Shown: positions 1 through 64,000 of the stretch, piece by piece
How positions within the stretch are numbered: the stretch's first letter is position 1
How the letters are laid out: every line of letters begins with the position of its first letter
DNA from: Symbiobacterium thermophilum
Lineage (GTDB): Bacteria > Bacillota > Sulfobacillia > DYFQ01
NCBI GenBank assembly: GCA_020725105.1
Contig: DYFQ01000002.1
Coordinates: forward strand, 47,531 to 111,530
Direction of reading: 5' to 3'
Length of the DNA: 64,000 nucleotides
Made by a program: the position numbers and the translations under genes
The notes under the pieces: generated by a model
The model's input: the letters and a program-made list of their open reading frames with translations, nothing else
Database searches by the model: none
What the model was told of the DNA's origin: nothing

Positions 1-576
1 GGAGCGCTCTTTGGCCACCAGCTTTTTGGCATCGAGCCGGACATCGTCGTCCTGGCCAAGGGGATTACCAGTGCCTACCTGCCCCTGGCCGCCACGGTGG
101 TGACCGACGAGGTCTTCGAGGCGTTTCTGGGTAGTCCCGAGGAGCGCCGCCAGGCCATCCAGGTCAACACCTACGGCGGGCACCCGGTGGCCTGCGCGGC
201 CGGCCAGGCCAACCTCCGGATCCTGCTGGAGGAAGACCTGACCGGCAACTCGCGGGAAGTGGGCGCCTACCTGAAACACCGGCTGGAAGGGCTCATGGAT
301 CGGCACCGGGTCATCGGCGAGGTCCGCGGCCGGGGCTTGCTGGTAGGCGTGGAACTTGTCCGCGACCGGGAAACCAGGGAACCGGTGTCCGAGGCCTTCA
401 TGGGCCGGGTGGTGGCCGAGACCCAGAAGCGCGGCGTGATCGTGGGACGCTCCACGTTCTCTGCGCGCTTCCTCGGCAACACCGTCAACCTGTCGCCGCC
501 CCTGTGCCTCACCAGGGACGAGGCCGACCGGATCGTGGCGGCCATCGACGGGGCGCTGGGGGAACTACACCCGTGA
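1..576 (+). CDS. Class III (acetylornithine/4-aminobutyrate-type) aminotransferase, C-terminal part; truncated by window edge
   Basis: Open frame from base 1: GALFGHQLFGIEPDIVVLAKGITSAYLPLAATVV (PLP-lysine region VLAKGIT), then TYGGHPVACAAGQANL and GEVRGRGLLVGVELV. Confidence 0.9.
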   Translation, partial: GALFGHQLFGIEPDIVVLAKGITSAYLPLAATVVTDEVFEAFLGSPEERRQAIQVNTYGGHPVACAAGQANLRILLEEDLTGNSREVGAYLKHRLEGLMDRHRVIGEVRGRGLLVGVELVRDRETREPVSEAFMGRVVAETQKRGVIVGRSTFSARFLGNTVNLSPPLCLTRDEADRIVAAIDGALGELHP

Positions 577-1400
577 CCAGCTTCGCCTGGCACGGCTCCT
601 CTAGCTACAGCCTGCGCCTGGGGGGCGTCGAGCTCCTGGTGGACCCGCACTTCTCCCGGGCCGAGCAGTACGCCGACTGGTACGTGCCCAACCCCCACGC
701 CCCCGCCTGGGAGGCGTACTTCCGGGACCACCGGCCCGACTACGTGGTCATCACCCACGGCCACTTCGACCACTTCGACCTGGAGGCGGTGCGGCGACTG
801 GCGGCCGACACCCGCGCCACCTTCGTCGGCAGCGCCGACGTGACCGGTACCATCGCCCGCCACTTCGGCGTCGCTCCCGAACGGTTGCTCACCTTCGAGC
901 CGGGACAGTCCCGCCGCCTGGCTGGCGTGGCCGCCACCGCTCACGAAGGGGTGCACTGGTTCACGGGGGAGGAAGGGCGCCAGGCGGCCGCCAGGTTCGA
1001 GGGGCGGCCCGACCGCTGGGGGGTGATGCCCTGCGGCGGGCCCATGCTGGGTTTCGTCCTGGAGGTTCCCGAAGGTCCCACCGTCTACTGCTCGGGCGAC
1101 ACCATGCTGGAGGGCGTCCCCCGGCTCAAGGTGGACGCGGCCATCATCTGCACCGGAGGCATGGTGCGCCACCCCGTCACCAGGGAGCCCCAGAAGTGCA
1201 TCGCCGACGCCGGCGACGTGGTCACCGCCGTGGAGGGCTGGCTCAAGCCCAGGGCCCTTGTCCCGGTCCACTGGGACGCGCCCTGGTTTGTGACCCCCTT
1301 CGACGTGGAGGCGCTACGGGCGAGGATCGAACGCGGGCCCTCCGGGGCACGGGTGCTGATACCGCCCTACAACACCTGGACTGACCTGCCCCGGGGTTGA
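573..1400 (+). CDS. MBL-fold metal-dependent hydrolase (UPF0173/UlaG-like)
   Basis: THGHFDHFD motif (HxHxDH). GTG start at 573 overlaps the upstream TGA (GTGA); the longer ORF start at 504 is unlikely. Confidence 0.8.
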   Translation: MTSFAWHGSSSYSLRLGGVELLVDPHFSRAEQYADWYVPNPHAPAWEAYFRDHRPDYVVITHGHFDHFDLEAVRRLAADTRATFVGSADVTGTIARHFGVAPERLLTFEPGQSRRLAGVAATAHEGVHWFTGEEGRQAAARFEGRPDRWGVMPCGGPMLGFVLEVPEGPTVYCSGDTMLEGVPRLKVDAAIICTGGMVRHPVTREPQKCIADAGDVVTAVEGWLKPRALVPVHWDAPWFVTPFDVEALRARIERGPSGARVLIPPYNTWTDLPRG

Positions 1401-1437
1401 CCGATCGCGCCCCGAGGAAACAGCCTTGAGCCGCGCG

Positions 1438-1473
1438 GCGGGCGCCGCCTACCCCCCCAAAGGCGGCGCCCGC
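1438..1473. terminator. Strong GC hairpin after the MBL-hydrolase gene, possible terminator
   Basis: Perfect 13-bp stem GCGGGCGCCGCCT-acccccccaa-AGGCGGCGCCCGC; no clear T-tract follows. Confidence 0.45.
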
Positions 1474-1566
1474 TCCGTAGTTAATAGCGAAGCGTAACCT
1501 TCCAGGCCCTGCCGGGGGCCGGAAAGCGGCCCCCGGCGCCCGGGCCGAATGGGGTGGGGTGAATTG

Positions 1567-3063
1567 ATGGACAGGCGGCTCCGATACTTGACCGCGGCGG
1601 CGACCCTGCTGGCGGTGGTGGGCGCGGTGTCCCTGACCGCCTTCGCGGGCCCGCCCGCGGGCACGCGGGGGCCCGAGCGAGGGTCGGGCCGCGTCCGGAT
1701 CGTCCTGGAGTTTGACGACCTCTCCGACGCCTTGTGGGCGCTGAAGGCCATCGAGAAGCTGTCGCTGTCCGGCGCGATCAAGGGCTACGGCGACGGCACC
1801 TTCCGGCCGGGCAACCAGATCACCCGCGCCGAGGCCCTGGCCATGGCTCTCCGCCTGATGGGCTTTGACGACGAGGCAGCCCGGGCCGCGGCCGACGACG
1901 GGATCTCCGTCTCCTTCGCCGACCTCGACAGGGTGCCTGAATGGGCCCGCGGCTACCTGGAGCTCGCGGTCACGGCCGGGCTTATCGCCGACGGCACCGG
2001 GAGCTTCGAACCCGGGTCGCCGGCGCTCCGGCACTGGGCGGCCATGCTCCTGGTCAAGGCCGCGGGGCTTGACGCGGAGGCGCAGGCCCGGGTGGGCGAG
2101 GTCCTGAGCTTCACCGACGCCGGAGACATCCCCCCGGGCTACGTGGGCTATATCGCCGTCGCGGTGGAGCAGGGCTTCATTCGCGGCTTCCCCGACGGCA
2201 GCGTCCGGCCGAACGACCCCATCACCCGGGCCCAGATGGCCGCGCTCATGGAACGTTCGGAGGACGTCATCGAGGCCAGGCACCGGCTGAAGCACGGGAA
2301 GAAGATCACGGGCATCGTTACCGGCAAGACCGACCCCACGGGCACCGCCCCGGCCACGCTCACCCTGGAGCGCGAGGCTGACGGCGACACGGTGACCGGC
2401 GGCGTCTACGCCGCCACCTACGACGTGGCCCCGGACGTTTCCATCTACCTCCGCGATGACCCGGCGACCTGGGCGGACGTGTTGCCGGGCGACAAGGTCA
2501 AGCTCCGGCTGAATGACGAGGGCCAGATCGTCTTCATCGAGATCAAGGCCGAGCAGGAAGAAGCAGAGGGGATCGTGGTCGCGGTCGTGCCGCCCACCGT
2601 GGCCGGTAACGGCACCGTGACCGACCCGGGGAGCATCACCATCACCCTGGAGGACGGCACGGACGTCACCTTCACCCTGGACAACAACGTCGTGGTCCGG
2701 TTCCGGGGCGACGAGGTCGCGCCGGACGCCGTCCGCCCGACTGACCGGGTTGAGCTGAAGCTCATCCGCGACCTGGTCCGGACCATCGTCATCGACGAGC
2801 GGGTCAAGGAAGAGTTCGAGGGCGAGGTCACGGCGGTGGCCCCGGCCACCGACGCCAGCCCGGCGTCGCTCACCGTCCGGCTGGACGACGGCAGCGAGCG
2901 CACCGTCAGCTTGGCGGCCGACGCCCACATCCGCTACGAGGGCGACGACGTGGCCTTCGACTTCATCCAGGTCGGCGACGTGGTCGAGGTGAAGCTCGAA
3001 GCCGGATCGGCGGTCCGGGTCACCGTTGAGGGCCGCGGGTCCGGGGAGGAGGACGAAGACTAG
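1567..3063 (+). CDS. S-layer homology (SLH) domain surface protein with C-terminal repeated beta domains
   Basis: Signal peptide (MDRRLRYLTAAATLLAVVGAVSLTAFA); three SLH units (IKGYGDGTFRPGNQITRAEALAMALRL, IADGTGSFEPGSPALRHWAAMLL, IRGFPDGSVRPNDPITRAQMAALM). Confidence 0.9.
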   Translation: MDRRLRYLTAAATLLAVVGAVSLTAFAGPPAGTRGPERGSGRVRIVLEFDDLSDALWALKAIEKLSLSGAIKGYGDGTFRPGNQITRAEALAMALRLMGFDDEAARAAADDGISVSFADLDRVPEWARGYLELAVTAGLIADGTGSFEPGSPALRHWAAMLLVKAAGLDAEAQARVGEVLSFTDAGDIPPGYVGYIAVAVEQGFIRGFPDGSVRPNDPITRAQMAALMERSEDVIEARHRLKHGKKITGIVTGKTDPTGTAPATLTLEREADGDTVTGGVYAATYDVAPDVSIYLRDDPATWADVLPGDKVKLRLNDEGQIVFIEIKAEQEEAEGIVVAVVPPTVAGNGTVTDPGSITITLEDGTDVTFTLDNNVVVRFRGDEVAPDAVRPTDRVELKLIRDLVRTIVIDERVKEEFEGEVTAVAPATDASPASLTVRLDDGSERTVSLAADAHIRYEGDDVAFDFIQVGDVVEVKLEAGSAVRVTVEGRGSGEEDED

Positions 3064-3071
3064 AGCCGCGC

Positions 3072-3088
3072 CGGGGTCCCTGACCCCG
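3072..3088. terminator. Short hairpin between the convergent SLH and AAA+ genes
   Basis: CGGGGTC-cct-GACCCCG just after the SLH stop codon. Confidence 0.4.
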
Positions 3089-3140
3089 CTCCCATATCGG
3101 TGTGGCACGAGCGGCGCGGGCGGTCCGGCGCTCAGCCCGC

Positions 3141-4826
3141 TCAGGCCGGCGACGAGGCGACAAGTTCCTCCTCGACGGCGTCCAGGAAGGCCTGGTCGTC
3201 GGTGAAGCGGCGGGCGTGCTCCACGTAGCGGCGGATGGTCTGCTCCCGCTCCTGGTGGTCCACCCGGAAGCTCCTGGCCGCCTCCAGGAAATCGCGGCGG
3301 TCAAGGGCGTCGGCCCCCCGGTCAAAGGCGGCCCGCTTGGCCCGGGTGACGAGTTCCTCCAGTTCCGCCCCGGAGAAGTGGCGGGTGGCCGGGACCACCT
3401 CTTGCCGCAGGAACTCCACGGCATCCGCCTCGGACATGGTCAGGGGAACCCGGGTCTTGCGGGAGCCGGGCGTCAGGCCCAGGTGAACCGAGAGGACGTC
3501 GAGCCGCGCCCGCTCGCCGGGGTACAGGAAGGGGATCTTGTAGTCGAAGCGGCCGGTGCGCAAGAACGCCTCGTCCAGGTGCTCGGGTACGTTGGTGGTG
3601 CCGACGATGATGGCCTCCCGGTCGGGCTTGCCCAGCCACTCCAGGAACTGGGAGAACACCCGCCGGGTCTCCTCCCCCGCCGAGTCCGAAAAGGCGCCGC
3701 CCCGCTTGCCGAACCGGTCGATCTCGTCCACGAAGACGATGGCCGGCGACATCTTTTCCGCCAGCCGGATGGCCGACTTCATCCGCTGGCCGGACTCGCC
3801 CAGGTACTTGGAGTAGATGTTCTCGGTCACCAGGTTGATGAAGGGCAGCCGGATCTCGGTGGCCAGCGCGTTGGCGAACAGGCTCTTGCCCGTGCCCGGC
3901 GGGCCGAAGAAGAGCAGCCCCTTGGGGAGCGGCAATCCGAACCGGCGGGCACGGTCGGTGTAGCGGAGCACGTTGATGATGTACTTCCGGATGAAGGCCT
4001 TGATCACGTCGTAGCCGCCGATGTCGGAGAAGCTGTGCCGGGGGTCGGAGACCTCCAGCACTCCGGACTGCTTCACCAGTTCGGACTTCAACAGCTTCAC
4101 CGTGCCCAGGTCGAAGCGGCGGGTCTGGTAGTAGGACTCCAGCAGCACCGACTCGAGCTGGTGCAGGTTCAGGCCGGCGGTGGACACGACCAGTTCCGCC
4201 ACCTCGCTGGACTCCAGGCCGAGTTCCAGTTCACGGGCCGTCCGGACGATGGTGGTCTCCCGCTCCTGCTGGGAGGAGGGGTCCACCTGGACGACGACCA
4301 CCAGTTCCTTGGTGAACTCGTCCAGGATGGCGTCGACGTCGGCGGTGACCACCAGGACCATGGAGCCCTTGGTGATCAGCGCCGGGTCGATGGACCAGGC
4401 CCGCAGGCAGGCCTGGAAGCCCGTCTCCTGCTCCCGGTGCTCGGAGACATTCTGGATGATGAAGACCGTCTTGCCCTTCTTGAGGTAGTCGTCCATCTCC
4501 CGCAGCACGGCCTTCATCTGGGTCAGGCCGGTGCCCCCGTCCTGGTAGATCCGCTGGGCCAGGGCGGAACTGCCCACCTGCTTCCGGTGGGGCGTCACCT
4601 GGTGGCTGCCCGGCGTCCCCTCGAGCTTCCCCAGGCCGTCCCAGGGGTCGAAGACGTACAGGTGGTCGTAGCCCTCGGGCTTGACCTTGGCCAGGAGGTA
4701 GGACTTGAGCTGGTAGAGCCGCTTGGGGTCGGTGGTCTCGAAGCAGATGATGGGCGAGTAGTTGGCCCGCCGCTTGAGCAGGCCGTACTCGATCCATCGG
4801 GTGTCGAGTTCCAGGTATTGCGACAT
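3141..4826 (-). CDS. Ycf46-like AAA+ ATPase (degenerate N-terminal AAA-like region plus active C-terminal AAA domain)
   Basis: Walker A GPPGTGKS, Walker B AIVFVDEID, GTTNVPEHLDEAFLRTGRFD; N-terminal half SPIICFETTDPKRLYQLKSYLL...VFIIQNVSEH...VVVVQVDPSSQQER. Confidence 0.85.
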   Translation of the reverse strand: MSQYLELDTRWIEYGLLKRRANYSPIICFETTDPKRLYQLKSYLLAKVKPEGYDHLYVFDPWDGLGKLEGTPGSHQVTPHRKQVGSSALAQRIYQDGGTGLTQMKAVLREMDDYLKKGKTVFIIQNVSEHREQETGFQACLRAWSIDPALITKGSMVLVVTADVDAILDEFTKELVVVVQVDPSSQQERETTIVRTARELELGLESSEVAELVVSTAGLNLHQLESVLLESYYQTRRFDLGTVKLLKSELVKQSGVLEVSDPRHSFSDIGGYDVIKAFIRKYIINVLRYTDRARRFGLPLPKGLLFFGPPGTGKSLFANALATEIRLPFINLVTENIYSKYLGESGQRMKSAIRLAEKMSPAIVFVDEIDRFGKRGGAFSDSAGEETRRVFSQFLEWLGKPDREAIIVGTTNVPEHLDEAFLRTGRFDYKIPFLYPGERARLDVLSVHLGLTPGSRKTRVPLTMSEADAVEFLRQEVVPATRHFSGAELEELVTRAKRAAFDRGADALDRRDFLEAARSFRVDHQEREQTIRRYVEHARRFTDDQAFLDAVEEELVASSPA

Positions 4827-4841
4827 CTTCCGGCTCCCAGC

Positions 4842-5060
4842 CTAGCCGCAGGGGCTCTCGAACAGCTTCTCGGTCTCCAGGCCCAGGGCCTTGAGGCCCT
4901 CGATCAGCCGCGGCATGAGCCCGTGGCCGCACCGCTCGTAGATCTCGATGCGACCGGGAAAGACGTTCACCTCGACGAAGCTCCGGATCGGGCTATCGGC
5001 GGGAACGTAGTCCGTCAGCGGCCCCCACCGTTCAGCGGCGCGGTTGGGGGGCCCGCTCAC
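4842..5060 (-). CDS. Small 72-aa Cys-containing protein of unknown function, co-operonic with AAA+/DUF2997/DUF1257
   Basis: GTG start overlaps the DUF2997-like stop (GTGA); 15-nt gap to the AAA+ gene; ends LFESPCG. Confidence 0.7.
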   Translation of the reverse strand: MSGPPNRAAERWGPLTDYVPADSPIRSFVEVNVFPGRIEIYERCGHGLMPRLIEGLKALGLETEKLFESPCG

Positions 5061-5305
5061 GATCCCGCCCCCGTCCGGCGGGCCCGCACCCGGCGCCGGG
5101 TATCCTCTTCCTCCAGGTCAGCCTCGCGGGCCATCTGGGCCTCGGTCTTGAGTTCAACCTCCAGGCTGCCCAGTTCCACGCCGAACCCGGCCAGGGCCTG
5201 CCTGAACCTGGCCTCTTCCTCGTGGCACTGGTCGCCGATGAAGCCGATGAAGTCGGCCTTGACGACCCCGTTTCGGTCGACGGTGACCTCGATCCGCTTG
5301 GGCAC
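5057..5305 (-). CDS. DUF2997-like small protein
   Basis: RIEVTVDRNGVVKADFIGFIGDQCHEEEARFRQALAGFGVELGSLEVEL matches the I-x-V-x-x-x-G-x-V...G...C...E...G pattern of DUF2997. Confidence 0.65.
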   Translation of the reverse strand: MPKRIEVTVDRNGVVKADFIGFIGDQCHEEEARFRQALAGFGVELGSLEVELKTEAQMAREADLEEEDTRRRVRARRTGAGS

Positions 5306-5358
5306 GGTCTCACATCCTTCCGGAGCGGACCCTTCGCCCGGGACCCCCGGTGGTCAGC

Positions 5359-5799
5359 CTAGAGAGTGCCCCGGACGGTAACCCGCCTGGTCTCGGGGGA
5401 GGCGGCTTCCTCCTCCTCGTACTCCACCTGGTAGTGCAGGCTTTCCAGGGTCCTGGCCACCGCGATGGCCGTGTAGTTCTGCTGGATGGAGCCGCAGATG
5501 CGCTGGGAAACCTTCTTCAGGTCGCCGTGGGCGTCAAAGATGAACTTGACCTCGCCGGTGACGGGAGACACCTTGACCCCGACCCCCCGCGGAAAGTCGG
5601 GCGCCACCACGGCCAGGTCGCACGGCACCCGGGTGCCGTAGTAGTCGGTGATCTCGTCGGTGACCCAGCCGCCGAACTCCCTGGCCGTCACCTCGACGGC
5701 ATCCCGCAAGATCTGCCACGTAGGGTCAACGGGGCCCGCGGTGTGCCGGCCCCTGGGATTCACCCGGATCCTGGTGGCATAGGAACTGATGACGCTCAC
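5359..5799 (-). CDS. DUF1257 / Ycf35-like protein
   Basis: C-terminal ...KKVSQRICGSIQQNYTAIAVARTLESLHYQVEYEEEE...RVTVRGTL resembles DUF1257 tails; neighbours DUF2997-like and Ycf46-like genes. Confidence 0.6.
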   Translation of the reverse strand: MSVISSYATRIRVNPRGRHTAGPVDPTWQILRDAVEVTAREFGGWVTDEITDYYGTRVPCDLAVVAPDFPRGVGVKVSPVTGEVKFIFDAHGDLKKVSQRICGSIQQNYTAIAVARTLESLHYQVEYEEEEAASPETRRVTVRGTL

Positions 5800-5813
5800 C
5801 TGGACCCTCCTCT

Positions 5814-6623
5814 CTAGTCCAGGAGGATGCGCTTGGACAGAAAAAGGCTACGCCGCCGTTCCCACTCCTCGGCCTCGCGCCGGGCCTGAGCAAGCTCCCG
5901 CTCCCGTTCCTCGCGGGCCCGGCGGAGTTCCAGGATGGCGTGCTCGGCGGCGCCCAGCGCCTGGGCGGGCTGCGCTCCCCTGTCGCCCAGTTGCACGAGG
6001 CGGGCCAGGCTCAGCTGGGCCTCAAGCTGGGCTGCCCGTTCCCGGTCGGTCTCCCTGGCCGTTTCCAGTTCCGCGGCAAGCCGGTCGACCCGCTCCCGCA
6101 GGACCTCCGCGGGTAGGGCCTCGAACTCCGCCTGCCAGTCGCGGACCTTGACCCCCCGGATGCGGGCCACCCCACCCCCCTGCTCCCAGGCTTCCACCGC
6201 CTGGCGCAGCCGGCGGAAGTCCTCAAGCTCGTTCCCGTGTCCGTCCTCCAGGGACCTCCGGCGGGCAAGCTGACGGGCCAGGTCCCGATCGATGGCGTCA
6301 ATGGCGTGCCGGCACTCTTCCTCCCGCTGGCGGAAAAATGCGACGTGACGGTCAAACTCCCGCTGCTTCCACTTGCGCCAGCCTTCCACCAGCACCAGCG
6401 CCACGGCCACGAAAACCACCAGCGCCGCCAGGACCGCCCAGCCGTAGAGGTACGCGCCACGCAGGCCCGGAAACAGGCGGGCCATCACCAGGACGGCAAC
6501 AACGTAGCTACCGGCCGCTGCCAGGGCCAGGGCCCGGCGGCTCCTCGGCGCGTACTGGTAGCGGGTGAGCAGGTGCGCCGAGCCGTAAACAAGGAATATG
6601 ACAGCCGCGACGATGAACCACAT
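5814..6623 (-). CDS. Membrane protein with N-terminal TM helices and a long charged coiled coil
   Basis: MWFIVAAVIFLVYGSAHLL, further hydrophobic helices (GSYVVAVLVMARLF, VLAALVVFVAVALVLV), then a Glu/Arg-rich coiled coil. Confidence 0.7.
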   Translation of the reverse strand: MWFIVAAVIFLVYGSAHLLTRYQYAPRSRRALALAAAGSYVVAVLVMARLFPGLRGAYLYGWAVLAALVVFVAVALVLVEGWRKWKQREFDRHVAFFRQREEECRHAIDAIDRDLARQLARRRSLEDGHGNELEDFRRLRQAVEAWEQGGGVARIRGVKVRDWQAEFEALPAEVLRERVDRLAAELETARETDRERAAQLEAQLSLARLVQLGDRGAQPAQALGAAEHAILELRRAREERERELAQARREAEEWERRRSLFLSKRILLD

Positions 6624-6667
6624 GGCGTTCCTGTCCTCCGGGCCGGCCGCAGGGTAGCTCTGCCATC

Positions 6668-6673
6668 ATTATA
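6668..6673 (-). promoter_or_regulatory. Candidate -10 element (TATAAT) for the 6623->3141 operon
   Basis: Minus strand reads TTCGAT-N18-TATAAT about 45 nt upstream of the first gene. Confidence 0.5.
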
Positions 6674-6712
6674 CCTGACCCGCCACGGGCAATCGAAACC
6701 GCGGGTCGGGCG

Positions 6713-7855
6713 TTACTCCTCGAGGACGAAGTTTCCGATGATCAGCCTCATCACTTCCGAGGTGCCCTCGTAGAGTTCGGTGATCTTGGCGTCCCGCATC
6801 AGCCGCTCCACGGTGTAGTCCCTGAGGTAGCCATAACCGCCGTGGATCTGGACGGCGTCGATGGTCCGGCGCATGGCCACCGTGGAGCAGACCAGCTTGG
6901 CCATGGCGATCTCCTTCGAGTGGCGGCCGGGCCGGTGCCAGAGCCAGGCCGCCCGCCACAGGAGCAGCCGGGCGGCCTCGATGTCCGTGGCCATCTCGGC
7001 CAGCTTGAACCGGATGGCCTGATGTTCGGCGATGGGCTTGCCGAACTGGACTCGCTGCCGGGCGTAGTCCCGGGCCAGGTTGAAGGCGGCCTCGGCGATG
7101 CCCAGGGCCTGGGCGCCGATGCCGATGCGGCCGGCGTCCAGGGTGGAAAGGGCGATCTTGTAGCCTTCCCCCTCGGCCCCCAGCCGCTGGTCCTCGGGAA
7201 CCCGCACGTTTTCCAGGATGACGTCCGCGGTGACGGAGGCCCGGATGCCCATCTTGTCCTCGGGCCGGCCGAAGCCGAGGCCCGGCGTACCCTTCTCCAC
7301 CACAAAGGCGCTGATACCCCTGGGCCCCGGGCCCGGATCGGTCCGGGCGAAAACCACGTAGAGATCAGCCCGTGACGCGTTGGTGCAGAGGGTCTTCCGG
7401 CCCGACAGGCGGTAACCGCCCTTTTCCCGCACGGCGCTGGTCTGAAGGTTGTAGGCTTCGGAGCCGGCCTGGGGCTCGGTCAGAGAGAACGCCCCGAGCA
7501 ACTCGCCGGTGACCAGTCGGGGCAGGTACCGCTTCTTCTGCTCCTCGGTGCCGTACCGGATGATGGGCTCGGCGGCCAGGGAGTTCTGGACGTCAAGGAT
7601 GGCGGCGGTGGCCGCGCACGCCCGCGCTACCTCTTCCAGCACGATGGCGTTGGCCAGCATGTCCAGGCCGGGCCCGCCGTATGCTTCCGGCACCGTCAGG
7701 CCCAGATAGCCGTGGTCGGCCAGGGCCCGCAGGTTTTCCTCGGGGAATCGCTTGGTCTCGTCCAGTTCGGCCGCCCGCGGCGCGATCTCCCGCTGGGCGA
7801 GCTGGCGGATGGCCGCCCGGAGGGCCTGGTGCTCCGCGTCCAACTCGAAGTTCAT
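6713..7855 (-). CDS. Acyl-CoA dehydrogenase
   Basis: FSLTEPQAGSEAYNLQT, GIRASVTADVILENVRVPEDQRLG, QIHGGYGYLRDYTVERLMRDAKITELYEGTSEVMRLII. Confidence 0.93.
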   Translation of the reverse strand: MNFELDAEHQALRAAIRQLAQREIAPRAAELDETKRFPEENLRALADHGYLGLTVPEAYGGPGLDMLANAIVLEEVARACAATAAILDVQNSLAAEPIIRYGTEEQKKRYLPRLVTGELLGAFSLTEPQAGSEAYNLQTSAVREKGGYRLSGRKTLCTNASRADLYVVFARTDPGPGPRGISAFVVEKGTPGLGFGRPEDKMGIRASVTADVILENVRVPEDQRLGAEGEGYKIALSTLDAGRIGIGAQALGIAEAAFNLARDYARQRVQFGKPIAEHQAIRFKLAEMATDIEAARLLLWRAAWLWHRPGRHSKEIAMAKLVCSTVAMRRTIDAVQIHGGYGYLRDYTVERLMRDAKITELYEGTSEVMRLIIGNFVLEE

Positions 7856-7931
7856 GGCTTCGCCTCCAAACCAAACGGCCGGTAGTCTGAAGTCCGTTCG
7901 TCCCTTCCAGTCAGTCCAGGTTCGAGGTTTG

Positions 7932-8084
7932 CTACCAGCGGCTCCCGAGCCAGTAGCCCAGGAAGATGCCCACGATCCCCGCCACTCCCGCCAGGGTGGG
8001 GGGAGCGGGCACCGGGAGCCGGAGACGGGAGAAGATCAGCCCCACCGCGAGCCCGGTCAGGGCAGAGAGCACCACTTCACGCAT
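7932..8084 (-). CDS. XapX/DUF1427-like small membrane protein
   Basis: MREVVLSALTGLAVGLIFSRLRLPVPAPPTLAGVAGIVGIFLGYWLGSRW; GGAGGG Shine-Dalgarno upstream of the internal ATG. Confidence 0.65.
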   Translation of the reverse strand: MREVVLSALTGLAVGLIFSRLRLPVPAPPTLAGVAGIVGIFLGYWLGSRW

Positions 8085-8180
8085 GGCCATCCCTCCAGGC
8101 CGACCGGACGCGGCCCACGGGCGGCTGCCGGCGGCAGCCGCGCCGGCGCGGGGCACGCCACCTGTCCGGCGCCGGCTGCC

Positions 8181-9275
8181 TCAGGAGCGCTCGGTCCGCA
8201 CCGCTTCCAGAAGCGCTTCGGCGGCCGAGTGGGGGTCGAGCTCCCGGGCGGCCACCCGCCGCACCAGGTCGCCGTGCAGCCGCTGGATCCGTTCGTCGCC
8301 GGCGATGGCCGCCACCAGCCTGGCCAGCAGCACTTCCCGCACTTCCGCCTCGGCGTCTCGCTGGCGGCGGGCCTCGAGGCCGCCCGTCCGGGCCAGGTGC
8401 CAGCGGTGGGCCCGGAACGCCTCCACCAGTTCCCCTACCCCTTCCCCGTCCCGGGCCACGGTCTTGATGACCGGCGGCGTCCAGCCGGCCGGGCCGGCAC
8501 CGGTCCCGTCGCCCGGGGCCCCGCCGCCGCCGGCAGCGGCGCCGGTTCCCCCCGCGCGCACTCCGGTGCTCACCGCGCCGGGCTCATGTCCGGCCTTCAC
8601 CTCGTCCGGGCGCAGCCAGGGACCGGGAGCACCCTCCCGCCAGCGCCCCATGTCGATCATGAACCGCAACTCGGCCACGGCCCGGTCGGCGCCTTCCCGG
8701 TCGGCCTTGTTCACCACGAACACGTCGCCGATCTCCAGAATCCCGGCCTTGATGGCCTGGATCTCGTCACCCAGTCCCGGCGCCAGCACCACCACGGTGG
8801 TGTGGGCCAGTTCCATGACTTCCACTTCCGCCTGCCCGGCGCCCACCGTCTCGACCAGGATCACGTCGCGGCCGGAAGCGTCGAGGACGTGGATCACGTC
8901 CCGCGCCGCCGCCGAGAGCCCGCCCAGCCGGCCGCGGGTGGCCAGGCTGCGGATGAAGACGCCCGGGTCGACCACGCCCCGCTGCATGCGGACCCGGTCG
9001 CCGAGAAAGGCGCCGCCGGAGAAGGGGCTCGTGGGGTCCACGGCGATGACGCCCACGGTCTGCCCGTCCCGGCGTACGGCCGTGGCCACCGCGTCGACCA
9101 GCGTGCTCTTGCCCACCCCCGGGGGACCGGTGACCCCGATGACGTGGGCGCGGCCGGTGCGGGCATAGATGGCGCGGAGCAGGGCCAGCCCTTCGGGCGT
9201 GCCGTTTTCCACCAGCGTGATGGCGCGGGCCACCGCCCGGCGGTCGCCGGCCAGCACCGAGTCGGCCAGGCTCAC
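8181..9275 (-). CDS. meaB: Acyl-CoA-mutase-associated G3E GTPase, MeaB family
   Basis: GVTGPPGVGKSTLVDAVATAVR, VDPTSPFSGGAFLGDRVRMQ, ILVETVGAGQAEVEVMELAHTTVVVLAPGLGDEIQAIKAGILEIGDVFVVNKADREGAD. Confidence 0.93.
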   Translation of the reverse strand: MSLADSVLAGDRRAVARAITLVENGTPEGLALLRAIYARTGRAHVIGVTGPPGVGKSTLVDAVATAVRRDGQTVGVIAVDPTSPFSGGAFLGDRVRMQRGVVDPGVFIRSLATRGRLGGLSAAARDVIHVLDASGRDVILVETVGAGQAEVEVMELAHTTVVVLAPGLGDEIQAIKAGILEIGDVFVVNKADREGADRAVAELRFMIDMGRWREGAPGPWLRPDEVKAGHEPGAVSTGVRAGGTGAAAGGGGAPGDGTGAGPAGWTPPVIKTVARDGEGVGELVEAFRAHRWHLARTGGLEARRQRDAEAEVREVLLARLVAAIAGDERIQRLHGDLVRRVAARELDPHSAAEALLEAVRTERS

Positions 9276-9682
9276 CGCGGGACCTTCCGGCGCACGTTTT
9301 CCCGGGTGAACCGGATGATCTCGTCCAGGTCGGACCCGGGGCCAAAGACCCCCGCCACGCCGGCCTCCGTGAGCCGGGGGCGGTCCTCGTCGGGGATGAT
9401 GCCGCCGGCCAGAAACAGGACGTCGTCGGCCCCCGCCTCCCGGCAGAGCCGGATGACCTTCGGCACCAGCACGTCGTGGGCTCCCGAGAGGATGGACAGG
9501 GCGACCACGTCGACGTCTTCCTGGATGGCCATCTCCGCGATCTCCTCGGGGCTCCGGTCAAGCCCGGTGTAGATCACCTCGAAGCCCGCGTCGCGGTAGG
9601 CCCGGGCCAGCACCTTGGCGCCACGGTCGTGGCGGTCCAGCCCCGGCTTGGCCACCAGCACCCGGATGGGACGGTCCATCAA
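9272..9682 (-). CDS. B12-binding small subunit of acyl-CoA mutase
   Basis: [42 protein letters not shown] (DxHxxG-type B12 motif). Confidence 0.93.
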
Positions 9683-11322
9683 TAGATCGGCTCCTCCCGG
9701 TAGACGCCGAAGACGTCCTTCAGCGCGCCCACGATCTCACCCTCGGAGGCGTACGCCCTGACCGCCTCCAGGATGTAAGGCATCAGGTTTTCGGTGCCCC
9801 GGGCAGCGGCGGCCAGTTCCTTCAGGCACCGCTCGACCCTGGCGTTGTCGCGCTCCGCCTTGACCCGTCGCAGGCGCTCCACCTGCTTCTTCTCGATCCC
9901 CGGGTCGATGCGCAGGATGGGCTGGGGCGCTTCGTCCTCCTGGACGTACTTGTTGACCCCGACCACGGTGACGTCCCCCCGCTTCAGCGCCAACTGGTGG
10001 CGGTAGGACGCCTCGGCGATCTCCCGCGCGAAGAAGCCGTTCTCGATGGCGGGAATGACCCCGCCCTGCTGCTCGATGCGGCGGAAGTACTCGTAGGCCT
10101 GGGCCTCCATGGTGTCGGTCAGGGCCTCGACGAAGTAGGAACCGGCCAGCGGGTCGATGGTGTTGGGCACGCCCGACTCCTCGGCGATGATCTGCTGAGT
10201 CCTGAGCGCGATGCGGACCGCCTTCTCGGTGGGCAGCGCCAGGGCCTCGTCCATGGAGTTGGTGTGCAGCGACTGGGTGCCGCCCAGCACCGCCGCCAGG
10301 GCCTGCAGGGTGACCCGGACGACGTTGTTCTCCGGCTGCTGGGCGGTGAGCGAGCACCCTGCCGTCTGGCAGTGAAAGCGCATGGCCCACGACCTCGGGT
10401 CTCTGGCGCCGAACCGCTCCCGGAGTTCCCGGGCCCAGATCCGCCGAGCCGCCCTGAGCTTGGCGATCTCCTCGAAGAAGTCCATGTGGATGTCCCAGAA
10501 GAACGAGAGCCGGGGCACGAAGCTGTCCACGTCAAGCCCTGCCTCGATCCCCGCCTTCACGTACTCGAACCCGTCGGCCAGGGTGAAGGCCAGCTCCTGG
10601 ACGGCGGTGGCCCCGGCCTCCCGGATGTGGTAGCCCGAGATGCTGATGGTGTTCCACCGCGGCACGTGCCGGGAACAGAAGCCGAAGACGTCGGTGATCA
10701 GCCGCATGGACGGCCGGGGCGGGAAGATGTAGGTCTTCTGGGCCGTGTACTCCTTCAGGATGTCGTTCTGGATGGTGCCGGAGATCCGGTCCCAGGCCAC
10801 CCCCTGCTTCTCGGCGACCGCCAGGTACATGGCGAACAGGATGGCCGCCGGCGAGTTGATGGTCATGGAGGTGGTCACCTGGTCCAGCGGGATCCCGTCA
10901 AACAGCGTCTCCATGTCGGCCAGGGTGTCGATGGCCACCCCGTCCTTGCCGACCTCCCCTTCGGACCGGGGGTGGTCGGAGTCGTACCCCAGCAGGGTGG
11001 GAAAGTCAAAGGCGACCGACAGGCCCGTCTGGCCGTGCTCCAGCAGGTACTTGTAGCGGGCGTTGGACTCCTCGGCCGTGCCGAACCCGGCGAACTGGCG
11101 CATGGTCCAGAGCCGGCCCCGGTACATGGTGGCGTACGGGCCCCTGGTGAAGGGAAACTGGCCCGGGTCGCCCAGGTCCCGTTCGTAGTCGAGGTCAGCC
11201 ACGTCCTGGGGACGGTAGACGCGGGCCACCGGCAGGCCCGAGAGGGTCCGGAACTCCTCCCGGCGCTCGGAGTCCGGTTCCCCCGGCCCGGTCCCGGGCC
11301 GCTGGACCTCGGCTTTCGCCAT
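9679..11322 (-). CDS. Acyl-CoA mutase large (catalytic) subunit; methylmalonyl-CoA-mutase family with isobutyryl-CoA-mutase-like active-site residues
   Basis: [107 protein letters not shown] 11322 preferred over 11349. Confidence 0.9.
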
Positions 11323-11352
11323 GGGGAAATCACCCTTCCCTCGTCCCACACC

Positions 11353-11377
11353 ATTATACGCTTTGGGGGCGCGCCCC
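11353..11377 (-). promoter_or_regulatory. Candidate -10 (TATAAT) with an adjacent 12-bp palindrome (GGGGCGCGCCCC), mutase operon promoter/operator
   Basis: ATTATA at 11353-11358 on + (TATAAT on -); GGGGCGCGCCCC at 11366-11377. Confidence 0.5.
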
Positions 11378-11469
11378 TGGGGACGCGCCCGGAGTGTCGC
11401 GCCTGGCGCCGCGCCCCGGCATCCCCGACGGCCGCCCTGGCGTCGAGGCCGCTGGCCGGCATCGGCTTC

Positions 11470-12108
11470 CTACAGGTAGTACGCCAGTTGCTGCAGTTCG
11501 AGGCTCACGTCGCTGATGTGCAGCCGCACGCCGGGCGGAACTCTGAGCTTCACCGGAGCGAAGTTGAGAATGGCCCGGACGCCCGCGGCCACGCAGGCGT
11601 CGGCCACCGCCTGGGCGGCCCCGGCGGGGACGGCCAGGATGAAGATCTCCAGGCCGAGCCGGCGGACGACGTCGTGGAGTTCGTCCATGTGGTAGACCAT
11701 GATGTCGCCCTCGACCGGGCGGCCGACCTTGTCGGGGTCCACGTCGAAGCTGGCAACCAGGTGGAAGGCGTAGGCCCCGTCGTGGTGAAAGCGCCGGTAG
11801 AGGTACCGGGCCAGAGCGGTGCCCAGCTCGCCGACGCCGGCCAGGCCCACCCTGATCTCCCGGTCGACGTTCAGGATACCCTGCAGCTCCTGCTGCAGGA
11901 CCCGGACCTCGTAGCCGACGCCCTGCTTGCCAAACTCGCCGAAGAAGGCCAGGTCCTTCCGGACCTGGGCGGGGCTCACGCCGGCCCGGTCGCCCAGTTC
12001 CCGGGAGGAGATGAACCGGTCGACGCCGTCGGCGGCCACCTCGCCAAGCACGCGCAGGTAAAGCGCGAGCCGCCGGACGACGACGTCGGGGGCCCTGGTG
12101 TGCTTCAC
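11470..12108 (-). CDS. rex: Redox-sensing transcriptional repressor Rex
   Basis: RRLALYLRVLGEV...SSRELGDRAGVSPAQVRKDLAFFGEFGKQGVGYEVRVL, VGLAGVGELGTAL. Confidence 0.93.
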   Translation of the reverse strand: MKHTRAPDVVVRRLALYLRVLGEVAADGVDRFISSRELGDRAGVSPAQVRKDLAFFGEFGKQGVGYEVRVLQQELQGILNVDREIRVGLAGVGELGTALARYLYRRFHHDGAYAFHLVASFDVDPDKVGRPVEGDIMVYHMDELHDVVRRLGLEIFILAVPAGAAQAVADACVAAGVRAILNFAPVKLRVPPGVRLHISDVSLELQQLAYYL

Positions 12109-12171
12109 GCCATCTTCATCCCTGCCAAAGGGTCGTCAGGTCCGACCCAACAGCCTATTCCACGCGGCGGC

Positions 12172-12456
12172 TCAGCCGCCCTTCCCGCGCCGCCGGCGCT
12201 TGCGCTGAAGCTCCCTGAACCGCTCGCCCGGCGCCTCTTCAGCCTCCCTGTCCGGCGGCTGGTCCCCCTGGCCCCCCCCGCCGCCCGCTCCGGGTTCCTG
12301 GCTCGCCCGGCGGCGCTCCGGCCGGTCCGACAGGATCAGCCAGAACCCGACCAGCGAGATGCCAATCCCCCACGTGAAGTTCCACATCACGTAGATGGCG
12401 CCGCCAATGGCCACCAGCAGGCCGATGAACGCCCGGCTGAACCGGACGGACCGCAC
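12172..12456 (-). CDS. Small membrane protein of unknown function with a highly basic tail
   Basis: FIGLLVAIGGAIYVMWNFTWGIGISLVGFWLIL; GAGGGAGGG Shine-Dalgarno before GTG 12456; tail FRELQRKRRRRGKGG. Confidence 0.55.
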   Translation of the reverse strand: MRSVRFSRAFIGLLVAIGGAIYVMWNFTWGIGISLVGFWLILSDRPERRRASQEPGAGGGGGQGDQPPDREAEEAPGERFRELQRKRRRRGKGG

Positions 12457-12470
12457 GCCGGATCCCTCCC

Positions 12471-13718
12471 TCACTGGCCTGGTCGCAACATTCGCCGTAC
12501 CCACTCCAGAAAGGCCTGCCAGAGCCTGGCGAGTCGGCCGGCCCGGGGCACTTCCTCGCCCGCCACCAGCGTCACCCGGCCCACCTCGGTGGGCCCCACC
12601 AGCAGGACCAGTTCCCCGACGGGCTGACCCGGCTCAACGGGCGCCGCCACCGCCGGATGGGGTCTGGCCTGCCGGGTGACCTCGGCGGCCCGTCCCCGGG
12701 GCACCGTCACCGCCAGGGGCGCGCCGGTCACCGCGGCCGCCTCGGGGCGCCGGCCGCCCGACACCGGCACCGTGCCGGCGGCCTCGCCGGCCGGTACCCG
12801 CACCACGGCGTAGTGAGCGAACCCGTACTCCAGCAGGGCGTGGGCGCCGTCCTCCCGGGAGCGCTCGGTTGGCGCGCCCAGCACCACCGCGATGAGCCGC
12901 GTGCCGTCGCGGCTGGCGGTGGCCACCAGGTTCCAGCCGGCCGCCGCCGTCATCCCCGTCTTCAGGCCGTCGACGGTGGGGTCGCGCGCCACGAGGCCGT
13001 TGAAGTTCCGGTAGGTCCGGCCGCGAAACTCCAGCGACGGCTGGCGGTGGAAAGTCACCGCCTCCGGGTGGTCCCTCAGGTACGCGGCGGCCAGCCGCGC
13101 CACCTCCACCGCCGTGGTGACCTGGCCCGGGGCGTCCCAGCCGTCGGCGTTGGCGAACCGGGTGACGCTGAGCCCCAGTTCCTCCGCCCGGCGGTTCATG
13201 GTTTCGACAAAGGCGTCCACCGAGCCTGCGAGGTGCTCGGCAACGGCCCTGGCCCCATCGTTGGCCGAGGCGACGGCCAGGCCGCCCACCACCTCCCGGA
13301 CCGTCAGTCGGTCGCCGGGGGCCAGGCCCAGCCGGGAGCCGCCAACGTTTGCCGCGTAGGCGCTCACGGCCACCTCCGTATCCCAGGTCACGCTGCCGCC
13401 GGCCAGAGCTTCCCAGACCAGGAACAAGGTCATGATCTTGACTAGACTGGCCGGGGCCCTCGGAGCGTTACCGGACCCCGACGCCAGGAGGGTCCCCGAC
13501 TCGGGCTCCAGGAGCGCCCAGGCCTGGGCGTTGATGCGCGGCGGGGCTGCCGGGGCCACCACGGCCGGCGGCGACGCCTCCGGCGCCGGGCGGCCCGGGG
13601 CCGCGAAGGCCTGGCCGCCCGGGGGCCGCGCGGCGCCCAGGAGCAACAAGATGACCAGCCCGGTCCCGAGCAGCCTGCGCCGCCCGGCGGCCGCGGCGCG
13701 TCCCGGTCCGGCCGGCAC
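12471..13718 (-). CDS. D-alanyl-D-alanine carboxypeptidase (PBP5/DacF family)
   Basis: SLVKIM (SxxK), SANDGARAVAEHLAG (SxN), DGLKTGMTAAAGW (KTG); signal peptide; GGGGAGG Shine-Dalgarno nine nt before GTG 13718. Confidence 0.9.
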   Translation of the reverse strand: MPAGPGRAAAAGRRRLLGTGLVILLLLGAARPPGGQAFAAPGRPAPEASPPAVVAPAAPPRINAQAWALLEPESGTLLASGSGNAPRAPASLVKIMTLFLVWEALAGGSVTWDTEVAVSAYAANVGGSRLGLAPGDRLTVREVVGGLAVASANDGARAVAEHLAGSVDAFVETMNRRAEELGLSVTRFANADGWDAPGQVTTAVEVARLAAAYLRDHPEAVTFHRQPSLEFRGRTYRNFNGLVARDPTVDGLKTGMTAAAGWNLVATASRDGTRLIAVVLGAPTERSREDGAHALLEYGFAHYAVVRVPAGEAAGTVPVSGGRRPEAAAVTGAPLAVTVPRGRAAEVTRQARPHPAVAAPVEPGQPVGELVLLVGPTEVGRVTLVAGEEVPRAGRLARLWQAFLEWVRRMLRPGQ

Positions 13719-14484
13719 TGCAGCCAACCTCCCCAGGCCTGGTACCGAAGTGCAGGGTGACCACGCCACCCGAAAGCCCCAGGTAGCCCACGTCTCGCAG
13801 CCCCACCCGGCGCATCAGGGCCGCCAACCCCGCCTGGTCCGGCAGGGTCGCCAGCGACCGCGGCAGGTAGGTATACGGGCGCAGCCGGCGCAGGCGGGGG
13901 TCCGGCAGGCGCCAGCCTTCGGCCAGCCGGCCCAGCCACGGGACGATCCGGCCAAAGTATAGCCAGAAGGCCGCCCGGACCACGGGGTTGGGGGGCCGGG
14001 AAATCTCCAGGGCCACCACCCGCCCCCCCGGCCGCACCACCCGGGCCATCTCCGCCAGGCAGGCCTCGATGTCCGCCACGTTCCGCAGGGCGAAGCCGAT
14101 GGCGGCGCAAGCGAAGGTGGCCTCCGCAAAGGGCAGGGCCAGCGCGTTACCGGCCACCAGGTGGATCCGGCCGTCCAGGTCCTGCCGGGTGATCCTGGCC
14201 CGGCCGGCCAGCAACATTCGCCAGGAAAAATCAAGCCCGACCACCCGGCCCCGGGGGCCCACCTGACCGGCCATGACCAGGGCGAGGTCCCCGGTGCCGC
14301 AGCACACGTCCAGGGCCGGGTCCCCGGGCCCGAGCCCGGTCAGCCGGGCGAAGGCGCGGTGCCAGGCGGCCAGCAGCCCCCCCGTCATCACCCGGTTCAT
14401 CAGGTCGTAGCGGCCGGCGATGGAGTCGAAGAGTGACCGGACGTAGCTTTCCTTTTCCCGGCCCGCCGTCCCGCCCGCCCTCAC
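13468..14484 (-). CDS. Demethylmenaquinone methyltransferase (UbiE/MenG family) with an anomalous open C-terminal extension
   Basis: SLFDSIAGRYDLMNRVMTGGLLAAWHR, LDVCCGTGDLALVMA, VVRPGGRVVALEISRP, GGVVTLHFGTRP. GTG start overlaps the tetR stop; ORF stays open ~90 aa past the expected end. Confidence 0.85.
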   Translation of the reverse strand: MRAGGTAGREKESYVRSLFDSIAGRYDLMNRVMTGGLLAAWHRAFARLTGLGPGDPALDVCCGTGDLALVMAGQVGPRGRVVGLDFSWRMLLAGRARITRQDLDGRIHLVAGNALALPFAEATFACAAIGFALRNVADIEACLAEMARVVRPGGRVVALEISRPPNPVVRAAFWLYFGRIVPWLGRLAEGWRLPDPRLRRLRPYTYLPRSLATLPDQAGLAALMRRVGLRDVGYLGLSGGVVTLHFGTRPGEVGCSAGRTGTRRGRRAAQAARDRAGHLVAPGRRAAPGRPGLRGPGPPGAGGVAAGRGGPGSPAAHQRPGLGAPGARVGDPPGVGVR

Positions 14485-15086
14485 TCGCCCAGCCGGAAGT
14501 GGCCCAGGGTGCCCATGGCATCGGCCAGCCGCCTGGGCTGGCCGGTGTACAGCCAGTTGACGACCACCTCGTTTACGGCGCCCAGCCAGGCGTAGGCGGC
14601 GGTCTCGGTGTTGACGGCGGCCGGGACCCGGCCCCGGATCACCGCGGCGTCCAGGTGGGCCTTCAGGTACTCGGCAAAGGCGGCGTGGACGTCCCGGCGC
14701 ACCCGCTCCACCTGGGGGTTCGCCCCCACCGCCTCCACCAGCAGGATCTTGGCCAGGCTCTTGTGCCGGCCGAAGGTTTCCAGCACCGCTCCCAGCACCG
14801 CCCGCAGCCGGTGCAGGGGGTCCGGGTCCTCGGTGGCGGCCTCGGCGGCGCGCACGGCCTGCCAGAGCTTGTGCACCAGGTCGGCCGCAAGCTCCAGAAA
14901 GACCGCTTCCTTGCTGGGGAAGTAGAAGTAGAAGGTTCCCTTGGAGGTGCCGGAGGCCTGGGCGATGTCGTCCACCGTGGTGCGGTGGTAGCCCCGCTCC
15001 GAGAACACGGCCACCGCCGCCTCGAGGATCCGCCGCTTGGTCTCTTCCTTGCGCTCCTGGATGTGGGGGGGCGTCCGGTAGGGCAC
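14481..15086 (-). CDS. TetR/AcrR-family transcriptional regulator
   Basis: KRRILEAAVAVFSERGYHRTTVDDIAQASGTSKGTFYFYFPSKEAVFLEL. Confidence 0.92.
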   Translation of the reverse strand: MPYRTPPHIQERKEETKRRILEAAVAVFSERGYHRTTVDDIAQASGTSKGTFYFYFPSKEAVFLELAADLVHKLWQAVRAAEAATEDPDPLHRLRAVLGAVLETFGRHKSLAKILLVEAVGANPQVERVRRDVHAAFAEYLKAHLDAAVIRGRVPAAVNTETAAYAWLGAVNEVVVNWLYTGQPRRLADAMGTLGHFRLGE

Positions 15087-15685
15087 TAGCCGTCCCCGTC
15101 CTTTTCCGCCGGCCGGCGCAACTCTTTCGCCGCCTGGTCCCACCGCCGGTACAGGTCGTGTTCCAGCCCGAACTGGTCCAGGATCTTGCCCACAAAGTAG
15201 TCCACCACCTCGTCGACGCTCGACGGGCGGTTCCAGAAGGCCGGCACGGGCGGCAGCACCGTGGCGCCCAGCCGGGCAAGCTTGAGCATGTTCTCCAGGT
15301 GAATGGCGTTGAGCGGCGTCTCCCTCGGCACCAGCACCAGGGGGCGCCGCTCCTTCAGGGCCACGTCGGCTGCCCGGGTCACCAGGTCGTCCGTCAGCCC
15401 GTGGGCGACGGCGGCCAGCGTCTTCATGCTGCAGGGGACCACGACCATGCCCCGGACCTGAAACGACCCGGAAGCGATGGGCGCGAAGAAGTCATCGGGA
15501 GGATAGCTGTAGCTGGCCAGCGACCGGACGCGGCTGGCCGGCCAGTCCGTCTCCGCCGCCAGGGTGGCCAGCCCCCAGCGGCTCACGACCAGGTGGGTCT
15601 CGACTTCCAGCCGCCGCAACTCCTCCAGCAGCCGGACGGCGATCACCACCCCGCTGGCCCCGGTCATGCCGACCACCAGCCGCAC
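15086..15685 (-). CDS. ubiX: UbiX-family flavin prenyltransferase
   Basis: LVVGMTGASGVVIAVRLLEEL, VVPCSMKTLAAVAHGLTDDLVTRAADVALKERRPLVLVPRETPLNAIHLENMLKLARLGATVLPPVPAFW. Confidence 0.93.
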   Translation of the reverse strand: MRLVVGMTGASGVVIAVRLLEELRRLEVETHLVVSRWGLATLAAETDWPASRVRSLASYSYPPDDFFAPIASGSFQVRGMVVVPCSMKTLAAVAHGLTDDLVTRAADVALKERRPLVLVPRETPLNAIHLENMLKLARLGATVLPPVPAFWNRPSSVDEVVDYFVGKILDQFGLEHDLYRRWDQAAKELRRPAEKDGDG

Positions 15686-15751
15686 CCGGCCCACCTCCTC
15701 TGGTCGTGCCAGGCCTACTTCTAGCTGGCCCGGCCGCCCTCCTTCCCCCAC

Positions 15752-16495
15752 CTACGCGCGGCGCCAGCGGCAGACCCGGCCCTCCAGGCCGTCCAGCAGC
15801 ACGTAGAGGACCAGGCCCATCAGGCTCATGGCCATGATCCCGGCGAACAGCGCCGCGTAGTCGAACCGGGAGTAGGCGTCGACCAGGAAGTAGCCGATAC
15901 CGGCGTCGGTGGCGAAGGTCTCGGTGAGAAACAGCACGGCGATGGCCGTGCCCAGCCCGATCCGGGCCGCGGTGAACAGCGCCGGCAGGGCGGCCGGAAA
16001 GACCACGTGCCGGAAGAGCTGGGTCTCGCCGGCCCCCAGGGAACGCACGGACAAGAGCAGTTCCCGGGGTACCGACCGCGCGGCGTCCCGGGCGGTCACC
16101 AGCAACTGGAAGAACACGATCAGCCCGATGAGGAAGATCTTGGCCAGGTTGTAGATGCCGAGAAAGTGGATCACCAGGAACAGAAAGGCCACCTTGGGGA
16201 TGGGATAGGTCAGGTAGATGAGGGGCGCCACCCAGCGGTCCAGGGCGGGGTAGCGCCCGAGGACCAGGCCGGCCGGGACGGCCAGGGCGGCGGCCCAGGC
16301 CAGGCTGGCCAGGACCCGGGCCGCGCTGACCGCCACGTGCCGCTCCATTCCCCGGCCCAGGCTCTGCCAGAAGGCGGCCAGGGCCGGCCAGGGCGGCGGC
16401 AGCGCCGGGCTGTGGGCGGCCACGGCCGCCAGGTGCCAGAACACCAAGAGCGCGGCGGCGGCCCCCACGACGCCCCAGGGACCGGGACTGCGCAT
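15752..16495 (-). CDS. ABC transporter permease (SsuC/TauC/NMT1-type)
   Basis: Multiple TM helices and EAA-like segment [47 protein letters not shown] overlap with the ATPase gene. Confidence 0.88.
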
Positions 16496-17301
16496 CACGG
16501 CGCCCCGCCTCCCCCGGCCGCGCGGCGCGACCTCTGCGGCCCGGCCTGCCGGCCCGCCCCGTCGGCCAGCAGCCGTCGCAGCCGGACGCACTGGCGGTGG
16601 TAGTGGGGGCTGGCGCGGTACTCCACCCGCCCGGCCGAGGGATTTTCGAGCCGGTGGGCGACCCGCCCCGGGCGTTCGGAGAGCACCAGCACCGTCCGGC
16701 CCACCAGCGCCGCCTCCTCGATGCTGTGGGTCACCAGCACCAGGGTGGTCCCCCCGCGCCGCCAGACGTCCAGGAGGGTCTCCTGCAGGCTCTCCCGGGT
16801 CAGGGCGTCCAGCGAGGAAAAGGGCTCGTCCATGAGCAACAGGTCGGGCCCGAGGGTGAGAGCCCTGGCGATGGCCACCCGCTGGCGCATGCCGCCCGAA
16901 AGCTGGTGGGGGTAGTGGCGGCGGAACTCCCAGAGACCAAGCTCCCGGAGGACCTCCTCCACCCGCCGCCGGCGCTCGGCCGCGCCCACCCCCCGGATGA
17001 GCAGGCCGAGTTCCGCGTTGTGCTCCACCGTCTTCCAGGGCAAGAGGCCGTAGTCCTGGAGGATGAGGGCCGTCTCGGGGCGGCGGGCGGCCACCGGTTG
17101 GCCCCGGATCATGGCCCGGCCGGCCGTTGGCGCCACCAGGCCGGCCAGGACCGAGAGGAGCGTGGTCTTGCCGCACCCGGACGGCCCGATGATGGCGCAG
17201 CTCTCACCATCGGGCAGGGTAAAGTCCACCCCGGCCAGGGCCCGGACCGGGCCCTGGGGACCGGAGTAGGTCACCTCGAGTTGCCTCACTTCCACCATCA
17301 C
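16495..17301 (-). CDS. ABC transporter ATP-binding protein (nitrate/sulfonate/taurine-type)
   Basis: [62 protein letters not shown]. Confidence 0.93.
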
Positions 17302-17356
17302 GGCCGCTTCAGACCGTCCCGCTCTTCATGGCCTTTTGTCGCTCCGGAGTCGAGGC

Positions 17357-18460
17357 TCAGTAGCCACCGCTGCCGCTCCCGGTCAGGACATCGGTGACCA
17401 GGGCGTCGTAGGTCACCTGGGAGGTGATGTAGCCTTTGGCCTTCATCCATTCCAGTACCCGCTCCACGTCGGCCCTGGCCGGAAGCTGGGGCCTGGGAAA
17501 GGGAGTCATGGGGAAGACGCCGGCGATGGCCGCGGGCAGGGCCCCCTTTTCCGTCAACAGCCCCCGGTAGGCGTCGGGGTCGGCGTTGATGTCGTCCACC
17601 GCCCGGGCGTAGGCCCGGAACGTGCGGGCCAGGGCCTCGCCTTTGTCCCTGAGGCTGTCCTCCCGCACCAGGAGCACCGACTGGGAGAGATTGGTCCCGC
17701 GGGTGTCGTCGATGACCCTGACCGCGCCGTTGGCCTCCGCCAGGCTGGCCAGCGGGTCAGGCAGGCCGGCCGCCTTCACCTGGCCGGAGATGAGCGCCTG
17801 GTACCTGGCGGGGATCTGGGCGATGACCACCGTCCGGATCTCGTCCGGCCTGAAACCCTGCGCCAGGAGCAGGTTTTCCACCACGTACTCGATCATGGAG
17901 TTGGTGGAGATGGCCACCTCGACTCCTTTCAGTTGCTCCACCGAGGTGATCCCCGAGTTGGGAGCCGCCAGGACGGCGATGGGCCCTTCCTCCGGGGTCA
18001 TGCCCAGGCTGATGGAAGCGATCTTGACCGGGTGCCCGGCGTTGCGCAGCGACACCGAGGAGACCACGTCGCCCAGGTGACCGTCGATCTGCCCGGCCGT
18101 CAGGGCCGCGTCCCGTTCCACGGCGCTGCGGAAGACCACCAGTTCCACCTGGACGCCGGCCTCGGCGAAGTAACCCCTGGCCTCGGCCACGAAGAAGGGC
18201 AGCGAGTCCACGATGGTCAGCAGCCCAAAGCGCACTTTCGGCGGCGGCCCGGCCGGCTCGGAAGCCCCGCCGGCCGCCGGCGCCGGAGCCCGCCCGCACC
18301 CCGCCAGCAACAATACCAGCGCCGCCGCGGCCAGCCAGACCACCACCGCCGCCGGGCGCCCGGCACCCGTCCCGCGTCCCTCGCCCGCCGTTCGTCCCCT
18401 GCCCACCACTGGTCGCCTCCCGGCCGCCAGACCTGCCGTTCGCCCCGACGCTTCCGTCAT
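17357..18460 (-). CDS. ABC transporter substrate-binding lipoprotein (SsuA/NMT1-THI5-like)
   Basis: Lipobox [65 protein letters not shown]. Confidence 0.88.
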
Positions 18461-18507
18461 GCCCCCGATCCCTCCGTTCCCGCTGCTTGCGGCGCCCTCG
18501 CTCCTCG

Positions 18508-19398
18508 CTAGCGCACCGCGTCAATCACACTGACCAGGAAGAACCCGACGCTTATGACCCCGTTGACGTTGAAAAAGGCCACGTCCAGCCGGGACAGGTC
18601 GTCCGGCGACACCAGACTGTGCTCGTAGGCCAGGAGCAACCCCATGAGCGCCACAGCCGCCAGGTAAAAGGAGCCGACCGGGTGCACCGCCGACACCGCC
18701 AGGAACAGGAGCAGGGTGAGCCCGTGGCCCAGCCGGGCGGCGGCGAGGGCGGGCCGCACGCCGAACCTGGCCGGGACGGAATGCAGCCCCTCCCGGCGGT
18801 CGAACTCCACGTCCTGCAGGGCGTAGAGGACGTCGAAGCCGGCCACCCACAGCCCGGTGGCCGCCCCCAGAAGCACCCCGCACCACTCGAACCGGCCGGT
18901 CACGCCGATCCAGGCGCCCAGCGGTCCCAGGGCCTGGGCGAGGCCCAGAAAGGCATGGGCCAGCCACGTCCAGCGCTTGGAGGTGGCGTAGATCACGAAG
19001 GCGACGGGGACCAGGGGAGCGAGCTTGAAGGCCAGGGGATTCAGCCGCCAGGCCGCGTAGAACAGGCCGGCCAGCGACAACGCGGTGAAGAACACCGCTT
19101 CCGGCACCCTGACCGCGCCCCGCTGCAGGGGGCGCCCGGCGGTCCGGGGGTTTCTGCGGTCGATCTCCCGGTCAACCAGCCGGTTGATGGCCATGGCAGC
19201 GCTCCGGCCGGCCACCATGGCCAGGGTGATCCAGCCCAGGGTGGCCGGGTCGGGCCGGCCGCCCGACGCCATGAAGGTGGCCAGGTAGGCAAAGGGCAGC
19301 GCGAACACGGTGTGCTCGAACCTGATCAGCTCGAGCAGCGCCGCCAGCTTTCCGCCGGCCTTTCTCAGCCAGCCCGTCACGCCGCCGTCGCCGGTCAA
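18508..19398 (-). CDS. UbiA-family prenyltransferase (MqnP/UbiA-like)
   Basis: AMAINRLVDREIDRRNPRTAGRPLQRG and YALQDVEFDRREGLHSVPARFG (two Asp-rich prenyl-diphosphate motifs). Confidence 0.92.
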   Translation of the reverse strand: MTGDGGVTGWLRKAGGKLAALLELIRFEHTVFALPFAYLATFMASGGRPDPATLGWITLAMVAGRSAAMAINRLVDREIDRRNPRTAGRPLQRGAVRVPEAVFFTALSLAGLFYAAWRLNPLAFKLAPLVPVAFVIYATSKRWTWLAHAFLGLAQALGPLGAWIGVTGRFEWCGVLLGAATGLWVAGFDVLYALQDVEFDRREGLHSVPARFGVRPALAAARLGHGLTLLLFLAVSAVHPVGSFYLAAVALMGLLLAYEHSLVSPDDLSRLDVAFFNVNGVISVGFFLVSVIDAVR

Positions 19399-19399
19399 C

Positions 19400-20851
19400 C
19401 TAGAATCCGTACTCCTTCCATCGTCTCGTGACCAGGTCCCGGACGTCGTCCGTCATCACCTGGGCCTCCGGCCAGCCGCGGGGCTGCCCTTCCTCCGGCC
19501 ACTTCCTGGTGGCGTCGATGCCCATCTTCCCACCGTAGCGGCGGACCGGCGTGGCGTGATCCAGGTCGTCCACGGGTCCCCTGGTGATCTCCACGTCACG
19601 CTGGGCGTCGATGTGGTTCAGCACGGTGAAGGCCACCTCGGAGAGGTCTTGGACGTTCACGTCGTGGTCCACCACCACGATGAGCCGGGTGAACATGAGC
19701 TGGCCCATCCCCCACAGGGCGTGCATCACCTTGCGGGCGTGGCCGGGGTAGGTCTTCTTGATGGCCACCACGACGCAGTTGTGAAAGACCCCTTCCACCG
19801 GGAAGTTGTAGTCGACGATCTCGGGCAACTGAAGCTGGATCAGGGGCAGGAAGATCCGCTCGGTGGCCTTGCCCATGAAGGTATCCTCCATGGGCGGCCG
19901 GCCCACCACGATGGTGGGGTAGATGGGGTCCCGGCGCCTGGTGAGGCAGGTCAGGTGAAACACCGGGTAGTCCGCGGCCTCCGAGTAAAAGCCGGTGTGG
20001 TCGCCGAAAGGCCCCTCCCGGCGGAACTCGTCGAGCCTGACGTAGCCCTCCAGGACGAACTCGGCGTGGGCGGGAACCTCCAGATCCACCGTCTTGCACC
20101 TGACCAGTTCCACCGGCGCGCGCCGCAGGAAGCCGGCGAAGAAGAACTCGTCCACGTCGCGGGGCAGCGGCGCGGTGGCCGCGTAGATGGTGGCCGGGTC
20201 GGCGCCCAGGGCCACCGCCACCTCCAGCCGGTCGGCCGGCCCGCCCCCCTCCTCCCTGGCCCGCAGGAAGTGGTAGGACCCGTCCTTGTGCAGGTGCCAG
20301 TGCATCCCGGTGGTCCGGTCGTCGTACACCTGCATCCGGTACATCCCCACGTTGCGCCTGCCGGTCCGGGGGTCCCTGGTGATCACCAGGGGCAGGGTGA
20401 TGAACCGCCCCCCGTCCTTCGGCCAGCACTTGAGGACCGGCAACGAGGCCAGGGACGGCGGTTCCTCGACCACGTCCTGGCAGGGGCCGTGCCGCACCGT
20501 GCGGGGGAAGTAGCCGGCCACCTCGGCCAGCCGCGGCAGGGCGGCCAGCTTGTCCATGAGCCCGCTCAGGCTGGGCGGGGTCACCAGTTCCCTGAGCCGC
20601 TGCCCGATGGCGTCCAGGGATTCGGTTTCCAGGGCCAGCCGCATCCGCTCCTCCGAGCCGAACAGGTTCAGCACCACGGGGTACGGCGAGCCTTTCACCC
20701 GCTCGAACCAGAGGGCCGGTCCCCCGGCCTTGACGGTGCGGTCCGCGATCTCGGTAATCTCCAGTTCCGGGTCGACCTCGGCCCGGACGCGCTTGAGGAC
20801 TCCCCCGGTCTCGAGCGTCCTGAGAAAGTCCCGCAAGTCCCGGTACGCCAT
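19400..20851 (-). CDS. UbiD-family (menaquinone-type) decarboxylase
   Basis: MAYRDLRDFLRTLETGGVLKRVRAEVDPELEITEIADR, GMHWHLHKDGSYHF, EFVLEGYV...EGPFGDHTGFYS. Confidence 0.93.
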   Translation of the reverse strand: MAYRDLRDFLRTLETGGVLKRVRAEVDPELEITEIADRTVKAGGPALWFERVKGSPYPVVLNLFGSEERMRLALETESLDAIGQRLRELVTPPSLSGLMDKLAALPRLAEVAGYFPRTVRHGPCQDVVEEPPSLASLPVLKCWPKDGGRFITLPLVITRDPRTGRRNVGMYRMQVYDDRTTGMHWHLHKDGSYHFLRAREEGGGPADRLEVAVALGADPATIYAATAPLPRDVDEFFFAGFLRRAPVELVRCKTVDLEVPAHAEFVLEGYVRLDEFRREGPFGDHTGFYSEAADYPVFHLTCLTRRRDPIYPTIVVGRPPMEDTFMGKATERIFLPLIQLQLPEIVDYNFPVEGVFHNCVVVAIKKTYPGHARKVMHALWGMGQLMFTRLIVVVDHDVNVQDLSEVAFTVLNHIDAQRDVEITRGPVDDLDHATPVRRYGGKMGIDATRKWPEEGQPRGWPEAQVMTDDVRDLVTRRWKEYGF

Positions 20852-21109
20852 TTCCCCGACCCCTTCGCCCTGCCGGATGGTGCCCGTCGGCCAGACCGAC
20901 GCGTCAGTCTACACTTCAACGCAACGCCGGGAATTCCTGCCTGACCCGGCAGGTCCCGCTGCCCGGCGCACGCCGGATCCCCGCCACCGCCCGGCCCGGC
21001 AGGGAAACGTCCACCAGGGGGCGAAGGGTGCGCCTGGTGTCCGTGCAACCGTTTGCCTTCGGGCCGCGCTCGGTACCCCGGGCGCGGCGGGCCGAAAGGA
21101 TGATCGCCG

Positions 21110-22171
21110 GTGCCGGCGGGCCAACCGGACGCGCCCGGCGGCGCGGAGGGGCGCGCCACCATCCGGGACGTGGCCAGACGGGCGGGCGTCTCGGCCGCCA
21201 CCGTCTCGCGGGCCCTGGGGGGAGATCCAAGGATCAGCCAGCCGACGGTGGAGCGGGTACGCCGGGCGGCCCGGGACTTGCGCTACGTCCCCGACGCCAC
21301 GGCCCGTAGCCTGGCCCGGGGCCGGACCTGGACGGTGGCGCTGGTGCTCAGCAGGTGGCCCGGGCCGGGCGAGGAGGCCTGGTGGTTGCCCGGCCTGATC
21401 CAGGGCTTCACCGCCGCCGCCCAGGCCGCGGGCTACGTGACCCTGCTGGCCGCCGGGTCCGGCGGGCTGACGGGGCGCCACCAGTTGCTGCAGCTACTGC
21501 GGGAGCGGCGGGTGGACGGCGCGGCCGTCGTCACCGGCCAGGGCTACGACCGGCTTCTGGAAGAACTTGCCGGCCGCGGCCTGCCGCTGGTGGCCATCGG
21601 CCGGCTCTACCCGGCCGCGCCCGTGGCGTGGCTGGCCCCCGACGACGTGACCGCCGGCCGCCTGGCCACGGAGCACCTGGTCGGCCTGGGCCACCGGCGG
21701 ATCGCGCTGGTGGCCGGGCCCGGCGAACTGGCGGCTACGGTGGATCGGAGCCTGGGCTACTGGACCGCCCTGGAACAGGCCGGTCTGGAAACGGGCCCGG
21801 TGTCGGCGGCCGAGGGCTACCAGGCGGCCGCGCGACTGGTGGATGCCCACCCGCCCCCGACGGCGTTCGTGGTGGCTCACGACCTGATGGCCGTGGGGGT
21901 GCTGCAGTGTCTGGCCGAGCGCGGCCTGGCCGTGCCCCGGCAGGCGGCCGTGGTCTGCCTGGAAGACGGTCCCCTCGCCCCGGCCCTGCGGCCGCCGCTG
22001 ACGGCGGTGCGCGCGCCGTGGGAGGAACTGGGCGGGCGCAGCTTCCGCCGGCTGGCGGGCAGCCTGGGCGCCGGCGGCGAGGACGGGGGCGTCACCGGCG
22101 GCGCCCTGTCGCCACCGGAGCTGGTGGTCAGAGGATCGTGCGGGCCACCGCCGGACAGGGGTCGCGCCTGA
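21110..22171 (+). CDS. LacI-family transcriptional regulator
   Basis: ATIRDVARRAGVSAATVSRALGGDPRISQPTVERVRRAARDLRYVPDATARSLARG; EHLVGLGHRRIALVAGP. Confidence 0.93.
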   Translation: MPAGQPDAPGGAEGRATIRDVARRAGVSAATVSRALGGDPRISQPTVERVRRAARDLRYVPDATARSLARGRTWTVALVLSRWPGPGEEAWWLPGLIQGFTAAAQAAGYVTLLAAGSGGLTGRHQLLQLLRERRVDGAAVVTGQGYDRLLEELAGRGLPLVAIGRLYPAAPVAWLAPDDVTAGRLATEHLVGLGHRRIALVAGPGELAATVDRSLGYWTALEQAGLETGPVSAAEGYQAAARLVDAHPPPTAFVVAHDLMAVGVLQCLAERGLAVPRQAAVVCLEDGPLAPALRPPLTAVRAPWEELGGRSFRRLAGSLGAGGEDGGVTGGALSPPELVVRGSCGPPPDRGRA

Positions 22172-22175
22172 CGGC

Positions 22176-23543
22176 TCAGCCGCCGCCCGGGAACAGCCGC
22201 CGCAGGACGGGCTCGTAGTCCCGGAGCTCCGGCCACGTGTCAGACGCCGGGGCACCCAGCCGGCGCAGTACCTGGTACTGCTCCCGGCGCCAGGCCGGCA
22301 GCGGCCGCAGGACGATCCCCTGCGCCCCCGCGGCACGGACCGCGTCCACCAGAGCCTCGAGCCGGTCCGGTTCCAAGGGCGCCTCCGGAGCCGTCTCGAG
22401 CCCCACGATCACCGCCGCCGTCCGCACGGTCCGGCGCCGGCTCCTGTGCTCGGCGGCCACCTGGCCCGCCCAGTCCACGAGGGCCTCGGTGTAGGCCCGC
22501 AGTTCTTCCGGCGCCCAGCCGGCCGCGGCCACGGGCACGATGGCGTCCACCAGACCTTCCCGGACCCACCCGCGCCAGTCCTGACCAAAGACCCGGTAGG
22601 CGGCGTCGGGGTCGGCCTCCACCGTCACCGTGAGCGCCAGTCCCGGATGCCGCCGATCCAGGAATTCCCGCACCCGGCGCAGCAACCCGGTGACCTGCCC
22701 GGCCCGGAAGGCCTGCCATTCGGGCCCGTGCCGGGTCAGGACGGCCGCCGCCCGGACGGCAACCGTGTCCCCGGGCACCTGGTAGCCCCGCTCGTCCAGG
22801 AACCGGTCCAGACAGGCTTCGGCGTAGTCGAAGTCCTCCCCCGGCAGCCGGAGGTAGTCCAGGTGGATCCCCTGGACGCCCGGGTAACGGCCGAGCGCCT
22901 CCTCCACCACCCGGACGAGGAAGTCGGCCGTCTCCGAGAGGCAGAAGGTCTGCCAGAGGGCCGCGCTGCCGGTGACCGCCCCGCCGGCCGCGCCGGCGAG
23001 GGTGCCGGCGCCCAGCCGGTTCACCATGTCCCGTTCGGGCCGGTCCCGCAACCGGGGAGCCGTCCAGGGGTCGTCCGGGCGGCCGGCGTAACCGACCACG
23101 AAGTACAGGTAGACGTCGACGTCCAGGCGGCGGGCCTCGGCGAGGGCGGCGTCCAGGGGACTCCACTCCCCCCACAGGGCCCTGGTGTCGGGCAAGACCT
23201 CCGAGGGCCAGGCCACGCGGCCCTGGGCGTAAGCCAGGGGGAACCAGCTGTTGAGCCCGGCCCCGCGTAGCCACCCGACCTCTCGGGCCGGGGCCCCGGA
23301 GTCCCGGTAGGCGGCGGCGTAGAAGGGCTTGAACTCAGGAAGGGGCCAGGCGCCCCGGACCTCCTGTCGCCGGGCGACGGCGGTCACCAGGGTCGGGCCG
23401 GTGACCGGCCGCAAGAGCCACCAGGCGACGCCCGCGCCGCCCAGGACCAGGAGCGCCCAGGCCACCCGGCGGCCGGCGCCGGGGCGCTCAGGCCGCGGGA
23501 TCACCCGCCGCCCACCCGCCGCCGGCGCGGGCGCCGGGATCAT
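22176..23543 (-). CDS. Family-10-like (GHL10/YngK-type) glycosyl-hydrolase-like protein, membrane anchored
   Basis: N-terminal TM (WALLVLGGAGVAWWLL); GLNSWFPLAYAQGRVAWPSEVLP, VYLYFVVGYAG, VQGIHLDYLRLPGEDFDY. Upstream part of the 934-aa ORF is spurious. Confidence 0.75.
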   Translation of the reverse strand: MIPAPAPAAGGRRVIPRPERPGAGRRVAWALLVLGGAGVAWWLLRPVTGPTLVTAVARRQEVRGAWPLPEFKPFYAAAYRDSGAPAREVGWLRGAGLNSWFPLAYAQGRVAWPSEVLPDTRALWGEWSPLDAALAEARRLDVDVYLYFVVGYAGRPDDPWTAPRLRDRPERDMVNRLGAGTLAGAAGGAVTGSAALWQTFCLSETADFLVRVVEEALGRYPGVQGIHLDYLRLPGEDFDYAEACLDRFLDERGYQVPGDTVAVRAAAVLTRHGPEWQAFRAGQVTGLLRRVREFLDRRHPGLALTVTVEADPDAAYRVFGQDWRGWVREGLVDAIVPVAAAGWAPEELRAYTEALVDWAGQVAAEHRSRRRTVRTAAVIVGLETAPEAPLEPDRLEALVDAVRAAGAQGIVLRPLPAWRREQYQVLRRLGAPASDTWPELRDYEPVLRRLFPGGG

Positions 23544-23588
23544 GGCGCGCCCGCCGCAGGTCCGCGCGGGCGGGTCGCGAAGTCCCAG

Positions 23589-24827
23589 GTGGGAGAGATG
23601 AGCCCGCCGATGGAGCGCGTCTGGCACCGCGACTTCAACCTGGCGTTCGCTGGAAACACGGCGTTCTTTCTGAGCCTCCTCGCTTTTGTCCCGACCCTGC
23701 CGCTTTACGTCACCGAACTGGGTGGCGGGGAGACGGCCGTGGGACTGGTGGTGGGCGCCTTCCCGCTGGCGGCCATCGCCGTCCGGACCTTCGCGGGGCC
23801 CGCGGCCGACCGCTGGGGGCGCCGCCCGGCCATGGTGCTGGGCTCGACCATCTTCGTGGCGGCGGCCCTCGGCTATCTTTTGGCCCGCTCCATCCCGGTC
23901 CTCCTGGCGGTCCGCGTCTTCCACGCCGCCGGGATCGCGTTCTTCGGTACGGCGGCTGCCGCCTATGCCGCCGACGTCTCGCCGCCCGGCCGCCGCGGCG
24001 AGGCCCTCAGCCTGTTCGGTATGTCCAGCAACGTGGCGCTGGCTGCCAGCCCCATCATCGCCCTGGCCCTGTACCGGTGGTCCGGCATTGGCGCGGTGGC
24101 TCTGGGAGCGGCCGCCGCCGCAGGGGTGGCGCTGGGGACCACCCTGGCCCTGCGGGAGGGGCGGGCCGGGGCCACCGCCCCGTTCCGGTCCGGGCCGGCA
24201 GGCGACGGGCGGCTGCCGGTGGTCCTGTTCCACCCGCGCTGTCTCTGGCCCGCCCTGGCCATCTTCGGTTACGCCCTGACCTTCACCGCCCTGCTGGCCT
24301 TTCTTCCCCTGTTCGCCGAAGCCCGGAACATTGCCAACCCCGGCTGGTTCTTCACCGCCTACTCGGGGGCGGTCATCGGCGCCCGGCTCTTCGCCGGCCG
24401 GCTGGCCGACCGCCTGGGCCGGCTGGCCGTCATCCTCCCCGGCTTCGGCCTGGTGGCGGGCGGACTGGCCCTCCTGTCGGTCACCGGCGACCTGGCGTGG
24501 CTGGTGCTGGCGGCCCTCGTTTACGGGCTCGGCGGCGGCCTCGTGTTCCCCGGCGTGCTGACCCTGGCCGTCGACCTGGTGCCCGCCGCCGAGCGGGGCG
24601 CGGCCATGGCCACCTTTTACAACGCCTTCGAACTGGGACTGAGCCTGGGCGCGGTGGGCGCCGGCGCCTGGGTGGAGCGCTTCGGCCTTGCAGCGCTGTA
24701 CCCGGCCCTGGCCGCCGTCGCGCTGCTCATCACCGGCCTCGTCTGGTGGCGGAGCCGGCGGTTGCCGGCGCTGGTTCCAGCGCCTGGGCGGGCTTGCGGC
24801 GGCGGGGCCGGAGCGCCGCCCCGGTGA
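23589..24827 (+). CDS. MFS transporter
   Basis: 12-TM-like hydrophobic pattern; FAGPAADRWGRRPAMVLG and FAGRLADRLGRLAVIL. Confidence 0.9.
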   Translation: MGEMSPPMERVWHRDFNLAFAGNTAFFLSLLAFVPTLPLYVTELGGGETAVGLVVGAFPLAAIAVRTFAGPAADRWGRRPAMVLGSTIFVAAALGYLLARSIPVLLAVRVFHAAGIAFFGTAAAAYAADVSPPGRRGEALSLFGMSSNVALAASPIIALALYRWSGIGAVALGAAAAAGVALGTTLALREGRAGATAPFRSGPAGDGRLPVVLFHPRCLWPALAIFGYALTFTALLAFLPLFAEARNIANPGWFFTAYSGAVIGARLFAGRLADRLGRLAVILPGFGLVAGGLALLSVTGDLAWLVLAALVYGLGGGLVFPGVLTLAVDLVPAAERGAAMATFYNAFELGLSLGAVGAGAWVERFGLAALYPALAAVALLITGLVWWRSRRLPALVPAPGRACGGGAGAPPR

Positions 24828-24933
24828 TCGCGCCCCGCTCCTGGAACGTGTGGTGGGCTCGGGGCGCGCGGCGGCCCGGCGAAGGTAGCGGGCGCCGGTG
24901 GCGACTTGTCGGCGGCGGAAGGAGGGACTACCG

Positions 24934-25536
24934 GTGGGCGGGGACGAGCGGGAGTACCGGCGCGACCTCAGCCACACCACGTGGGAGGAGATCTTCCGGC
25001 GCCAGTCGCTCCGCCACGACCTGGCCGAGGGCTGGCTCGACCGGCTGGCGGTCGGGCCCGGAACTCACCTGGCCGACCTGGGGTGCGGCCCGGGGTACGT
25101 GTCGTTGCTGGCGGCCCGGCGCGTGGGTCCCACGGGCCGCGTGCTGGCCGTCGACCGCTCGCCCGACGCTCTGGCCTTCTTGCGGGCCAGGCTGGCCGAA
25201 GCCGGCCTGACGCAGGTCCGGCCCATCCTGGCCGACCTGTCCCGGCTGGACCTCCGCGCCGAGCGGGTGGACGCGGCACTGCTCTGCTACGTGCTCCACC
25301 ACCTCGAGGAACCCGGCGAAGCCGTGCTGCGGCGGCTCTTCGCCGGCCTGCCCGCCGGCGTCCGGCTGGTGGTCGCCGAGTTCGACCCGGGCGGGGAGCG
25401 GGCCTTCGGCCCGCCGCTGGACCGTCGCCTGGCCCCCGACGACCTGGCCGCCTGGCTCGGGGGGGCCGGTTACCGGGTTCTGGACCGCTGGCAGGAAACC
25501 AGGGAACAGTACGCCCTGCTGGTCCTGAGACCGTGA
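24934..25536 (+). CDS. Class I SAM-dependent methyltransferase
   Basis: HLADLGCGPGYVSLLAARRVGPTGRVLAVDRSPDALAFLRARLAEAGL; AAGGAGG Shine-Dalgarno before GTG 24934. Confidence 0.88.
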   Translation: MGGDEREYRRDLSHTTWEEIFRRQSLRHDLAEGWLDRLAVGPGTHLADLGCGPGYVSLLAARRVGPTGRVLAVDRSPDALAFLRARLAEAGLTQVRPILADLSRLDLRAERVDAALLCYVLHHLEEPGEAVLRRLFAGLPAGVRLVVAEFDPGGERAFGPPLDRRLAPDDLAAWLGGAGYRVLDRWQETREQYALLVLRP

Positions 25537-25573
25537 GCCCCTACCCCCGCGTCGCATAGCCACCGCCCAATCG

Positions 25574-26452
25574 TCAGCCGGCGGCCTGACCCAGCGCCTC
25601 GCGGACGAGGTCCGGCACCTCCCAGGGAAACCCGGCCACGCGGGCGCCGCCGGCGGTGAGCGCCTTGACCTTGGACTCGAAGGTCCCCCGGCCCCGCTCG
25701 ATGATGGCGCCGGCGTGGCCCATCCGCTTGCCCGGGGGCGCCGACTTGCCGGCGAGATACGCCACCACCGGCTTGGTCATGCCTTTGATGAACTCGGCGG
25801 CCTCCTCCTCGGCGGTGCCCCCGATCTCGCCCACCAGCACCACGGCCCGGGTCTCCTCGTCCCGCTCGAGCTGCTTCAGAACGTCCACGAAGCCCAGTCC
25901 CACCACGCGGTCGCCGCCCATGCCCACCACGGTGGACTGGCCGAGCCCGGCCCCGCTCAGGTTGGCCGCTATCTCGTAGGAGAGGGTCCCCGACCGGGCG
26001 ACAATCCCCACGGGGCCTGGTCTGTAGATGGGGTTGGGCATGATCCCCAGCTTGGACTTGCCCGGCGAGATGACGCCGAAGGTGTTGGGGCCCACGATCG
26101 TCGCGCCCCGGGACCGACCGAAGGCCATCACCTGCATGGCGTCGTGAACGGGGATGTGCTCGGTGATGATGACCACCACCCTGAGCCCGGCATCGATGGC
26201 CTCGAAGGCGGCGTCCCGGGCGAAGGGCGCCGGCACGAAGATCGCCGACGCGTTGGCGCCGTGCTTCTCCACGGCCTCCTCCACCGTCTCGTAGACCGGC
26301 ACCCCGTGGACTTCCTCGCCGCCCTTGCCGGGGGTGACCCCGGCCACCACCCGGGTGCCGTAGTCCAGCATCTGGCGGGCGTGGAAGGCACCCTGGTGCC
26401 CGGTGATCCCCTGCACCACCACGCGGGTCTTCTCGTCGACCAGAATCGCCAC
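25574..26452 (-). CDS. sucD: Succinate-CoA ligase, alpha subunit
   Basis: VVQGITGHQGAFHARQMLDYGTRVVAGVTPGKGG, GIVARSGTLSYEIAANLSGAGLGQSTVVGMGGDRV, GHAGAIIERGRGTFESK. Confidence 0.96.
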   Translation of the reverse strand: MAILVDEKTRVVVQGITGHQGAFHARQMLDYGTRVVAGVTPGKGGEEVHGVPVYETVEEAVEKHGANASAIFVPAPFARDAAFEAIDAGLRVVVIITEHIPVHDAMQVMAFGRSRGATIVGPNTFGVISPGKSKLGIMPNPIYRPGPVGIVARSGTLSYEIAANLSGAGLGQSTVVGMGGDRVVGLGFVDVLKQLERDEETRAVVLVGEIGGTAEEEAAEFIKGMTKPVVAYLAGKSAPPGKRMGHAGAIIERGRGTFESKVKALTAGGARVAGFPWEVPDLVREALGQAAG

Positions 26453-27568
26453 CTACGCCGCCCCCTTCGCCAGTTCCACCACGCGGGCCGCCGCCTCGTC
26501 CATGGACCGGTAGGCGGTGATGCCCTCACGGCGCAGGATCTCCACGCCCTGGGCCTCGTTGGTGCCCACCAGGCGCACCACCAGGGGCATCGGGATCCCC
26601 ACCCGCTGTCTCACCTGCACCAGCGCGTTGGCCACGTCGTCGCAGCGGGTGATGCCGCCGAAGATGTTGATCAGGATGGCCTTGGGCCGGGTGGAGACCA
26701 GCACCTCCACCGCCTGGGCCATGGGCTCCACGCTGGCCCCGCCCCCGGCGTCCAGGAAGTTGGCGGGCCGGCCCCCGTACGCCTGGATGATGTCCAGGGT
26801 GGCCATGGTGATCCCGGCCCCGTTGGCCATGACGGCTATGTCGCCGTCCAGTTCGACATAGGAGAGGCCGATCTCCCGGACCCGCCGCTCCAGTTCGGTC
26901 CCTTCCTCCACCCGCGGCAGGTCTTTGTGGCGGTAGGCGGCCTCGTCGTCCACGTTCAGCCTGGCGTCGGCCGCGATCACGCGGTCTCCCGAGACCACCA
27001 GCGGGTTGATCTCCGCCAGTTCGGCGTCGCGGCTCCGGAAGACCTGGTACAGCCGGCCCAGGATGTCCGCCACCTGACGCCCCACCGGGCCTCCCAGCCC
27101 CAGGCGGCGAACCACCTGCCGGCAGGCGTACGGCTGCAGGCCCCAGGTGGGGTCCACGTGCCGCTTGACCAGTTCCTTCTCGGGAACCTCCTCGATGTTG
27201 ACGCCGCCCCGGACCGAGGTGATGACCAGCGGCGTCCGGGCGGCGCCGTCCACCGTGACGCCGAGGTAAAGCTCGCGGTCGATCCGGAGCTTCTCCTCGA
27301 CCAGCAGCCGGTCAATGGCGTGGCCGTGCAGTTCCGTCCCCAACAGGGCCCTGGCCTCCGCCTCGGCCGCCTCGGGCGTGTCGGCGAACCGGATGCCGCC
27401 CGCCTTGCCCCGGCCACCGGCCAGCACCTGGGACTTGATGGCGACCGGCCGGCCCACCTCCCTGGCGGCGGCCGCCGCGTCCTCGGGCGAAGCGGCCACC
27501 CGACCCGGGGGCACCGGGATGCCGAACTTCCGGAACTCCTCCTTGGCCAGGTACTCGTAGAGCTTCAT
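26453..27568 (-). CDS. sucC: Succinate-CoA ligase, beta subunit
   Basis: MKLYEYLAKEEFRKFGIPVPPGRVA, VAIKSQVLAGGRGKAGGIRFA, GGRPANFLDAGGGA, LINIFGGITRCDDVANAL. Confidence 0.96.
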   Translation of the reverse strand: MKLYEYLAKEEFRKFGIPVPPGRVAASPEDAAAAAREVGRPVAIKSQVLAGGRGKAGGIRFADTPEAAEAEARALLGTELHGHAIDRLLVEEKLRIDRELYLGVTVDGAARTPLVITSVRGGVNIEEVPEKELVKRHVDPTWGLQPYACRQVVRRLGLGGPVGRQVADILGRLYQVFRSRDAELAEINPLVVSGDRVIAADARLNVDDEAAYRHKDLPRVEEGTELERRVREIGLSYVELDGDIAVMANGAGITMATLDIIQAYGGRPANFLDAGGGASVEPMAQAVEVLVSTRPKAILINIFGGITRCDDVANALVQVRQRVGIPMPLVVRLVGTNEAQGVEILRREGITAYRSMDEAAARVVELAKGAA

Positions 27569-27752
27569 CCGTCAGAACCTCCATCGCCCGCCGGCGGCCC
27601 ACCCGTCGCTGAACGGCCCTTACGGCCGGGGGCAGCTTCCTTTGTCCACGTGAACCATGTTAGCATGACAGTGCGCCGCGGGGCATCCCCTCGCCGGAGC
27701 CCGCGCAGGCGCGAGGCTTTTCCCCCGGGACGTCAGAGCAACGGCCGGTGAA

Positions 27753-27786
27753 GGCGGCGCCGTGGCGCCGCCCCGCGGTACCGCGG
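27753..27786. repeat. Two adjacent perfect palindromic elements upstream of an MFS gene
   Basis: GGCGGCGCC-gt-GGCGCCGCC (27753-27772) followed directly by CCGCGGTACCGCGG (27773-27786). Confidence 0.7.
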
Positions 27787-27831
27787 CAAGGGCGGCACCG
27801 GGCGGACGCGATCGAGGTGGGAGACGGCCGG

Positions 27832-28983
27832 TTGAGCCTGGTCGTGTGGATCGTCTTCGTGGCCTTCTTCGACAACTTCGCCCAGTTACCGGTCATCTCC
27901 CCCTACAGCGCGGCGCTGGGAGCGGACCCGGTGATGGTCGGCGCCATCGTCGGCGCCTACAGCCTCTCCAACCTCGCGGGCAACGTGGCGGCCGGCCTGC
28001 TGCTCGACCGGATCGGCCGTCGGGGCCCGCTGCTCCTCGGTTTTCTCCTGGCCGCGGCCGGCCTGGCCCTCTACCCCCTGGCGGCGACTCCCGGCCAGCT
28101 TCTGTCCGTCCGGCTCCTGCACGGCCTGGGGGGCGCCTTCCTGGTGCCGGCGGCGTTCACCCTGATCGCCGACGCGCGCCGGCAGGCCTCGGCCGGAGGG
28201 GCGGCCATGGGCCGGGCGGGAGCCGTCATCGGGCTGGCGGCCATCGTGGCTCCGCCCTGGGCAGGCTGGGTCGCCGGCCGCTGGGGAATGCCCGCCGTTT
28301 TCTGGACGGTGACGCTCCTCTTCCTCGTCACCGCGGCGCTGGCCGGCCGGTGGGTGCGGGAAACCCCGGTCCGCCCCGAACGCCGCCGGGAAGCCGGCTG
28401 GGGAGCGCTGCTTTCCCACCCGGGACTCCGCGCCGGGTACCTGACCGCCTTCGGCCTCATGGTGACCCTGGGCATCCTGACCCACTTCTTTCCCACCCGG
28501 GTGGTGGCGCTGGGCTACCGCCAGGCCCTGGCGGGCGCCATGTTCGGCGTCTTCTCCCTGGTGGCCGTGGGCCTGATGGCCTCTCCCCTCAGCCGCCTCT
28601 CGGACCGCGCGGGACGCTTCCGGCCAGTCGCCACCGGCTTCGTCCTGGTGGCGCTGGCTCTGGTCATGCTCCCCGCGGCTTCCCGGCCGGGCGGTCTCGC
28701 CGGCCTGATGGCCCTTTACGGAGCCGGGTTCGGCCTGATCTTCCCCGCCGTGAACGCACTGGTGGCGGACGTGGCCACCGCCGACCGGCGGGGCCGGGGC
28801 TTCGGCCTCTTCTACGCCTTCTGGTCGCTGGGCGCCATCGCCGGTCCCCTGGCCGGCGGGGCCCTCGCCGCCTCGGCCCTGCCCCTGCACCCCTTTCACC
28901 TCGCCGGTCTCGTGGCCGCCGCGGCCGCTGCGGGCGTGCTGTGGCTGGAGAGGGTCACTGGCGGCAAGCTTCCTGCGGGCTAG
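27832..28983 (+). CDS. MFS transporter
   Basis: NVAAGLLLDRIGRRGPLLLGFLLAAAGLALYPL, RLLHGLGGAFLVPAAFTLIADARR. GAGGTGGGAG Shine-Dalgarno suggests TTG 27832 rather than ORF start 27748. Confidence 0.85.
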   Translation: MSLVVWIVFVAFFDNFAQLPVISPYSAALGADPVMVGAIVGAYSLSNLAGNVAAGLLLDRIGRRGPLLLGFLLAAAGLALYPLAATPGQLLSVRLLHGLGGAFLVPAAFTLIADARRQASAGGAAMGRAGAVIGLAAIVAPPWAGWVAGRWGMPAVFWTVTLLFLVTAALAGRWVRETPVRPERRREAGWGALLSHPGLRAGYLTAFGLMVTLGILTHFFPTRVVALGYRQALAGAMFGVFSLVAVGLMASPLSRLSDRAGRFRPVATGFVLVALALVMLPAASRPGGLAGLMALYGAGFGLIFPAVNALVADVATADRRGRGFGLFYAFWSLGAIAGPLAGGALAASALPLHPFHLAGLVAAAAAAGVLWLERVTGGKLPAG

Positions 28984-29127
28984 CTCGGATGACGCCCTCC
29001 TGGCGGGGCGGCCGACGAGTATCTGTTCACGAGCCTCGGACCGAACCAGGCGTGGCTGGAGGCCGCCCCAGCCGCCTCCGCCGACGTGGTGTTGCGATGA
29101 GCCAGGCCGGGAAACCGGCGTCAACAC

Positions 29128-29727
29128 CTACGACGTGGCGGAACAGCCCCACGTCCGGCTGCAGGACGGCGGCGCCCGTGGCGCGACCTGCCCAGCGTCA
29201 CCTTGCCCGACCCCGTGCCCGGCCGGCTGGCGCAGGGCCGTGCGCACCAGGCGGGCCAGGGCCAGCGCCGCCTCGGCCACCTCCGGAGATAGCCCGTCGT
29301 AGACGCTCAGCTGCCGCGGCTGGATGGCGATGACCGCCGTGCGGCAGCCGCAGGCCAGAGACAGGTACCGCAAGAACCAGGCCACGGGCAACCGGTGACT
29401 GGAGAGGCTCGGCCCTTCGCACTCGTCGGCCTCCAGCCAGGCGATGGCCCCCGGCGGTTGGCCCAGTTCCCCGGCGTCCAGCACCAGGCAGTGGCTGGGC
29501 CTGAAGCGCTCCACCTGGCCGGCGAAGTTCTCGGGCACCGGTCCGGCCAGGAAGACCCGGACCTCAGGGCTGCCCGGCCGCTGCCTGCCGCGCCCGACGG
29601 AAAGGGCCAGCCGGCGGGCCGCCACCATGCCGGCGGCGTCGTCGCCCGCCAGTTCCTGGCCCACGCCCACCACGGCCACCCGGGTGGCTCCGGCCAGCCA
29701 GCCCCGCAGCGGCGCCTCGATGCTCAC
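29128..29727 (-). CDS. [NiFe] hydrogenase maturation endopeptidase (HycI/HyaD family)
   Basis: VAVVGVGQELAGDDAAGMVAARRL, CLVLDAGELGQPPGAIAWL; ATGA overlap with the preceding ferredoxin-subunit gene. Confidence 0.85.
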   Translation of the reverse strand: MSIEAPLRGWLAGATRVAVVGVGQELAGDDAAGMVAARRLALSVGRGRQRPGSPEVRVFLAGPVPENFAGQVERFRPSHCLVLDAGELGQPPGAIAWLEADECEGPSLSSHRLPVAWFLRYLSLACGCRTAVIAIQPRQLSVYDGLSPEVAEAALALARLVRTALRQPAGHGVGQGDAGQVAPRAPPSCSRTWGCSATS

Positions 29728-30191
29728 CGCGCCCCGTCTCCTGCCGCCTGCGGGTAGCGCTCCGGCTCCGACGCCGCGCCCCCGCCGCCGGCAGCGGCTC
29801 CCGCCTTCGAACCCGGTTCCGGCACCGGCAGAACAGGGGGCTCATAAAAGGCCTGGCGGCTTCCCGCAGCCAGTTCGAACACGGCGCTCATGGTGATGGC
29901 GTCGCGAGGGCAGAGCTCGGCGCAGACGCCGCAGAAGGTGCAGCGGTCGAAGTAAAAGGCGGGCCGCTTGACCTTCTCCGCCAGGGCCAGCAGGTCGATG
30001 GCCTCCGAAGGGCACTCGCGGGCGCACAGGCCGCAGCCGTTGCACCGGTCCACGTCCAGCCGGGGCCGGCCGCGAAAGCCCGGCGGCAGGGTCAGCCGTT
30101 CCCGGGGATAGCAGACGGTAGCCGGGCGGCTCACCAGCCGCAAGAAGAGTTCCCGAGCGATGGTGCCGGGATAGCTCACAGCAACCACCAT
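29724..30191 (-). CDS. Two-[4Fe-4S] ferredoxin subunit (NuoI/HycF-like) of group 4 hydrogenase
   Basis: CNGCGLCARECP and CTFCGVCAELCP. Confidence 0.92.
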   Translation of the reverse strand: MVVAVSYPGTIARELFLRLVSRPATVCYPRERLTLPPGFRGRPRLDVDRCNGCGLCARECPSEAIDLLALAEKVKRPAFYFDRCTFCGVCAELCPRDAITMSAVFELAAGSRQAFYEPPVLPVPEPGSKAGAAAGGGGAASEPERYPQAAGDGAR

Positions 30192-31141
30192 CCTCTGAGG
30201 GCAACCACCACGAACAGCTGCAGCAAGGCGGCGGGCACCAGCACTCGCCAGCAGAAGGTGACCATCTGCTCGATCCGGAGGCGGGCCGCCGCGGCCCGGA
30301 CGGCCGCCAGGATCAGGACCAGCACGGCCAGCTTGAACAGGTACACCACCAGCCCCGGCACCGGTCCCCAGGCGGCGTGCCCCCCCAGGTAGAGGTTGCT
30401 GATGAGGGTCAGGCCCACCACCAGTTCGGCCCCGATGGCCAGCCGGAACAGGGCCAGCCGGCCGCCGCTGTACTCGGTGAAGGTGCCGGCCACCACTTCC
30501 GTCTCGGCCTCGGGGATATCGAAGGGGACCCGCTCCAGCTTGCCCTGGAGGGCCAGCAGGGCCACCACCAGACCGATCACCTGCAGGGGCAATAACTCGG
30601 GCCGGCCGGCCAGGGTCCGGGAGACCTCGCTGATGCTCCAGCTGCCGGCGACGACGGCCGGGGCCAGGACGGCCAGCAGCAGCGGCACCTCGTACCCCAG
30701 CAGCTGGGTGGCGGCGCGGACCCCGCCCACCGCGCCGTAGGGACTACCTGAGAACCAGCCGGCCAGGAAGAACAGGATAGCGGGCAGCGTCAGGAGGTAG
30801 GCCACCACCAGGAGGTCCCCGGGGAAGGCGTAGACGGCCCGGCCGCCCGCCACGGGCAGGTAGACATAGGCACAGGCCACCGCGGCCAGGGCCAGCACGG
30901 GCAGGAAGGTGAACACCGCCCGGGAGGCCAGCCGGGGTACCAGATCTTCCTTGGCCAGCAGCTTGATGAGGTCGGCCGCCGGCTGGAACCAGGGCGGGCC
31001 CATCCGGTGCTGGTACCTGGCATAGGCCTTGCGGTCAAGCCACTCGCCGGCCAGCGCCAGCAAGAGCAGGAAGGCAAAGCCCGGGAAGACCAGCACCCGG
31101 AAGAGTTCCCTCAACACGGCGGTCCAGTCAGCGCCACCCAT
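30176..31141 (-). CDS. NuoH/HycD-like membrane subunit of group 4 hydrogenase
   Basis: LALAGEWLDRKAYARYQHRMGPPWFQPAADLIKLLAKEDLVP, VPFDIPEAETEVVAGTFTEYSGGRLALFRLA. ATG 31141 overlaps the end of the large-subunit gene. Confidence 0.93.
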   Translation of the reverse strand: MGGADWTAVLRELFRVLVFPGFAFLLLLALAGEWLDRKAYARYQHRMGPPWFQPAADLIKLLAKEDLVPRLASRAVFTFLPVLALAAVACAYVYLPVAGGRAVYAFPGDLLVVAYLLTLPAILFFLAGWFSGSPYGAVGGVRAATQLLGYEVPLLLAVLAPAVVAGSWSISEVSRTLAGRPELLPLQVIGLVVALLALQGKLERVPFDIPEAETEVVAGTFTEYSGGRLALFRLAIGAELVVGLTLISNLYLGGHAAWGPVPGLVVYLFKLAVLVLILAAVRAAAARLRIEQMVTFCWRVLVPAALLQLFVVVALRGWWLL

Positions 31142-32318
31142 CAGGCTTCCCTCCATACCAGCGGATCCCGTAGTCCCGTAGCTGGGCCCAGGTCCAGACC
31201 TTCCCGTCGCCGCCACCGGCGGGCGCCAACCGTACCAGGCGGTCGGTGCAACTGAAGCAGGGGTCGATGGACGCCAGGGTGATGGGCACGTCGGCCAGGT
31301 GCACGCCGCGCAGGGCCTGCATGATGGTGGGCAGGTTGGCCAGGGTGGGGGCCCTCACCTTGACCCGGTCCGGCCGGTCGCTACCGTTGGCCCGCACGTA
31401 GTGGATGTCCTCGCCCCGCGGCGCCTCGTACCGGCTGATGGCCTCCCCCGGACCCACCCGGCGCCTGGGCCTGACGGCGATGGGGCCGTCCGGAAGGTGT
31501 TCCACGCAGTAGCGGAGCATGCCGATGCTCTCGTACAGTTCTCCCACGCGCACCACGGCCCGGGCCAGGTTATCTCCGCCGGTGTGGGTGATGACATTGA
31601 AGGGGATCTCGCCGTAAGCGGCATATGGTTCGTCCCGGCGCACGTCGGCGTCGACCCCCGAGGCCCTGGCCAGCGGCCCGACGGCGCACAGGTCCACCGC
31701 CTGCTGGTAGGGGATGACGCCGACGCCCTGGAGCCGGGCCAGGAAGGTGCTATCGTTGGTGGCGACGTGCTGGTAGTACCTGGTCCGCTCCTCCAGCACC
31801 GGCAGCGCCCGCAGGATGCCCTCGGCCGCCTCGGGACCGAGATCCCGGCGGACCCCGCCGATGTTGTTGATGGCATAGTTCACCCGGTTGCCAGAGATCA
31901 GTTCCAGCAGGTCCATCACCAGTTCCCGGTCGCGCCAGGTGTACATGAAGAAGGTGTCAAAGCCCACCTCGTGTCCGGCCACACCCAGCCACAAGAGGTG
32001 GGAGTGGATCCGCTCCAGTTCCGCCACGATGGTCCGGATGTACAACGCCCGGGGCGGCACCTCCAGACCCATGATCTCCTCCACCGCCTGCACGAAGCAG
32101 GTGGTGTGGGAGTGGGAGCAGATGCCGCAGATCCGTTCCAGGAGGTAGACGCACCGGGAATAGGTCCGCTGCTCGCAGGCCTTTTCGATGCCCCGGTGGT
32201 TGTAACCGATCCGGGCCAGGGCGTCCACCACCACCTCCCCTTCCAGGGTGAGGGTGAAGTTCTCGGGTTCCTTCAGCGCCGGGTGTTGCGGGCCGATGGG
32301 GACCTGGATCCGGCTCAT
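31128..32318 (-). CDS. Group 4 [NiFe] hydrogenase large subunit (NuoD-like, Ni-Fe ligands retained)
   Basis: PIGPQHPALKEPENFTLTLEGEVV, GYNHRGIEKACEQRTY; N-terminal RICGICSHSHTTC and C-terminal DPCFSCTDR. Confidence 0.93.
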   Translation of the reverse strand: MSRIQVPIGPQHPALKEPENFTLTLEGEVVVDALARIGYNHRGIEKACEQRTYSRCVYLLERICGICSHSHTTCFVQAVEEIMGLEVPPRALYIRTIVAELERIHSHLLWLGVAGHEVGFDTFFMYTWRDRELVMDLLELISGNRVNYAINNIGGVRRDLGPEAAEGILRALPVLEERTRYYQHVATNDSTFLARLQGVGVIPYQQAVDLCAVGPLARASGVDADVRRDEPYAAYGEIPFNVITHTGGDNLARAVVRVGELYESIGMLRYCVEHLPDGPIAVRPRRRVGPGEAISRYEAPRGEDIHYVRANGSDRPDRVKVRAPTLANLPTIMQALRGVHLADVPITLASIDPCFSCTDRLVRLAPAGGGDGKVWTWAQLRDYGIRWYGGKPDGWR

Positions 32319-32779
32319 CCCTCTGCCTCCTCTTCGCCAGCGGCCCGGGCGGGCCCGGGAGGCCAGTCCTTGCGAAGGGGATAGATCCCCCGCGGCCAGT
32401 CCTCCGTCAGCACCAGCCGGCCGGGGTCGGGGTTGCCGGCCGGCTCCACGCCCAGCAGATCGCGGACCTCCCGTTCGTACCAGGCCGCGCCGGGGATCAG
32501 GTCGACGATGCTGGGCACCTCCGGCCGGTCCCGCGGCACGGTGACCCGGAGGGTGACGACGGCGCCGCCGCGGGCCAGGTGGTACAGGACCTCCAGGTCG
32601 GTCCCGTTGTCCAGGCCGGTGATGGTACTCACGTGACGCACCTGCCACCGGTCCCGCAGCCGGTGCACGACACCGCGGAGTTCCGCGGGGGGAACGTCGA
32701 CGAACAGCCGGCGCGGCGGCCCTTCGGCCTGCCCGAAGGCGGCGTCGACGGCCTGCTGGACCCGGTCCAGGTCGGTCAC
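32315..32779 (-). CDS. NuoC-like subunit of group 4 hydrogenase
   Basis: RDRPEVPSIVDLIPGAAWYEREVRDLLGVEPAGNPDPGRLVLTEDWPRGIYPLRKDW. Confidence 0.92.
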   Translation of the reverse strand: MTDLDRVQQAVDAAFGQAEGPPRRLFVDVPPAELRGVVHRLRDRWQVRHVSTITGLDNGTDLEVLYHLARGGAVVTLRVTVPRDRPEVPSIVDLIPGAAWYEREVRDLLGVEPAGNPDPGRLVLTEDWPRGIYPLRKDWPPGPARAAGEEEAEG

Positions 32780-33345
32780 GGCGCCACCCTCCCCTCACTG
32801 TCGCCCGCTGGCTGCCCATCGCCCGCCGGAGCCCGGCCGCCCGGCGCTGTCGCCCCACCACCGGCAGCGCCCCGGGCGGTACCGGCGTACGGCTGGCCGG
32901 CTGCGCTCTCCCCGGACCGGGCCAGGGCTGCCAGGAGTTGCGCCGCCCCGTGGATGATGGCGTCCGGCCTCGGCGGGCAACCAGGCACGTACATGTCCAC
33001 CGGGATGGCCTCGTCGACGCCGCCCAGCACGTTGTAGCAGCCCCGGAACACTCCCCCTGAGGCGGCACAGGTGCCCACCGCCAGCACGAACCTGGGGGCG
33101 GGGATCTGCGCGTAGATCCGGCGCAGGCGGCGGGCCACCTGCCGGGTCACCGGCCCGGTACAGACCAGCACGTCCGCGTGGCGCGGGCTGCCCTTCAGCA
33201 GCATGCCCAGGCGCTCGACGTCGAAGCGGGGGCACAGAGCCGCCAGCACCTCGATGTCACAGGCGTTACAGGCGCCGCTGTTGAAGTGCAGGATCCACGG
33301 GGACTTGACCCGGGCCCACCGAACCAGTCGTTGCCACAGGCCCAC
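32776..33345 (-). CDS. NuoB-like small subunit of group 4 hydrogenase
   Basis: HFNSGACNACDIEVLAALCPRFD, VCTGPVTRQ, VGTCAASGGVF, YVPGCPPRPDAII. Confidence 0.93.
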   Translation of the reverse strand: MGLWQRLVRWARVKSPWILHFNSGACNACDIEVLAALCPRFDVERLGMLLKGSPRHADVLVCTGPVTRQVARRLRRIYAQIPAPRFVLAVGTCAASGGVFRGCYNVLGGVDEAIPVDMYVPGCPPRPDAIIHGAAQLLAALARSGESAAGQPYAGTARGAAGGGATAPGGRAPAGDGQPAGDSEGRVAP

Positions 33346-33392
33346 TGCCTCATCTCCCCTTCACGTCATCCCGCGGCGGCGGAAGACTCTGG

Positions 33393-33740
33393 CTACGGCC
33401 GGGCCTCAGCCAGGAGCGCCCAGCCGGCCAGGGCGATGGCACCCAGGTAGAGCAGACCCAGGGCACCAACGCCGCCCGGGACCGTGGCCACCACCACGGC
33501 GGCCACGTGGAACACGGTGAACAGAACCGCCACGGCGAAGAACTGGCCGTAGTCGGGCTCGATGGGCCTGGCCGGCCAGTCCTCGCCGCAGGCGTAGGGC
33601 TCCAGCTTCTCCGGATCGGGATCACCCTCGGCCCGGAGGCGGCGACCCAAGAAGTAGAGCGCCAGCGCCGCCAGGACCATCAGCCCCAGGGCCACCGGGG
33701 GCGACGCCACCCACGCGGCCGCTACCAGGTACGTATCCAT
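33393..33740 (-). CDS. NuoA-like membrane subunit
   Basis: EKLEPYACGEDWPARPIEPDYGQFFAVAVLFTVFHVAAVVV; GGGAGG Shine-Dalgarno upstream of ATG 33740. Confidence 0.82.
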   Translation of the reverse strand: MDTYLVAAAWVASPPVALGLMVLAALALYFLGRRLRAEGDPDPEKLEPYACGEDWPARPIEPDYGQFFAVAVLFTVFHVAAVVVATVPGGVGALGLLYLGAIALAGWALLAEARP

Positions 33741-33786
33741 CATGCCGCCTCCCGTGACTGCTGTCGCGGTCGGACCGCGCCCCGCC

Positions 33787-35298
33787 TCATCCGCCGCCAC
33801 CTACCACCGAGAGCAGCACCCTCGCCGCCGGGACGGCCACCGACAGGCCCCACTGGGGCCAGAGGCCCAGTCCGACGGTGATCACGCCCAGCACGACCAG
33901 GGGCACCGTGATGGCCGGCGGCTCGGCCGGCCCGCCGGCCGCGGCCTGAGACCCGCCCGCCGGCGCGGGCCGCCCGTACAGGGTCCAGATGAGGGGCATG
34001 TAGTAGCCCAGCGACAACACGCTGTTGCCCACCGCCAGGGCAGCCAGGCCCCAGCCCAGCGCCCCGCCGAGGCCGATACCGGCCGCGTAGATCAACCACT
34101 TGGACATGAAGCCCGACAGGGGCGGCACCCCGGCCAGAGCCAGACCGGCCACGGCCAACCCCGCGGCGGCTACCGGCAACTGGCGCGCGGCTCCCCGCAG
34201 GCGGGGGATTTCCCTGGTCCCCAGGTGGTGCAGGAAGGCGCCGGCACAGAGAAATGCCAGGCCCTTCATGAAAGCGTGCGTGAGCAGGTGAAACAGGCCT
34301 CCGTCCAGGCCGGCCGTGACCCGGTAGCCGAGTCCCAGCCCCACGCCGAGCAGGATGTAGCCCATCTGGGCGATGCTGGAGTAGGCCAGCAGGCGCTTGA
34401 GGTCCCGCTGGACCAGCGCCACCAGGTTGCCCCAGGTCATGGTCAGCCCGCCCAGCAACGCCAGGGTCAGCCCGACCGGGAGCGCCCCGTCGGCACCCAG
34501 GGCGGTGCCCGCCCGGAGAAACGCCACCAACCCGGCCTGGATGACGATGCCCGACAGCATGGCGCTCATCGGGCTGGGCGCGGCGGCGTGGGCATCCGGA
34601 AGCCACGTGTGTAGCGGCACGACGGCCGCCTTGATCCCGAAGCCGGCCAGGAACAGGGCCACGGCCAGGCCGCGTACCCCGACCCCCAGTTCGGGCGCCA
34701 GCCGGGCCAGGCCGGCCAGGTCCAGCCGGCCGGCTACCGCGAACACCAGCGCCAGGCCGAGCAACACCAGCTGGGAACCGATGGCCGAGATGACCAGGTA
34801 CTTGAAACCTGCCTCCACCGGCTCCCAGTGGCCTCGCCGGTAGGCCACCAGGGGGTACGACGAGACCGCCATCAACTCGAAGAAGACGAACAGGGTGAAC
34901 AGGTTGGCCGCCGCCGACAGGCCCACGATGCCCGAGACCATCAGCAGGAACAGGGCGAAGTACTTTCCCGAGCCCGCCTCCCCGGCCACGTAGGCCAGGG
35001 AGAACACGGCGGCCAGCAGGCCGAGGGTCAGGGCGACGCCGCCGACCAGCAAGGTCAGCCCGTCGGCCGCCAGCAGCGGCACCTGGCCTGTCGGAGGGGT
35101 CCAGCCGCCGGCGGCGGCGGCCAGCACCGCCAGGGAAATCGCCAGGGCGGCCACGGCCACCCTACCCGGGACGGCCGCGCCCGGCGGCCGGCCCGCCAGT
35201 GCCGCCCGCCCGTCGGTGACCCTCCCCGCGACGTAGGCCAGCGCCGCGCCGGCCGCCAGGACGCCCAGGACCACCAGGACCGCACCGCTAGCCATCAA
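33787..35298 (-). CDS. NuoN-like proton/cation antiporter-type subunit
   Basis: FVFFELMAVSSYPLVAY, GIKAAVVPLHTWLPDAHAAAPSPMSAMLSGI, RDLKRLLAYSSIAQMGYILLG. Confidence 0.9.
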   Translation of the reverse strand: MMASGAVLVVLGVLAAGAALAYVAGRVTDGRAALAGRPPGAAVPGRVAVAALAISLAVLAAAAGGWTPPTGQVPLLAADGLTLLVGGVALTLGLLAAVFSLAYVAGEAGSGKYFALFLLMVSGIVGLSAAANLFTLFVFFELMAVSSYPLVAYRRGHWEPVEAGFKYLVISAIGSQLVLLGLALVFAVAGRLDLAGLARLAPELGVGVRGLAVALFLAGFGIKAAVVPLHTWLPDAHAAAPSPMSAMLSGIVIQAGLVAFLRAGTALGADGALPVGLTLALLGGLTMTWGNLVALVQRDLKRLLAYSSIAQMGYILLGVGLGLGYRVTAGLDGGLFHLLTHAFMKGLAFLCAGAFLHHLGTREIPRLRGAARQLPVAAAGLAVAGLALAGVPPLSGFMSKWLIYAAGIGLGGALGWGLAALAVGNSVLSLGYYMPLIWTLYGRPAPAGGSQAAAGGPAEPPAITVPLVVLGVITVGLGLWPQWGLSVAVPAARVLLSVVGGGG

Positions 35299-35322
35299 GG
35301 CTCCTCCCTCTCCTCCGCCGGG

Positions 35323-36825
35323 TCACGGCCCCGGCCAGCCGATGCCCACCACGGCCAGGGCTCGCGACACCAGGCCGACGATGGGCGACGGCACCAGGCC
35401 AACCAGCAGGACGGCCAGGCCGGTGACGGCCATGGTCCCGGCGATGGCGCCCGGTGCCTCGTTGACCTCCGCCAGCGCCCGGGGTAGCGGGCCGAAGAAG
35501 GCCCGCCGCACCAGGTTCAGTCCGTAGGCTGCCGTCAGCACGCTGCCCAGGGTGGCGGCGGCCGCAAGGATCACGTAGCCGGAACCAAAGCCGCCCGCCA
35601 GGATCAGCCACTCGCTGTGGAAGCCTGCCAGCAGGGGCACGCCGGCCAGGGACAGGACGGCCACCAGGGTAGCCGCCGCCGTCAGCGGCATCCGGGCGGC
35701 CAGCCCGCCCAGTTCCCCGAGTTGCTCCGTACCGGCCCGCACCAGCAAGGCGCCGACGGCCATGAACAATAACGCCTTGGCCAGGCCGTGGGTGACCACG
35801 TGCATCACCGAGCCTGCCAGTCCCAGGGCATGGACCGAAGCCACGCCGAGGAGCACGTAGCCCATCTGGCTCATGGTGGAGTAAGCCGCCAGGCGACGGA
35901 CTTCTCTCTGCACCAGGGCCATCAGGGCTCCGTACAGCTGGGTCACCACCGCCCAGGTCAGCAGGAAGCCGGCCCACGGCAGTAGCAAGGTGGCCGGAAA
36001 GGCGGTGAACACCAGCCGGACCAGGGCGTAGATTCCCGCGCCCATCATGGCGCCGGCCATCGCGATGACGGCCGGCAACGGGGCGGTCCGGTACGTGTCC
36101 GGCAGCCAGCCGTGGACAGGAAACAGGCCGAGCTTGACCGCGAGGCCCGCCAGCAACAGGCCCAGCAGCCACCGCAACTGGCCGGGGGCGACGTGCTCCA
36201 GGCGGCCCGCCAGCCCGTACAGGTCGGTCGAACCGGTGACCGCCCACAGGCCGAGCAGCCCGGCCAGCAACAGAACGGCACCCACGTGAGAGTAGACGAA
36301 GTAGCTGAGGGCCACCCGGCCGCGGTCGGGGCTCTCGCCCCAGAAGCCCACCAGGGCCACCGACGCCACCAGCATCAGTTCCCAGAAGACGTAGAACTGG
36401 ATGATGTCGGTGGCCAGCCCGGTGCCGACCATGCCCGCCAGTAGGAGCAGGATCCACGCGTACAGCGACGCCGGAGCGCCCTGGCGCCTGGCGTAGTATT
36501 CTCCGGCGTACACCAGGGCCAGAACGGTCACGGCCGCGACGGTCCCCAGCAGCACCAGGCTGAGGCCGTCCACCCGCAGGTCAAACCGGATGCCCACGGC
36601 CGGCGCCCAGCCGGTCCGCAACGTGGCGGTCCCGGTGGGCCCGGTCATGGCCCCCAGGAGGGCAATCCCCAGGGCCGATGCGACCGCCGCCCCCAGTGCC
36701 GCGTTGCCGACCCAGGGCCGGCGTTCGGATGCCCGGGCCGCCAGGACCAGCGCCCCCACGAGCGGAGCACCCAGGCTCAGCCCGATCCCCAGGCTCAACA
36801 AGAGACTCCCCCCTAGAGCCACCAC
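35323..36825 (-). CDS. NuoM-like proton/cation antiporter-type subunit
   Basis: FYVFWELMLVASVALVGFWG, AVKLGLFPVHGWLPDTYRTAPLPAVIAMAGAMMGAGIYALVR, REVRRLAAYSTMSQMGYVLLG. Confidence 0.9.
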   Translation of the reverse strand: MVALGGSLLLSLGIGLSLGAPLVGALVLAARASERRPWVGNAALGAAVASALGIALLGAMTGPTGTATLRTGWAPAVGIRFDLRVDGLSLVLLGTVAAVTVLALVYAGEYYARRQGAPASLYAWILLLLAGMVGTGLATDIIQFYVFWELMLVASVALVGFWGESPDRGRVALSYFVYSHVGAVLLLAGLLGLWAVTGSTDLYGLAGRLEHVAPGQLRWLLGLLLAGLAVKLGLFPVHGWLPDTYRTAPLPAVIAMAGAMMGAGIYALVRLVFTAFPATLLLPWAGFLLTWAVVTQLYGALMALVQREVRRLAAYSTMSQMGYVLLGVASVHALGLAGSVMHVVTHGLAKALLFMAVGALLVRAGTEQLGELGGLAARMPLTAAATLVAVLSLAGVPLLAGFHSEWLILAGGFGSGYVILAAAATLGSVLTAAYGLNLVRRAFFGPLPRALAEVNEAPGAIAGTMAVTGLAVLLVGLVPSPIVGLVSRALAVVGIGWPGP

Positions 36826-38660
36826 AGCAGCAGGATCAGAATGAGTGTCAGCCCCACCAGGGCGCTGACGGTGTTGTCGGCCAGGTCGCCCGTCTGGGCC
36901 AGCCGAAGACCGCCGGCCGCCTTGCCGAAGCCCCCGGCCACCAGGTCCTGCAGCCTGACACCGAGACTCGGTTCCAGCCGCCGCCCGGCGGCCAGCCCCA
37001 AGGCCTCACCGGCGGCCAGCAGCCGGTTGATGAGCCCGTCGAAGCCGTACCCGGCCCGGAGCATGACCCCGAGATCCGGCGCGACCCTCACCAGGACGGC
37101 ACCGGGGTCGCGCCAGCACCAGACCGCCCAGCCGCCGGCGGCCAGCGCCGCCAGGGCCACCAGAACGGCCGGCGAGTGCAGGGTGTGGGCGACCAGCTCG
37201 GCGGGCCCGAGCACCTCGTGGGCCAGCCCGGCCGCCGCGAGGTGACGCGTCTGGACGCCCGTGCCCAGCCACGATACGGTGGCACCCAGCGCCAGCAAGC
37301 TCAGCGGCACCGTCATGACCCACGGCGCCTCCTCGCCCGCCCGCCGGGGCTCACCGCAGAAGACCAGGTAGTAGGCGCGGAAGGCGTAGGCCGCCGTCAG
37401 TGCCGCCGCGAGGCCGGCCACGAACAGCGCCAGTGCCCGACCCTGATCCCAGGCGGCCGCCAGGATCAGGTCCTTGGTCCAGAAGCCGTTGAAGACGGGC
37501 ACGCCGGCCAGGGCCAGGCAGCCCACGAGAAAGGTCCGGCCGGTCCAGGGCATCACCCGGCCCAGGCCGCCCATCTCCGACATGAGCCGCGTGTGGAACC
37601 GGTGGATGACGGCGCCCGCGCCGAGAAACAAGAGCGCCTTGAACAAGGCGTGGCTTACCAGATGAAGCTGGCTGGCGGCGATGGCCCCCAGCCCCACCGC
37701 CATGAACATGAAACCCAGCTGGCTGATGGTGGAGTAGGCCAGCAGCCGCTTGAGGTCCGGCTCCACCAGGGCCAGGGCGGCGGTGAGGAAGGCCGTGATC
37801 ACCCCGACCCAGAGCACGGTGTCCAGCCAGCCCGGCACGGCCGTGAACACTGGGGCGGTCCTCGCCACCAGGTACACCCCGGCGTTCACCATGGTGGCGG
37901 CGTGGATCAGCGCGCTGATCGGGGTGGGCGCCTCCATGGCGTCGGGAAGCCAGACGTGCAGCGGCAACTGGGCCGACTTGGCCACGGCCGCCAGGAGGAA
38001 GCCGAACCCGGCCAGCGCGAGGGCAGCCGGGGAAACCTGGCCGGCCGCCACCCGGCCGGCGATCTCCGGCCACACGAAAGTGTGGGGCGTCGTCGCGAAG
38101 TACAGGGTCAGGATTCCCACCAGCAGCCCGGCGTCACCGATCCTCGTGGTCAGCAAGGCCTTGAGTCCCGCCCTGGCCGCCTTGTGCTCGCGGTAGGCAA
38201 AGCCGATCAGGGCATAGGAGCACAGGCCCACGATCTCCCAGAACACGTAGAGCAGCAGCAGGTTGGCCGACAGGGCCAGCCCCACCATGCCGCCGATGAA
38301 GAGCACCAGAAAGCCGTAATACCGGCTCTGGTCCGCTTCGCCGGCCATGTAGCCGGCCGAGTACAGGACAATCACGGCGCCCAGCACGCCGGCGATGAGG
38401 GCCAGGAAGACGGACAGCCCGTCGGTGAAGACCACGATGGGCACCAGGCCCGGGACCCAGTCACCAAGGTAGACCGTCCCGGGCCGGATGGCGGGTAGCA
38501 GCAACAGGCTCAGGACCGCCGTGGCGCCCGCCGCCAGCGCGATGACCGCCCCGCGCAGCCGGGCCCCGCTCAGCGCGGCCAGGGGGACCAGAGCCGCCCC
38601 CAGCAGGGGAATGAGGACCGCCCAGCGGGCCAGCGCGGCCACGGCTCCCGTGTCTGTCAC
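36813..38660 (-). CDS. NuoL-like proton/cation antiporter-type subunit
   Basis: YVFWEIVGLCSYALIGFAYREHKAARAGLKALLTTRIGDAGLL, SAQLPLHVWLPDAMEAPTPISALIHAATMVNAGVYLVART, DLKRLLAYSTISQLGFMFMAVGLG. Confidence 0.95.
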   Translation of the reverse strand: MTDTGAVAALARWAVLIPLLGAALVPLAALSGARLRGAVIALAAGATAVLSLLLLPAIRPGTVYLGDWVPGLVPIVVFTDGLSVFLALIAGVLGAVIVLYSAGYMAGEADQSRYYGFLVLFIGGMVGLALSANLLLLYVFWEIVGLCSYALIGFAYREHKAARAGLKALLTTRIGDAGLLVGILTLYFATTPHTFVWPEIAGRVAAGQVSPAALALAGFGFLLAAVAKSAQLPLHVWLPDAMEAPTPISALIHAATMVNAGVYLVARTAPVFTAVPGWLDTVLWVGVITAFLTAALALVEPDLKRLLAYSTISQLGFMFMAVGLGAIAASQLHLVSHALFKALLFLGAGAVIHRFHTRLMSEMGGLGRVMPWTGRTFLVGCLALAGVPVFNGFWTKDLILAAAWDQGRALALFVAGLAAALTAAYAFRAYYLVFCGEPRRAGEEAPWVMTVPLSLLALGATVSWLGTGVQTRHLAAAGLAHEVLGPAELVAHTLHSPAVLVALAALAAGGWAVWCWRDPGAVLVRVAPDLGVMLRAGYGFDGLINRLLAAGEALGLAAGRRLEPSLGVRLQDLVAGGFGKAAGGLRLAQTGDLADNTVSALVGLTLILILLLWWL

Positions 38661-38686
38661 CCAAACCCCTCCTTTCGTTCCGGCCC

Positions 38687-38989
38687 CTAGCCGCGGAGCC
38701 GGGTCAGCCGCCGGACGTCCGGCAGGCCGAAATGCTGCCGGGCGCCGGCCACCATGGCCAGGCCCAGGGCGACCACGGCAGCGTCAATGGTGATGATGAG
38801 GATGGCCATCACCTGGGCCAGCCCTGGCTGGCGCTGGACCACACCCGCCGCCACCACGGCCAGGGTGGCGCCCCTGGCGATGACCTCCAGGCCGATGAGC
38901 AGCTTGATCATGCTGCTCTGGGTGAAGATGGCCCAGAGGCCCAGGCCCGCCAGGACGGCGACGGTGGCCATGACGTGACCCAGGCTCAC
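38687..38989 (-). CDS. NuoK-like membrane subunit (100 aa)
   Basis: GTG 38989 overlaps the nuoJ-like TGA; IKLLIGLEVIARGATLAVV, VMAILIITIDAAVVALGLAMV. Confidence 0.85.
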   Translation of the reverse strand: MSLGHVMATVAVLAGLGLWAIFTQSSMIKLLIGLEVIARGATLAVVAAGVVQRQPGLAQVMAILIITIDAAVVALGLAMVAGARQHFGLPDVRRLTRLRG

Positions 38990-39552
38990 GCCGCGTCCCC
39001 CCCTCCGGCGTCCGCCGGCGCCCCGGCCTCGTCGTGGCCGGCCCGAGACTGCCCGGCGGCCCGTGGGACCAGGGCGACGATGCCCCATACCGCGGCCAGC
39101 AGAATGGCGGCCTGCCCGCCCAGGTCGAGGGGTCGCGCCACCCAGAGCAGGGAGCGCGGGTCCCCGTCCGGCGGCGTCAGTGCCACCGCCAGTTGGGGGG
39201 CGGCATGTAGCCACTGACCGGCCGCCCGGCCGGCCAGCAGCAGGCAGACTCCCAACAGGCCGAGCCCGACGGGACCTCGCGCGAAGCGCCAGCCGCTCGC
39301 CGGTTCCGGGGCGCGGTCGGTCCGGGCCAGGGGACCGCCCAGCGAGATGGCGGCGAGAAACAAGACGGTAACCAGACCGGCCGCCACGGTCAGCTCGAAG
39401 ACCCCGGCGTACGGGGCTCCGAGGCGGTAAAAGACGAGGGCCAGGACTGCGCTGGCTCCGGCCAGGCTGACGACGGCGGCCATCAGGTGCCGCAGGCCGA
39501 CCGCCATCGCGGCCAGAACCACGATGGCCAGGAGCAGAATGGTGTCGAGCAT
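38986..39552 (-). CDS. NuoJ-like membrane subunit
   Basis: MLDTILLLAIVVLAAMAVGLRHLMAAVVSLAGASAVLALVFYRLGAPYAGVFELTVAAGLVTVLFLAAI. Confidence 0.75.
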   Translation of the reverse strand: MLDTILLLAIVVLAAMAVGLRHLMAAVVSLAGASAVLALVFYRLGAPYAGVFELTVAAGLVTVLFLAAISLGGPLARTDRAPEPASGWRFARGPVGLGLLGVCLLLAGRAAGQWLHAAPQLAVALTPPDGDPRSLLWVARPLDLGGQAAILLAAVWGIVALVPRAAGQSRAGHDEAGAPADAGGGDAA

Positions 39553-39663
39553 GCTACTGCCTCCCGACCAAGCATAGGGCGAAGAAATGGAGAAACTCTT
39601 GCCAATGTCTAGCCGCGGACTTGCATTTGCGCAGGTAAAATGCGGCACGGGGCTTTGCAGATT

Positions 39664-39692
39664 CGTTGCGCAGTGCAACGTTGTGCTACAAT
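39664..39692 (+). promoter_or_regulatory. Inverted repeat CGTTGC-N5-GCAACG overlapping a candidate sigma-A promoter of the sensor kinase gene
   Basis: CGTTGCgcagtGCAACG at 39664-39680; TTGCGC (39666-39671) and TACAAT (39687-39692); kinase ATG at 39790. Confidence 0.5.
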
Positions 39693-39789
39693 CAAGCTGG
39701 AATCGAGAGACCGGCCCACGCCCAAGAGGCTGCTGGCAAGTCCCGTTCCCGTCGACCAGCGGACGCGGCTCGTTCCGGGGGGAACGGGT

Positions 39790-41580
39790 ATGGCCCCTAC
39801 CGGCAGGCCGGGACCGGCCCGGCCGGCCCAGACGCTTAGCTTCCGGCTCCTCACCCGGCTGGTGGCCATCACCGTCGTGGTGGCGGCGGTCAACCTCTAC
39901 TGGAACATCAGCCGCGAGACCCTCCAGGCCTACCGCGACCTGCACGCCCGGGCCCGCCTCATCAGCGTGCAATTTCTCAGCGTCCGCAGCTGGGTCGCCC
40001 AGCAGCCGGGGGCGGCCATCCCCGGCGAGAAGTACACCCACCTGGACCCCGAGGCCGTGGCGGCGGGGCTCCGCACGGTGTTTGCCGACGACCCCGGGGT
40101 GGCGCTACGGGAGGTCTGGGTTCGGGCCAGCGACGAACTGCACGCGCCCGACCCGCTGGAAGAAGAGGCCATCCGCCGCTTCACCACCGACCCGACCTTG
40201 GTGGAGTTCTCGGTGCTGGAACGAGCGGGAGGAGTCAGCCGGTTCCGCTACCTGATCCCCATCCAGATGGAGGAGGCGTGCCTCACCTGCCACCGGCCCT
40301 CCAACGGTGCCGCGGCCGACGAAGCACGCGAACAGAACCAGGCTGCCGGCGGAACCGCCGCCCTGGACTCCGGCACCGCCGCGCTGCTCCCGCCCGAGTT
40401 CAACCTGGGCGAGGTGGCGGGAGCCATCAGCCTGGCCATTCCCACCCGCGCGCTGGACGCCCGCCTCCAGAGCCAGTTCCTGGTGAGCCTGGGCTTCACC
40501 GTGGCCCTGGTGGCCATGCTCTTCGCCGCCGTCTACGCCACCATGGCCCAGCTGGTCACCCGGCCCCTGGCCGGGCTCGGCGCCTGGTGCCGGCGGATCG
40601 CCTCTGGCGACCTCGCCCGCCACCCCAGACTGCAGCCGGCCCCGAGGGAGATTGCCGACCTGGCCAGGGAGTTCCAGGTGATGGCCCAACGCCTGCACGA
40701 CCTGTACCAGCACCTGGAGGATAAGGTGGCCCAGCGCACGGCCGAACTGTCGGAAGCCAACCGCCGCCTCCAGTTGAGCCAGCAGGAGCTGCGCCGGGCG
40801 TACGAAGAGGTATCCGAGGCCAACCGGCTCAAGTCCGATTTCCTGGCAACCACCAGCCATGAGTTGCGGACCCCGCTCACGTCGATCATCGCTTCCACCG
40901 AACTCCTGCTGGAAGAGGCGCCCGGGGGGCTATCAGACCGGCAGCGGGAGTACCTGCAGGGGATTCTGGACTCCAGCTACCAGTTGCTCGGGTCCATCAA
41001 CAGCCTGCTGGACATGGCCAAGGTGGAAGCGGGCCGGATGGAGTTCCGCCCGTCCCTGTTCCGCCTGGAGATCCTGGTGGAAGCGGTGGCCCGCCGGATG
41101 GAAGCGCGGGCCGTGCGCAAGGGCATCTCCTTCCGGGTGGCCCTGGACGGCCCCCTGCCCGCGCTGACGGCCGATTACCGCAAGATCGAGCAGGTCCTGT
41201 TTAACCTGGTGGACAACGCCATCAAGTTCACCCCCGCCGGGGGAACGGTGACGGTGGGCGCCCGCTACCAGCCCGACAGCGGCAGGGTTCAGTTGCACGT
41301 TCAGGACACCGGCATCGGCATCGCCCCGGAGGAGCACGAGCGCATCTTCGAGAGTTTCTGGCAGGCGGGATCCGCCTCCACTCGCGAGCACCGGGGCACG
41401 GGGCTGGGGCTGGCGCTGGTGAAGCGCCTGGTGGAAATGCACGGTGGCTCGGTCGGGGTCACCAGCGCGCCGGGCAAGGGCAGTACCTTCACCGTATCCT
41501 TGCCGGTCGTCACCCCCGCCGCGGCCTCCAGGCCCGGTTCCGAACGCCGCAACAGACGCGAAGGGAGTGAGCCCCCGTGA
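39790..41580 (+). CDS. Sensor histidine kinase with DUF3365-like CxxCH (heme-c-type) extracytoplasmic sensor domain
   Basis: N-terminal TM, CLTCHRPSNG, second TM, HAMP-like region, FLATTSHELRTPLTSIIAS (H box), DNAIKFTPAGGTVTV, GIGIAPEEHERIFESFWQAG, GTGLGLALVKRLVEMHGG. Confidence 0.92.
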   Translation: MAPTGRPGPARPAQTLSFRLLTRLVAITVVVAAVNLYWNISRETLQAYRDLHARARLISVQFLSVRSWVAQQPGAAIPGEKYTHLDPEAVAAGLRTVFADDPGVALREVWVRASDELHAPDPLEEEAIRRFTTDPTLVEFSVLERAGGVSRFRYLIPIQMEEACLTCHRPSNGAAADEAREQNQAAGGTAALDSGTAALLPPEFNLGEVAGAISLAIPTRALDARLQSQFLVSLGFTVALVAMLFAAVYATMAQLVTRPLAGLGAWCRRIASGDLARHPRLQPAPREIADLAREFQVMAQRLHDLYQHLEDKVAQRTAELSEANRRLQLSQQELRRAYEEVSEANRLKSDFLATTSHELRTPLTSIIASTELLLEEAPGGLSDRQREYLQGILDSSYQLLGSINSLLDMAKVEAGRMEFRPSLFRLEILVEAVARRMEARAVRKGISFRVALDGPLPALTADYRKIEQVLFNLVDNAIKFTPAGGTVTVGARYQPDSGRVQLHVQDTGIGIAPEEHERIFESFWQAGSASTREHRGTGLGLALVKRLVEMHGGSVGVTSAPGKGSTFTVSLPVVTPAAASRPGSERRNRREGSEPP

Positions 41581-42299
41581 CGGGCCGTCCCAACCTCAAC
41601 GAAAGCCGGCCGAGCATCCTGGTGGTGGACGACGAACCCACCATTCTCAAGGCGGTGGGCGACCGCCTTGCCCGGGAGGGGTTCAGCATCATCACCGCAA
41701 CCGACGGCGAGGACGCGCTGGAGAAGTTCCAGCGCCACCGGCCGGACCTCATCGTCCTCGACCTGATGCTACCGAAGCTGGACGGCTTCGAGGTCTGCCG
41801 GGTGATCCGGGAACGGTCGTCTACCCCCATCATCATCCTGTCGGTCCGGGGAGACGAGATCGACAAGCTGGTCGGCTTCCGGCTAGGGGTCGACGACTAC
41901 ATGGTCAAGCCCTTCAGTCCGTCGGAACTGGCCATGCGGGTCCAGGCGGTGCTGCGCCGGGCCTCCCGCGCCATGGGGCGCTCCCGGGAGCGCGACGAAC
42001 TCCGCTATGCCGGCCTGGTCGTCGACCGTGGCAAGCGCTCGGTGACCATCGAGGGTCGCCCGGTGGAACTGACCGCCAAGGAGTTCGACCTCCTGTGGCT
42101 TTTGGCGTCGCACCCCGATTACGTCTTCACGCGGGAGCAACTGCTCGACCACATCTGGCAGAGCGACTACGAGGGGGACCTGAACAACGTCACGGTGCTG
42201 GTAAGCCGGCTCCGGGAGAAGCTGGGCGAGGACCCCTCCAACCCGCTGTACGTCCGTACCGTATGGGGAGTGGGCTACAAGTTCCAGCCCCCGGCCTGA
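41577..42299 (+). CDS. OmpR-family response regulator
   Basis: ILVVDDEPTILKAV, LIVLDLMLPKLDGFEVCRVIRE, winged-helix tail (ELTAKEFDLLWLLASHPDYVFTREQLLDHIW...VRTVWGVGYKF); GTGA overlap with kinase. Confidence 0.95.
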   Translation: MTGRPNLNESRPSILVVDDEPTILKAVGDRLAREGFSIITATDGEDALEKFQRHRPDLIVLDLMLPKLDGFEVCRVIRERSSTPIIILSVRGDEIDKLVGFRLGVDDYMVKPFSPSELAMRVQAVLRRASRAMGRSRERDELRYAGLVVDRGKRSVTIEGRPVELTAKEFDLLWLLASHPDYVFTREQLLDHIWQSDYEGDLNNVTVLVSRLREKLGEDPSNPLYVRTVWGVGYKFQPPA

Positions 42300-42361
42300 C
42301 CCCGGACTCTGACGGATGGCAGGCGTACCACGGGCAAGAAAACGCAAACCCCAAAATGCAC

Positions 42362-42397
42362 GATTCTTTCTAATTTCCCGTCAAATCGAAAGCAATC
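42362..42397. repeat. AT-rich imperfect inverted repeat downstream of the response regulator
   Basis: GATTCTTTCTAATTT-cccgtc-AAATCGAAAGCAATC, unusually AT-rich for this window. Confidence 0.5.
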
Positions 42398-42474
42398 CGC
42401 AAGCCCGCAGCCACGGCGGCGAAACCATCAACTGCTAGCATCAGGGTGCAGCCCTATCAAGGGGGTGACACCCT

Positions 42475-42618
42475 GTGCTCGCCCGGCTGGGGAAGGCGTA
42501 CGCGGTCCTCCACTGTGTGTGTTGCGGGGTCTTCATGGCCTGCCACCTGGCCGTGGCCCTCCTCGTCACGGCGCTGGTGGTCTGGGCTTTCGTGGTGGCA
42601 CCGTTCGTCTCGCCATAG
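42475..42618 (+). CDS. Small (47 aa) Cys-rich single-TM protein, unknown function
   Basis: Not in ORF track. GTG start after GGGGGTG: VLARLGKAYAVLHCVCCGVFMACHLAVALLVTALVVWAFVVAPFVSP*. Confidence 0.45.
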   Translation: MLARLGKAYAVLHCVCCGVFMACHLAVALLVTALVVWAFVVAPFVSP

Positions 42619-42846
42619 CGTTTCATCGCAGAGCCCCCAAGACCGAGGTCAACGCCCGCCACCGGTCCCCGCGCGGGCTCGGGATCGGGCCGCTGTCGTT
42701 CCACCGTCGGCGACACGTACCCGCCTCCCGGCTCACGGTGGCCGAAAGGATCCGGCAAGGACAAGGGGCCGCCCCATGCCTGGCGGCCGGGCCCGGCAAG
42801 GGTTCCGCAACTCTTTCGTCCGCCTTGCTCAAGCTACACCCGCCAA

Positions 42847-42863
42847 CTGGCAAGGTTCCTGCT
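42847..42863 (+). promoter_or_regulatory. Sigma-54-like -24/-12 element upstream of the group 3b hydrogenase operon
   Basis: CTGGCAAGGTTCCTGCT (GG-N10-GC; compare YTGGCACGRNNNTTGCW); related CCGGCAAGGGTTCCGCA at 42793-42809. Confidence 0.4.
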
Positions 42864-42955
42864 ACCAAAAAGCCAGCGCCACGTCAACGGGCCGCAAGCT
42901 CGGTTTGCTACCCTGCCCTGGGAGAAAGACCCTCCATTTCAAAGGGGGTGGCGGG

Positions 42956-44104
42956 ATGCCCCCGCGACTGCTGGCCACCGACGAGGTGGAAGCTCTCTTC
43001 CAGGCCTTGCGACGCCGGGGCCCGGTGTTCGGGCCGGCGGCCGGCCTTGACTCCGGCGCCAGGCCTCCCCCGGCAGGCCGGCTGACGCCGCTGCGCTACG
43101 CCCCTCTGGAGCGGGCCTGCGACGCCGTCCTGGCCCCGGCCGCCTTCGGCTACCCCGCCAAGAGGCTCTGGTTCCGGCCGTCCGTTACCCTGGCGGCCGC
43201 CCGCCGGGCAGTGCCGGCCAGCGGCCCGGGGCCCTGGGAGCCCGGGCCACCCCCGGCCGGCGCCGCCCCGCCCCTGAACCCGGACCCGGCCCGCCCTTTC
43301 GCCGTCTGGGGCGTTCGTGGCTGCGACCTGGCGGCTCTGGAGCGCTTGGACGCCGTGCTCATGACCGGTCCCGTGACCGACCCTGAATACGCCGCCCGGC
43401 GCCGGGCCGGCACCGTCGTGGCGTTCACCTGCACCCAGGCTGGGCCGGCCTGCTTCTGCACGGCGACGGGCGGGTCACCGGTGCCCGCCGGTGGCTGTGA
43501 CCTGGTGGTCACCCCCCTGGCGGGTGGCCCCGGCGGGAACGGGGCCCGGGAGTACCTGGTGGAACCCCGCTCGGCCCGGGGTGAGGCCCTGGTGGAGGAG
43601 GTCGGCGGCCGGCCCGCGGGGCGCGCGGCCGTGGCGGCGGCGGCGGCGGTGATCGGCAGCGTGCGGGCCGCGTTGCCCCGGTCCCTGAACGGCAGGCTCA
43701 GGCCTGAAAACGCCGCCCAGAAGGCGGCGCGGCGGCTGGACAGCCCGGCCTGGGACGAGCTGGCCGGCCGGTGCCTGGGCTGCGCGGCCTGCAGCCTCAC
43801 CTGCCCGACCTGCCCCTGTTTCGACGTGGTCGAACGGGTGTCAGCCACCGCGGACGCCGGCTGGCGGGAGCGCCGCTGGACGTCCTGCCTGGTGCCGGAT
43901 TTCGGCCGGCTGGCCAGCCACAACGCGCGGGCCCGGCGGGAGAACCGGCTGAAGCACTGGCTCCTGCACAAGCTGGCCCCGGCGGAGAAGGTTACCGGTG
44001 GGCTGACCTGCGTGGGCTGCGGCCGCTGCTCGACCTGGTGCCCGGCCGGGCTCGGCCTCCGCGCCGCGCTCGAGAGCCTCGAGGGAGAGGGGGGCTTGCC
44101 GTGA
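42956..44104 (+). CDS. hydB: Group 3b hydrogenase/sulfhydrogenase beta subunit (HydB-like, 4Fe-4S dicluster)
   Basis: CLGCAACSLTCPTCPCFDV...CVGCGRCSTWCPAGL; WGVRGCDLAALERLD; clustered with flavoprotein, small and large subunits. Confidence 0.88.
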   Translation: MPPRLLATDEVEALFQALRRRGPVFGPAAGLDSGARPPPAGRLTPLRYAPLERACDAVLAPAAFGYPAKRLWFRPSVTLAAARRAVPASGPGPWEPGPPPAGAAPPLNPDPARPFAVWGVRGCDLAALERLDAVLMTGPVTDPEYAARRRAGTVVAFTCTQAGPACFCTATGGSPVPAGGCDLVVTPLAGGPGGNGAREYLVEPRSARGEALVEEVGGRPAGRAAVAAAAAVIGSVRAALPRSLNGRLRPENAAQKAARRLDSPAWDELAGRCLGCAACSLTCPTCPCFDVVERVSATADAGWRERRWTSCLVPDFGRLASHNARARRENRLKHWLLHKLAPAEKVTGGLTCVGCGRCSTWCPAGLGLRAALESLEGEGGLP

Positions 44105-45012
44105 CCGGGTGCTCCGGGTGGGTGACCCCCAACCCGTACCAGCCCGTGGCCTGCCGGGTGGTGGCGGCGGTCCCGGAGACGAGCGACACCGTCACCCTGA
44201 CCATCGCGCCTCCTCCCGCAACCGCCTGGCGCTTCCAGCCCGGCCAGTTCAACATGGTCTCCCTCTACGGCGTGGGTGAGGCGCCGATCTCCATCGCTTC
44301 CGACCCGGCGGACCCGGAAGGGCTCGTCCAGCACACGGTCCGCGCCGTGGGCCGGCTGACCAGGCCCCTGACCACCCTCCGGCCCGGGGACACCGTGTGG
44401 CTGCGCGGCCCCTACGGCCGCCCGTGGCCCCTGGACGCCTGGCGGTCCAGAGACCTCCTGCTGGTCACGGGCGGGCTTGGCCTGGCCCCGGTGCGGCCGG
44501 TCGTCCTGGCGGCCGGCCGGGCGCGACACCTTTTCGGCCGGATCGAGCTCTTGTACGGCGCCAGGACGCCCGGCGACCTGTTGTACCGGGACGCCTTGCA
44601 GGAGTGGGCCCGGGTGTTTGACATGACCGTCCGGGTCACCGTCGACGCGGTCCCCCCGGACCAGGTCTGGGCAGGTCCGGTCGGGGTCGTGACCCGGCTG
44701 TACGAGGCGATGACCTCCCGGCCCGGCGCCGTTGCCCTGGCCTGCGGGCCCGAACTCATGATGCGGTTCGCGCTGCAGGGCCTGCTCGACCGGGGGTTCC
44801 CCGCCAGTGACCTCTACGTTTCGCTGGAACGGCGGATGGAGTGCGGGTTCGGCCACTGCGGCCGGTGCGCGCTGGGCCCGGTCAAGGTGTGCCGGGACGG
44901 TCCGGTGTTCTGCTGGGACGAACTGGCCGGGCGGGTCTGGGTGGAGGACCAGCCCGTGCTCCAGGCGGTGGGAGGTGGGCCCCGTGGCCCGGCCGCGGCT
45001 CGCCGTACTTAA
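44101..45012 (+). CDS. hydG: Group 3b hydrogenase gamma subunit (FAD/NAD(P)-binding, HydG-like)
   Basis: RFQPGQFNMVSLYGVGEAPISIASDP, VTGGLGLAPVRPVV, ECGFGHCGRCALGPVKVCRDGPVF. GTG 44101 overlaps the hydB stop. Confidence 0.92.
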   Translation: MTGCSGWVTPNPYQPVACRVVAAVPETSDTVTLTIAPPPATAWRFQPGQFNMVSLYGVGEAPISIASDPADPEGLVQHTVRAVGRLTRPLTTLRPGDTVWLRGPYGRPWPLDAWRSRDLLLVTGGLGLAPVRPVVLAAGRARHLFGRIELLYGARTPGDLLYRDALQEWARVFDMTVRVTVDAVPPDQVWAGPVGVVTRLYEAMTSRPGAVALACGPELMMRFALQGLLDRGFPASDLYVSLERRMECGFGHCGRCALGPVKVCRDGPVFCWDELAGRVWVEDQPVLQAVGGGPRGPAAARRT

Positions 45013-45751
45013 GCTGGCCTCGTGCTCCGGCTGCCAGCTGGAACTGCTCAACGCCGAGGCGACTTTGCTGGACCTGGTCAGCGCCGTGGACCTGGCTTCC
45101 TTCCCGATGGCCCGGTCCAGGCTGGAAGAGGGCCCCTTCGACGTGGTGCTGGTGGAGGGGGCGGTGGTCTCCCACCGGGAAGAGGCGGCGCTGGAGCAGG
45201 CGCGCCGTGTAGCGGGACTGCTGGTGGCCGTGGGCGCCTGCGCCACCTGGGGTGGTCTCGTCACCTGGCGCCGGCTGGCGGGCGAGACCGCCTTTGCAGC
45301 CGCCTACCCCCATCCTGAACTGGTCCCGGCCGGGGCGATCCGCGCCGTCGGCGACGCCGTGCCGGTGGACCTGGCCGTCGGCGGCTGCCCGGCGGACCGG
45401 CGGGAGCTCCTGGAAGCCGTGGGTTGCCTGCTCGTGGGCCGGGCCCCCGAGTTGCGTTCAGGCCCCATCTGCGTCGAGTGCCGGTCGCGGGAGGTTGCCT
45501 GCCGGCTCGTCAGCTACGGGGAACCGTGCCTGGGTCCCATCACCCGGGCCGGCTGTGACGCCCTTTGCCCGTCACTGGGCAGACCCTGCAACGGCTGCCG
45601 GGGACCCGCCGATGACCCCAACGGGCCAGGGCTGGCCGAAGCCTTCCGGCGGGCCCGGATAGACGCCGAACCGGACAGCCTGGGACCCTGGGCCGTCGAA
45701 CTGATGAAGAGCCAGAGTCGGAGAAGCTGTGTCGGAGGTGACGGCCCGTGA
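44984..45751 (+). CDS. hydD: Group 3b hydrogenase small subunit (HydD-like)
   Basis: LKLASCSGCQLELLN, VGACATWGG, GGCPADRRELLEAV, GPITRAGCDALCPSLGRPCNGCRGPADDPN. Confidence 0.92.
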   Translation: MARPRLAVLKLASCSGCQLELLNAEATLLDLVSAVDLASFPMARSRLEEGPFDVVLVEGAVVSHREEAALEQARRVAGLLVAVGACATWGGLVTWRRLAGETAFAAAYPHPELVPAGAIRAVGDAVPVDLAVGGCPADRRELLEAVGCLLVGRAPELRSGPICVECRSREVACRLVSYGEPCLGPITRAGCDALCPSLGRPCNGCRGPADDPNGPGLAEAFRRARIDAEPDSLGPWAVELMKSQSRRSCVGGDGP

Positions 45752-47085
45752 AGGCACGGCGCATCCGGGTGGAGCCCCTCACCAGGGTGGAGGGCGAGGG
45801 CAGCCTGGACATCGTCGCCACCCGCGGCCACATCAAGGCCCTCCGGTTGAACATCTTCGAGCCCCCCAGGCTGTTCCAGGGCTTTCTCGTCGGCCGGCCC
45901 TGGTCGGCCGTTCCCGATCTGGTGGCCCGGATCTGCGGCATCTGCCCCATGGCTCACGTGATCACCTCCGTCCAGGCCCTGGAGGACGCCCTGGGCGTCG
46001 TGCCGTCGCCGGCCACCGTCACGCTCCGGCGCCTTTTGGCCCTGGGCGGCTGGATCCAGAGCCACGCCCTCCACGTGTTCCTGCTGGCCGGCCCTGACTT
46101 CCTCGGGTGCGACGACGCGGTCGAGGCCGCAGGCCGGCACCCGGACTGGGTGCAGCGCGGGCTCGCGTTGAAGCGCCTCGGCAACGACGTGGTGGTGGCG
46201 GTGGGCGGCCGGGAGGTGCATCCCGTCACCGCGGTGGTGGGCGGGTTCACCGCCGCCCCCGACGGAGCCGGTCTGGAGGCGCTGGCCCGGCGGCTGGAGG
46301 AAGCCATCGAGCCGGCCGTCGAAACCGTCGGGGAGGTGGCTGGTTTCCGCCGGCCGGCGCTCGACCGGGCGACGACCCACGCGGCTCTGGTGGACGCCGG
46401 CAGCTACGCCGTGAACACCGGCCGCTGGACCACGACCGGAGGGCTGCGGGTGACCGCCAGGGAGTACCGCAAGGCCGTCGAGGAGGTCCAGGTCCCCCAC
46501 TCCAACGCGCTGCACTCCCGGCTCCGGGAGGGCGGGGGAAGTTTCGCGGTGGGACCTCTCCCCCGCCTGAACCTGAACGCCGGGCGGCTGGGGCCCGAGG
46601 CCCGGGCGGCGCTGGAGGAAAGCGGGCTTCGACTACCTTCTTTCAACCCTTTCGACAGCATCGTGGTCCGGGCCGTGGAACTGGTAGAGGCGCTGGCCGG
46701 CGCCGCCCGTTGCTGCCGGGAACTGGCCGGCCAGCCGGACCTGGCCCGGGCAGTCCGCCCGGTGGAAGCGCCCACGCGGGACGGGTGGGGTGCGTCATTG
46801 ACCGAAGCCCCGCGGGGCACGCTGTATCACGCGTACGAACTGGACAGGGAAGGCCGGGTGGCCACGGCCGACATCACGCCCCCCACGGCCCAGAACCTCC
46901 GCCACATGGAACTTGACCTCTGGGCCCACCTGCCGCCGCTGCTGGCGGAGGGACAGGAGCGGCTAACCAGGCAGGCCGAGATGGTCATCCGCAGCTACGA
47001 CCCGTGCATCTCCTGCGCCACCCACTTCCTGAAGCTGCGGCTGGTCGAGGCGGCGGCGGACGAGGAGACAGCCTTGCATGCATGA
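45748..47085 (+). CDS. hydA: Group 3b [NiFe] hydrogenase large subunit (HydA-like)
   Basis: RIRVEPLTRVEGEGSLDIV, RICGICPMAHV, DPCISCATHFLKLRL. Confidence 0.95.
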   Translation: MKARRIRVEPLTRVEGEGSLDIVATRGHIKALRLNIFEPPRLFQGFLVGRPWSAVPDLVARICGICPMAHVITSVQALEDALGVVPSPATVTLRRLLALGGWIQSHALHVFLLAGPDFLGCDDAVEAAGRHPDWVQRGLALKRLGNDVVVAVGGREVHPVTAVVGGFTAAPDGAGLEALARRLEEAIEPAVETVGEVAGFRRPALDRATTHAALVDAGSYAVNTGRWTTTGGLRVTAREYRKAVEEVQVPHSNALHSRLREGGGSFAVGPLPRLNLNAGRLGPEARAALEESGLRLPSFNPFDSIVVRAVELVEALAGAARCCRELAGQPDLARAVRPVEAPTRDGWGASLTEAPRGTLYHAYELDREGRVATADITPPTAQNLRHMELDLWAHLPPLLAEGQERLTRQAEMVIRSYDPCISCATHFLKLRLVEAAADEETALHA

Positions 47086-47434
47086 ACTAGGCCTGATGGA
47101 ACGGATCGTCGCCCTGATCGTCCGGGACGCGACGCCACGCGGCATCCGGCGGGTGACCGACGTGTCGGTGGCCCTCGGCGCCGTGTCCCACGTCACACCG
47201 GAAGCCGCCCGGTCGGCCTTCGAGATCGTCAGCGCCGGCACCATCTGCCAGGGCGCCAGGCTTCACGCGAAGCCGGAACCCCTTGAGGGCTGGTGCCCCC
47301 GCTGCCGGGCGACGCGGCGGCCCGACCCGGGGGATCTGTCCTGCCCCCGGTGCGGGGGCGCGGTGGAGGTCCCGGAGGGAGCGTCAGGGATCCGCCTCCT
47401 GTCCTACGAGGGCGAGGGGCCGGAGGAGGGCTAG
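47078..47434 (+). CDS. hypA: Hydrogenase nickel-incorporation protein HypA
   Basis: [11 protein letters not shown] start and zinc site [20 protein letters not shown]. Confidence 0.94.
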
Positions 47435-48636
47435 ATCAGGTGCATGGCCCGGCCCACCTGGTCAAAGACGTCCAGGGCGAAGTCAAGGTCCGCCCGGGAG
47501 TGGCCGGCCGAGATCATGGCCCGGATCCGGGCCTTGCCCCGGGGCACGGTCGGGAAGCCGATGGCCTGGGCAAAGACCCCAGCCTCGAAGAGCCGCCGGC
47601 TGAAGGCGGACGCCCGCTCCGCCTCGCCGATCATCACCGGGGTGATCGGCGTCTGGCTCCGCCCGGTGTCGAAGCCGAGTTCCCGCAAGCGTGTCTTGAA
47701 GTAACGGGCGTTGTCCCACAACCGTCGGACCAGGCTGTCGTCGGCCGCCAAGAGTTCCACGGCGGCCAGGTTGGCCGCCACGTCGGCGGGGGTCAGGGCC
47801 GAACTGAAGATGAAGGGCCGGCCGCGCTGCTTGAGGTACTCCACCAGCGCGGCGGACCCGGCCACGAAGCCACCCATCACGCCCAGGGCCTTGGACAGGG
47901 TGCCCACCTCCACGTGCACCCGGCCGTGCAGCCCGAAATGATCCACCACGCCGCGTCCGTGGGAGCCGAGCACCCCTTCGCCGTGGGCGTCGTCCACCAT
48001 CAGGATGGCGCCGTGGGCTGCGGCCAGGTCGGCCAGTTCGGGCAGGGGCGCGATATCCCCGTCCATGCTGAACACGCCGTCGGTGATGACCAGCTTGCGG
48101 CCGGGGCGGTCCCGATCCTCCTCGAGCAGCGCCGCCAGGCCCTGGGGGTCACAGTGGGGGTAGACCCGGATGGGGGCCCGGCTGAGCCGGCAGCCGTCGA
48201 TGATGCTGGCGTGGTTCAACTCGTCGGAGTAGATGACGTCGTCCTTGCCCACCAGCGCCGGGATGACGGCCAGGTTGGCCTTGAAACCCGACTGGAACAC
48301 CACCGTGGCCTCGGTACCCTTGAAGGCGGCCAGCCGCCGCTCCAGGTCCTGGTGCAGGCTCATGGTGCCGGCGATGGAGCGGACGGCTCCGGGCCCGACG
48401 CCGAACCGTTCCACGGCCTCGCAGGCCGCCTGCCGCAGCTTCGGGTGGTTGGCAAGGCCCAGGTAGTTGTTGGAGCACAGGTTCAGGACCTGGCGCCCCT
48501 CGATGCGGACCCAGGGCCCCTGGGGCCCTTCCAGCACCCGGATGACGTTGTACAGCCCGGCTTCTTTCAGGCGCTCCAGTTCGTCGGCCAGAAAGGCCAG
48601 GGCGTCCTGCTTACCCGTGGACGGTGACGGGCACAC
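47431..48636 (-). CDS. kbl: Glycine C-acetyltransferase (2-amino-3-ketobutyrate CoA ligase)
   Basis: [86 protein letters not shown]. Confidence 0.93.
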
Positions 48637-49732
48637 GTGACTCTTCCTCCCTTACCGGCCGCTCCACGTCGTCCAGTTCCGCCGGGACCCCGTCCACCCA
48701 GAGGACGATCTTGCCGCAGGCGCCGGCGGACATGAGTTCCATCGCCTCGGCGAAGGCCTCCAGGGGAAACTGGTGGGTCAGGGCGGGAGTGACGTCCAGC
48801 TCGCCTGAGGCCAGCAGGGACCGGACGCGGTACCAGGTTTCGAACATCTTCCGACCGGTGATGCCGTACACGGTCAGGGCCTTGAAGATCACCAGCCGGT
48901 TGAGGTCGACCTCCACCGGACTCCGGTACAGGCCCAGCAGCGACACCCGGCCTCCCGGGGTCACGGCCTCGAGCCCCTGGGCCAGCGCCCCCGGATGCCC
49001 GGAGAACTCGGCGAAGACCTCGACCCCGTCGCCGCCGGTGAGCGCCCTCACCGCCTCCACCACCGCTTCCCGCCCGGGGTTGAGGGTCGTGGTCGCCCCG
49101 AGGCTCCTGGCAAGCCGCAGGCGGTAGTCGTTGACGTCCGTGGCGATGATGGGAAACGCCCCGGCCGCCCGGGCCACGGCAATGCCGAGCAGTCCCGCCG
49201 GTCCGCAGCCGGTGATCAGGAGGGACTTGCCGGTCACCGGCTCGGCAAGGACGGTGTCGACGGCGTTGCCCAGCGGTTCCTGGACCGAAGCCACGGCCGG
49301 GGGCAGGTCGGGGTCGTTCTTCCACACGACCGCGGCGGGAAGCTTCACGTACTCGGCGAAGCAGCCGTCGGTATGGACCCCGAGGATCCGCATGTTCTGG
49401 CAGACGTGCATCCGGCCGGTGCGGCACTGCAGGCACTCGCCGCAGGGCAGGTGGGTCTCGGCCGAGACGAAGTCGCCTACCCCGACGGACCGGACCTGCC
49501 GCCCCACCTCCACCACGTGACCGGCGAGTTCGTGGCCGATCACCTGTGGTGGCCGGATGGTCGCCTGGGACCACTCGTCCCACTCGTAGATGTGCCGGTC
49601 GGTGCCGCAGATGGAAGTGACCTTGACCTTGACCAGCACGTCGTCGGGACCGATGGTGGGTACCGGAACGCGTTGCAGCTCGAGACCGGGGGCCGGGCGT
49701 GGCTTGACCACCGCCCTCATCTGTGCTCCCAT
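48611..49732 (-). CDS. tdh: L-threonine 3-dehydrogenase
   Basis: [80 protein letters not shown]; next to kbl. Confidence 0.93.
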
Positions 49733-50179
49733 GGCCAGTCCCCTCAGCAGACGTGGACCGCCAGCACGCGGTACTGGTGGTCCTCCGGGTCCTTCACCGG
49801 AGCGCCGGGTACTTCGGCGACGCGCAGCCGCGGCGCCATGTGGTAGAAGCCGAAGCTCTCCGAACGTAGGGTGGCCAGACCAGTAACCTGCCATCACCTT
49901 TCCGGGTCGCGCCCGCGCGCCCCGCGCCGGGTATTCGACGGGCGAGCGGCCCTCTTCCTGCCACGGCCCGCGGGCGGGCGGACCATCCGCGGTCAAGGGG
50001 GAGGGACGGCGGCGCGGCGCACCGAACCCGTCGCCCAGCAACGGAGAGGGGCGATCTTTTCCCGGAACTGGAGACGACTCCTCCCTCCGCCCCGAGCGGT
50101 TCGGGCGGCTAGCGGCGGGCCCGTGTAAAATGGAGCCGGGAGGGGCCTGCCGGCGGGCGGCCCCGGCCCGGCGGGAGGA

Positions 50180-50470
50180 ATGGCCATGCGGGTGCGGCTG
50201 TACGCGCGGTTTCGAGAACTGTCCGGCGGGCGGGAGCGGCAGGTAGACGTGGAGCCCAGCGCCAGCGTCCGCCAGGCCGTGGCCGCGCTCATCCGGCAGG
50301 TGCCCGACCTGGGCCCGGAGCTCTTTGACGAGCAGGGCAACCTCCTGCCCTTCGTCGGCGCCTTCCTCAACGGCCGGGACGTGAGGCACCTGGACGGCGG
50401 CCTGGACACCCCGCTGCGGAACGGCGACGAACTGGCCCTCTTCCCGCCCGTGGCGGGCGGGCGCCGGTGA
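50180..50470 (+). CDS. MoaD/ThiS-family ubiquitin-like sulfur carrier
   Basis: MRVRLYARFRELSGGRERQVDVEPSASVRQAVAALI...FLNGRDVRHLDGGLDTPLRNGDELALFPPVAGGRR. Confidence 0.9.
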   Translation: MAMRVRLYARFRELSGGRERQVDVEPSASVRQAVAALIRQVPDLGPELFDEQGNLLPFVGAFLNGRDVRHLDGGLDTPLRNGDELALFPPVAGGRR

Positions 50471-50724
50471 GCCGCCGGCAGGTGGTGAGGTTCCGCGGCG
50501 TCCCCGCCTGGGCCGTCCGGGACGCCCTGCTGGCCCTGGGGGGACGGCCGGGGCCTGACGGAAACGTCGAGGGCCCGGGCTGGCGGGCCGAACTGGAGAC
50601 CACGCAGGTCAGCGTGGGATCTCTCTCCCTCGCCGAGGTTTCCGTCGCCCTCGCGGGCCCGCAAGAGCTGGTTGTTTGCACGCTTGACGCCCTGCGCCGG
50701 AAACTGATGCGGACCGGCGGCTGA
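50467..50724 (+). CDS. Small 85-aa protein overlapping moaD-like gene, unknown function
   Basis: GTG overlaps the MoaD stop (GTGA); SRRQVVRFRGVPAWAVRDALLALGGRPGPDG...AGPQELVVCTLDALRRKLMRTGG. Confidence 0.6.
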   Translation: MSRRQVVRFRGVPAWAVRDALLALGGRPGPDGNVEGPGWRAELETTQVSVGSLSLAEVSVALAGPQELVVCTLDALRRKLMRTGG

Positions 50725-50794
50725 CGCCGGCCCGCATCCGACCTTCCAGGCCTGGCCCGCCCGGGCCGGCCGTCGCCGGCCCGGAAGGACGCCG

Positions 50795-52597
50795 CTAGAC
50801 GATACCCAGTTCCTTCAGCTTGGCCTCGGGCACCACGCCGTCCTTCCAGCCCCGGGCGGCGTAGTACTCGGCCAGCATGTCGTCGAGTTCGCACACCGAA
50901 CCCGAAGCGGCCCCCGTGCCGGGCTCCTTGAGGAAGCGCGGCGGCAGGCTGTCGTGGGCCCGGCCGAACCCGTTCTGGTTATTGTAGTAGCGCTCCAGGT
51001 TGTAGATGCGCTCGCCGGTACGCAGCACGTCCTCGGCGGTGATCCTGACCCCGGTCATGGCCGAGCACAGCGCCGCGTACTCCTCGGCGCCTACCGCGAA
51101 AGCCGAGAACTTGCAGATGTTCATGGAGTCGGAGAAGGCGTGCAGGTCCTGGAAGATCTTGAGCAGCGGGCCCTTGCCCTTCCAGGCCAGCGGGTCCGTC
51201 TTCTCCGGGATCCCCAGCACCTCCGAGGCCGGTGTGTAACCCCGGAGGTGGCAGGCGCCCCGGTTGGAGGTGGCGTACCCCAGGCCCATCCCCTTCAGGC
51301 CGCGGGGATCGTAGGCCGGGATGGCCATTCCCTTGCAGTGCATGGCCAGGTTCTCGTCACCGAAGGCCCTGGCCGCCCGCAGCGCGCCGCCGGCCAGGTG
51401 CTTGCCCAGGCCCTCGCCGCGCGCCGCCTGGTGGGTCAGCCGGACCATGGTCTCGCCGTCCCCCCACGGCACCGGCTCCTCGATGAGCCCGCGCTCGGCC
51501 GCTTCCATCGCCACCGAGAGGCAGTTGCCGAACTCGATGGTGTCCATGCCGTAGTCGTTGCACAGGTAGATCAGGTGCGCGATGGTGGCCCGGTCGCCGT
51601 TGCCGCAGTTACCGCCGAGAGCCCATGCCGACTCGTACTCGAAGCTCTCCATGCGGAGCTTGTTGCCGTCCAGGTCGACCTCGACTTCCTTCTTGCAGGC
51701 CACCGGACAGGCGTGGCACGTGGGGTCGGCCACCAGGACGTGCTCCTTGACGGCCTCACCGCTGATCTGGTCGGCCTTCTCGAAGTTGGTGGTCTTGGAA
51801 TTGCGGGTGGGCAGCGCGCCGATCTCGTTGATCACGTTCATCAGGACGTTGGTGCCGTACACGGACAGGCCGCCCTTGCGGGGACCGGTCACCCCGGACT
51901 CGTTGATGAGCTGCAGTTCCTTGTTGACGGCGTCGCGGAAGGCGTCGGCGTCGGCCGGCCGGGCCATGCCCTTGTCGGTGGCCTTGACGACGATGGCCTT
52001 CAGGTTCTTGGAACCCGCCACGCAGCCGGTGCCGCCGCGGCCCGCCGCCCGGTCCTGCTCGTTCATCCAGTTGGCGAAGCGGACCCCGTTCTCGCCGGCC
52101 GGACCGATGGCCATCACGCTGACGTCCCTGCCGCCGTGGGCCTCCGTCAGGAGCTTGACGGTCTCGTGGACGCCCCTGCCCCAGACGTGGGACGCGTCAC
52201 GGAGTTCCACCTTGCCGTCCTCGCAGAAGACGTAGACGGGCTTGGCGCTCTTGCCCTTGAAGACCAGGCCGTCGAAGCCGGCCCACTTGAGCCTGGCTCC
52301 GGACCAGCCGCCCATGTGGGAGTCAACCACGGTGCCGGTCAGCGGGGACTTGGTCACAAAGGCGATCCGTCCCGACATCTGTGCCCTGGTACCCACCAGG
52401 GGCCCGGTCATGGCACAGAGGATGTTGTCCGGCGACAGCGGGTCCACGCCGGGCCCGTTGTCGGTGACCAGCTTCACCCCCATGCCTCGACCGCCGACGT
52501 ACTTCCTGGCCAGGTCCTCGTCAACACCTTGGTACGTTACCGCCCCAGCGCTCAGGTCGATCCAGGCGATGCGGTTGGCGTAGCCCGGTAGGGCCAT
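50795..52597 (-). CDS. Tungsten-containing aldehyde:ferredoxin oxidoreductase (AOR family)
   Basis: GGRGMGVKLV, AMTGPLVGTRAQMSGRIAFVTKSPLTGTVVDSHMGG, AIGPAGENGVRFANWMNEQDRAAGRGGTGCVAGSKNLKAIVV, DPTCHACPVACKKEV. Confidence 0.95.
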   Translation of the reverse strand: MALPGYANRIAWIDLSAGAVTYQGVDEDLARKYVGGRGMGVKLVTDNGPGVDPLSPDNILCAMTGPLVGTRAQMSGRIAFVTKSPLTGTVVDSHMGGWSGARLKWAGFDGLVFKGKSAKPVYVFCEDGKVELRDASHVWGRGVHETVKLLTEAHGGRDVSVMAIGPAGENGVRFANWMNEQDRAAGRGGTGCVAGSKNLKAIVVKATDKGMARPADADAFRDAVNKELQLINESGVTGPRKGGLSVYGTNVLMNVINEIGALPTRNSKTTNFEKADQISGEAVKEHVLVADPTCHACPVACKKEVEVDLDGNKLRMESFEYESAWALGGNCGNGDRATIAHLIYLCNDYGMDTIEFGNCLSVAMEAAERGLIEEPVPWGDGETMVRLTHQAARGEGLGKHLAGGALRAARAFGDENLAMHCKGMAIPAYDPRGLKGMGLGYATSNRGACHLRGYTPASEVLGIPEKTDPLAWKGKGPLLKIFQDLHAFSDSMNICKFSAFAVGAEEYAALCSAMTGVRITAEDVLRTGERIYNLERYYNNQNGFGRAHDSLPPRFLKEPGTGAASGSVCELDDMLAEYYAARGWKDGVVPEAKLKELGIV

Positions 52598-52782
52598 GGA
52601 CGGGAGCCTCCCTTCTTCCCTTTGCCCGCATGACAGCGTTCCGCCGGGTGGCGGGACGGGCGCCGTGGTCTGGCAGGAGGGTGGTGTCGGCCCGCCACCG
52701 TCAGATGGGAATACGAACCTTGGGGGGTAAATACGCCGGGGTTAAAGGATAGTCCTTCCGGGTCGAGGCCGGCGCGGCGAAA

Positions 52783-54063
52783 CTAACCGGTCGGGTCCCG
52801 GCCCAGGAGCGCTGAGCGTTCCACCAGGCGCCGACACTTCTCGGCCACGGCTTCCGGCGACACGTGAACTCTGGCCGCGCCCGTGGCAACGGCCGTCCCG
52901 GCCACGGCCGCCGCCACCGCCGGCGCTACCCGGCGGTCGAAGGAGTTGGGGATGATGTAGTCGGGAGCCAGTTCAGCGTCGGCGACGAGGGCGGCGATGG
53001 CCCTGGCCGCCGCCTGCTTCATGGGCTCGTTGATGTCGGTGGCCCGCACGTCCAGGGCGCCCCGGAGGACGCCGGGAAAGGCCAGCACGTTATTGATCTG
53101 GTTGGGGAAGTCGGACCGGCCGGTGGCCACCACCCGGGCCCCGGCGGCCTGGGCGTCGTCGGGGTAGATCTCCGGCACCGGATTGGCCATGGCCATGATG
53201 ACGGGATCCTTGGCCATGGAACGGACCATGTCCATGGACACGGCCCCCGCGGCCGACAGGCCAATGAACACGTCGGCGCCCCGAAGCGCGTCGGCCAGGG
53301 TGCCCCGGACCCGGTCGGCGTTGGTCCGGCGGGCGACGGCCTCCTTGAAGGGGTTCATGCCCTCGGTCCGGCCCTCGTAGATGGGACCTCGGGTGTCGCA
53401 CAGGATGACGTCCCGGACGCCCATGTCCAGCAGCAGGTTGGTGGTGGCGATGCCCGACGCCCCGGCCCCGTTGAAGACCACCCGGACCCGGTCGATATCC
53501 TTGCCCACCAGCTTCAGGGCGTTGATGAGGGCGGCGGCGGTGACGATGGCCGTGCCGTGCTGGTCGTCGTGAAAGATGGGGATGGAAGTCTCCCGCTTCA
53601 GGCGGGCCTCCACCTCGAAGCAGCGGGGCGCGGAAATGTCCTCCAGGTTGACCCCGCCGAAGCTGGGCTCCAGCATCTTGACGACGAAGACCAGTTCATC
53701 GGGGTCCGTGGTGTTGATGCCAACGGGAAAGGCGTCGATGCCGGCAAACGCTTTGAACAGGAGCGCCTTGCCCTCCATGACCGGCATGGCCGCCGCGGGG
53801 CCGATGTTCCCCAGGCCCAGCACGGCCGTCCCGTCGGTGACCACCGCCACCAGGTTGCCCCGGGCCGTATACTCGAAGGCCAGGTCGGGATCGCGCTTGA
53901 TCTCCAGGCAGGCCTCGGCGACCCCGGGCGTGTAGGCCAGGCTGAGGTCGTCGTTGTTGCGCAGCGGGACCTTGGAGATGACCTCGACCTTGCCCTGGTA
54001 GTCCCGGTGAAGCTTCAGGGCGCGCTCGCGGAGCAGACGGACGGTCTCTTGCTTCAGGGCCAC
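52783..54063 (-). CDS. NAD(P)-dependent malic enzyme
   Basis: AYTPGVAEACLEI, TDGTAVLGLGNIGPAAAMPVMEGKALLFKAFAGIDAFP, FHDDQHGTAIVTAAALINAL. Confidence 0.95.
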   Translation of the reverse strand: MALKQETVRLLRERALKLHRDYQGKVEVISKVPLRNNDDLSLAYTPGVAEACLEIKRDPDLAFEYTARGNLVAVVTDGTAVLGLGNIGPAAAMPVMEGKALLFKAFAGIDAFPVGINTTDPDELVFVVKMLEPSFGGVNLEDISAPRCFEVEARLKRETSIPIFHDDQHGTAIVTAAALINALKLVGKDIDRVRVVFNGAGASGIATTNLLLDMGVRDVILCDTRGPIYEGRTEGMNPFKEAVARRTNADRVRGTLADALRGADVFIGLSAAGAVSMDMVRSMAKDPVIMAMANPVPEIYPDDAQAAGARVVATGRSDFPNQINNVLAFPGVLRGALDVRATDINEPMKQAAARAIAALVADAELAPDYIIPNSFDRRVAPAVAAAVAGTAVATGAARVHVSPEAVAEKCRRLVERSALLGRDPTG

Positions 54064-54228
54064 GGACTCACCCTCCCCCTTGACACCAGGGACCCGGGGT
54101 CGGTCTTAAACTTCCCTGAAAACAGCGATGCCGGCCGTGGACGGTGAGGTTGGGCGCATGGCGCGCGGGAAAGTCCGCCGGCCTGGCATGGACTCTCCCC
54201 CGACGTTATCAGGCCCTGGCAAGACGTG

Positions 54229-55233
54229 TCAATAGAAGCCACCCGACGCCAGCCGCCTGGCCGCGTCCAGCGCGAAGTAGGTAACGACCAGATCGGCGCC
54301 GGCCCGCTTGATGGCGGTCAGGCTCTCGGCCACCACCCGATCCTCGTCGATCCAGCCCCGGGCGGCCGCGGCCTTGATCATGGCGTACTCGCCGGACACG
54401 TTGTAGGCGGCCACGGGGTGGGGGAAGGTGTCGCGAACCCGCCGGATCACGTCGAGGTAGGGCAAGGCCGGCTTGACCATCACCATGTCAGCCCCCTCGG
54501 CCACGTCCAGGGCCACCTCCCGCAGGGCCTCCCGGGCGTTGGCCGGGTCCATCTGGTAGCTCCGCCGGTCCCCGAACCGCGGCGCGGAGTGGGCCGCCTC
54601 GCGGAAGGGACCGTAGAACGCCGACGCAAACTTGGCCGCGTAGGAGAGAATGAGCCGGTCTTCAAAACCTTCCCCGTCCAGCGCGGCCCGGATGGCCGCC
54701 ACCCGGCCGTCCATCATGTCGGACGGGGCCACCCCGTCGGCCCCGGCCCGCGCATGGGACACGGCGGCGCGGGCCAGCAATTCGAGGCTCCGGTCGTTGT
54801 CAATCCGGCCGTCCGGGGTCACCACTCCGCAGTGGCCGTGGTCGGTGTACTGGCAGAGGCAGACGTCGGTCAGCACCAGCAGGTCGGGCCGGGCCTCTTT
54901 CACGGCCCGGATGGCTGCCTGGACCACGCCTTCGTCGTCGTAGGCTTCCGACGCGTGGGGGTCTTTGCGCGCCGGTAGCCCGAACAGGAGGACGGCCTTG
55001 ATCCCGGCGCCGGCCACTTCCGCGGCAACCTCCGGGACGCGGTCGACCGACCAGTGGTACTGGCCGGGCATGGCGGGTATCTCCTCCCGGAGCCCGCTGC
55101 CCCACGTGGCAAACAATGGGTACACCAGGTCGTCGGCGGTCACGGTGGTCTCGCGGACCAGGCGCCGCACCGCCTCGCCGCGCCTGAGCCGGCGCAGGCG
55201 CAGGCGGGGAAAGCCGGCCTGTTCCCGGGTCAC
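54229..55233 (-). CDS. hemB: Porphobilinogen synthase
   Basis: [75 protein letters not shown]. Confidence 0.96.
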
Positions 55234-56864
55234 GACTGATCCCTCCCTGAGGTCCCCACGGCCCGTACCACCGCTTCCACGAGCCCGTCGATGGTCGACG
55301 GACTGGCCACCGCGGCCGGCTCGATCCCGTACTCCCGCAGCGTCGTCGCGGTAACCGGGCCGATGCAGACCGTCGCGACCCCACCGAGCAGCCTGGCCGG
55401 CTCACCGCCGGCGGGAGTGCCCGGGGCCAGAGCGGCGAAGAAGTTGCGCACGGTGGAGGAACTGGTGAAGGTGACGGCGTCCACGGTCCCTTCCGCCAGG
55501 GCCGACCGGACCGCCGCGGCGTTGGCGCCGTCCATCACCGTCCGGTAGGCCGGTACCTCCTCCACCTCCACCCCCAGGCCGGCCAGGGCCCGGGTCAGGT
55601 GGTCCGGCGCCTCGGCGGCTCGCGGCAAGAGCACCCGCATCCCCCTGCACACCCGTCCCCGCAACGCCTCGGCCAGAGCAAGGGTCTCGTAACGGCCGGG
55701 AACCAGGTCCGCCCGGACCCCGCGGGCCGCCAGGGCGTCCGCGGTCCCGGGCCCGACCGCACCCAGCCTGGCGCCGGCAAGGGCGCGGGCGTCGAGCCCC
55801 GCCGCCGCCAGTCGGTCCCAGAAGCCGGCGACCCCGTTGGGACTGGTGAACACGATCCAGTGAAACTCCGCGAGCCTCGCCACGGCGCCGGCCAGCGGAC
55901 CGACGTCCGCGGGCGGTTCGATCCGGATGACGGGAAACTCCAGCACCTGCGCTCCCAGGTCGCCGAGCCGCCCGCGCAGGGCCGACTGCTGCTCGCGGGC
56001 CCGGGTGACCACCACCCGGCGCCCGAAGAGGGGCCGCCGCTCCAGCCAGACGATGGCCTGCCGCAGGCGCACCACCTTGCCCACCACCAGCAAGGCGGGG
56101 GGCTTCACCGCCTCGGTCCGGGCCCGGGCGGCGATGTCTGAAAGCCGCCCGGTGACCACCCGCTGGCCGGGCGTGGTGCCGCGCTCGATGACGGCGGCGG
56201 GGGTGGCCGGGTCTTTGCCGCCGGCCAGGAGGTCACCGGTGATCCGCTCCAGCGCCCCGACCCCCATCAGCACCACCAGGGTGTCGGCGCCGCGGGCCAC
56301 CGCCGCCCAGTCGACCGGCGCCTCCTCAAAGGTTCCGGCCGCGGCGTGCGCCCCGGGCTCCGCCGGACGGGCGGCCCCGGGCTCGGGCTCGTCCTCGGCC
56401 CGGGCCCCGTGGCCCGTGGCAATGGCCAGGCTCGAGGCCACCCCCCGGTGAGTGACGGGAATGCCGGCGTAGGCCGGGACGGCCAGCGCCGAGGTGACAC
56501 CCGGCACCACCTCGAAGGGAATGCCCCGTTCAGCCAGATACAGCGCTTCCTCCCCTCCCCTGCCGAACAGGAAGGGGTCGCCGCCCTTGAGCCTGACCAC
56601 CACCTGGTGCCGGGCCGCCAGATCCGCCAGCAGCCGGCAGATGCCCGCCTGGTCCAGCGAGTGGCGGCCCGCCGCCTTGCCGACGTAGTGGCGCTCGGCG
56701 GCTGGTGGACAGGCGTCAAGCAGCTCGGCCGGGGCCAGCCGGTCGTAGACGACGGCGTCGGCCCGCGCCAGGAGTTCCCGCCCGCGGACGGTGATCAGGC
56801 CGGGATCGCCGGGTCCGGCACCTACCAGGTAGACAGTGCCCGGCAACCCGGCGGCGGACGACAT
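55230..56864 (-). CDS. Fused uroporphyrinogen-III C-methyltransferase / uroporphyrinogen-III synthase
   Basis: [74 protein letters not shown]; second half [41 protein letters not shown]. Confidence 0.93.
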
Positions 56865-56881
56865 GACCCGCTCTTCTCCTC

Positions 56882-57871
56882 TCATTGCGCCGGCGCCTGG
56901 GCCAGCAGGGCGCCCGCCCCCGCCGCCAGCAGTTCCCGGGCCAGGGTCAGGCCGATGGCTTCGGCCTCCGCGGGCGTCCCGCTCCGGCGGCCGCGGAGCA
57001 CGGTACGGCCGTCGGCCGCCCCGACCAGACCCCGCAGTTCCAGCTTCCGCCCCCAGACCCGGCCCAGGGCCGCGATGGGCAGCCGGCAACCGCCCCCCAG
57101 ACCCTTGAGCAAGGCGCGTTCCGCCCGGACGGCGGCCTCGGTCGGCTCGTCCGACGCCTGCCTGAGTTCGGCGGCGAGCTGGACCGCGCCGGCCCGCACC
57201 TGCACGGCCAGGGCACCCTGGCCGGGCGCCGGAAGCATCTCGTCGGGGCCGAGTACGTGGACGGCCCCGTCGTACCCCTCCCGCAAGGCCGGCCCGCCGG
57301 CCCAGATGCCCAGGCGCTCCAGCCCCGCCGCCGCCAGGACCACCGCGTCCAGGTCTTCGCGCCCGAGTCTGGCCAGGCGGGTTTCCACGTTGCCCCGCAC
57401 CGGGACCACTACCAGGTCCGGCCGGTAGGCCAGCAGCTGGGCCGCGCGGCGCAGGCTGGAGGTACCCACCCTGGCGCCGGCCGGCAGACTCTCAAGGCCG
57501 CCGCCTTCCCTGGTGATCAGCAGGTCGCGGGGGTCTCCCCGCCGCAGGACGGCGGCCAGGCAGAGTTCGGGCGGCGAGTCCACCGGCAGGTCCTTCAGCG
57601 AGTGGACGCAGCAGTCGACCTGGCCGGCGAGGAGCGCCCGCTCCAGTTCGGCGGTGAACAACCCCTTGCCCTCCCAGGCGACGTTCGCCCCTTCCACGAG
57701 TCGGTCGCCGCGGGTGCTGATGCCGACCACTTCGGCCTCAAGGCCGGGGAGGTGCCGCTTCAACTCGGCGATGGCCAGTTCCGTCTGGCGCATGGCCAGG
57801 GGAGAGCGGCGGCTGCCCACCCGCAGCCGCCGGGTAGCCGGAGCCTCGGGTGCCGGGCTCACCTCACTCAC
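56882..57871 (-). CDS. hemC: Hydroxymethylbilane synthase
   Basis: RVGSRRSPLAMRQTELAIAEL, FTAELERALLAGQVDCCVHSLKDLPVDSP, GTSSLRRAAQLLAYRPDLVVVPVRGNVETRL, APGQGALAVQVR. Confidence 0.96.
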   Translation of the reverse strand: MSEVSPAPEAPATRRLRVGSRRSPLAMRQTELAIAELKRHLPGLEAEVVGISTRGDRLVEGANVAWEGKGLFTAELERALLAGQVDCCVHSLKDLPVDSPPELCLAAVLRRGDPRDLLITREGGGLESLPAGARVGTSSLRRAAQLLAYRPDLVVVPVRGNVETRLARLGREDLDAVVLAAAGLERLGIWAGGPALREGYDGAVHVLGPDEMLPAPGQGALAVQVRAGAVQLAAELRQASDEPTEAAVRAERALLKGLGGGCRLPIAALGRVWGRKLELRGLVGAADGRTVLRGRRSGTPAEAEAIGLTLARELLAAGAGALLAQAPAQ

Positions 57872-58565
57872 CCTTCGACCGGGCCGTTTTCCCGGCCGCC
57901 TGGCGGTCTACCGCTTCCTCCACCAGCGCCCAGGCCCGGCGGCGGACGGCGCCGACGTCTCCGCGGGCCAGGTCGCCCAGGGGGTCGGACCCCAGCAGCA
58001 CCTCGAAGATGCGGGCCCGTTCCTCCAGGGAGAGGTCGGGATGGCGTTCCATGATCTCCCGCCGGAGCTCTCCCAGTACCTGGACGAGGAGCCCGTGCTC
58101 CGGCCCGAAGCTGGAGCTGAGCTGTCGCCTGAGGTGCTTCGCCATGGCCGGGCTGAGCCCGTCCGTCGTGATGCTGATGCACAGCGGGCCCCGGCGGACC
58201 ATGGACATGTAGATGAAGTTGCAGCGGGGCGGGTCATCGACGCAGTTCACCAGGGTCCCGGCGGAGAAGGCCTCTTCCGCCACGATTTCGTTGACGGACC
58301 GGTCGTCGGTGGCCGAGACCACCAGGAAAGCTCCGGCCAGGTCTCCCGGGCGGTAGGTCCGGCGGACCACCTCGACCCGGCCTTCCCCGGCCAGGGCTTC
58401 CAGTTCCGGGCTCAGGTCTGGACTGATGATTGTCACCCGGGCCCCGTGTTCCAGCAGGCCCCTGGCCTTGTGGGTGGCGATCTCGCCGCCGCCCACCACC
58501 ACGCACCGCTGACCGCGAATGTCAAGCGCCACCGGGAAGTACCGGGGGCGGTACGACTCCTGCAC
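57864..58565 (-). CDS. Precorrin-2 dehydrogenase / sirohydrochlorin ferrochelatase-type protein
   Basis: YFPVALDIRGQRCVVVGGGEIATHKARGLLEHGARVTIISPDL, VVSATDDRSVNEIVAEEA, NCVDDPPRCNFIYMSMVRRGPLCISITTDGLSPAMAKHLRRQL; GGAGG before GTG 58565. Confidence 0.92.
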   Translation of the reverse strand: MQESYRPRYFPVALDIRGQRCVVVGGGEIATHKARGLLEHGARVTIISPDLSPELEALAGEGRVEVVRRTYRPGDLAGAFLVVSATDDRSVNEIVAEEAFSAGTLVNCVDDPPRCNFIYMSMVRRGPLCISITTDGLSPAMAKHLRRQLSSSFGPEHGLLVQVLGELRREIMERHPDLSLEERARIFEVLLGSDPLGDLARGDVGAVRRRAWALVEEAVDRQAAGKTARSKGE

Positions 58566-58627
58566 TCGACGGCCTCCTTCCGCGGCGCCCGCCCGGCCCG
58601 CCGGGCGGCCGCGGATCTTGTACCCGG

Positions 58628-59461
58628 TCACGAGCCGAACTTGTGCAGCCCGGGCACCCAGAGGTTGATCACGAACAGATTCACCAGCACCGCGGCGAAC
58701 CCGACCACCGCCAGCCAGGCCGCCCGCCGCGGCGACCAGCGCGCCAGACGCCTTGAAAGAAGATACCCCCCGTAAATCAGCCAGGTCAAGAGGGACCAGG
58801 TTTCCTTGGGGTCCCAATCCCAGTAGCGGCCCCACGCCACCTGGGCCTGGAAGGCGCCGGTCAGGATGGCCAGGCTCAGGAGGGGAAAGCCGAACGCCAC
58901 CAGCCGGTAGCCCAGGCGGTCCAGTTCCGCCAGGGACGGCAGGCGGTAGAGAAACTGCCGGAACGTCTTGCCTTTCAGCTGGCGCTCCAGCAGCAGGTAC
59001 ATGACCCCGGCCACGAAAGAAAGCGCCAGGGCCCCGTAGCCGGACAAGGCCAGGACGACGTGGATGGCCACCCCGGCTCCCGTCAGGTCCACGTGGCCAC
59101 CCGCCACCGGCGTCATGCCCGTGCCCAGGACGCCCGCCCCGCTGAGGAGCAAGAAGGCCACGGGAATGACGAAGCTGCCCAGGACGGGCAGGCGGGCGAA
59201 GGCGTGAAAGACCAGGTAGTTGGTGACCCCCAGCCAGGTGAAGAAGAGCACCGCTCCGAACAGGTGCAGAATCAGGTACCGGCCAAAGGCCAGGGCCCCG
59301 AGGCCGATCGCCAGCGAGTGGGCCGCCCAGGCCAGCAGGGTCAGCCACACGGCCAGCCGGCCCCACCGGCGGAAAAACAGGGCGCCCACCTGGCCGACGG
59401 TGGCCAGGGCGTAGGTGGCGACGGTTGAACCGTAAGCGATGGGGATCAGACCCTCGGTCAT
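58628..59461 (-). CDS. CcsA/HemX-family cytochrome c assembly-type membrane protein
   Basis: GRYWDWDPKETWSLLTWLIYGGYL (WWD-type motif) within a multi-TM protein, located between hemA and a sirC-like gene. Confidence 0.9.
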   Translation of the reverse strand: MTEGLIPIAYGSTVATYALATVGQVGALFFRRWGRLAVWLTLLAWAAHSLAIGLGALAFGRYLILHLFGAVLFFTWLGVTNYLVFHAFARLPVLGSFVIPVAFLLLSGAGVLGTGMTPVAGGHVDLTGAGVAIHVVLALSGYGALALSFVAGVMYLLLERQLKGKTFRQFLYRLPSLAELDRLGYRLVAFGFPLLSLAILTGAFQAQVAWGRYWDWDPKETWSLLTWLIYGGYLLSRRLARWSPRRAAWLAVVGFAAVLVNLFVINLWVPGLHKFGS

Positions 59462-60840
59462 GGCCCCGAACCCTTCAAGGTCGTCCGCCCGGCGCCGTGG
59501 GGGGTGACGGGACTGGCGGCCGGCCGGCCGGCCTCTGGCTCGGCCTCGGAAGCGGCCGCCTGGTCCAGCCCGAACAGTCTTCGCACCAGTTGCAGGGTCT
59601 CCCCGGCCCGGCCCTCGCTGGCAAACTCCTTGAGCTTCAGGGTGGGGACGTTGAGGAACTTGTTGACCATGGTGACCGTCATGGCCTCGATGATCTGCCG
59701 CTCCCGCTCTCCCAGTTCGGGCAGGCGCCGGAACACCTCCTCCAGTTCCGACCGGCGGATGGCGTGAGCTTGCTCCCGCAGCGACCGGATGAGCGGGACC
59801 ACGTCCAGCGCGTTCAGCCAGGCCCGGAACCGCTCCACTTCCTCGTCCATGATGGCCTCGGCCAGTTCGGCCGCTTTGCGCCGCTCGTGAAGGTTCTGGG
59901 CGACCACCGCCTCCAGGTCGTCGATGTCGTACAGAAACACGTTGTCCAGCTGGCCGACCTCCGGCGCCACGTCGCGGGGAACGGCGATGTCCACGATGAA
60001 CAGGGGACGGCCCCTGCGGCGGGCCAGCGCGCGCTCGACCAGCCTGGCGTCCAGCAGGGTTTCGGGAGCGTCGGTGGAGGTGATGACCACGTCCACCGAC
60101 TCCAGAAGGGCGGGCAACTCGTCGAGGCCGGCCGCCGTGCCTCCCCAGGCCGCCGCCAGGTCCTCGGCCCGGCTCCGGGTCCGGTTGCAGACGACCAGCC
60201 GGACGGAGCCGGCTCCCAGCAGGTTCTTCACCGTCAGTTCGGCCATCTTCCCGGCCCCCACCACCAGCACGCCGGACCGGTCAAGCCGCCCGAAGACGCG
60301 CCTGGCCAGTTCCACCGCGGCGTAGGGGACCGAGACCGCGTTGTGGCTGATCTCCGTCTCGGCGTGGACGCGCCTGGCCACCGCCAGGGCCTGCCGGAAC
60401 ATGGCGTGGAAGACCTTGCCCACGCTGCCGGCCCGGTGGGCCGCCAGGTAGGCCTCCCTCACCTGGCCCAGCACCTGCGTCTCGCCGAGCAGCATGGCGT
60501 CAAGACCCGAAGCCACCCGGAACAGGTGGCGAGCCGCGTCAAGCCCGACGTGGGAGTACAGAAAGGGTCCGAAATCCTCGCCGGAAAGCCCCTTCCGGCT
60601 GGCCAGGAAGCCGGCCAGGCTGGCGGTGGCCAAAGCGGCATCGTCCCACGGGCCGGCCGCGTATACCTCCGTGCGGTTGCAGGTGGACACAAGCACCCCC
60701 TCGCCCCACCCCGCCTCGCGGCGAAGATGGGCCTTGAGGGCATCCAGCGCCGGCTCCAGGTCGGCCTGGGGAACGGATAACCGTTCCCTGATCTCCACCG
60801 GCGCCGTCCTGTGGTTCAGGCCGACGGCCAGGATGAGCAT
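59458..60840 (-). CDS. hemA: Glutamyl-tRNA reductase
   Basis: VGLNHRTAPVEIRERLSV, VLVSTCNRTEVYA, GETQVLGQVREAYLAA, ISHNAVSVPYAAVELAR, VLVVGAGKMAELTVKNL. Confidence 0.96.
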   Translation of the reverse strand: MLILAVGLNHRTAPVEIRERLSVPQADLEPALDALKAHLRREAGWGEGVLVSTCNRTEVYAAGPWDDAALATASLAGFLASRKGLSGEDFGPFLYSHVGLDAARHLFRVASGLDAMLLGETQVLGQVREAYLAAHRAGSVGKVFHAMFRQALAVARRVHAETEISHNAVSVPYAAVELARRVFGRLDRSGVLVVGAGKMAELTVKNLLGAGSVRLVVCNRTRSRAEDLAAAWGGTAAGLDELPALLESVDVVITSTDAPETLLDARLVERALARRRGRPLFIVDIAVPRDVAPEVGQLDNVFLYDIDDLEAVVAQNLHERRKAAELAEAIMDEEVERFRAWLNALDVVPLIRSLREQAHAIRRSELEEVFRRLPELGERERQIIEAMTVTMVNKFLNVPTLKLKEFASEGRAGETLQLVRRLFGLDQAAASEAEPEAGRPAASPVTPHGAGRTTLKGSGP

Positions 60841-60853
60841 GGCCTGGGGTTAC

Positions 60854-62173
<1,320 letters not shown>

Positions 62174-62262
62174 GGGTCGGTCTCCCCTCGTCGAGTCATC
62201 TTACCCCGGAAATTTGAGCACCGTATGGAGGCCACATCCTGCCGTCCGGCCGCCACCGGTGC

Positions 62263-63201
62263 CTACAACAGGTGGCGGACGCTTGCGATGGGCTCGCGGA
62301 CCGACCGCACCGACCTGGCGAAGGCCTCCCGCTCCTCGGGCTCCAGTTCCAGTTCGATGATGCGTTCCACGCCGCCGGCGCCCAGCACCACGGGGACCCC
62401 CATCACCACGTCGTCCTCGCCGTACTCGCCGGCCAGCACCGCCGCTACCGGCAGCACCCGCTTCTTGTCCCGCAGGATGGCGTCGGCCATCTGGGCCAGG
62501 GCGGCGCCCGGCGCGTAGAAGGCGCTGCCCGTCTTCAGCAGACTGACGATCTCGCCGCCGCCCTTTCTGGTGCGGTCCACCAGGGCGTCGATGCTCGGCC
62601 GGTCCAGGAACCGGTCGATGGGAATGCCCCCGACGTAGGCGTAGCGGACCAGAGGCACCATGGCGTCGCCGTGACCGCCCAGCACCAGCGCCGTCACGTC
62701 CTCCATGGAAACCCCCACCGCCTGGGCGATGAAGGCGCGGAAGCGGGCCGAGTCCAGGATTCCGGACTGGCCCATGACCCGCTCCCGGGGCCAGCCCGAA
62801 ACCTTCCACGCCACGTAGGTCATGACGTCCACCGGGTTGGTGAGGACGATCAGGATGGCGTCGGGGGACCGGCGCACCAGTTCCTCGGTGACCGAACGGA
62901 CGATGTTCAGGTTCGTCTGCAGCAGGTCGTCGCGGCTCATGCCCGGCTTGCGGGCGACCCCCGCGGTGACGATCAGCAGGTCCGAGCCGCTGGTGGCCTC
63001 GAAGTCGTTGGCCCCAACCACCCGGTTGGAGAAGCCCGCGATGGGGCCCGACTGCAACAGGTCCAGGGCCTTGCCCTGGGGCAGGCCCTCCACGATGTCC
63101 TGCAGCACGATGTCGCCCAGTTGCGCCTGGGCCATCCAGTGGGCCGCCGTGGCGCCGGTCGCTCCCGCGCCGACAATGGTGATCCTGGCACGCCTGTTCA
63201 T
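62263..63201 (-). CDS. mdh: Malate dehydrogenase
   Basis: RITIVGAGATGATAAHWMAQAQLGDIVLQDIVEG, TAGVARKPGMSRDDLLQTNLNIV, LTNPVDVMTYVAWKVSG, VLGGHGDAMVPLVRYAYVGGIPI. Confidence 0.94.
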   Translation of the reverse strand: MNRRARITIVGAGATGATAAHWMAQAQLGDIVLQDIVEGLPQGKALDLLQSGPIAGFSNRVVGANDFEATSGSDLLIVTAGVARKPGMSRDDLLQTNLNIVRSVTEELVRRSPDAILIVLTNPVDVMTYVAWKVSGWPRERVMGQSGILDSARFRAFIAQAVGVSMEDVTALVLGGHGDAMVPLVRYAYVGGIPIDRFLDRPSIDALVDRTRKGGGEIVSLLKTGSAFYAPGAALAQMADAILRDKKRVLPVAAVLAGEYGEDDVVMGVPVVLGAGGVERIIELELEPEEREAFARSVRSVREPIASVRHLL

Positions 63202-63235
63202 CTTGCTCCCCCCTGCCTCAGCTGGCTGTCGGCCG

Positions 63236-63270
63236 GAAAGAAATACGGGACGGACCCGACGCCGTCCCGT
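63236..63270 (-). terminator. Probable rho-independent terminator in minus direction
   Basis: ACGGGACGG-N8-CCGTCCCGT stem (63245-63270) followed on the minus strand by ATTTCTTTCC. Confidence 0.6.
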
Positions 63271-63281
63271 GAATTCCCCAC

Positions 63282-63320
63282 CGGCAGGGTCCCGGCCCCG
63301 CGGGACCGCGGGCCCTGCCG
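63282..63320. repeat. Long nested hairpin in the interval between the partial synthase gene and mdh
   Basis: Outer arms CGGCAGGG/CCCTGCCG with inner GTCCCG/CGGGAC. Confidence 0.6.
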
Positions 63321-63333
63321 CCACACGGAGTGG

Positions 63334-64000
63334 TTATACCCGGGCCGTTTCCTTACGGGCACCGGCCCCGAAGTACTCGGGCAGGTGCTTCTCGGCCTGG
63401 GCCAGCATCTCCTGCTCGGAGATGCTGGTGGTCCGACGGTGGACGGTATACTGCTCTTCGACCCAGGCGAAGATCCTCTCGACGCCCGGGTGCCGCTTGT
63501 CAAGCTTCTCGTCGTCCTTCAAGCCCAGGCGCTGGTTGACCCAGAAGGCCACCCCGGCGATGCCGGACTTGTCGGTGATGTTCACGCCGAGCGGGCGGTT
63601 GAGCAGCCGCGCGGTGTCGAAGATGTTGTAGATCTCCTCGTTCTTGATGACGCCGTCGGCATGGATGCCGGCCGCCGTCACGTTGAACTGCCGGCCGAGG
63701 AACGGCGTCATGGACGGGATCGGGTAGCCGATCTCCCGCTCGAAGTACTCGCCGATCTCGGTGATGACCGTCGGGTCCATGCCGTTCAGGCTGCCGGTGA
63801 GCCCGGCGTACTCGAACACCAGTCCCTCGATGGGGGTGTTGCCGGTGCGCTCACCGAAGCCCAGGAGCGTCCCGTTGACCGCCCCGCAGCCGTACAGCCA
63901 GGCGGTGGACCCGTTGATCAGCACCTTGTAGAAGTCGTTGTGGCCGTGCCACTCCAGTTGCTGCTTGGGCACGCCGGCGTCGTTGATGAGGGTGTGGACC
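63334..64000 (-). CDS. Homocitrate/2-isopropylmalate synthase-family (DRE-TIM) enzyme, candidate (Re)-citrate synthase; N-terminal part outside window
   Basis: LEWHGHNDFYKVLINGSTAWLYGCGAVNGTLLGFGERTGNTPIEGLVFEYAGLTG; GRQFNVTAAGIHADGVIKNEEIYNIFDTARLLNRPLGVNITDKSGIAGVAFWVNQRL. Confidence 0.8.
   Translation of the reverse strand, partial: VHTLINDAGVPKQQLEWHGHNDFYKVLINGSTAWLYGCGAVNGTLLGFGERTGNTPIEGLVFEYAGLTGSLNGMDPTVITEIGEYFEREIGYPIPSMTPFLGRQFNVTAAGIHADGVIKNEEIYNIFDTARLLNRPLGVNITDKSGIAGVAFWVNQRLGLKDDEKLDKRHPGVERIFAWVEEQYTVHRRTTSISEQEMLAQAEKHLPEYFGAGARKETARV

Follow-up and report, generated by a model that had tools for sequence, protein, structure and literature searches.

Twelve co-directional open genes lie on the minus strand between positions 39552 and 29128 of the window, the whole 64,000 nt stretch of DNA analysed here. 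They encode, in this order, the complex I-like subunits J, K, L, M, N, A, B, C, D, H and I, followed by a HycI-type protease, and are separated throughout by overlaps or short gaps. The order and strand had been predicted originally, and were recovered from the open reading frames and their matches to Pfam and curated models (Pfam scores were judged in bits against the curated cut-offs). The predicted span of 28985 to 39552 was correct on its start side, but the operon ends at the protease stop, at 29128. An MFS gene adjoins the operon, and position 28985 is close to the end of that gene.

The first five genes encode J (NuoJ-like, 188 aa, 38986–39552; PF00499, 36.1 against a cut-off of 33.2), K (NuoK-like, 100 aa, 38687–38989; PF00420, 58.9 against 26.1) and three antiporter-type proteins: L (NuoL-like, 615 aa, 36813–38660; TIGR01974 (NDH_I_L), 455 against 407), M (NuoM-like, 500 aa, 35323–36825; TIGR01972 (NDH_I_M), 318 against 264) and N (NuoN/MbhH-like, 503 aa, 33787–35298; MbhH 261 bits, E. 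coli NuoN 126). These are followed by A (NuoA-like, 116 aa, 33393–33743; PF00507, 26.0 against 23.3), B (NuoB-like, or hydrogenase small subunit, 189 aa, 32776–33345; PF01058, 103), C (NuoC-like, 154 aa, 32315–32779; PF00329, 108) and D (NuoD-like [NiFe] large subunit, 396 aa, 31128–32318; PF00346, 231, and PF00374, 50 against 25.8). The mechanically listed reading frame of D is over-extended, and the gene start lies at about 32318. H (NuoH-like, 30176–31216; PF00146, 260; PFDIPEAETEVVAGTFTEYSG motif) probably has its true start near 31141, the listed GTG start overlapping D. I (NuoI-like, 155 aa, 29724–30191) carries two [4Fe-4S] motifs (two PF00037 stretches, PF12838) and is the probable ferredoxin docking and entry subunit; the operon is closed by the HycI-type maturation endopeptidase (199 aa, 29128–29727; PF01750, 44.5 against 23). 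All 11 of the core complex I/Fpo subunits (A, B, C, D, H, I, J, K, L, M and N) are thus present in one cluster. There are no NuoEFG genes in the J-to-protease operon, and no NADH or F420 module.

Both Ni-Fe motifs of D are intact (L1, ERICGICSHSH; L2, DPCFSCTDR). They fit, as CGICSHSH for L1 and DPCFSCTDR for L2, the definitions C[GS][ILV]C[AGNS]xxH and [DE][PL]Cx[AGST]Cx[DE][RL] (PMC7886697) used for Hfo, an 11-subunit Fpo-like hydrogenase with a 4g-type D from termite-gut Bathyarchaeia (Loh et al. 2021, PMC7886697). B has the proximal-cluster CxxC (GACNACDIE), a pattern common to the 4g members and nearly all of the group 4 loci checked; the Nuo and Fpo loci checked did not show it. D extends by 36 residues at its C-terminus beyond CTDR, where NuoD and FpoD in the loci checked stop, and the HycI-family protease gene directly follows I. 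The D motifs, the B CxxC, the D extension and the protease bear out the prediction that this is a [NiFe] hydrogenase and not complex I. With homologues of B, D, H and I and antiporter-type subunits beside the Ni-Fe motifs, the operon has the composition of a group 4 [NiFe] hydrogenase. It has in common with Nuo and Fpo the 11 subunits, including relatives of L, M, N, H and A, but the Nuo and Fpo loci checked are without Ni-Fe ligands, B CxxC or D extension, while the operon retains all three and is without an NADH or F420 module. A derivative of complex I that has lost its hydrogenase function, its cysteines regained or kept by chance, would be consistent with the NuoD model giving D a higher score than PF00374 does; yet the complete D motifs, the CxxC of B, the C-terminal extension and the cognate protease are all conserved family-wide, and we regard this explanation as most improbable.

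The HMM check proposed for the NuoA- and NuoJ-like proteins was passed by both. PF00507 is matched by 28 of the 42 family members, and a profile of the A family matches ND3 (8e-6) and NuoA (2.5e-4). The ND3-type YACGE loop is conserved in A; the acid pair of complex I (FDxE), which the bacterial members lack, is replaced in A of the window (FHxA). An AlphaFold model of A (pLDDT 86, pTM 0.49) gave no significant Foldseek match (best E 2.5), the top matches including ND3, NdhC and NuoA. The assumption that typical group 4 enzymes are without NuoA is only partly right, as it does not apply to Mbh, in which the loop between TM1 and TM2 of MbhI is the NuoA counterpart (PMC11228991); MbhI and A give a weak profile match. 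J is MbhD-like in its N-terminal half and MbhE-like in its C-terminal half. Its family profile matches MbsD and MbhD (2e-13 and 4e-13) and E. coli NuoJ (1e-8), with a weak match of the C-terminal half to MbsE/MbhE, and in some relatives (e.g., L040) J is represented by two separate genes. H carries the full PFDIPEAE..EY motif.

Relatives of D with 55–64% identity occur in about fifteen of the 399 sampled Bacillota genomes, and one genome of the host's own class has a relative at 68%. A further 80 loci with 53–65% D identity were found in GTDB genomes of other taxa (Omnitrophota, Planctomycetota, Elusimicrobiota, Acidobacteriota/Aminicenantes, Chloroflexota, Bathyarchaeia, Methanoregula and others). 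A NuoA-like gene precedes B in nearly all loci with sufficient sequence, and NuoA- and NuoJ-like subunits are routine in this 4g-like family. The exact JKLMN-ABCDHI-protease layout was found in Bacillota (L036, L040, L043, L044), Elusimicrobia (L095) and Caldisericota (L102), and was seen in part in a locus of the host's class (L207), so that at least six further genomes, from three phyla, share the swapped order. A unique permuted operon was rejected by this synteny survey. The Chloroflexota, including the isolate Longilinea arvoryzae, show JKL-N-ABCDHI-protease, without M, and the majority layout has three antiporter genes, JK, and then ABCDHI-protease. In archaea the two modules are either divergently placed or canonically ordered (ABCDHIJKLMN), the latter being found in Bathyarchaeia (L239) together with Ni motifs and a protease. 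The description of the operon as a circularly permuted nuo order is correct as regards the order itself, but the layout is simply that of two modules, [JKLMN] and [ABCDHI-protease], which would have been joined the opposite way round to nuo and fpo. One locus (L073) holds a Ni-less complex-I-like cluster in which LMN is likewise placed ahead of BCDHI.

The three antiporter-type subunits expected in the arm are confirmed by PF00361 (216–259 bits for L, M and N; cut-off 21.5). Alignments showed conservation of the TM5 Glu, TM7 Lys and TM12 Lys in all three (in M, the TM12 residue is Glu, as in E. coli NuoM). N scored below the curated NuoN model (222 against 333) and best with MrpD/Mbh-type models, and its best solved relative is MbhH. 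In a mixture-model tree, L, M and N of the window and of related operons paired with NuoL+FpoL, NuoM+FpoM and NuoN+FpoN, respectively (SH-aLRT 99, 99 and 98), and a careful 41-row tree placed them with the same counterparts (UFBoot/SH-aLRT of 100/99 for L, 100/99 for M and 98/94 for N). Operons whose L, M and N pair with those of complex I/Fpo are referred to as type 1, and 4g operons whose arms do not as type 2; the latter also have three antiporter subunits, and these show no pairing with L, M and N. Within each pairing Nuo and Fpo form a subclade of their own, and the type-1 hydrogenase subunits branch outside it. A topology in which the hydrogenase L, M and N form one clade of their own, i.e., a separate triplication, was rejected (AU p = 0.0009), and a grouping of N with MbhH in place of NuoN was not (AU p = 0.175); these and the AU values below are only indicative, because the groupings were picked after the first trees had been seen. 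By these trees, the operon shows what appears to be a three-antiporter arm shared one-to-one with complex I, with an active site predicted to be still that of a hydrogenase.

In a D-only tree, the window sequence fell within a 65-row clade (SH-aLRT 96), apart from Mbh, Ech, HycE and complex I. Since this tree left the group 4 clade closest to Nuo undecided, a concatenation of B, C, D and H was built. The resulting tree, unrooted like the others, separated the window family, archaeal Hfo, Nuo and Fpo from Ech, Mbh, Hyf and two others with 100/100 support (UFBoot/SH-aLRT), and placed the window in a bacterial clade, sister to archaeal Hfo (95/92). Groupings of Nuo+Fpo with Mbh (p = 0.001) or with Hyf (p = 0.011) were rejected by AU, and the nested and sister positions of Nuo/Fpo relative to the Hfo/4g family were not distinguished (p = 0.35). 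The core split and the one-to-one pairing of L, M and N largely uphold the proposed position near the complex I transition, and suggest that the enzyme family belongs to the hydrogenases most closely related to complex I.

The same trees bear on the possibility of a mosaic, in which a 4g core acquired its complex I arm (JKLMN) by gene transfer from a nuo or fpo operon. Arm and core do behave as separate modules, swapped or divergent, and the type-2 4g operons show that arms are exchangeable. However, the type-1 L, M and N subunits branch outside Nuo+Fpo and not inside, the core tree independently groups with Nuo+Fpo, as expected of shared descent, and arm-bearing members are scattered around the base of the family, so that capture of the arm is considered unlikely. 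There is about an even chance that complex I and Fpo arose within, or as the immediate sister of, bacterial and archaeal 11-subunit [NiFe] hydrogenases with a complete L-M-N-K-J-A-H arm. If so, the full arm would have existed before the Ni-Fe site was lost and before the NADH/F420 module was gained, and the bacterial members, the swapped operon of the window included, would be a sister branch of archaeal Hfo. The sequence of steps by which complex I evolved, with the arm first and the Ni-Fe loss later, becomes testable.

The enzyme is very probably an energy-converting [NiFe] hydrogenase of a bacterial Hfo type (HydDB 4g-like); it has all 11 core complex I/Fpo subunits and a presumed mechanism coupling ferredoxin/H2 to ions. 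It is termed Hfo-type and not strictly Hfo because its gene organisation (JKLMN-ABCDHI) differs from the Fpo/Nuo order ABCDHIJKLMN that defines Hfo. The placement of D in HydDB group 4g is an indirect assignment, suggested by an Endomicrobia genome (L100) whose single group 4 large subunit lies within the clade of the window; Endomicrobium, Omnitrophota and DTU015 have been reported as 4g. Loh et al. (2021, PMC7886697) proposed that Hfo is a link closer to complex I than Mbh is, and 4g and Hfo enzymes are not known to have been characterised biochemically (PMC7886697, PMC5037454). The phylogenetic outcome that the original prediction named as its refutation has largely come about: the enzyme belongs to a described subgroup (4g, by the indirect assignment above), in which NuoA and NuoJ are routine, and Hfo, an 11-subunit complex-I-like hydrogenase, was published in 2021. 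In these respects the enzyme is not new, and the window operon is a bacterial, module-swapped member of the Hfo kind. What is added here is the bacterial spread, the recurrence of the swapped layout, the one-to-one relationship of L, M and N with rejection of a separate triplication, and the contrast with the type-2 4g arms; such L/M/N and layout tests were not found in the literature searched, which lay largely outside subscription journals.

It might be argued that this is an ordinary, described 4g hydrogenase with a superficial resemblance of its arm to complex I and a gene order that is the accident of one genome, given that it shares its clade with loci of taxa reported as 4g and that NuoA and NuoJ are routine across that clade. 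This is quite improbable in view of the one-to-one pairing of L, M and N, which most 4g arms do not show, the rejected separate triplication, and the recurrence of the order in several phyla. With the Hfo-type assignment, a kind of enzyme reported for archaea is extended to several phyla of bacteria (Bacillota and Caldisericota among them), and bacterial targets for purification and cryo-EM can be named, among them the isolated relative Longilinea arvoryzae (which is without M).

Among the closest known systems is the Hfo of Bathyarchaeia (PMC7886697), with which the Hfo-like clusters of Methanomethylicus and Pyrodictium delaneyi are grouped. Hfo has the same 11 subunits, L1 and L2 motifs and 4g-type D, no NuoEFG or FpoFO, and a presumed ferredoxin/H2 coupling, but the window enzyme belongs to the bacterial sister lineage and has the two modules in reverse order, followed by the protease. 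HydDB 4g enzymes (Mrp-linked; Omnitrophota, Endomicrobia, Aminicenantes and others) share the A-B-C-D-H-I-protease core, with D identities of 53–65%, but most carry three antiporter subunits ahead of JK that are not one-to-one with NuoL, M and N. The Mbh of Pyrococcus furiosus (4d) has a homologous core, with MbhH resembling N, MbhD/E resembling J and MbhI resembling A; it differs in having one MrpD-type subunit and an Mrp Na+ module in place of L, M and N, and was rejected as the sister of complex I. The window enzyme has no such module and lies outside the Mbh clade. Ech (4e) shares homologues of B, C, D, H and I and has one antiporter-type subunit, but it consists of six subunits, without A, J or K, and falls on the opposite side of the core-tree split.

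On the model of the homologous Mbh and complex I, electrons from reduced ferredoxin would enter at the two [4Fe-4S] clusters of I and move on across the B cluster to the [NiFe] centre of D, which takes the position of the complex I quinone site; protons would be reduced to H2 there. The redox step may be relayed by way of loops in D, B, H and A to J/K, and on to the chain of antiporter-type subunits L, M and N, which would pump H+ or Na+ outwards. Conserved channel residues are what the sequence shows of a putative ion translocation, and coupling of ferredoxin/H2 to ion pumping is our inference from homology. The operon contains no electron-input module, so the donor is not fixed by it; six POR-gamma genes in the host genome and an AOR gene near the operon are possible sources of reduced ferredoxin. 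Assuming about -500 mV for ferredoxin and -300 to -410 mV for H2, an estimated 100–200 mV would be available per electron, sufficient for about 1–3 H+ per H2 at a proton motive force (pmf) of 150 mV. To pump a fixed 4 H+/2e-, as complex I does, the enzyme would by this estimate need a low pmf, very low H2 or the reverse direction, and the high ion/H2 ratio suggested originally is thermodynamically doubtful in the forward direction.

The reaction is probably reversible, in that pmf could drive H2-dependent reduction of ferredoxin. It is possible, if somewhat less than likely, that the enzyme runs mainly in this reverse sense, oxidising H2 at the expense of pmf and so providing CO2 fixation or other low-potential reactions with reduced ferredoxin. 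The same direction has been proposed for Hfo by Loh et al. (PMC7886697), a high-stoichiometry arm with three antiporters suits the consumption of pmf, and the complex I and heme-copper oxidase-family genes encoded by the host genome could supply it. Sequence cannot reveal direction, and the abundant POR and AOR genes, whose products generate reduced ferredoxin, speak against this alternative. The host complex I and oxidase-family genes also make another physiological role possible for the enzyme. Of the genes for hydrogenase maturation, HypA is encoded at 47078–47431 of the window, beside a second hydrogenase, and hypD is found elsewhere in the host genome.

In an alignment of the NuoA-like subunit (window 33393-33743), the bacterial members of the hydrogenase family carry F-x-(I/M)-H-V in place of the FDxE acid pair of complex I, and some archaeal members keep the FD. 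The replacement in the bacterial subunits is possibly a marker of an altered coupling path.

A second hydrogenase operon lies at 42446-47431 on the plus strand and encodes Fe-S beta and FAD/NAD-binding gamma subunits, a [NiFe] large subunit (45748-47082, plus strand) and HypA, resembling a group 3b sulfhydrogenase. Upstream of it, and divergent from the complex-I-armed hydrogenase operon, is a gene pair for a histidine kinase and an OmpR-type regulator (39640-42296, plus strand). The Tll0287-like sensor domain of the kinase is of the CxxCH, heme-binding type, and the pair is a candidate redox regulator of both hydrogenase operons. The same window carries an aldehyde ferredoxin oxidoreductase gene (50798-52597, minus strand), a possible source of reduced ferredoxin.

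Elsewhere, the genome carries a complex I cluster without [NiFe] ligands, so that complex I and its hydrogenase cousin occur together in one cell, and a second B/D/I-like cluster (loci L208, G000:C56; and L066, G000:C28). A third [NiFe] large subunit is encoded near the only hypD of the genome (L067, G000:C21:9306-14736), and three COX1-family genes lie at other places in the genome.

Locus L073 is a complex-I-like cluster lacking the [NiFe] ligands with the gene order LMN-BCDHI, showing that the swapped module order is also found in a non-hydrogenase. Two further group 4 large-subunit clusters (L050 and L065) are of odd composition and match no usual type, and that of L065 encodes an antiporter-type protein of 1291 aa.
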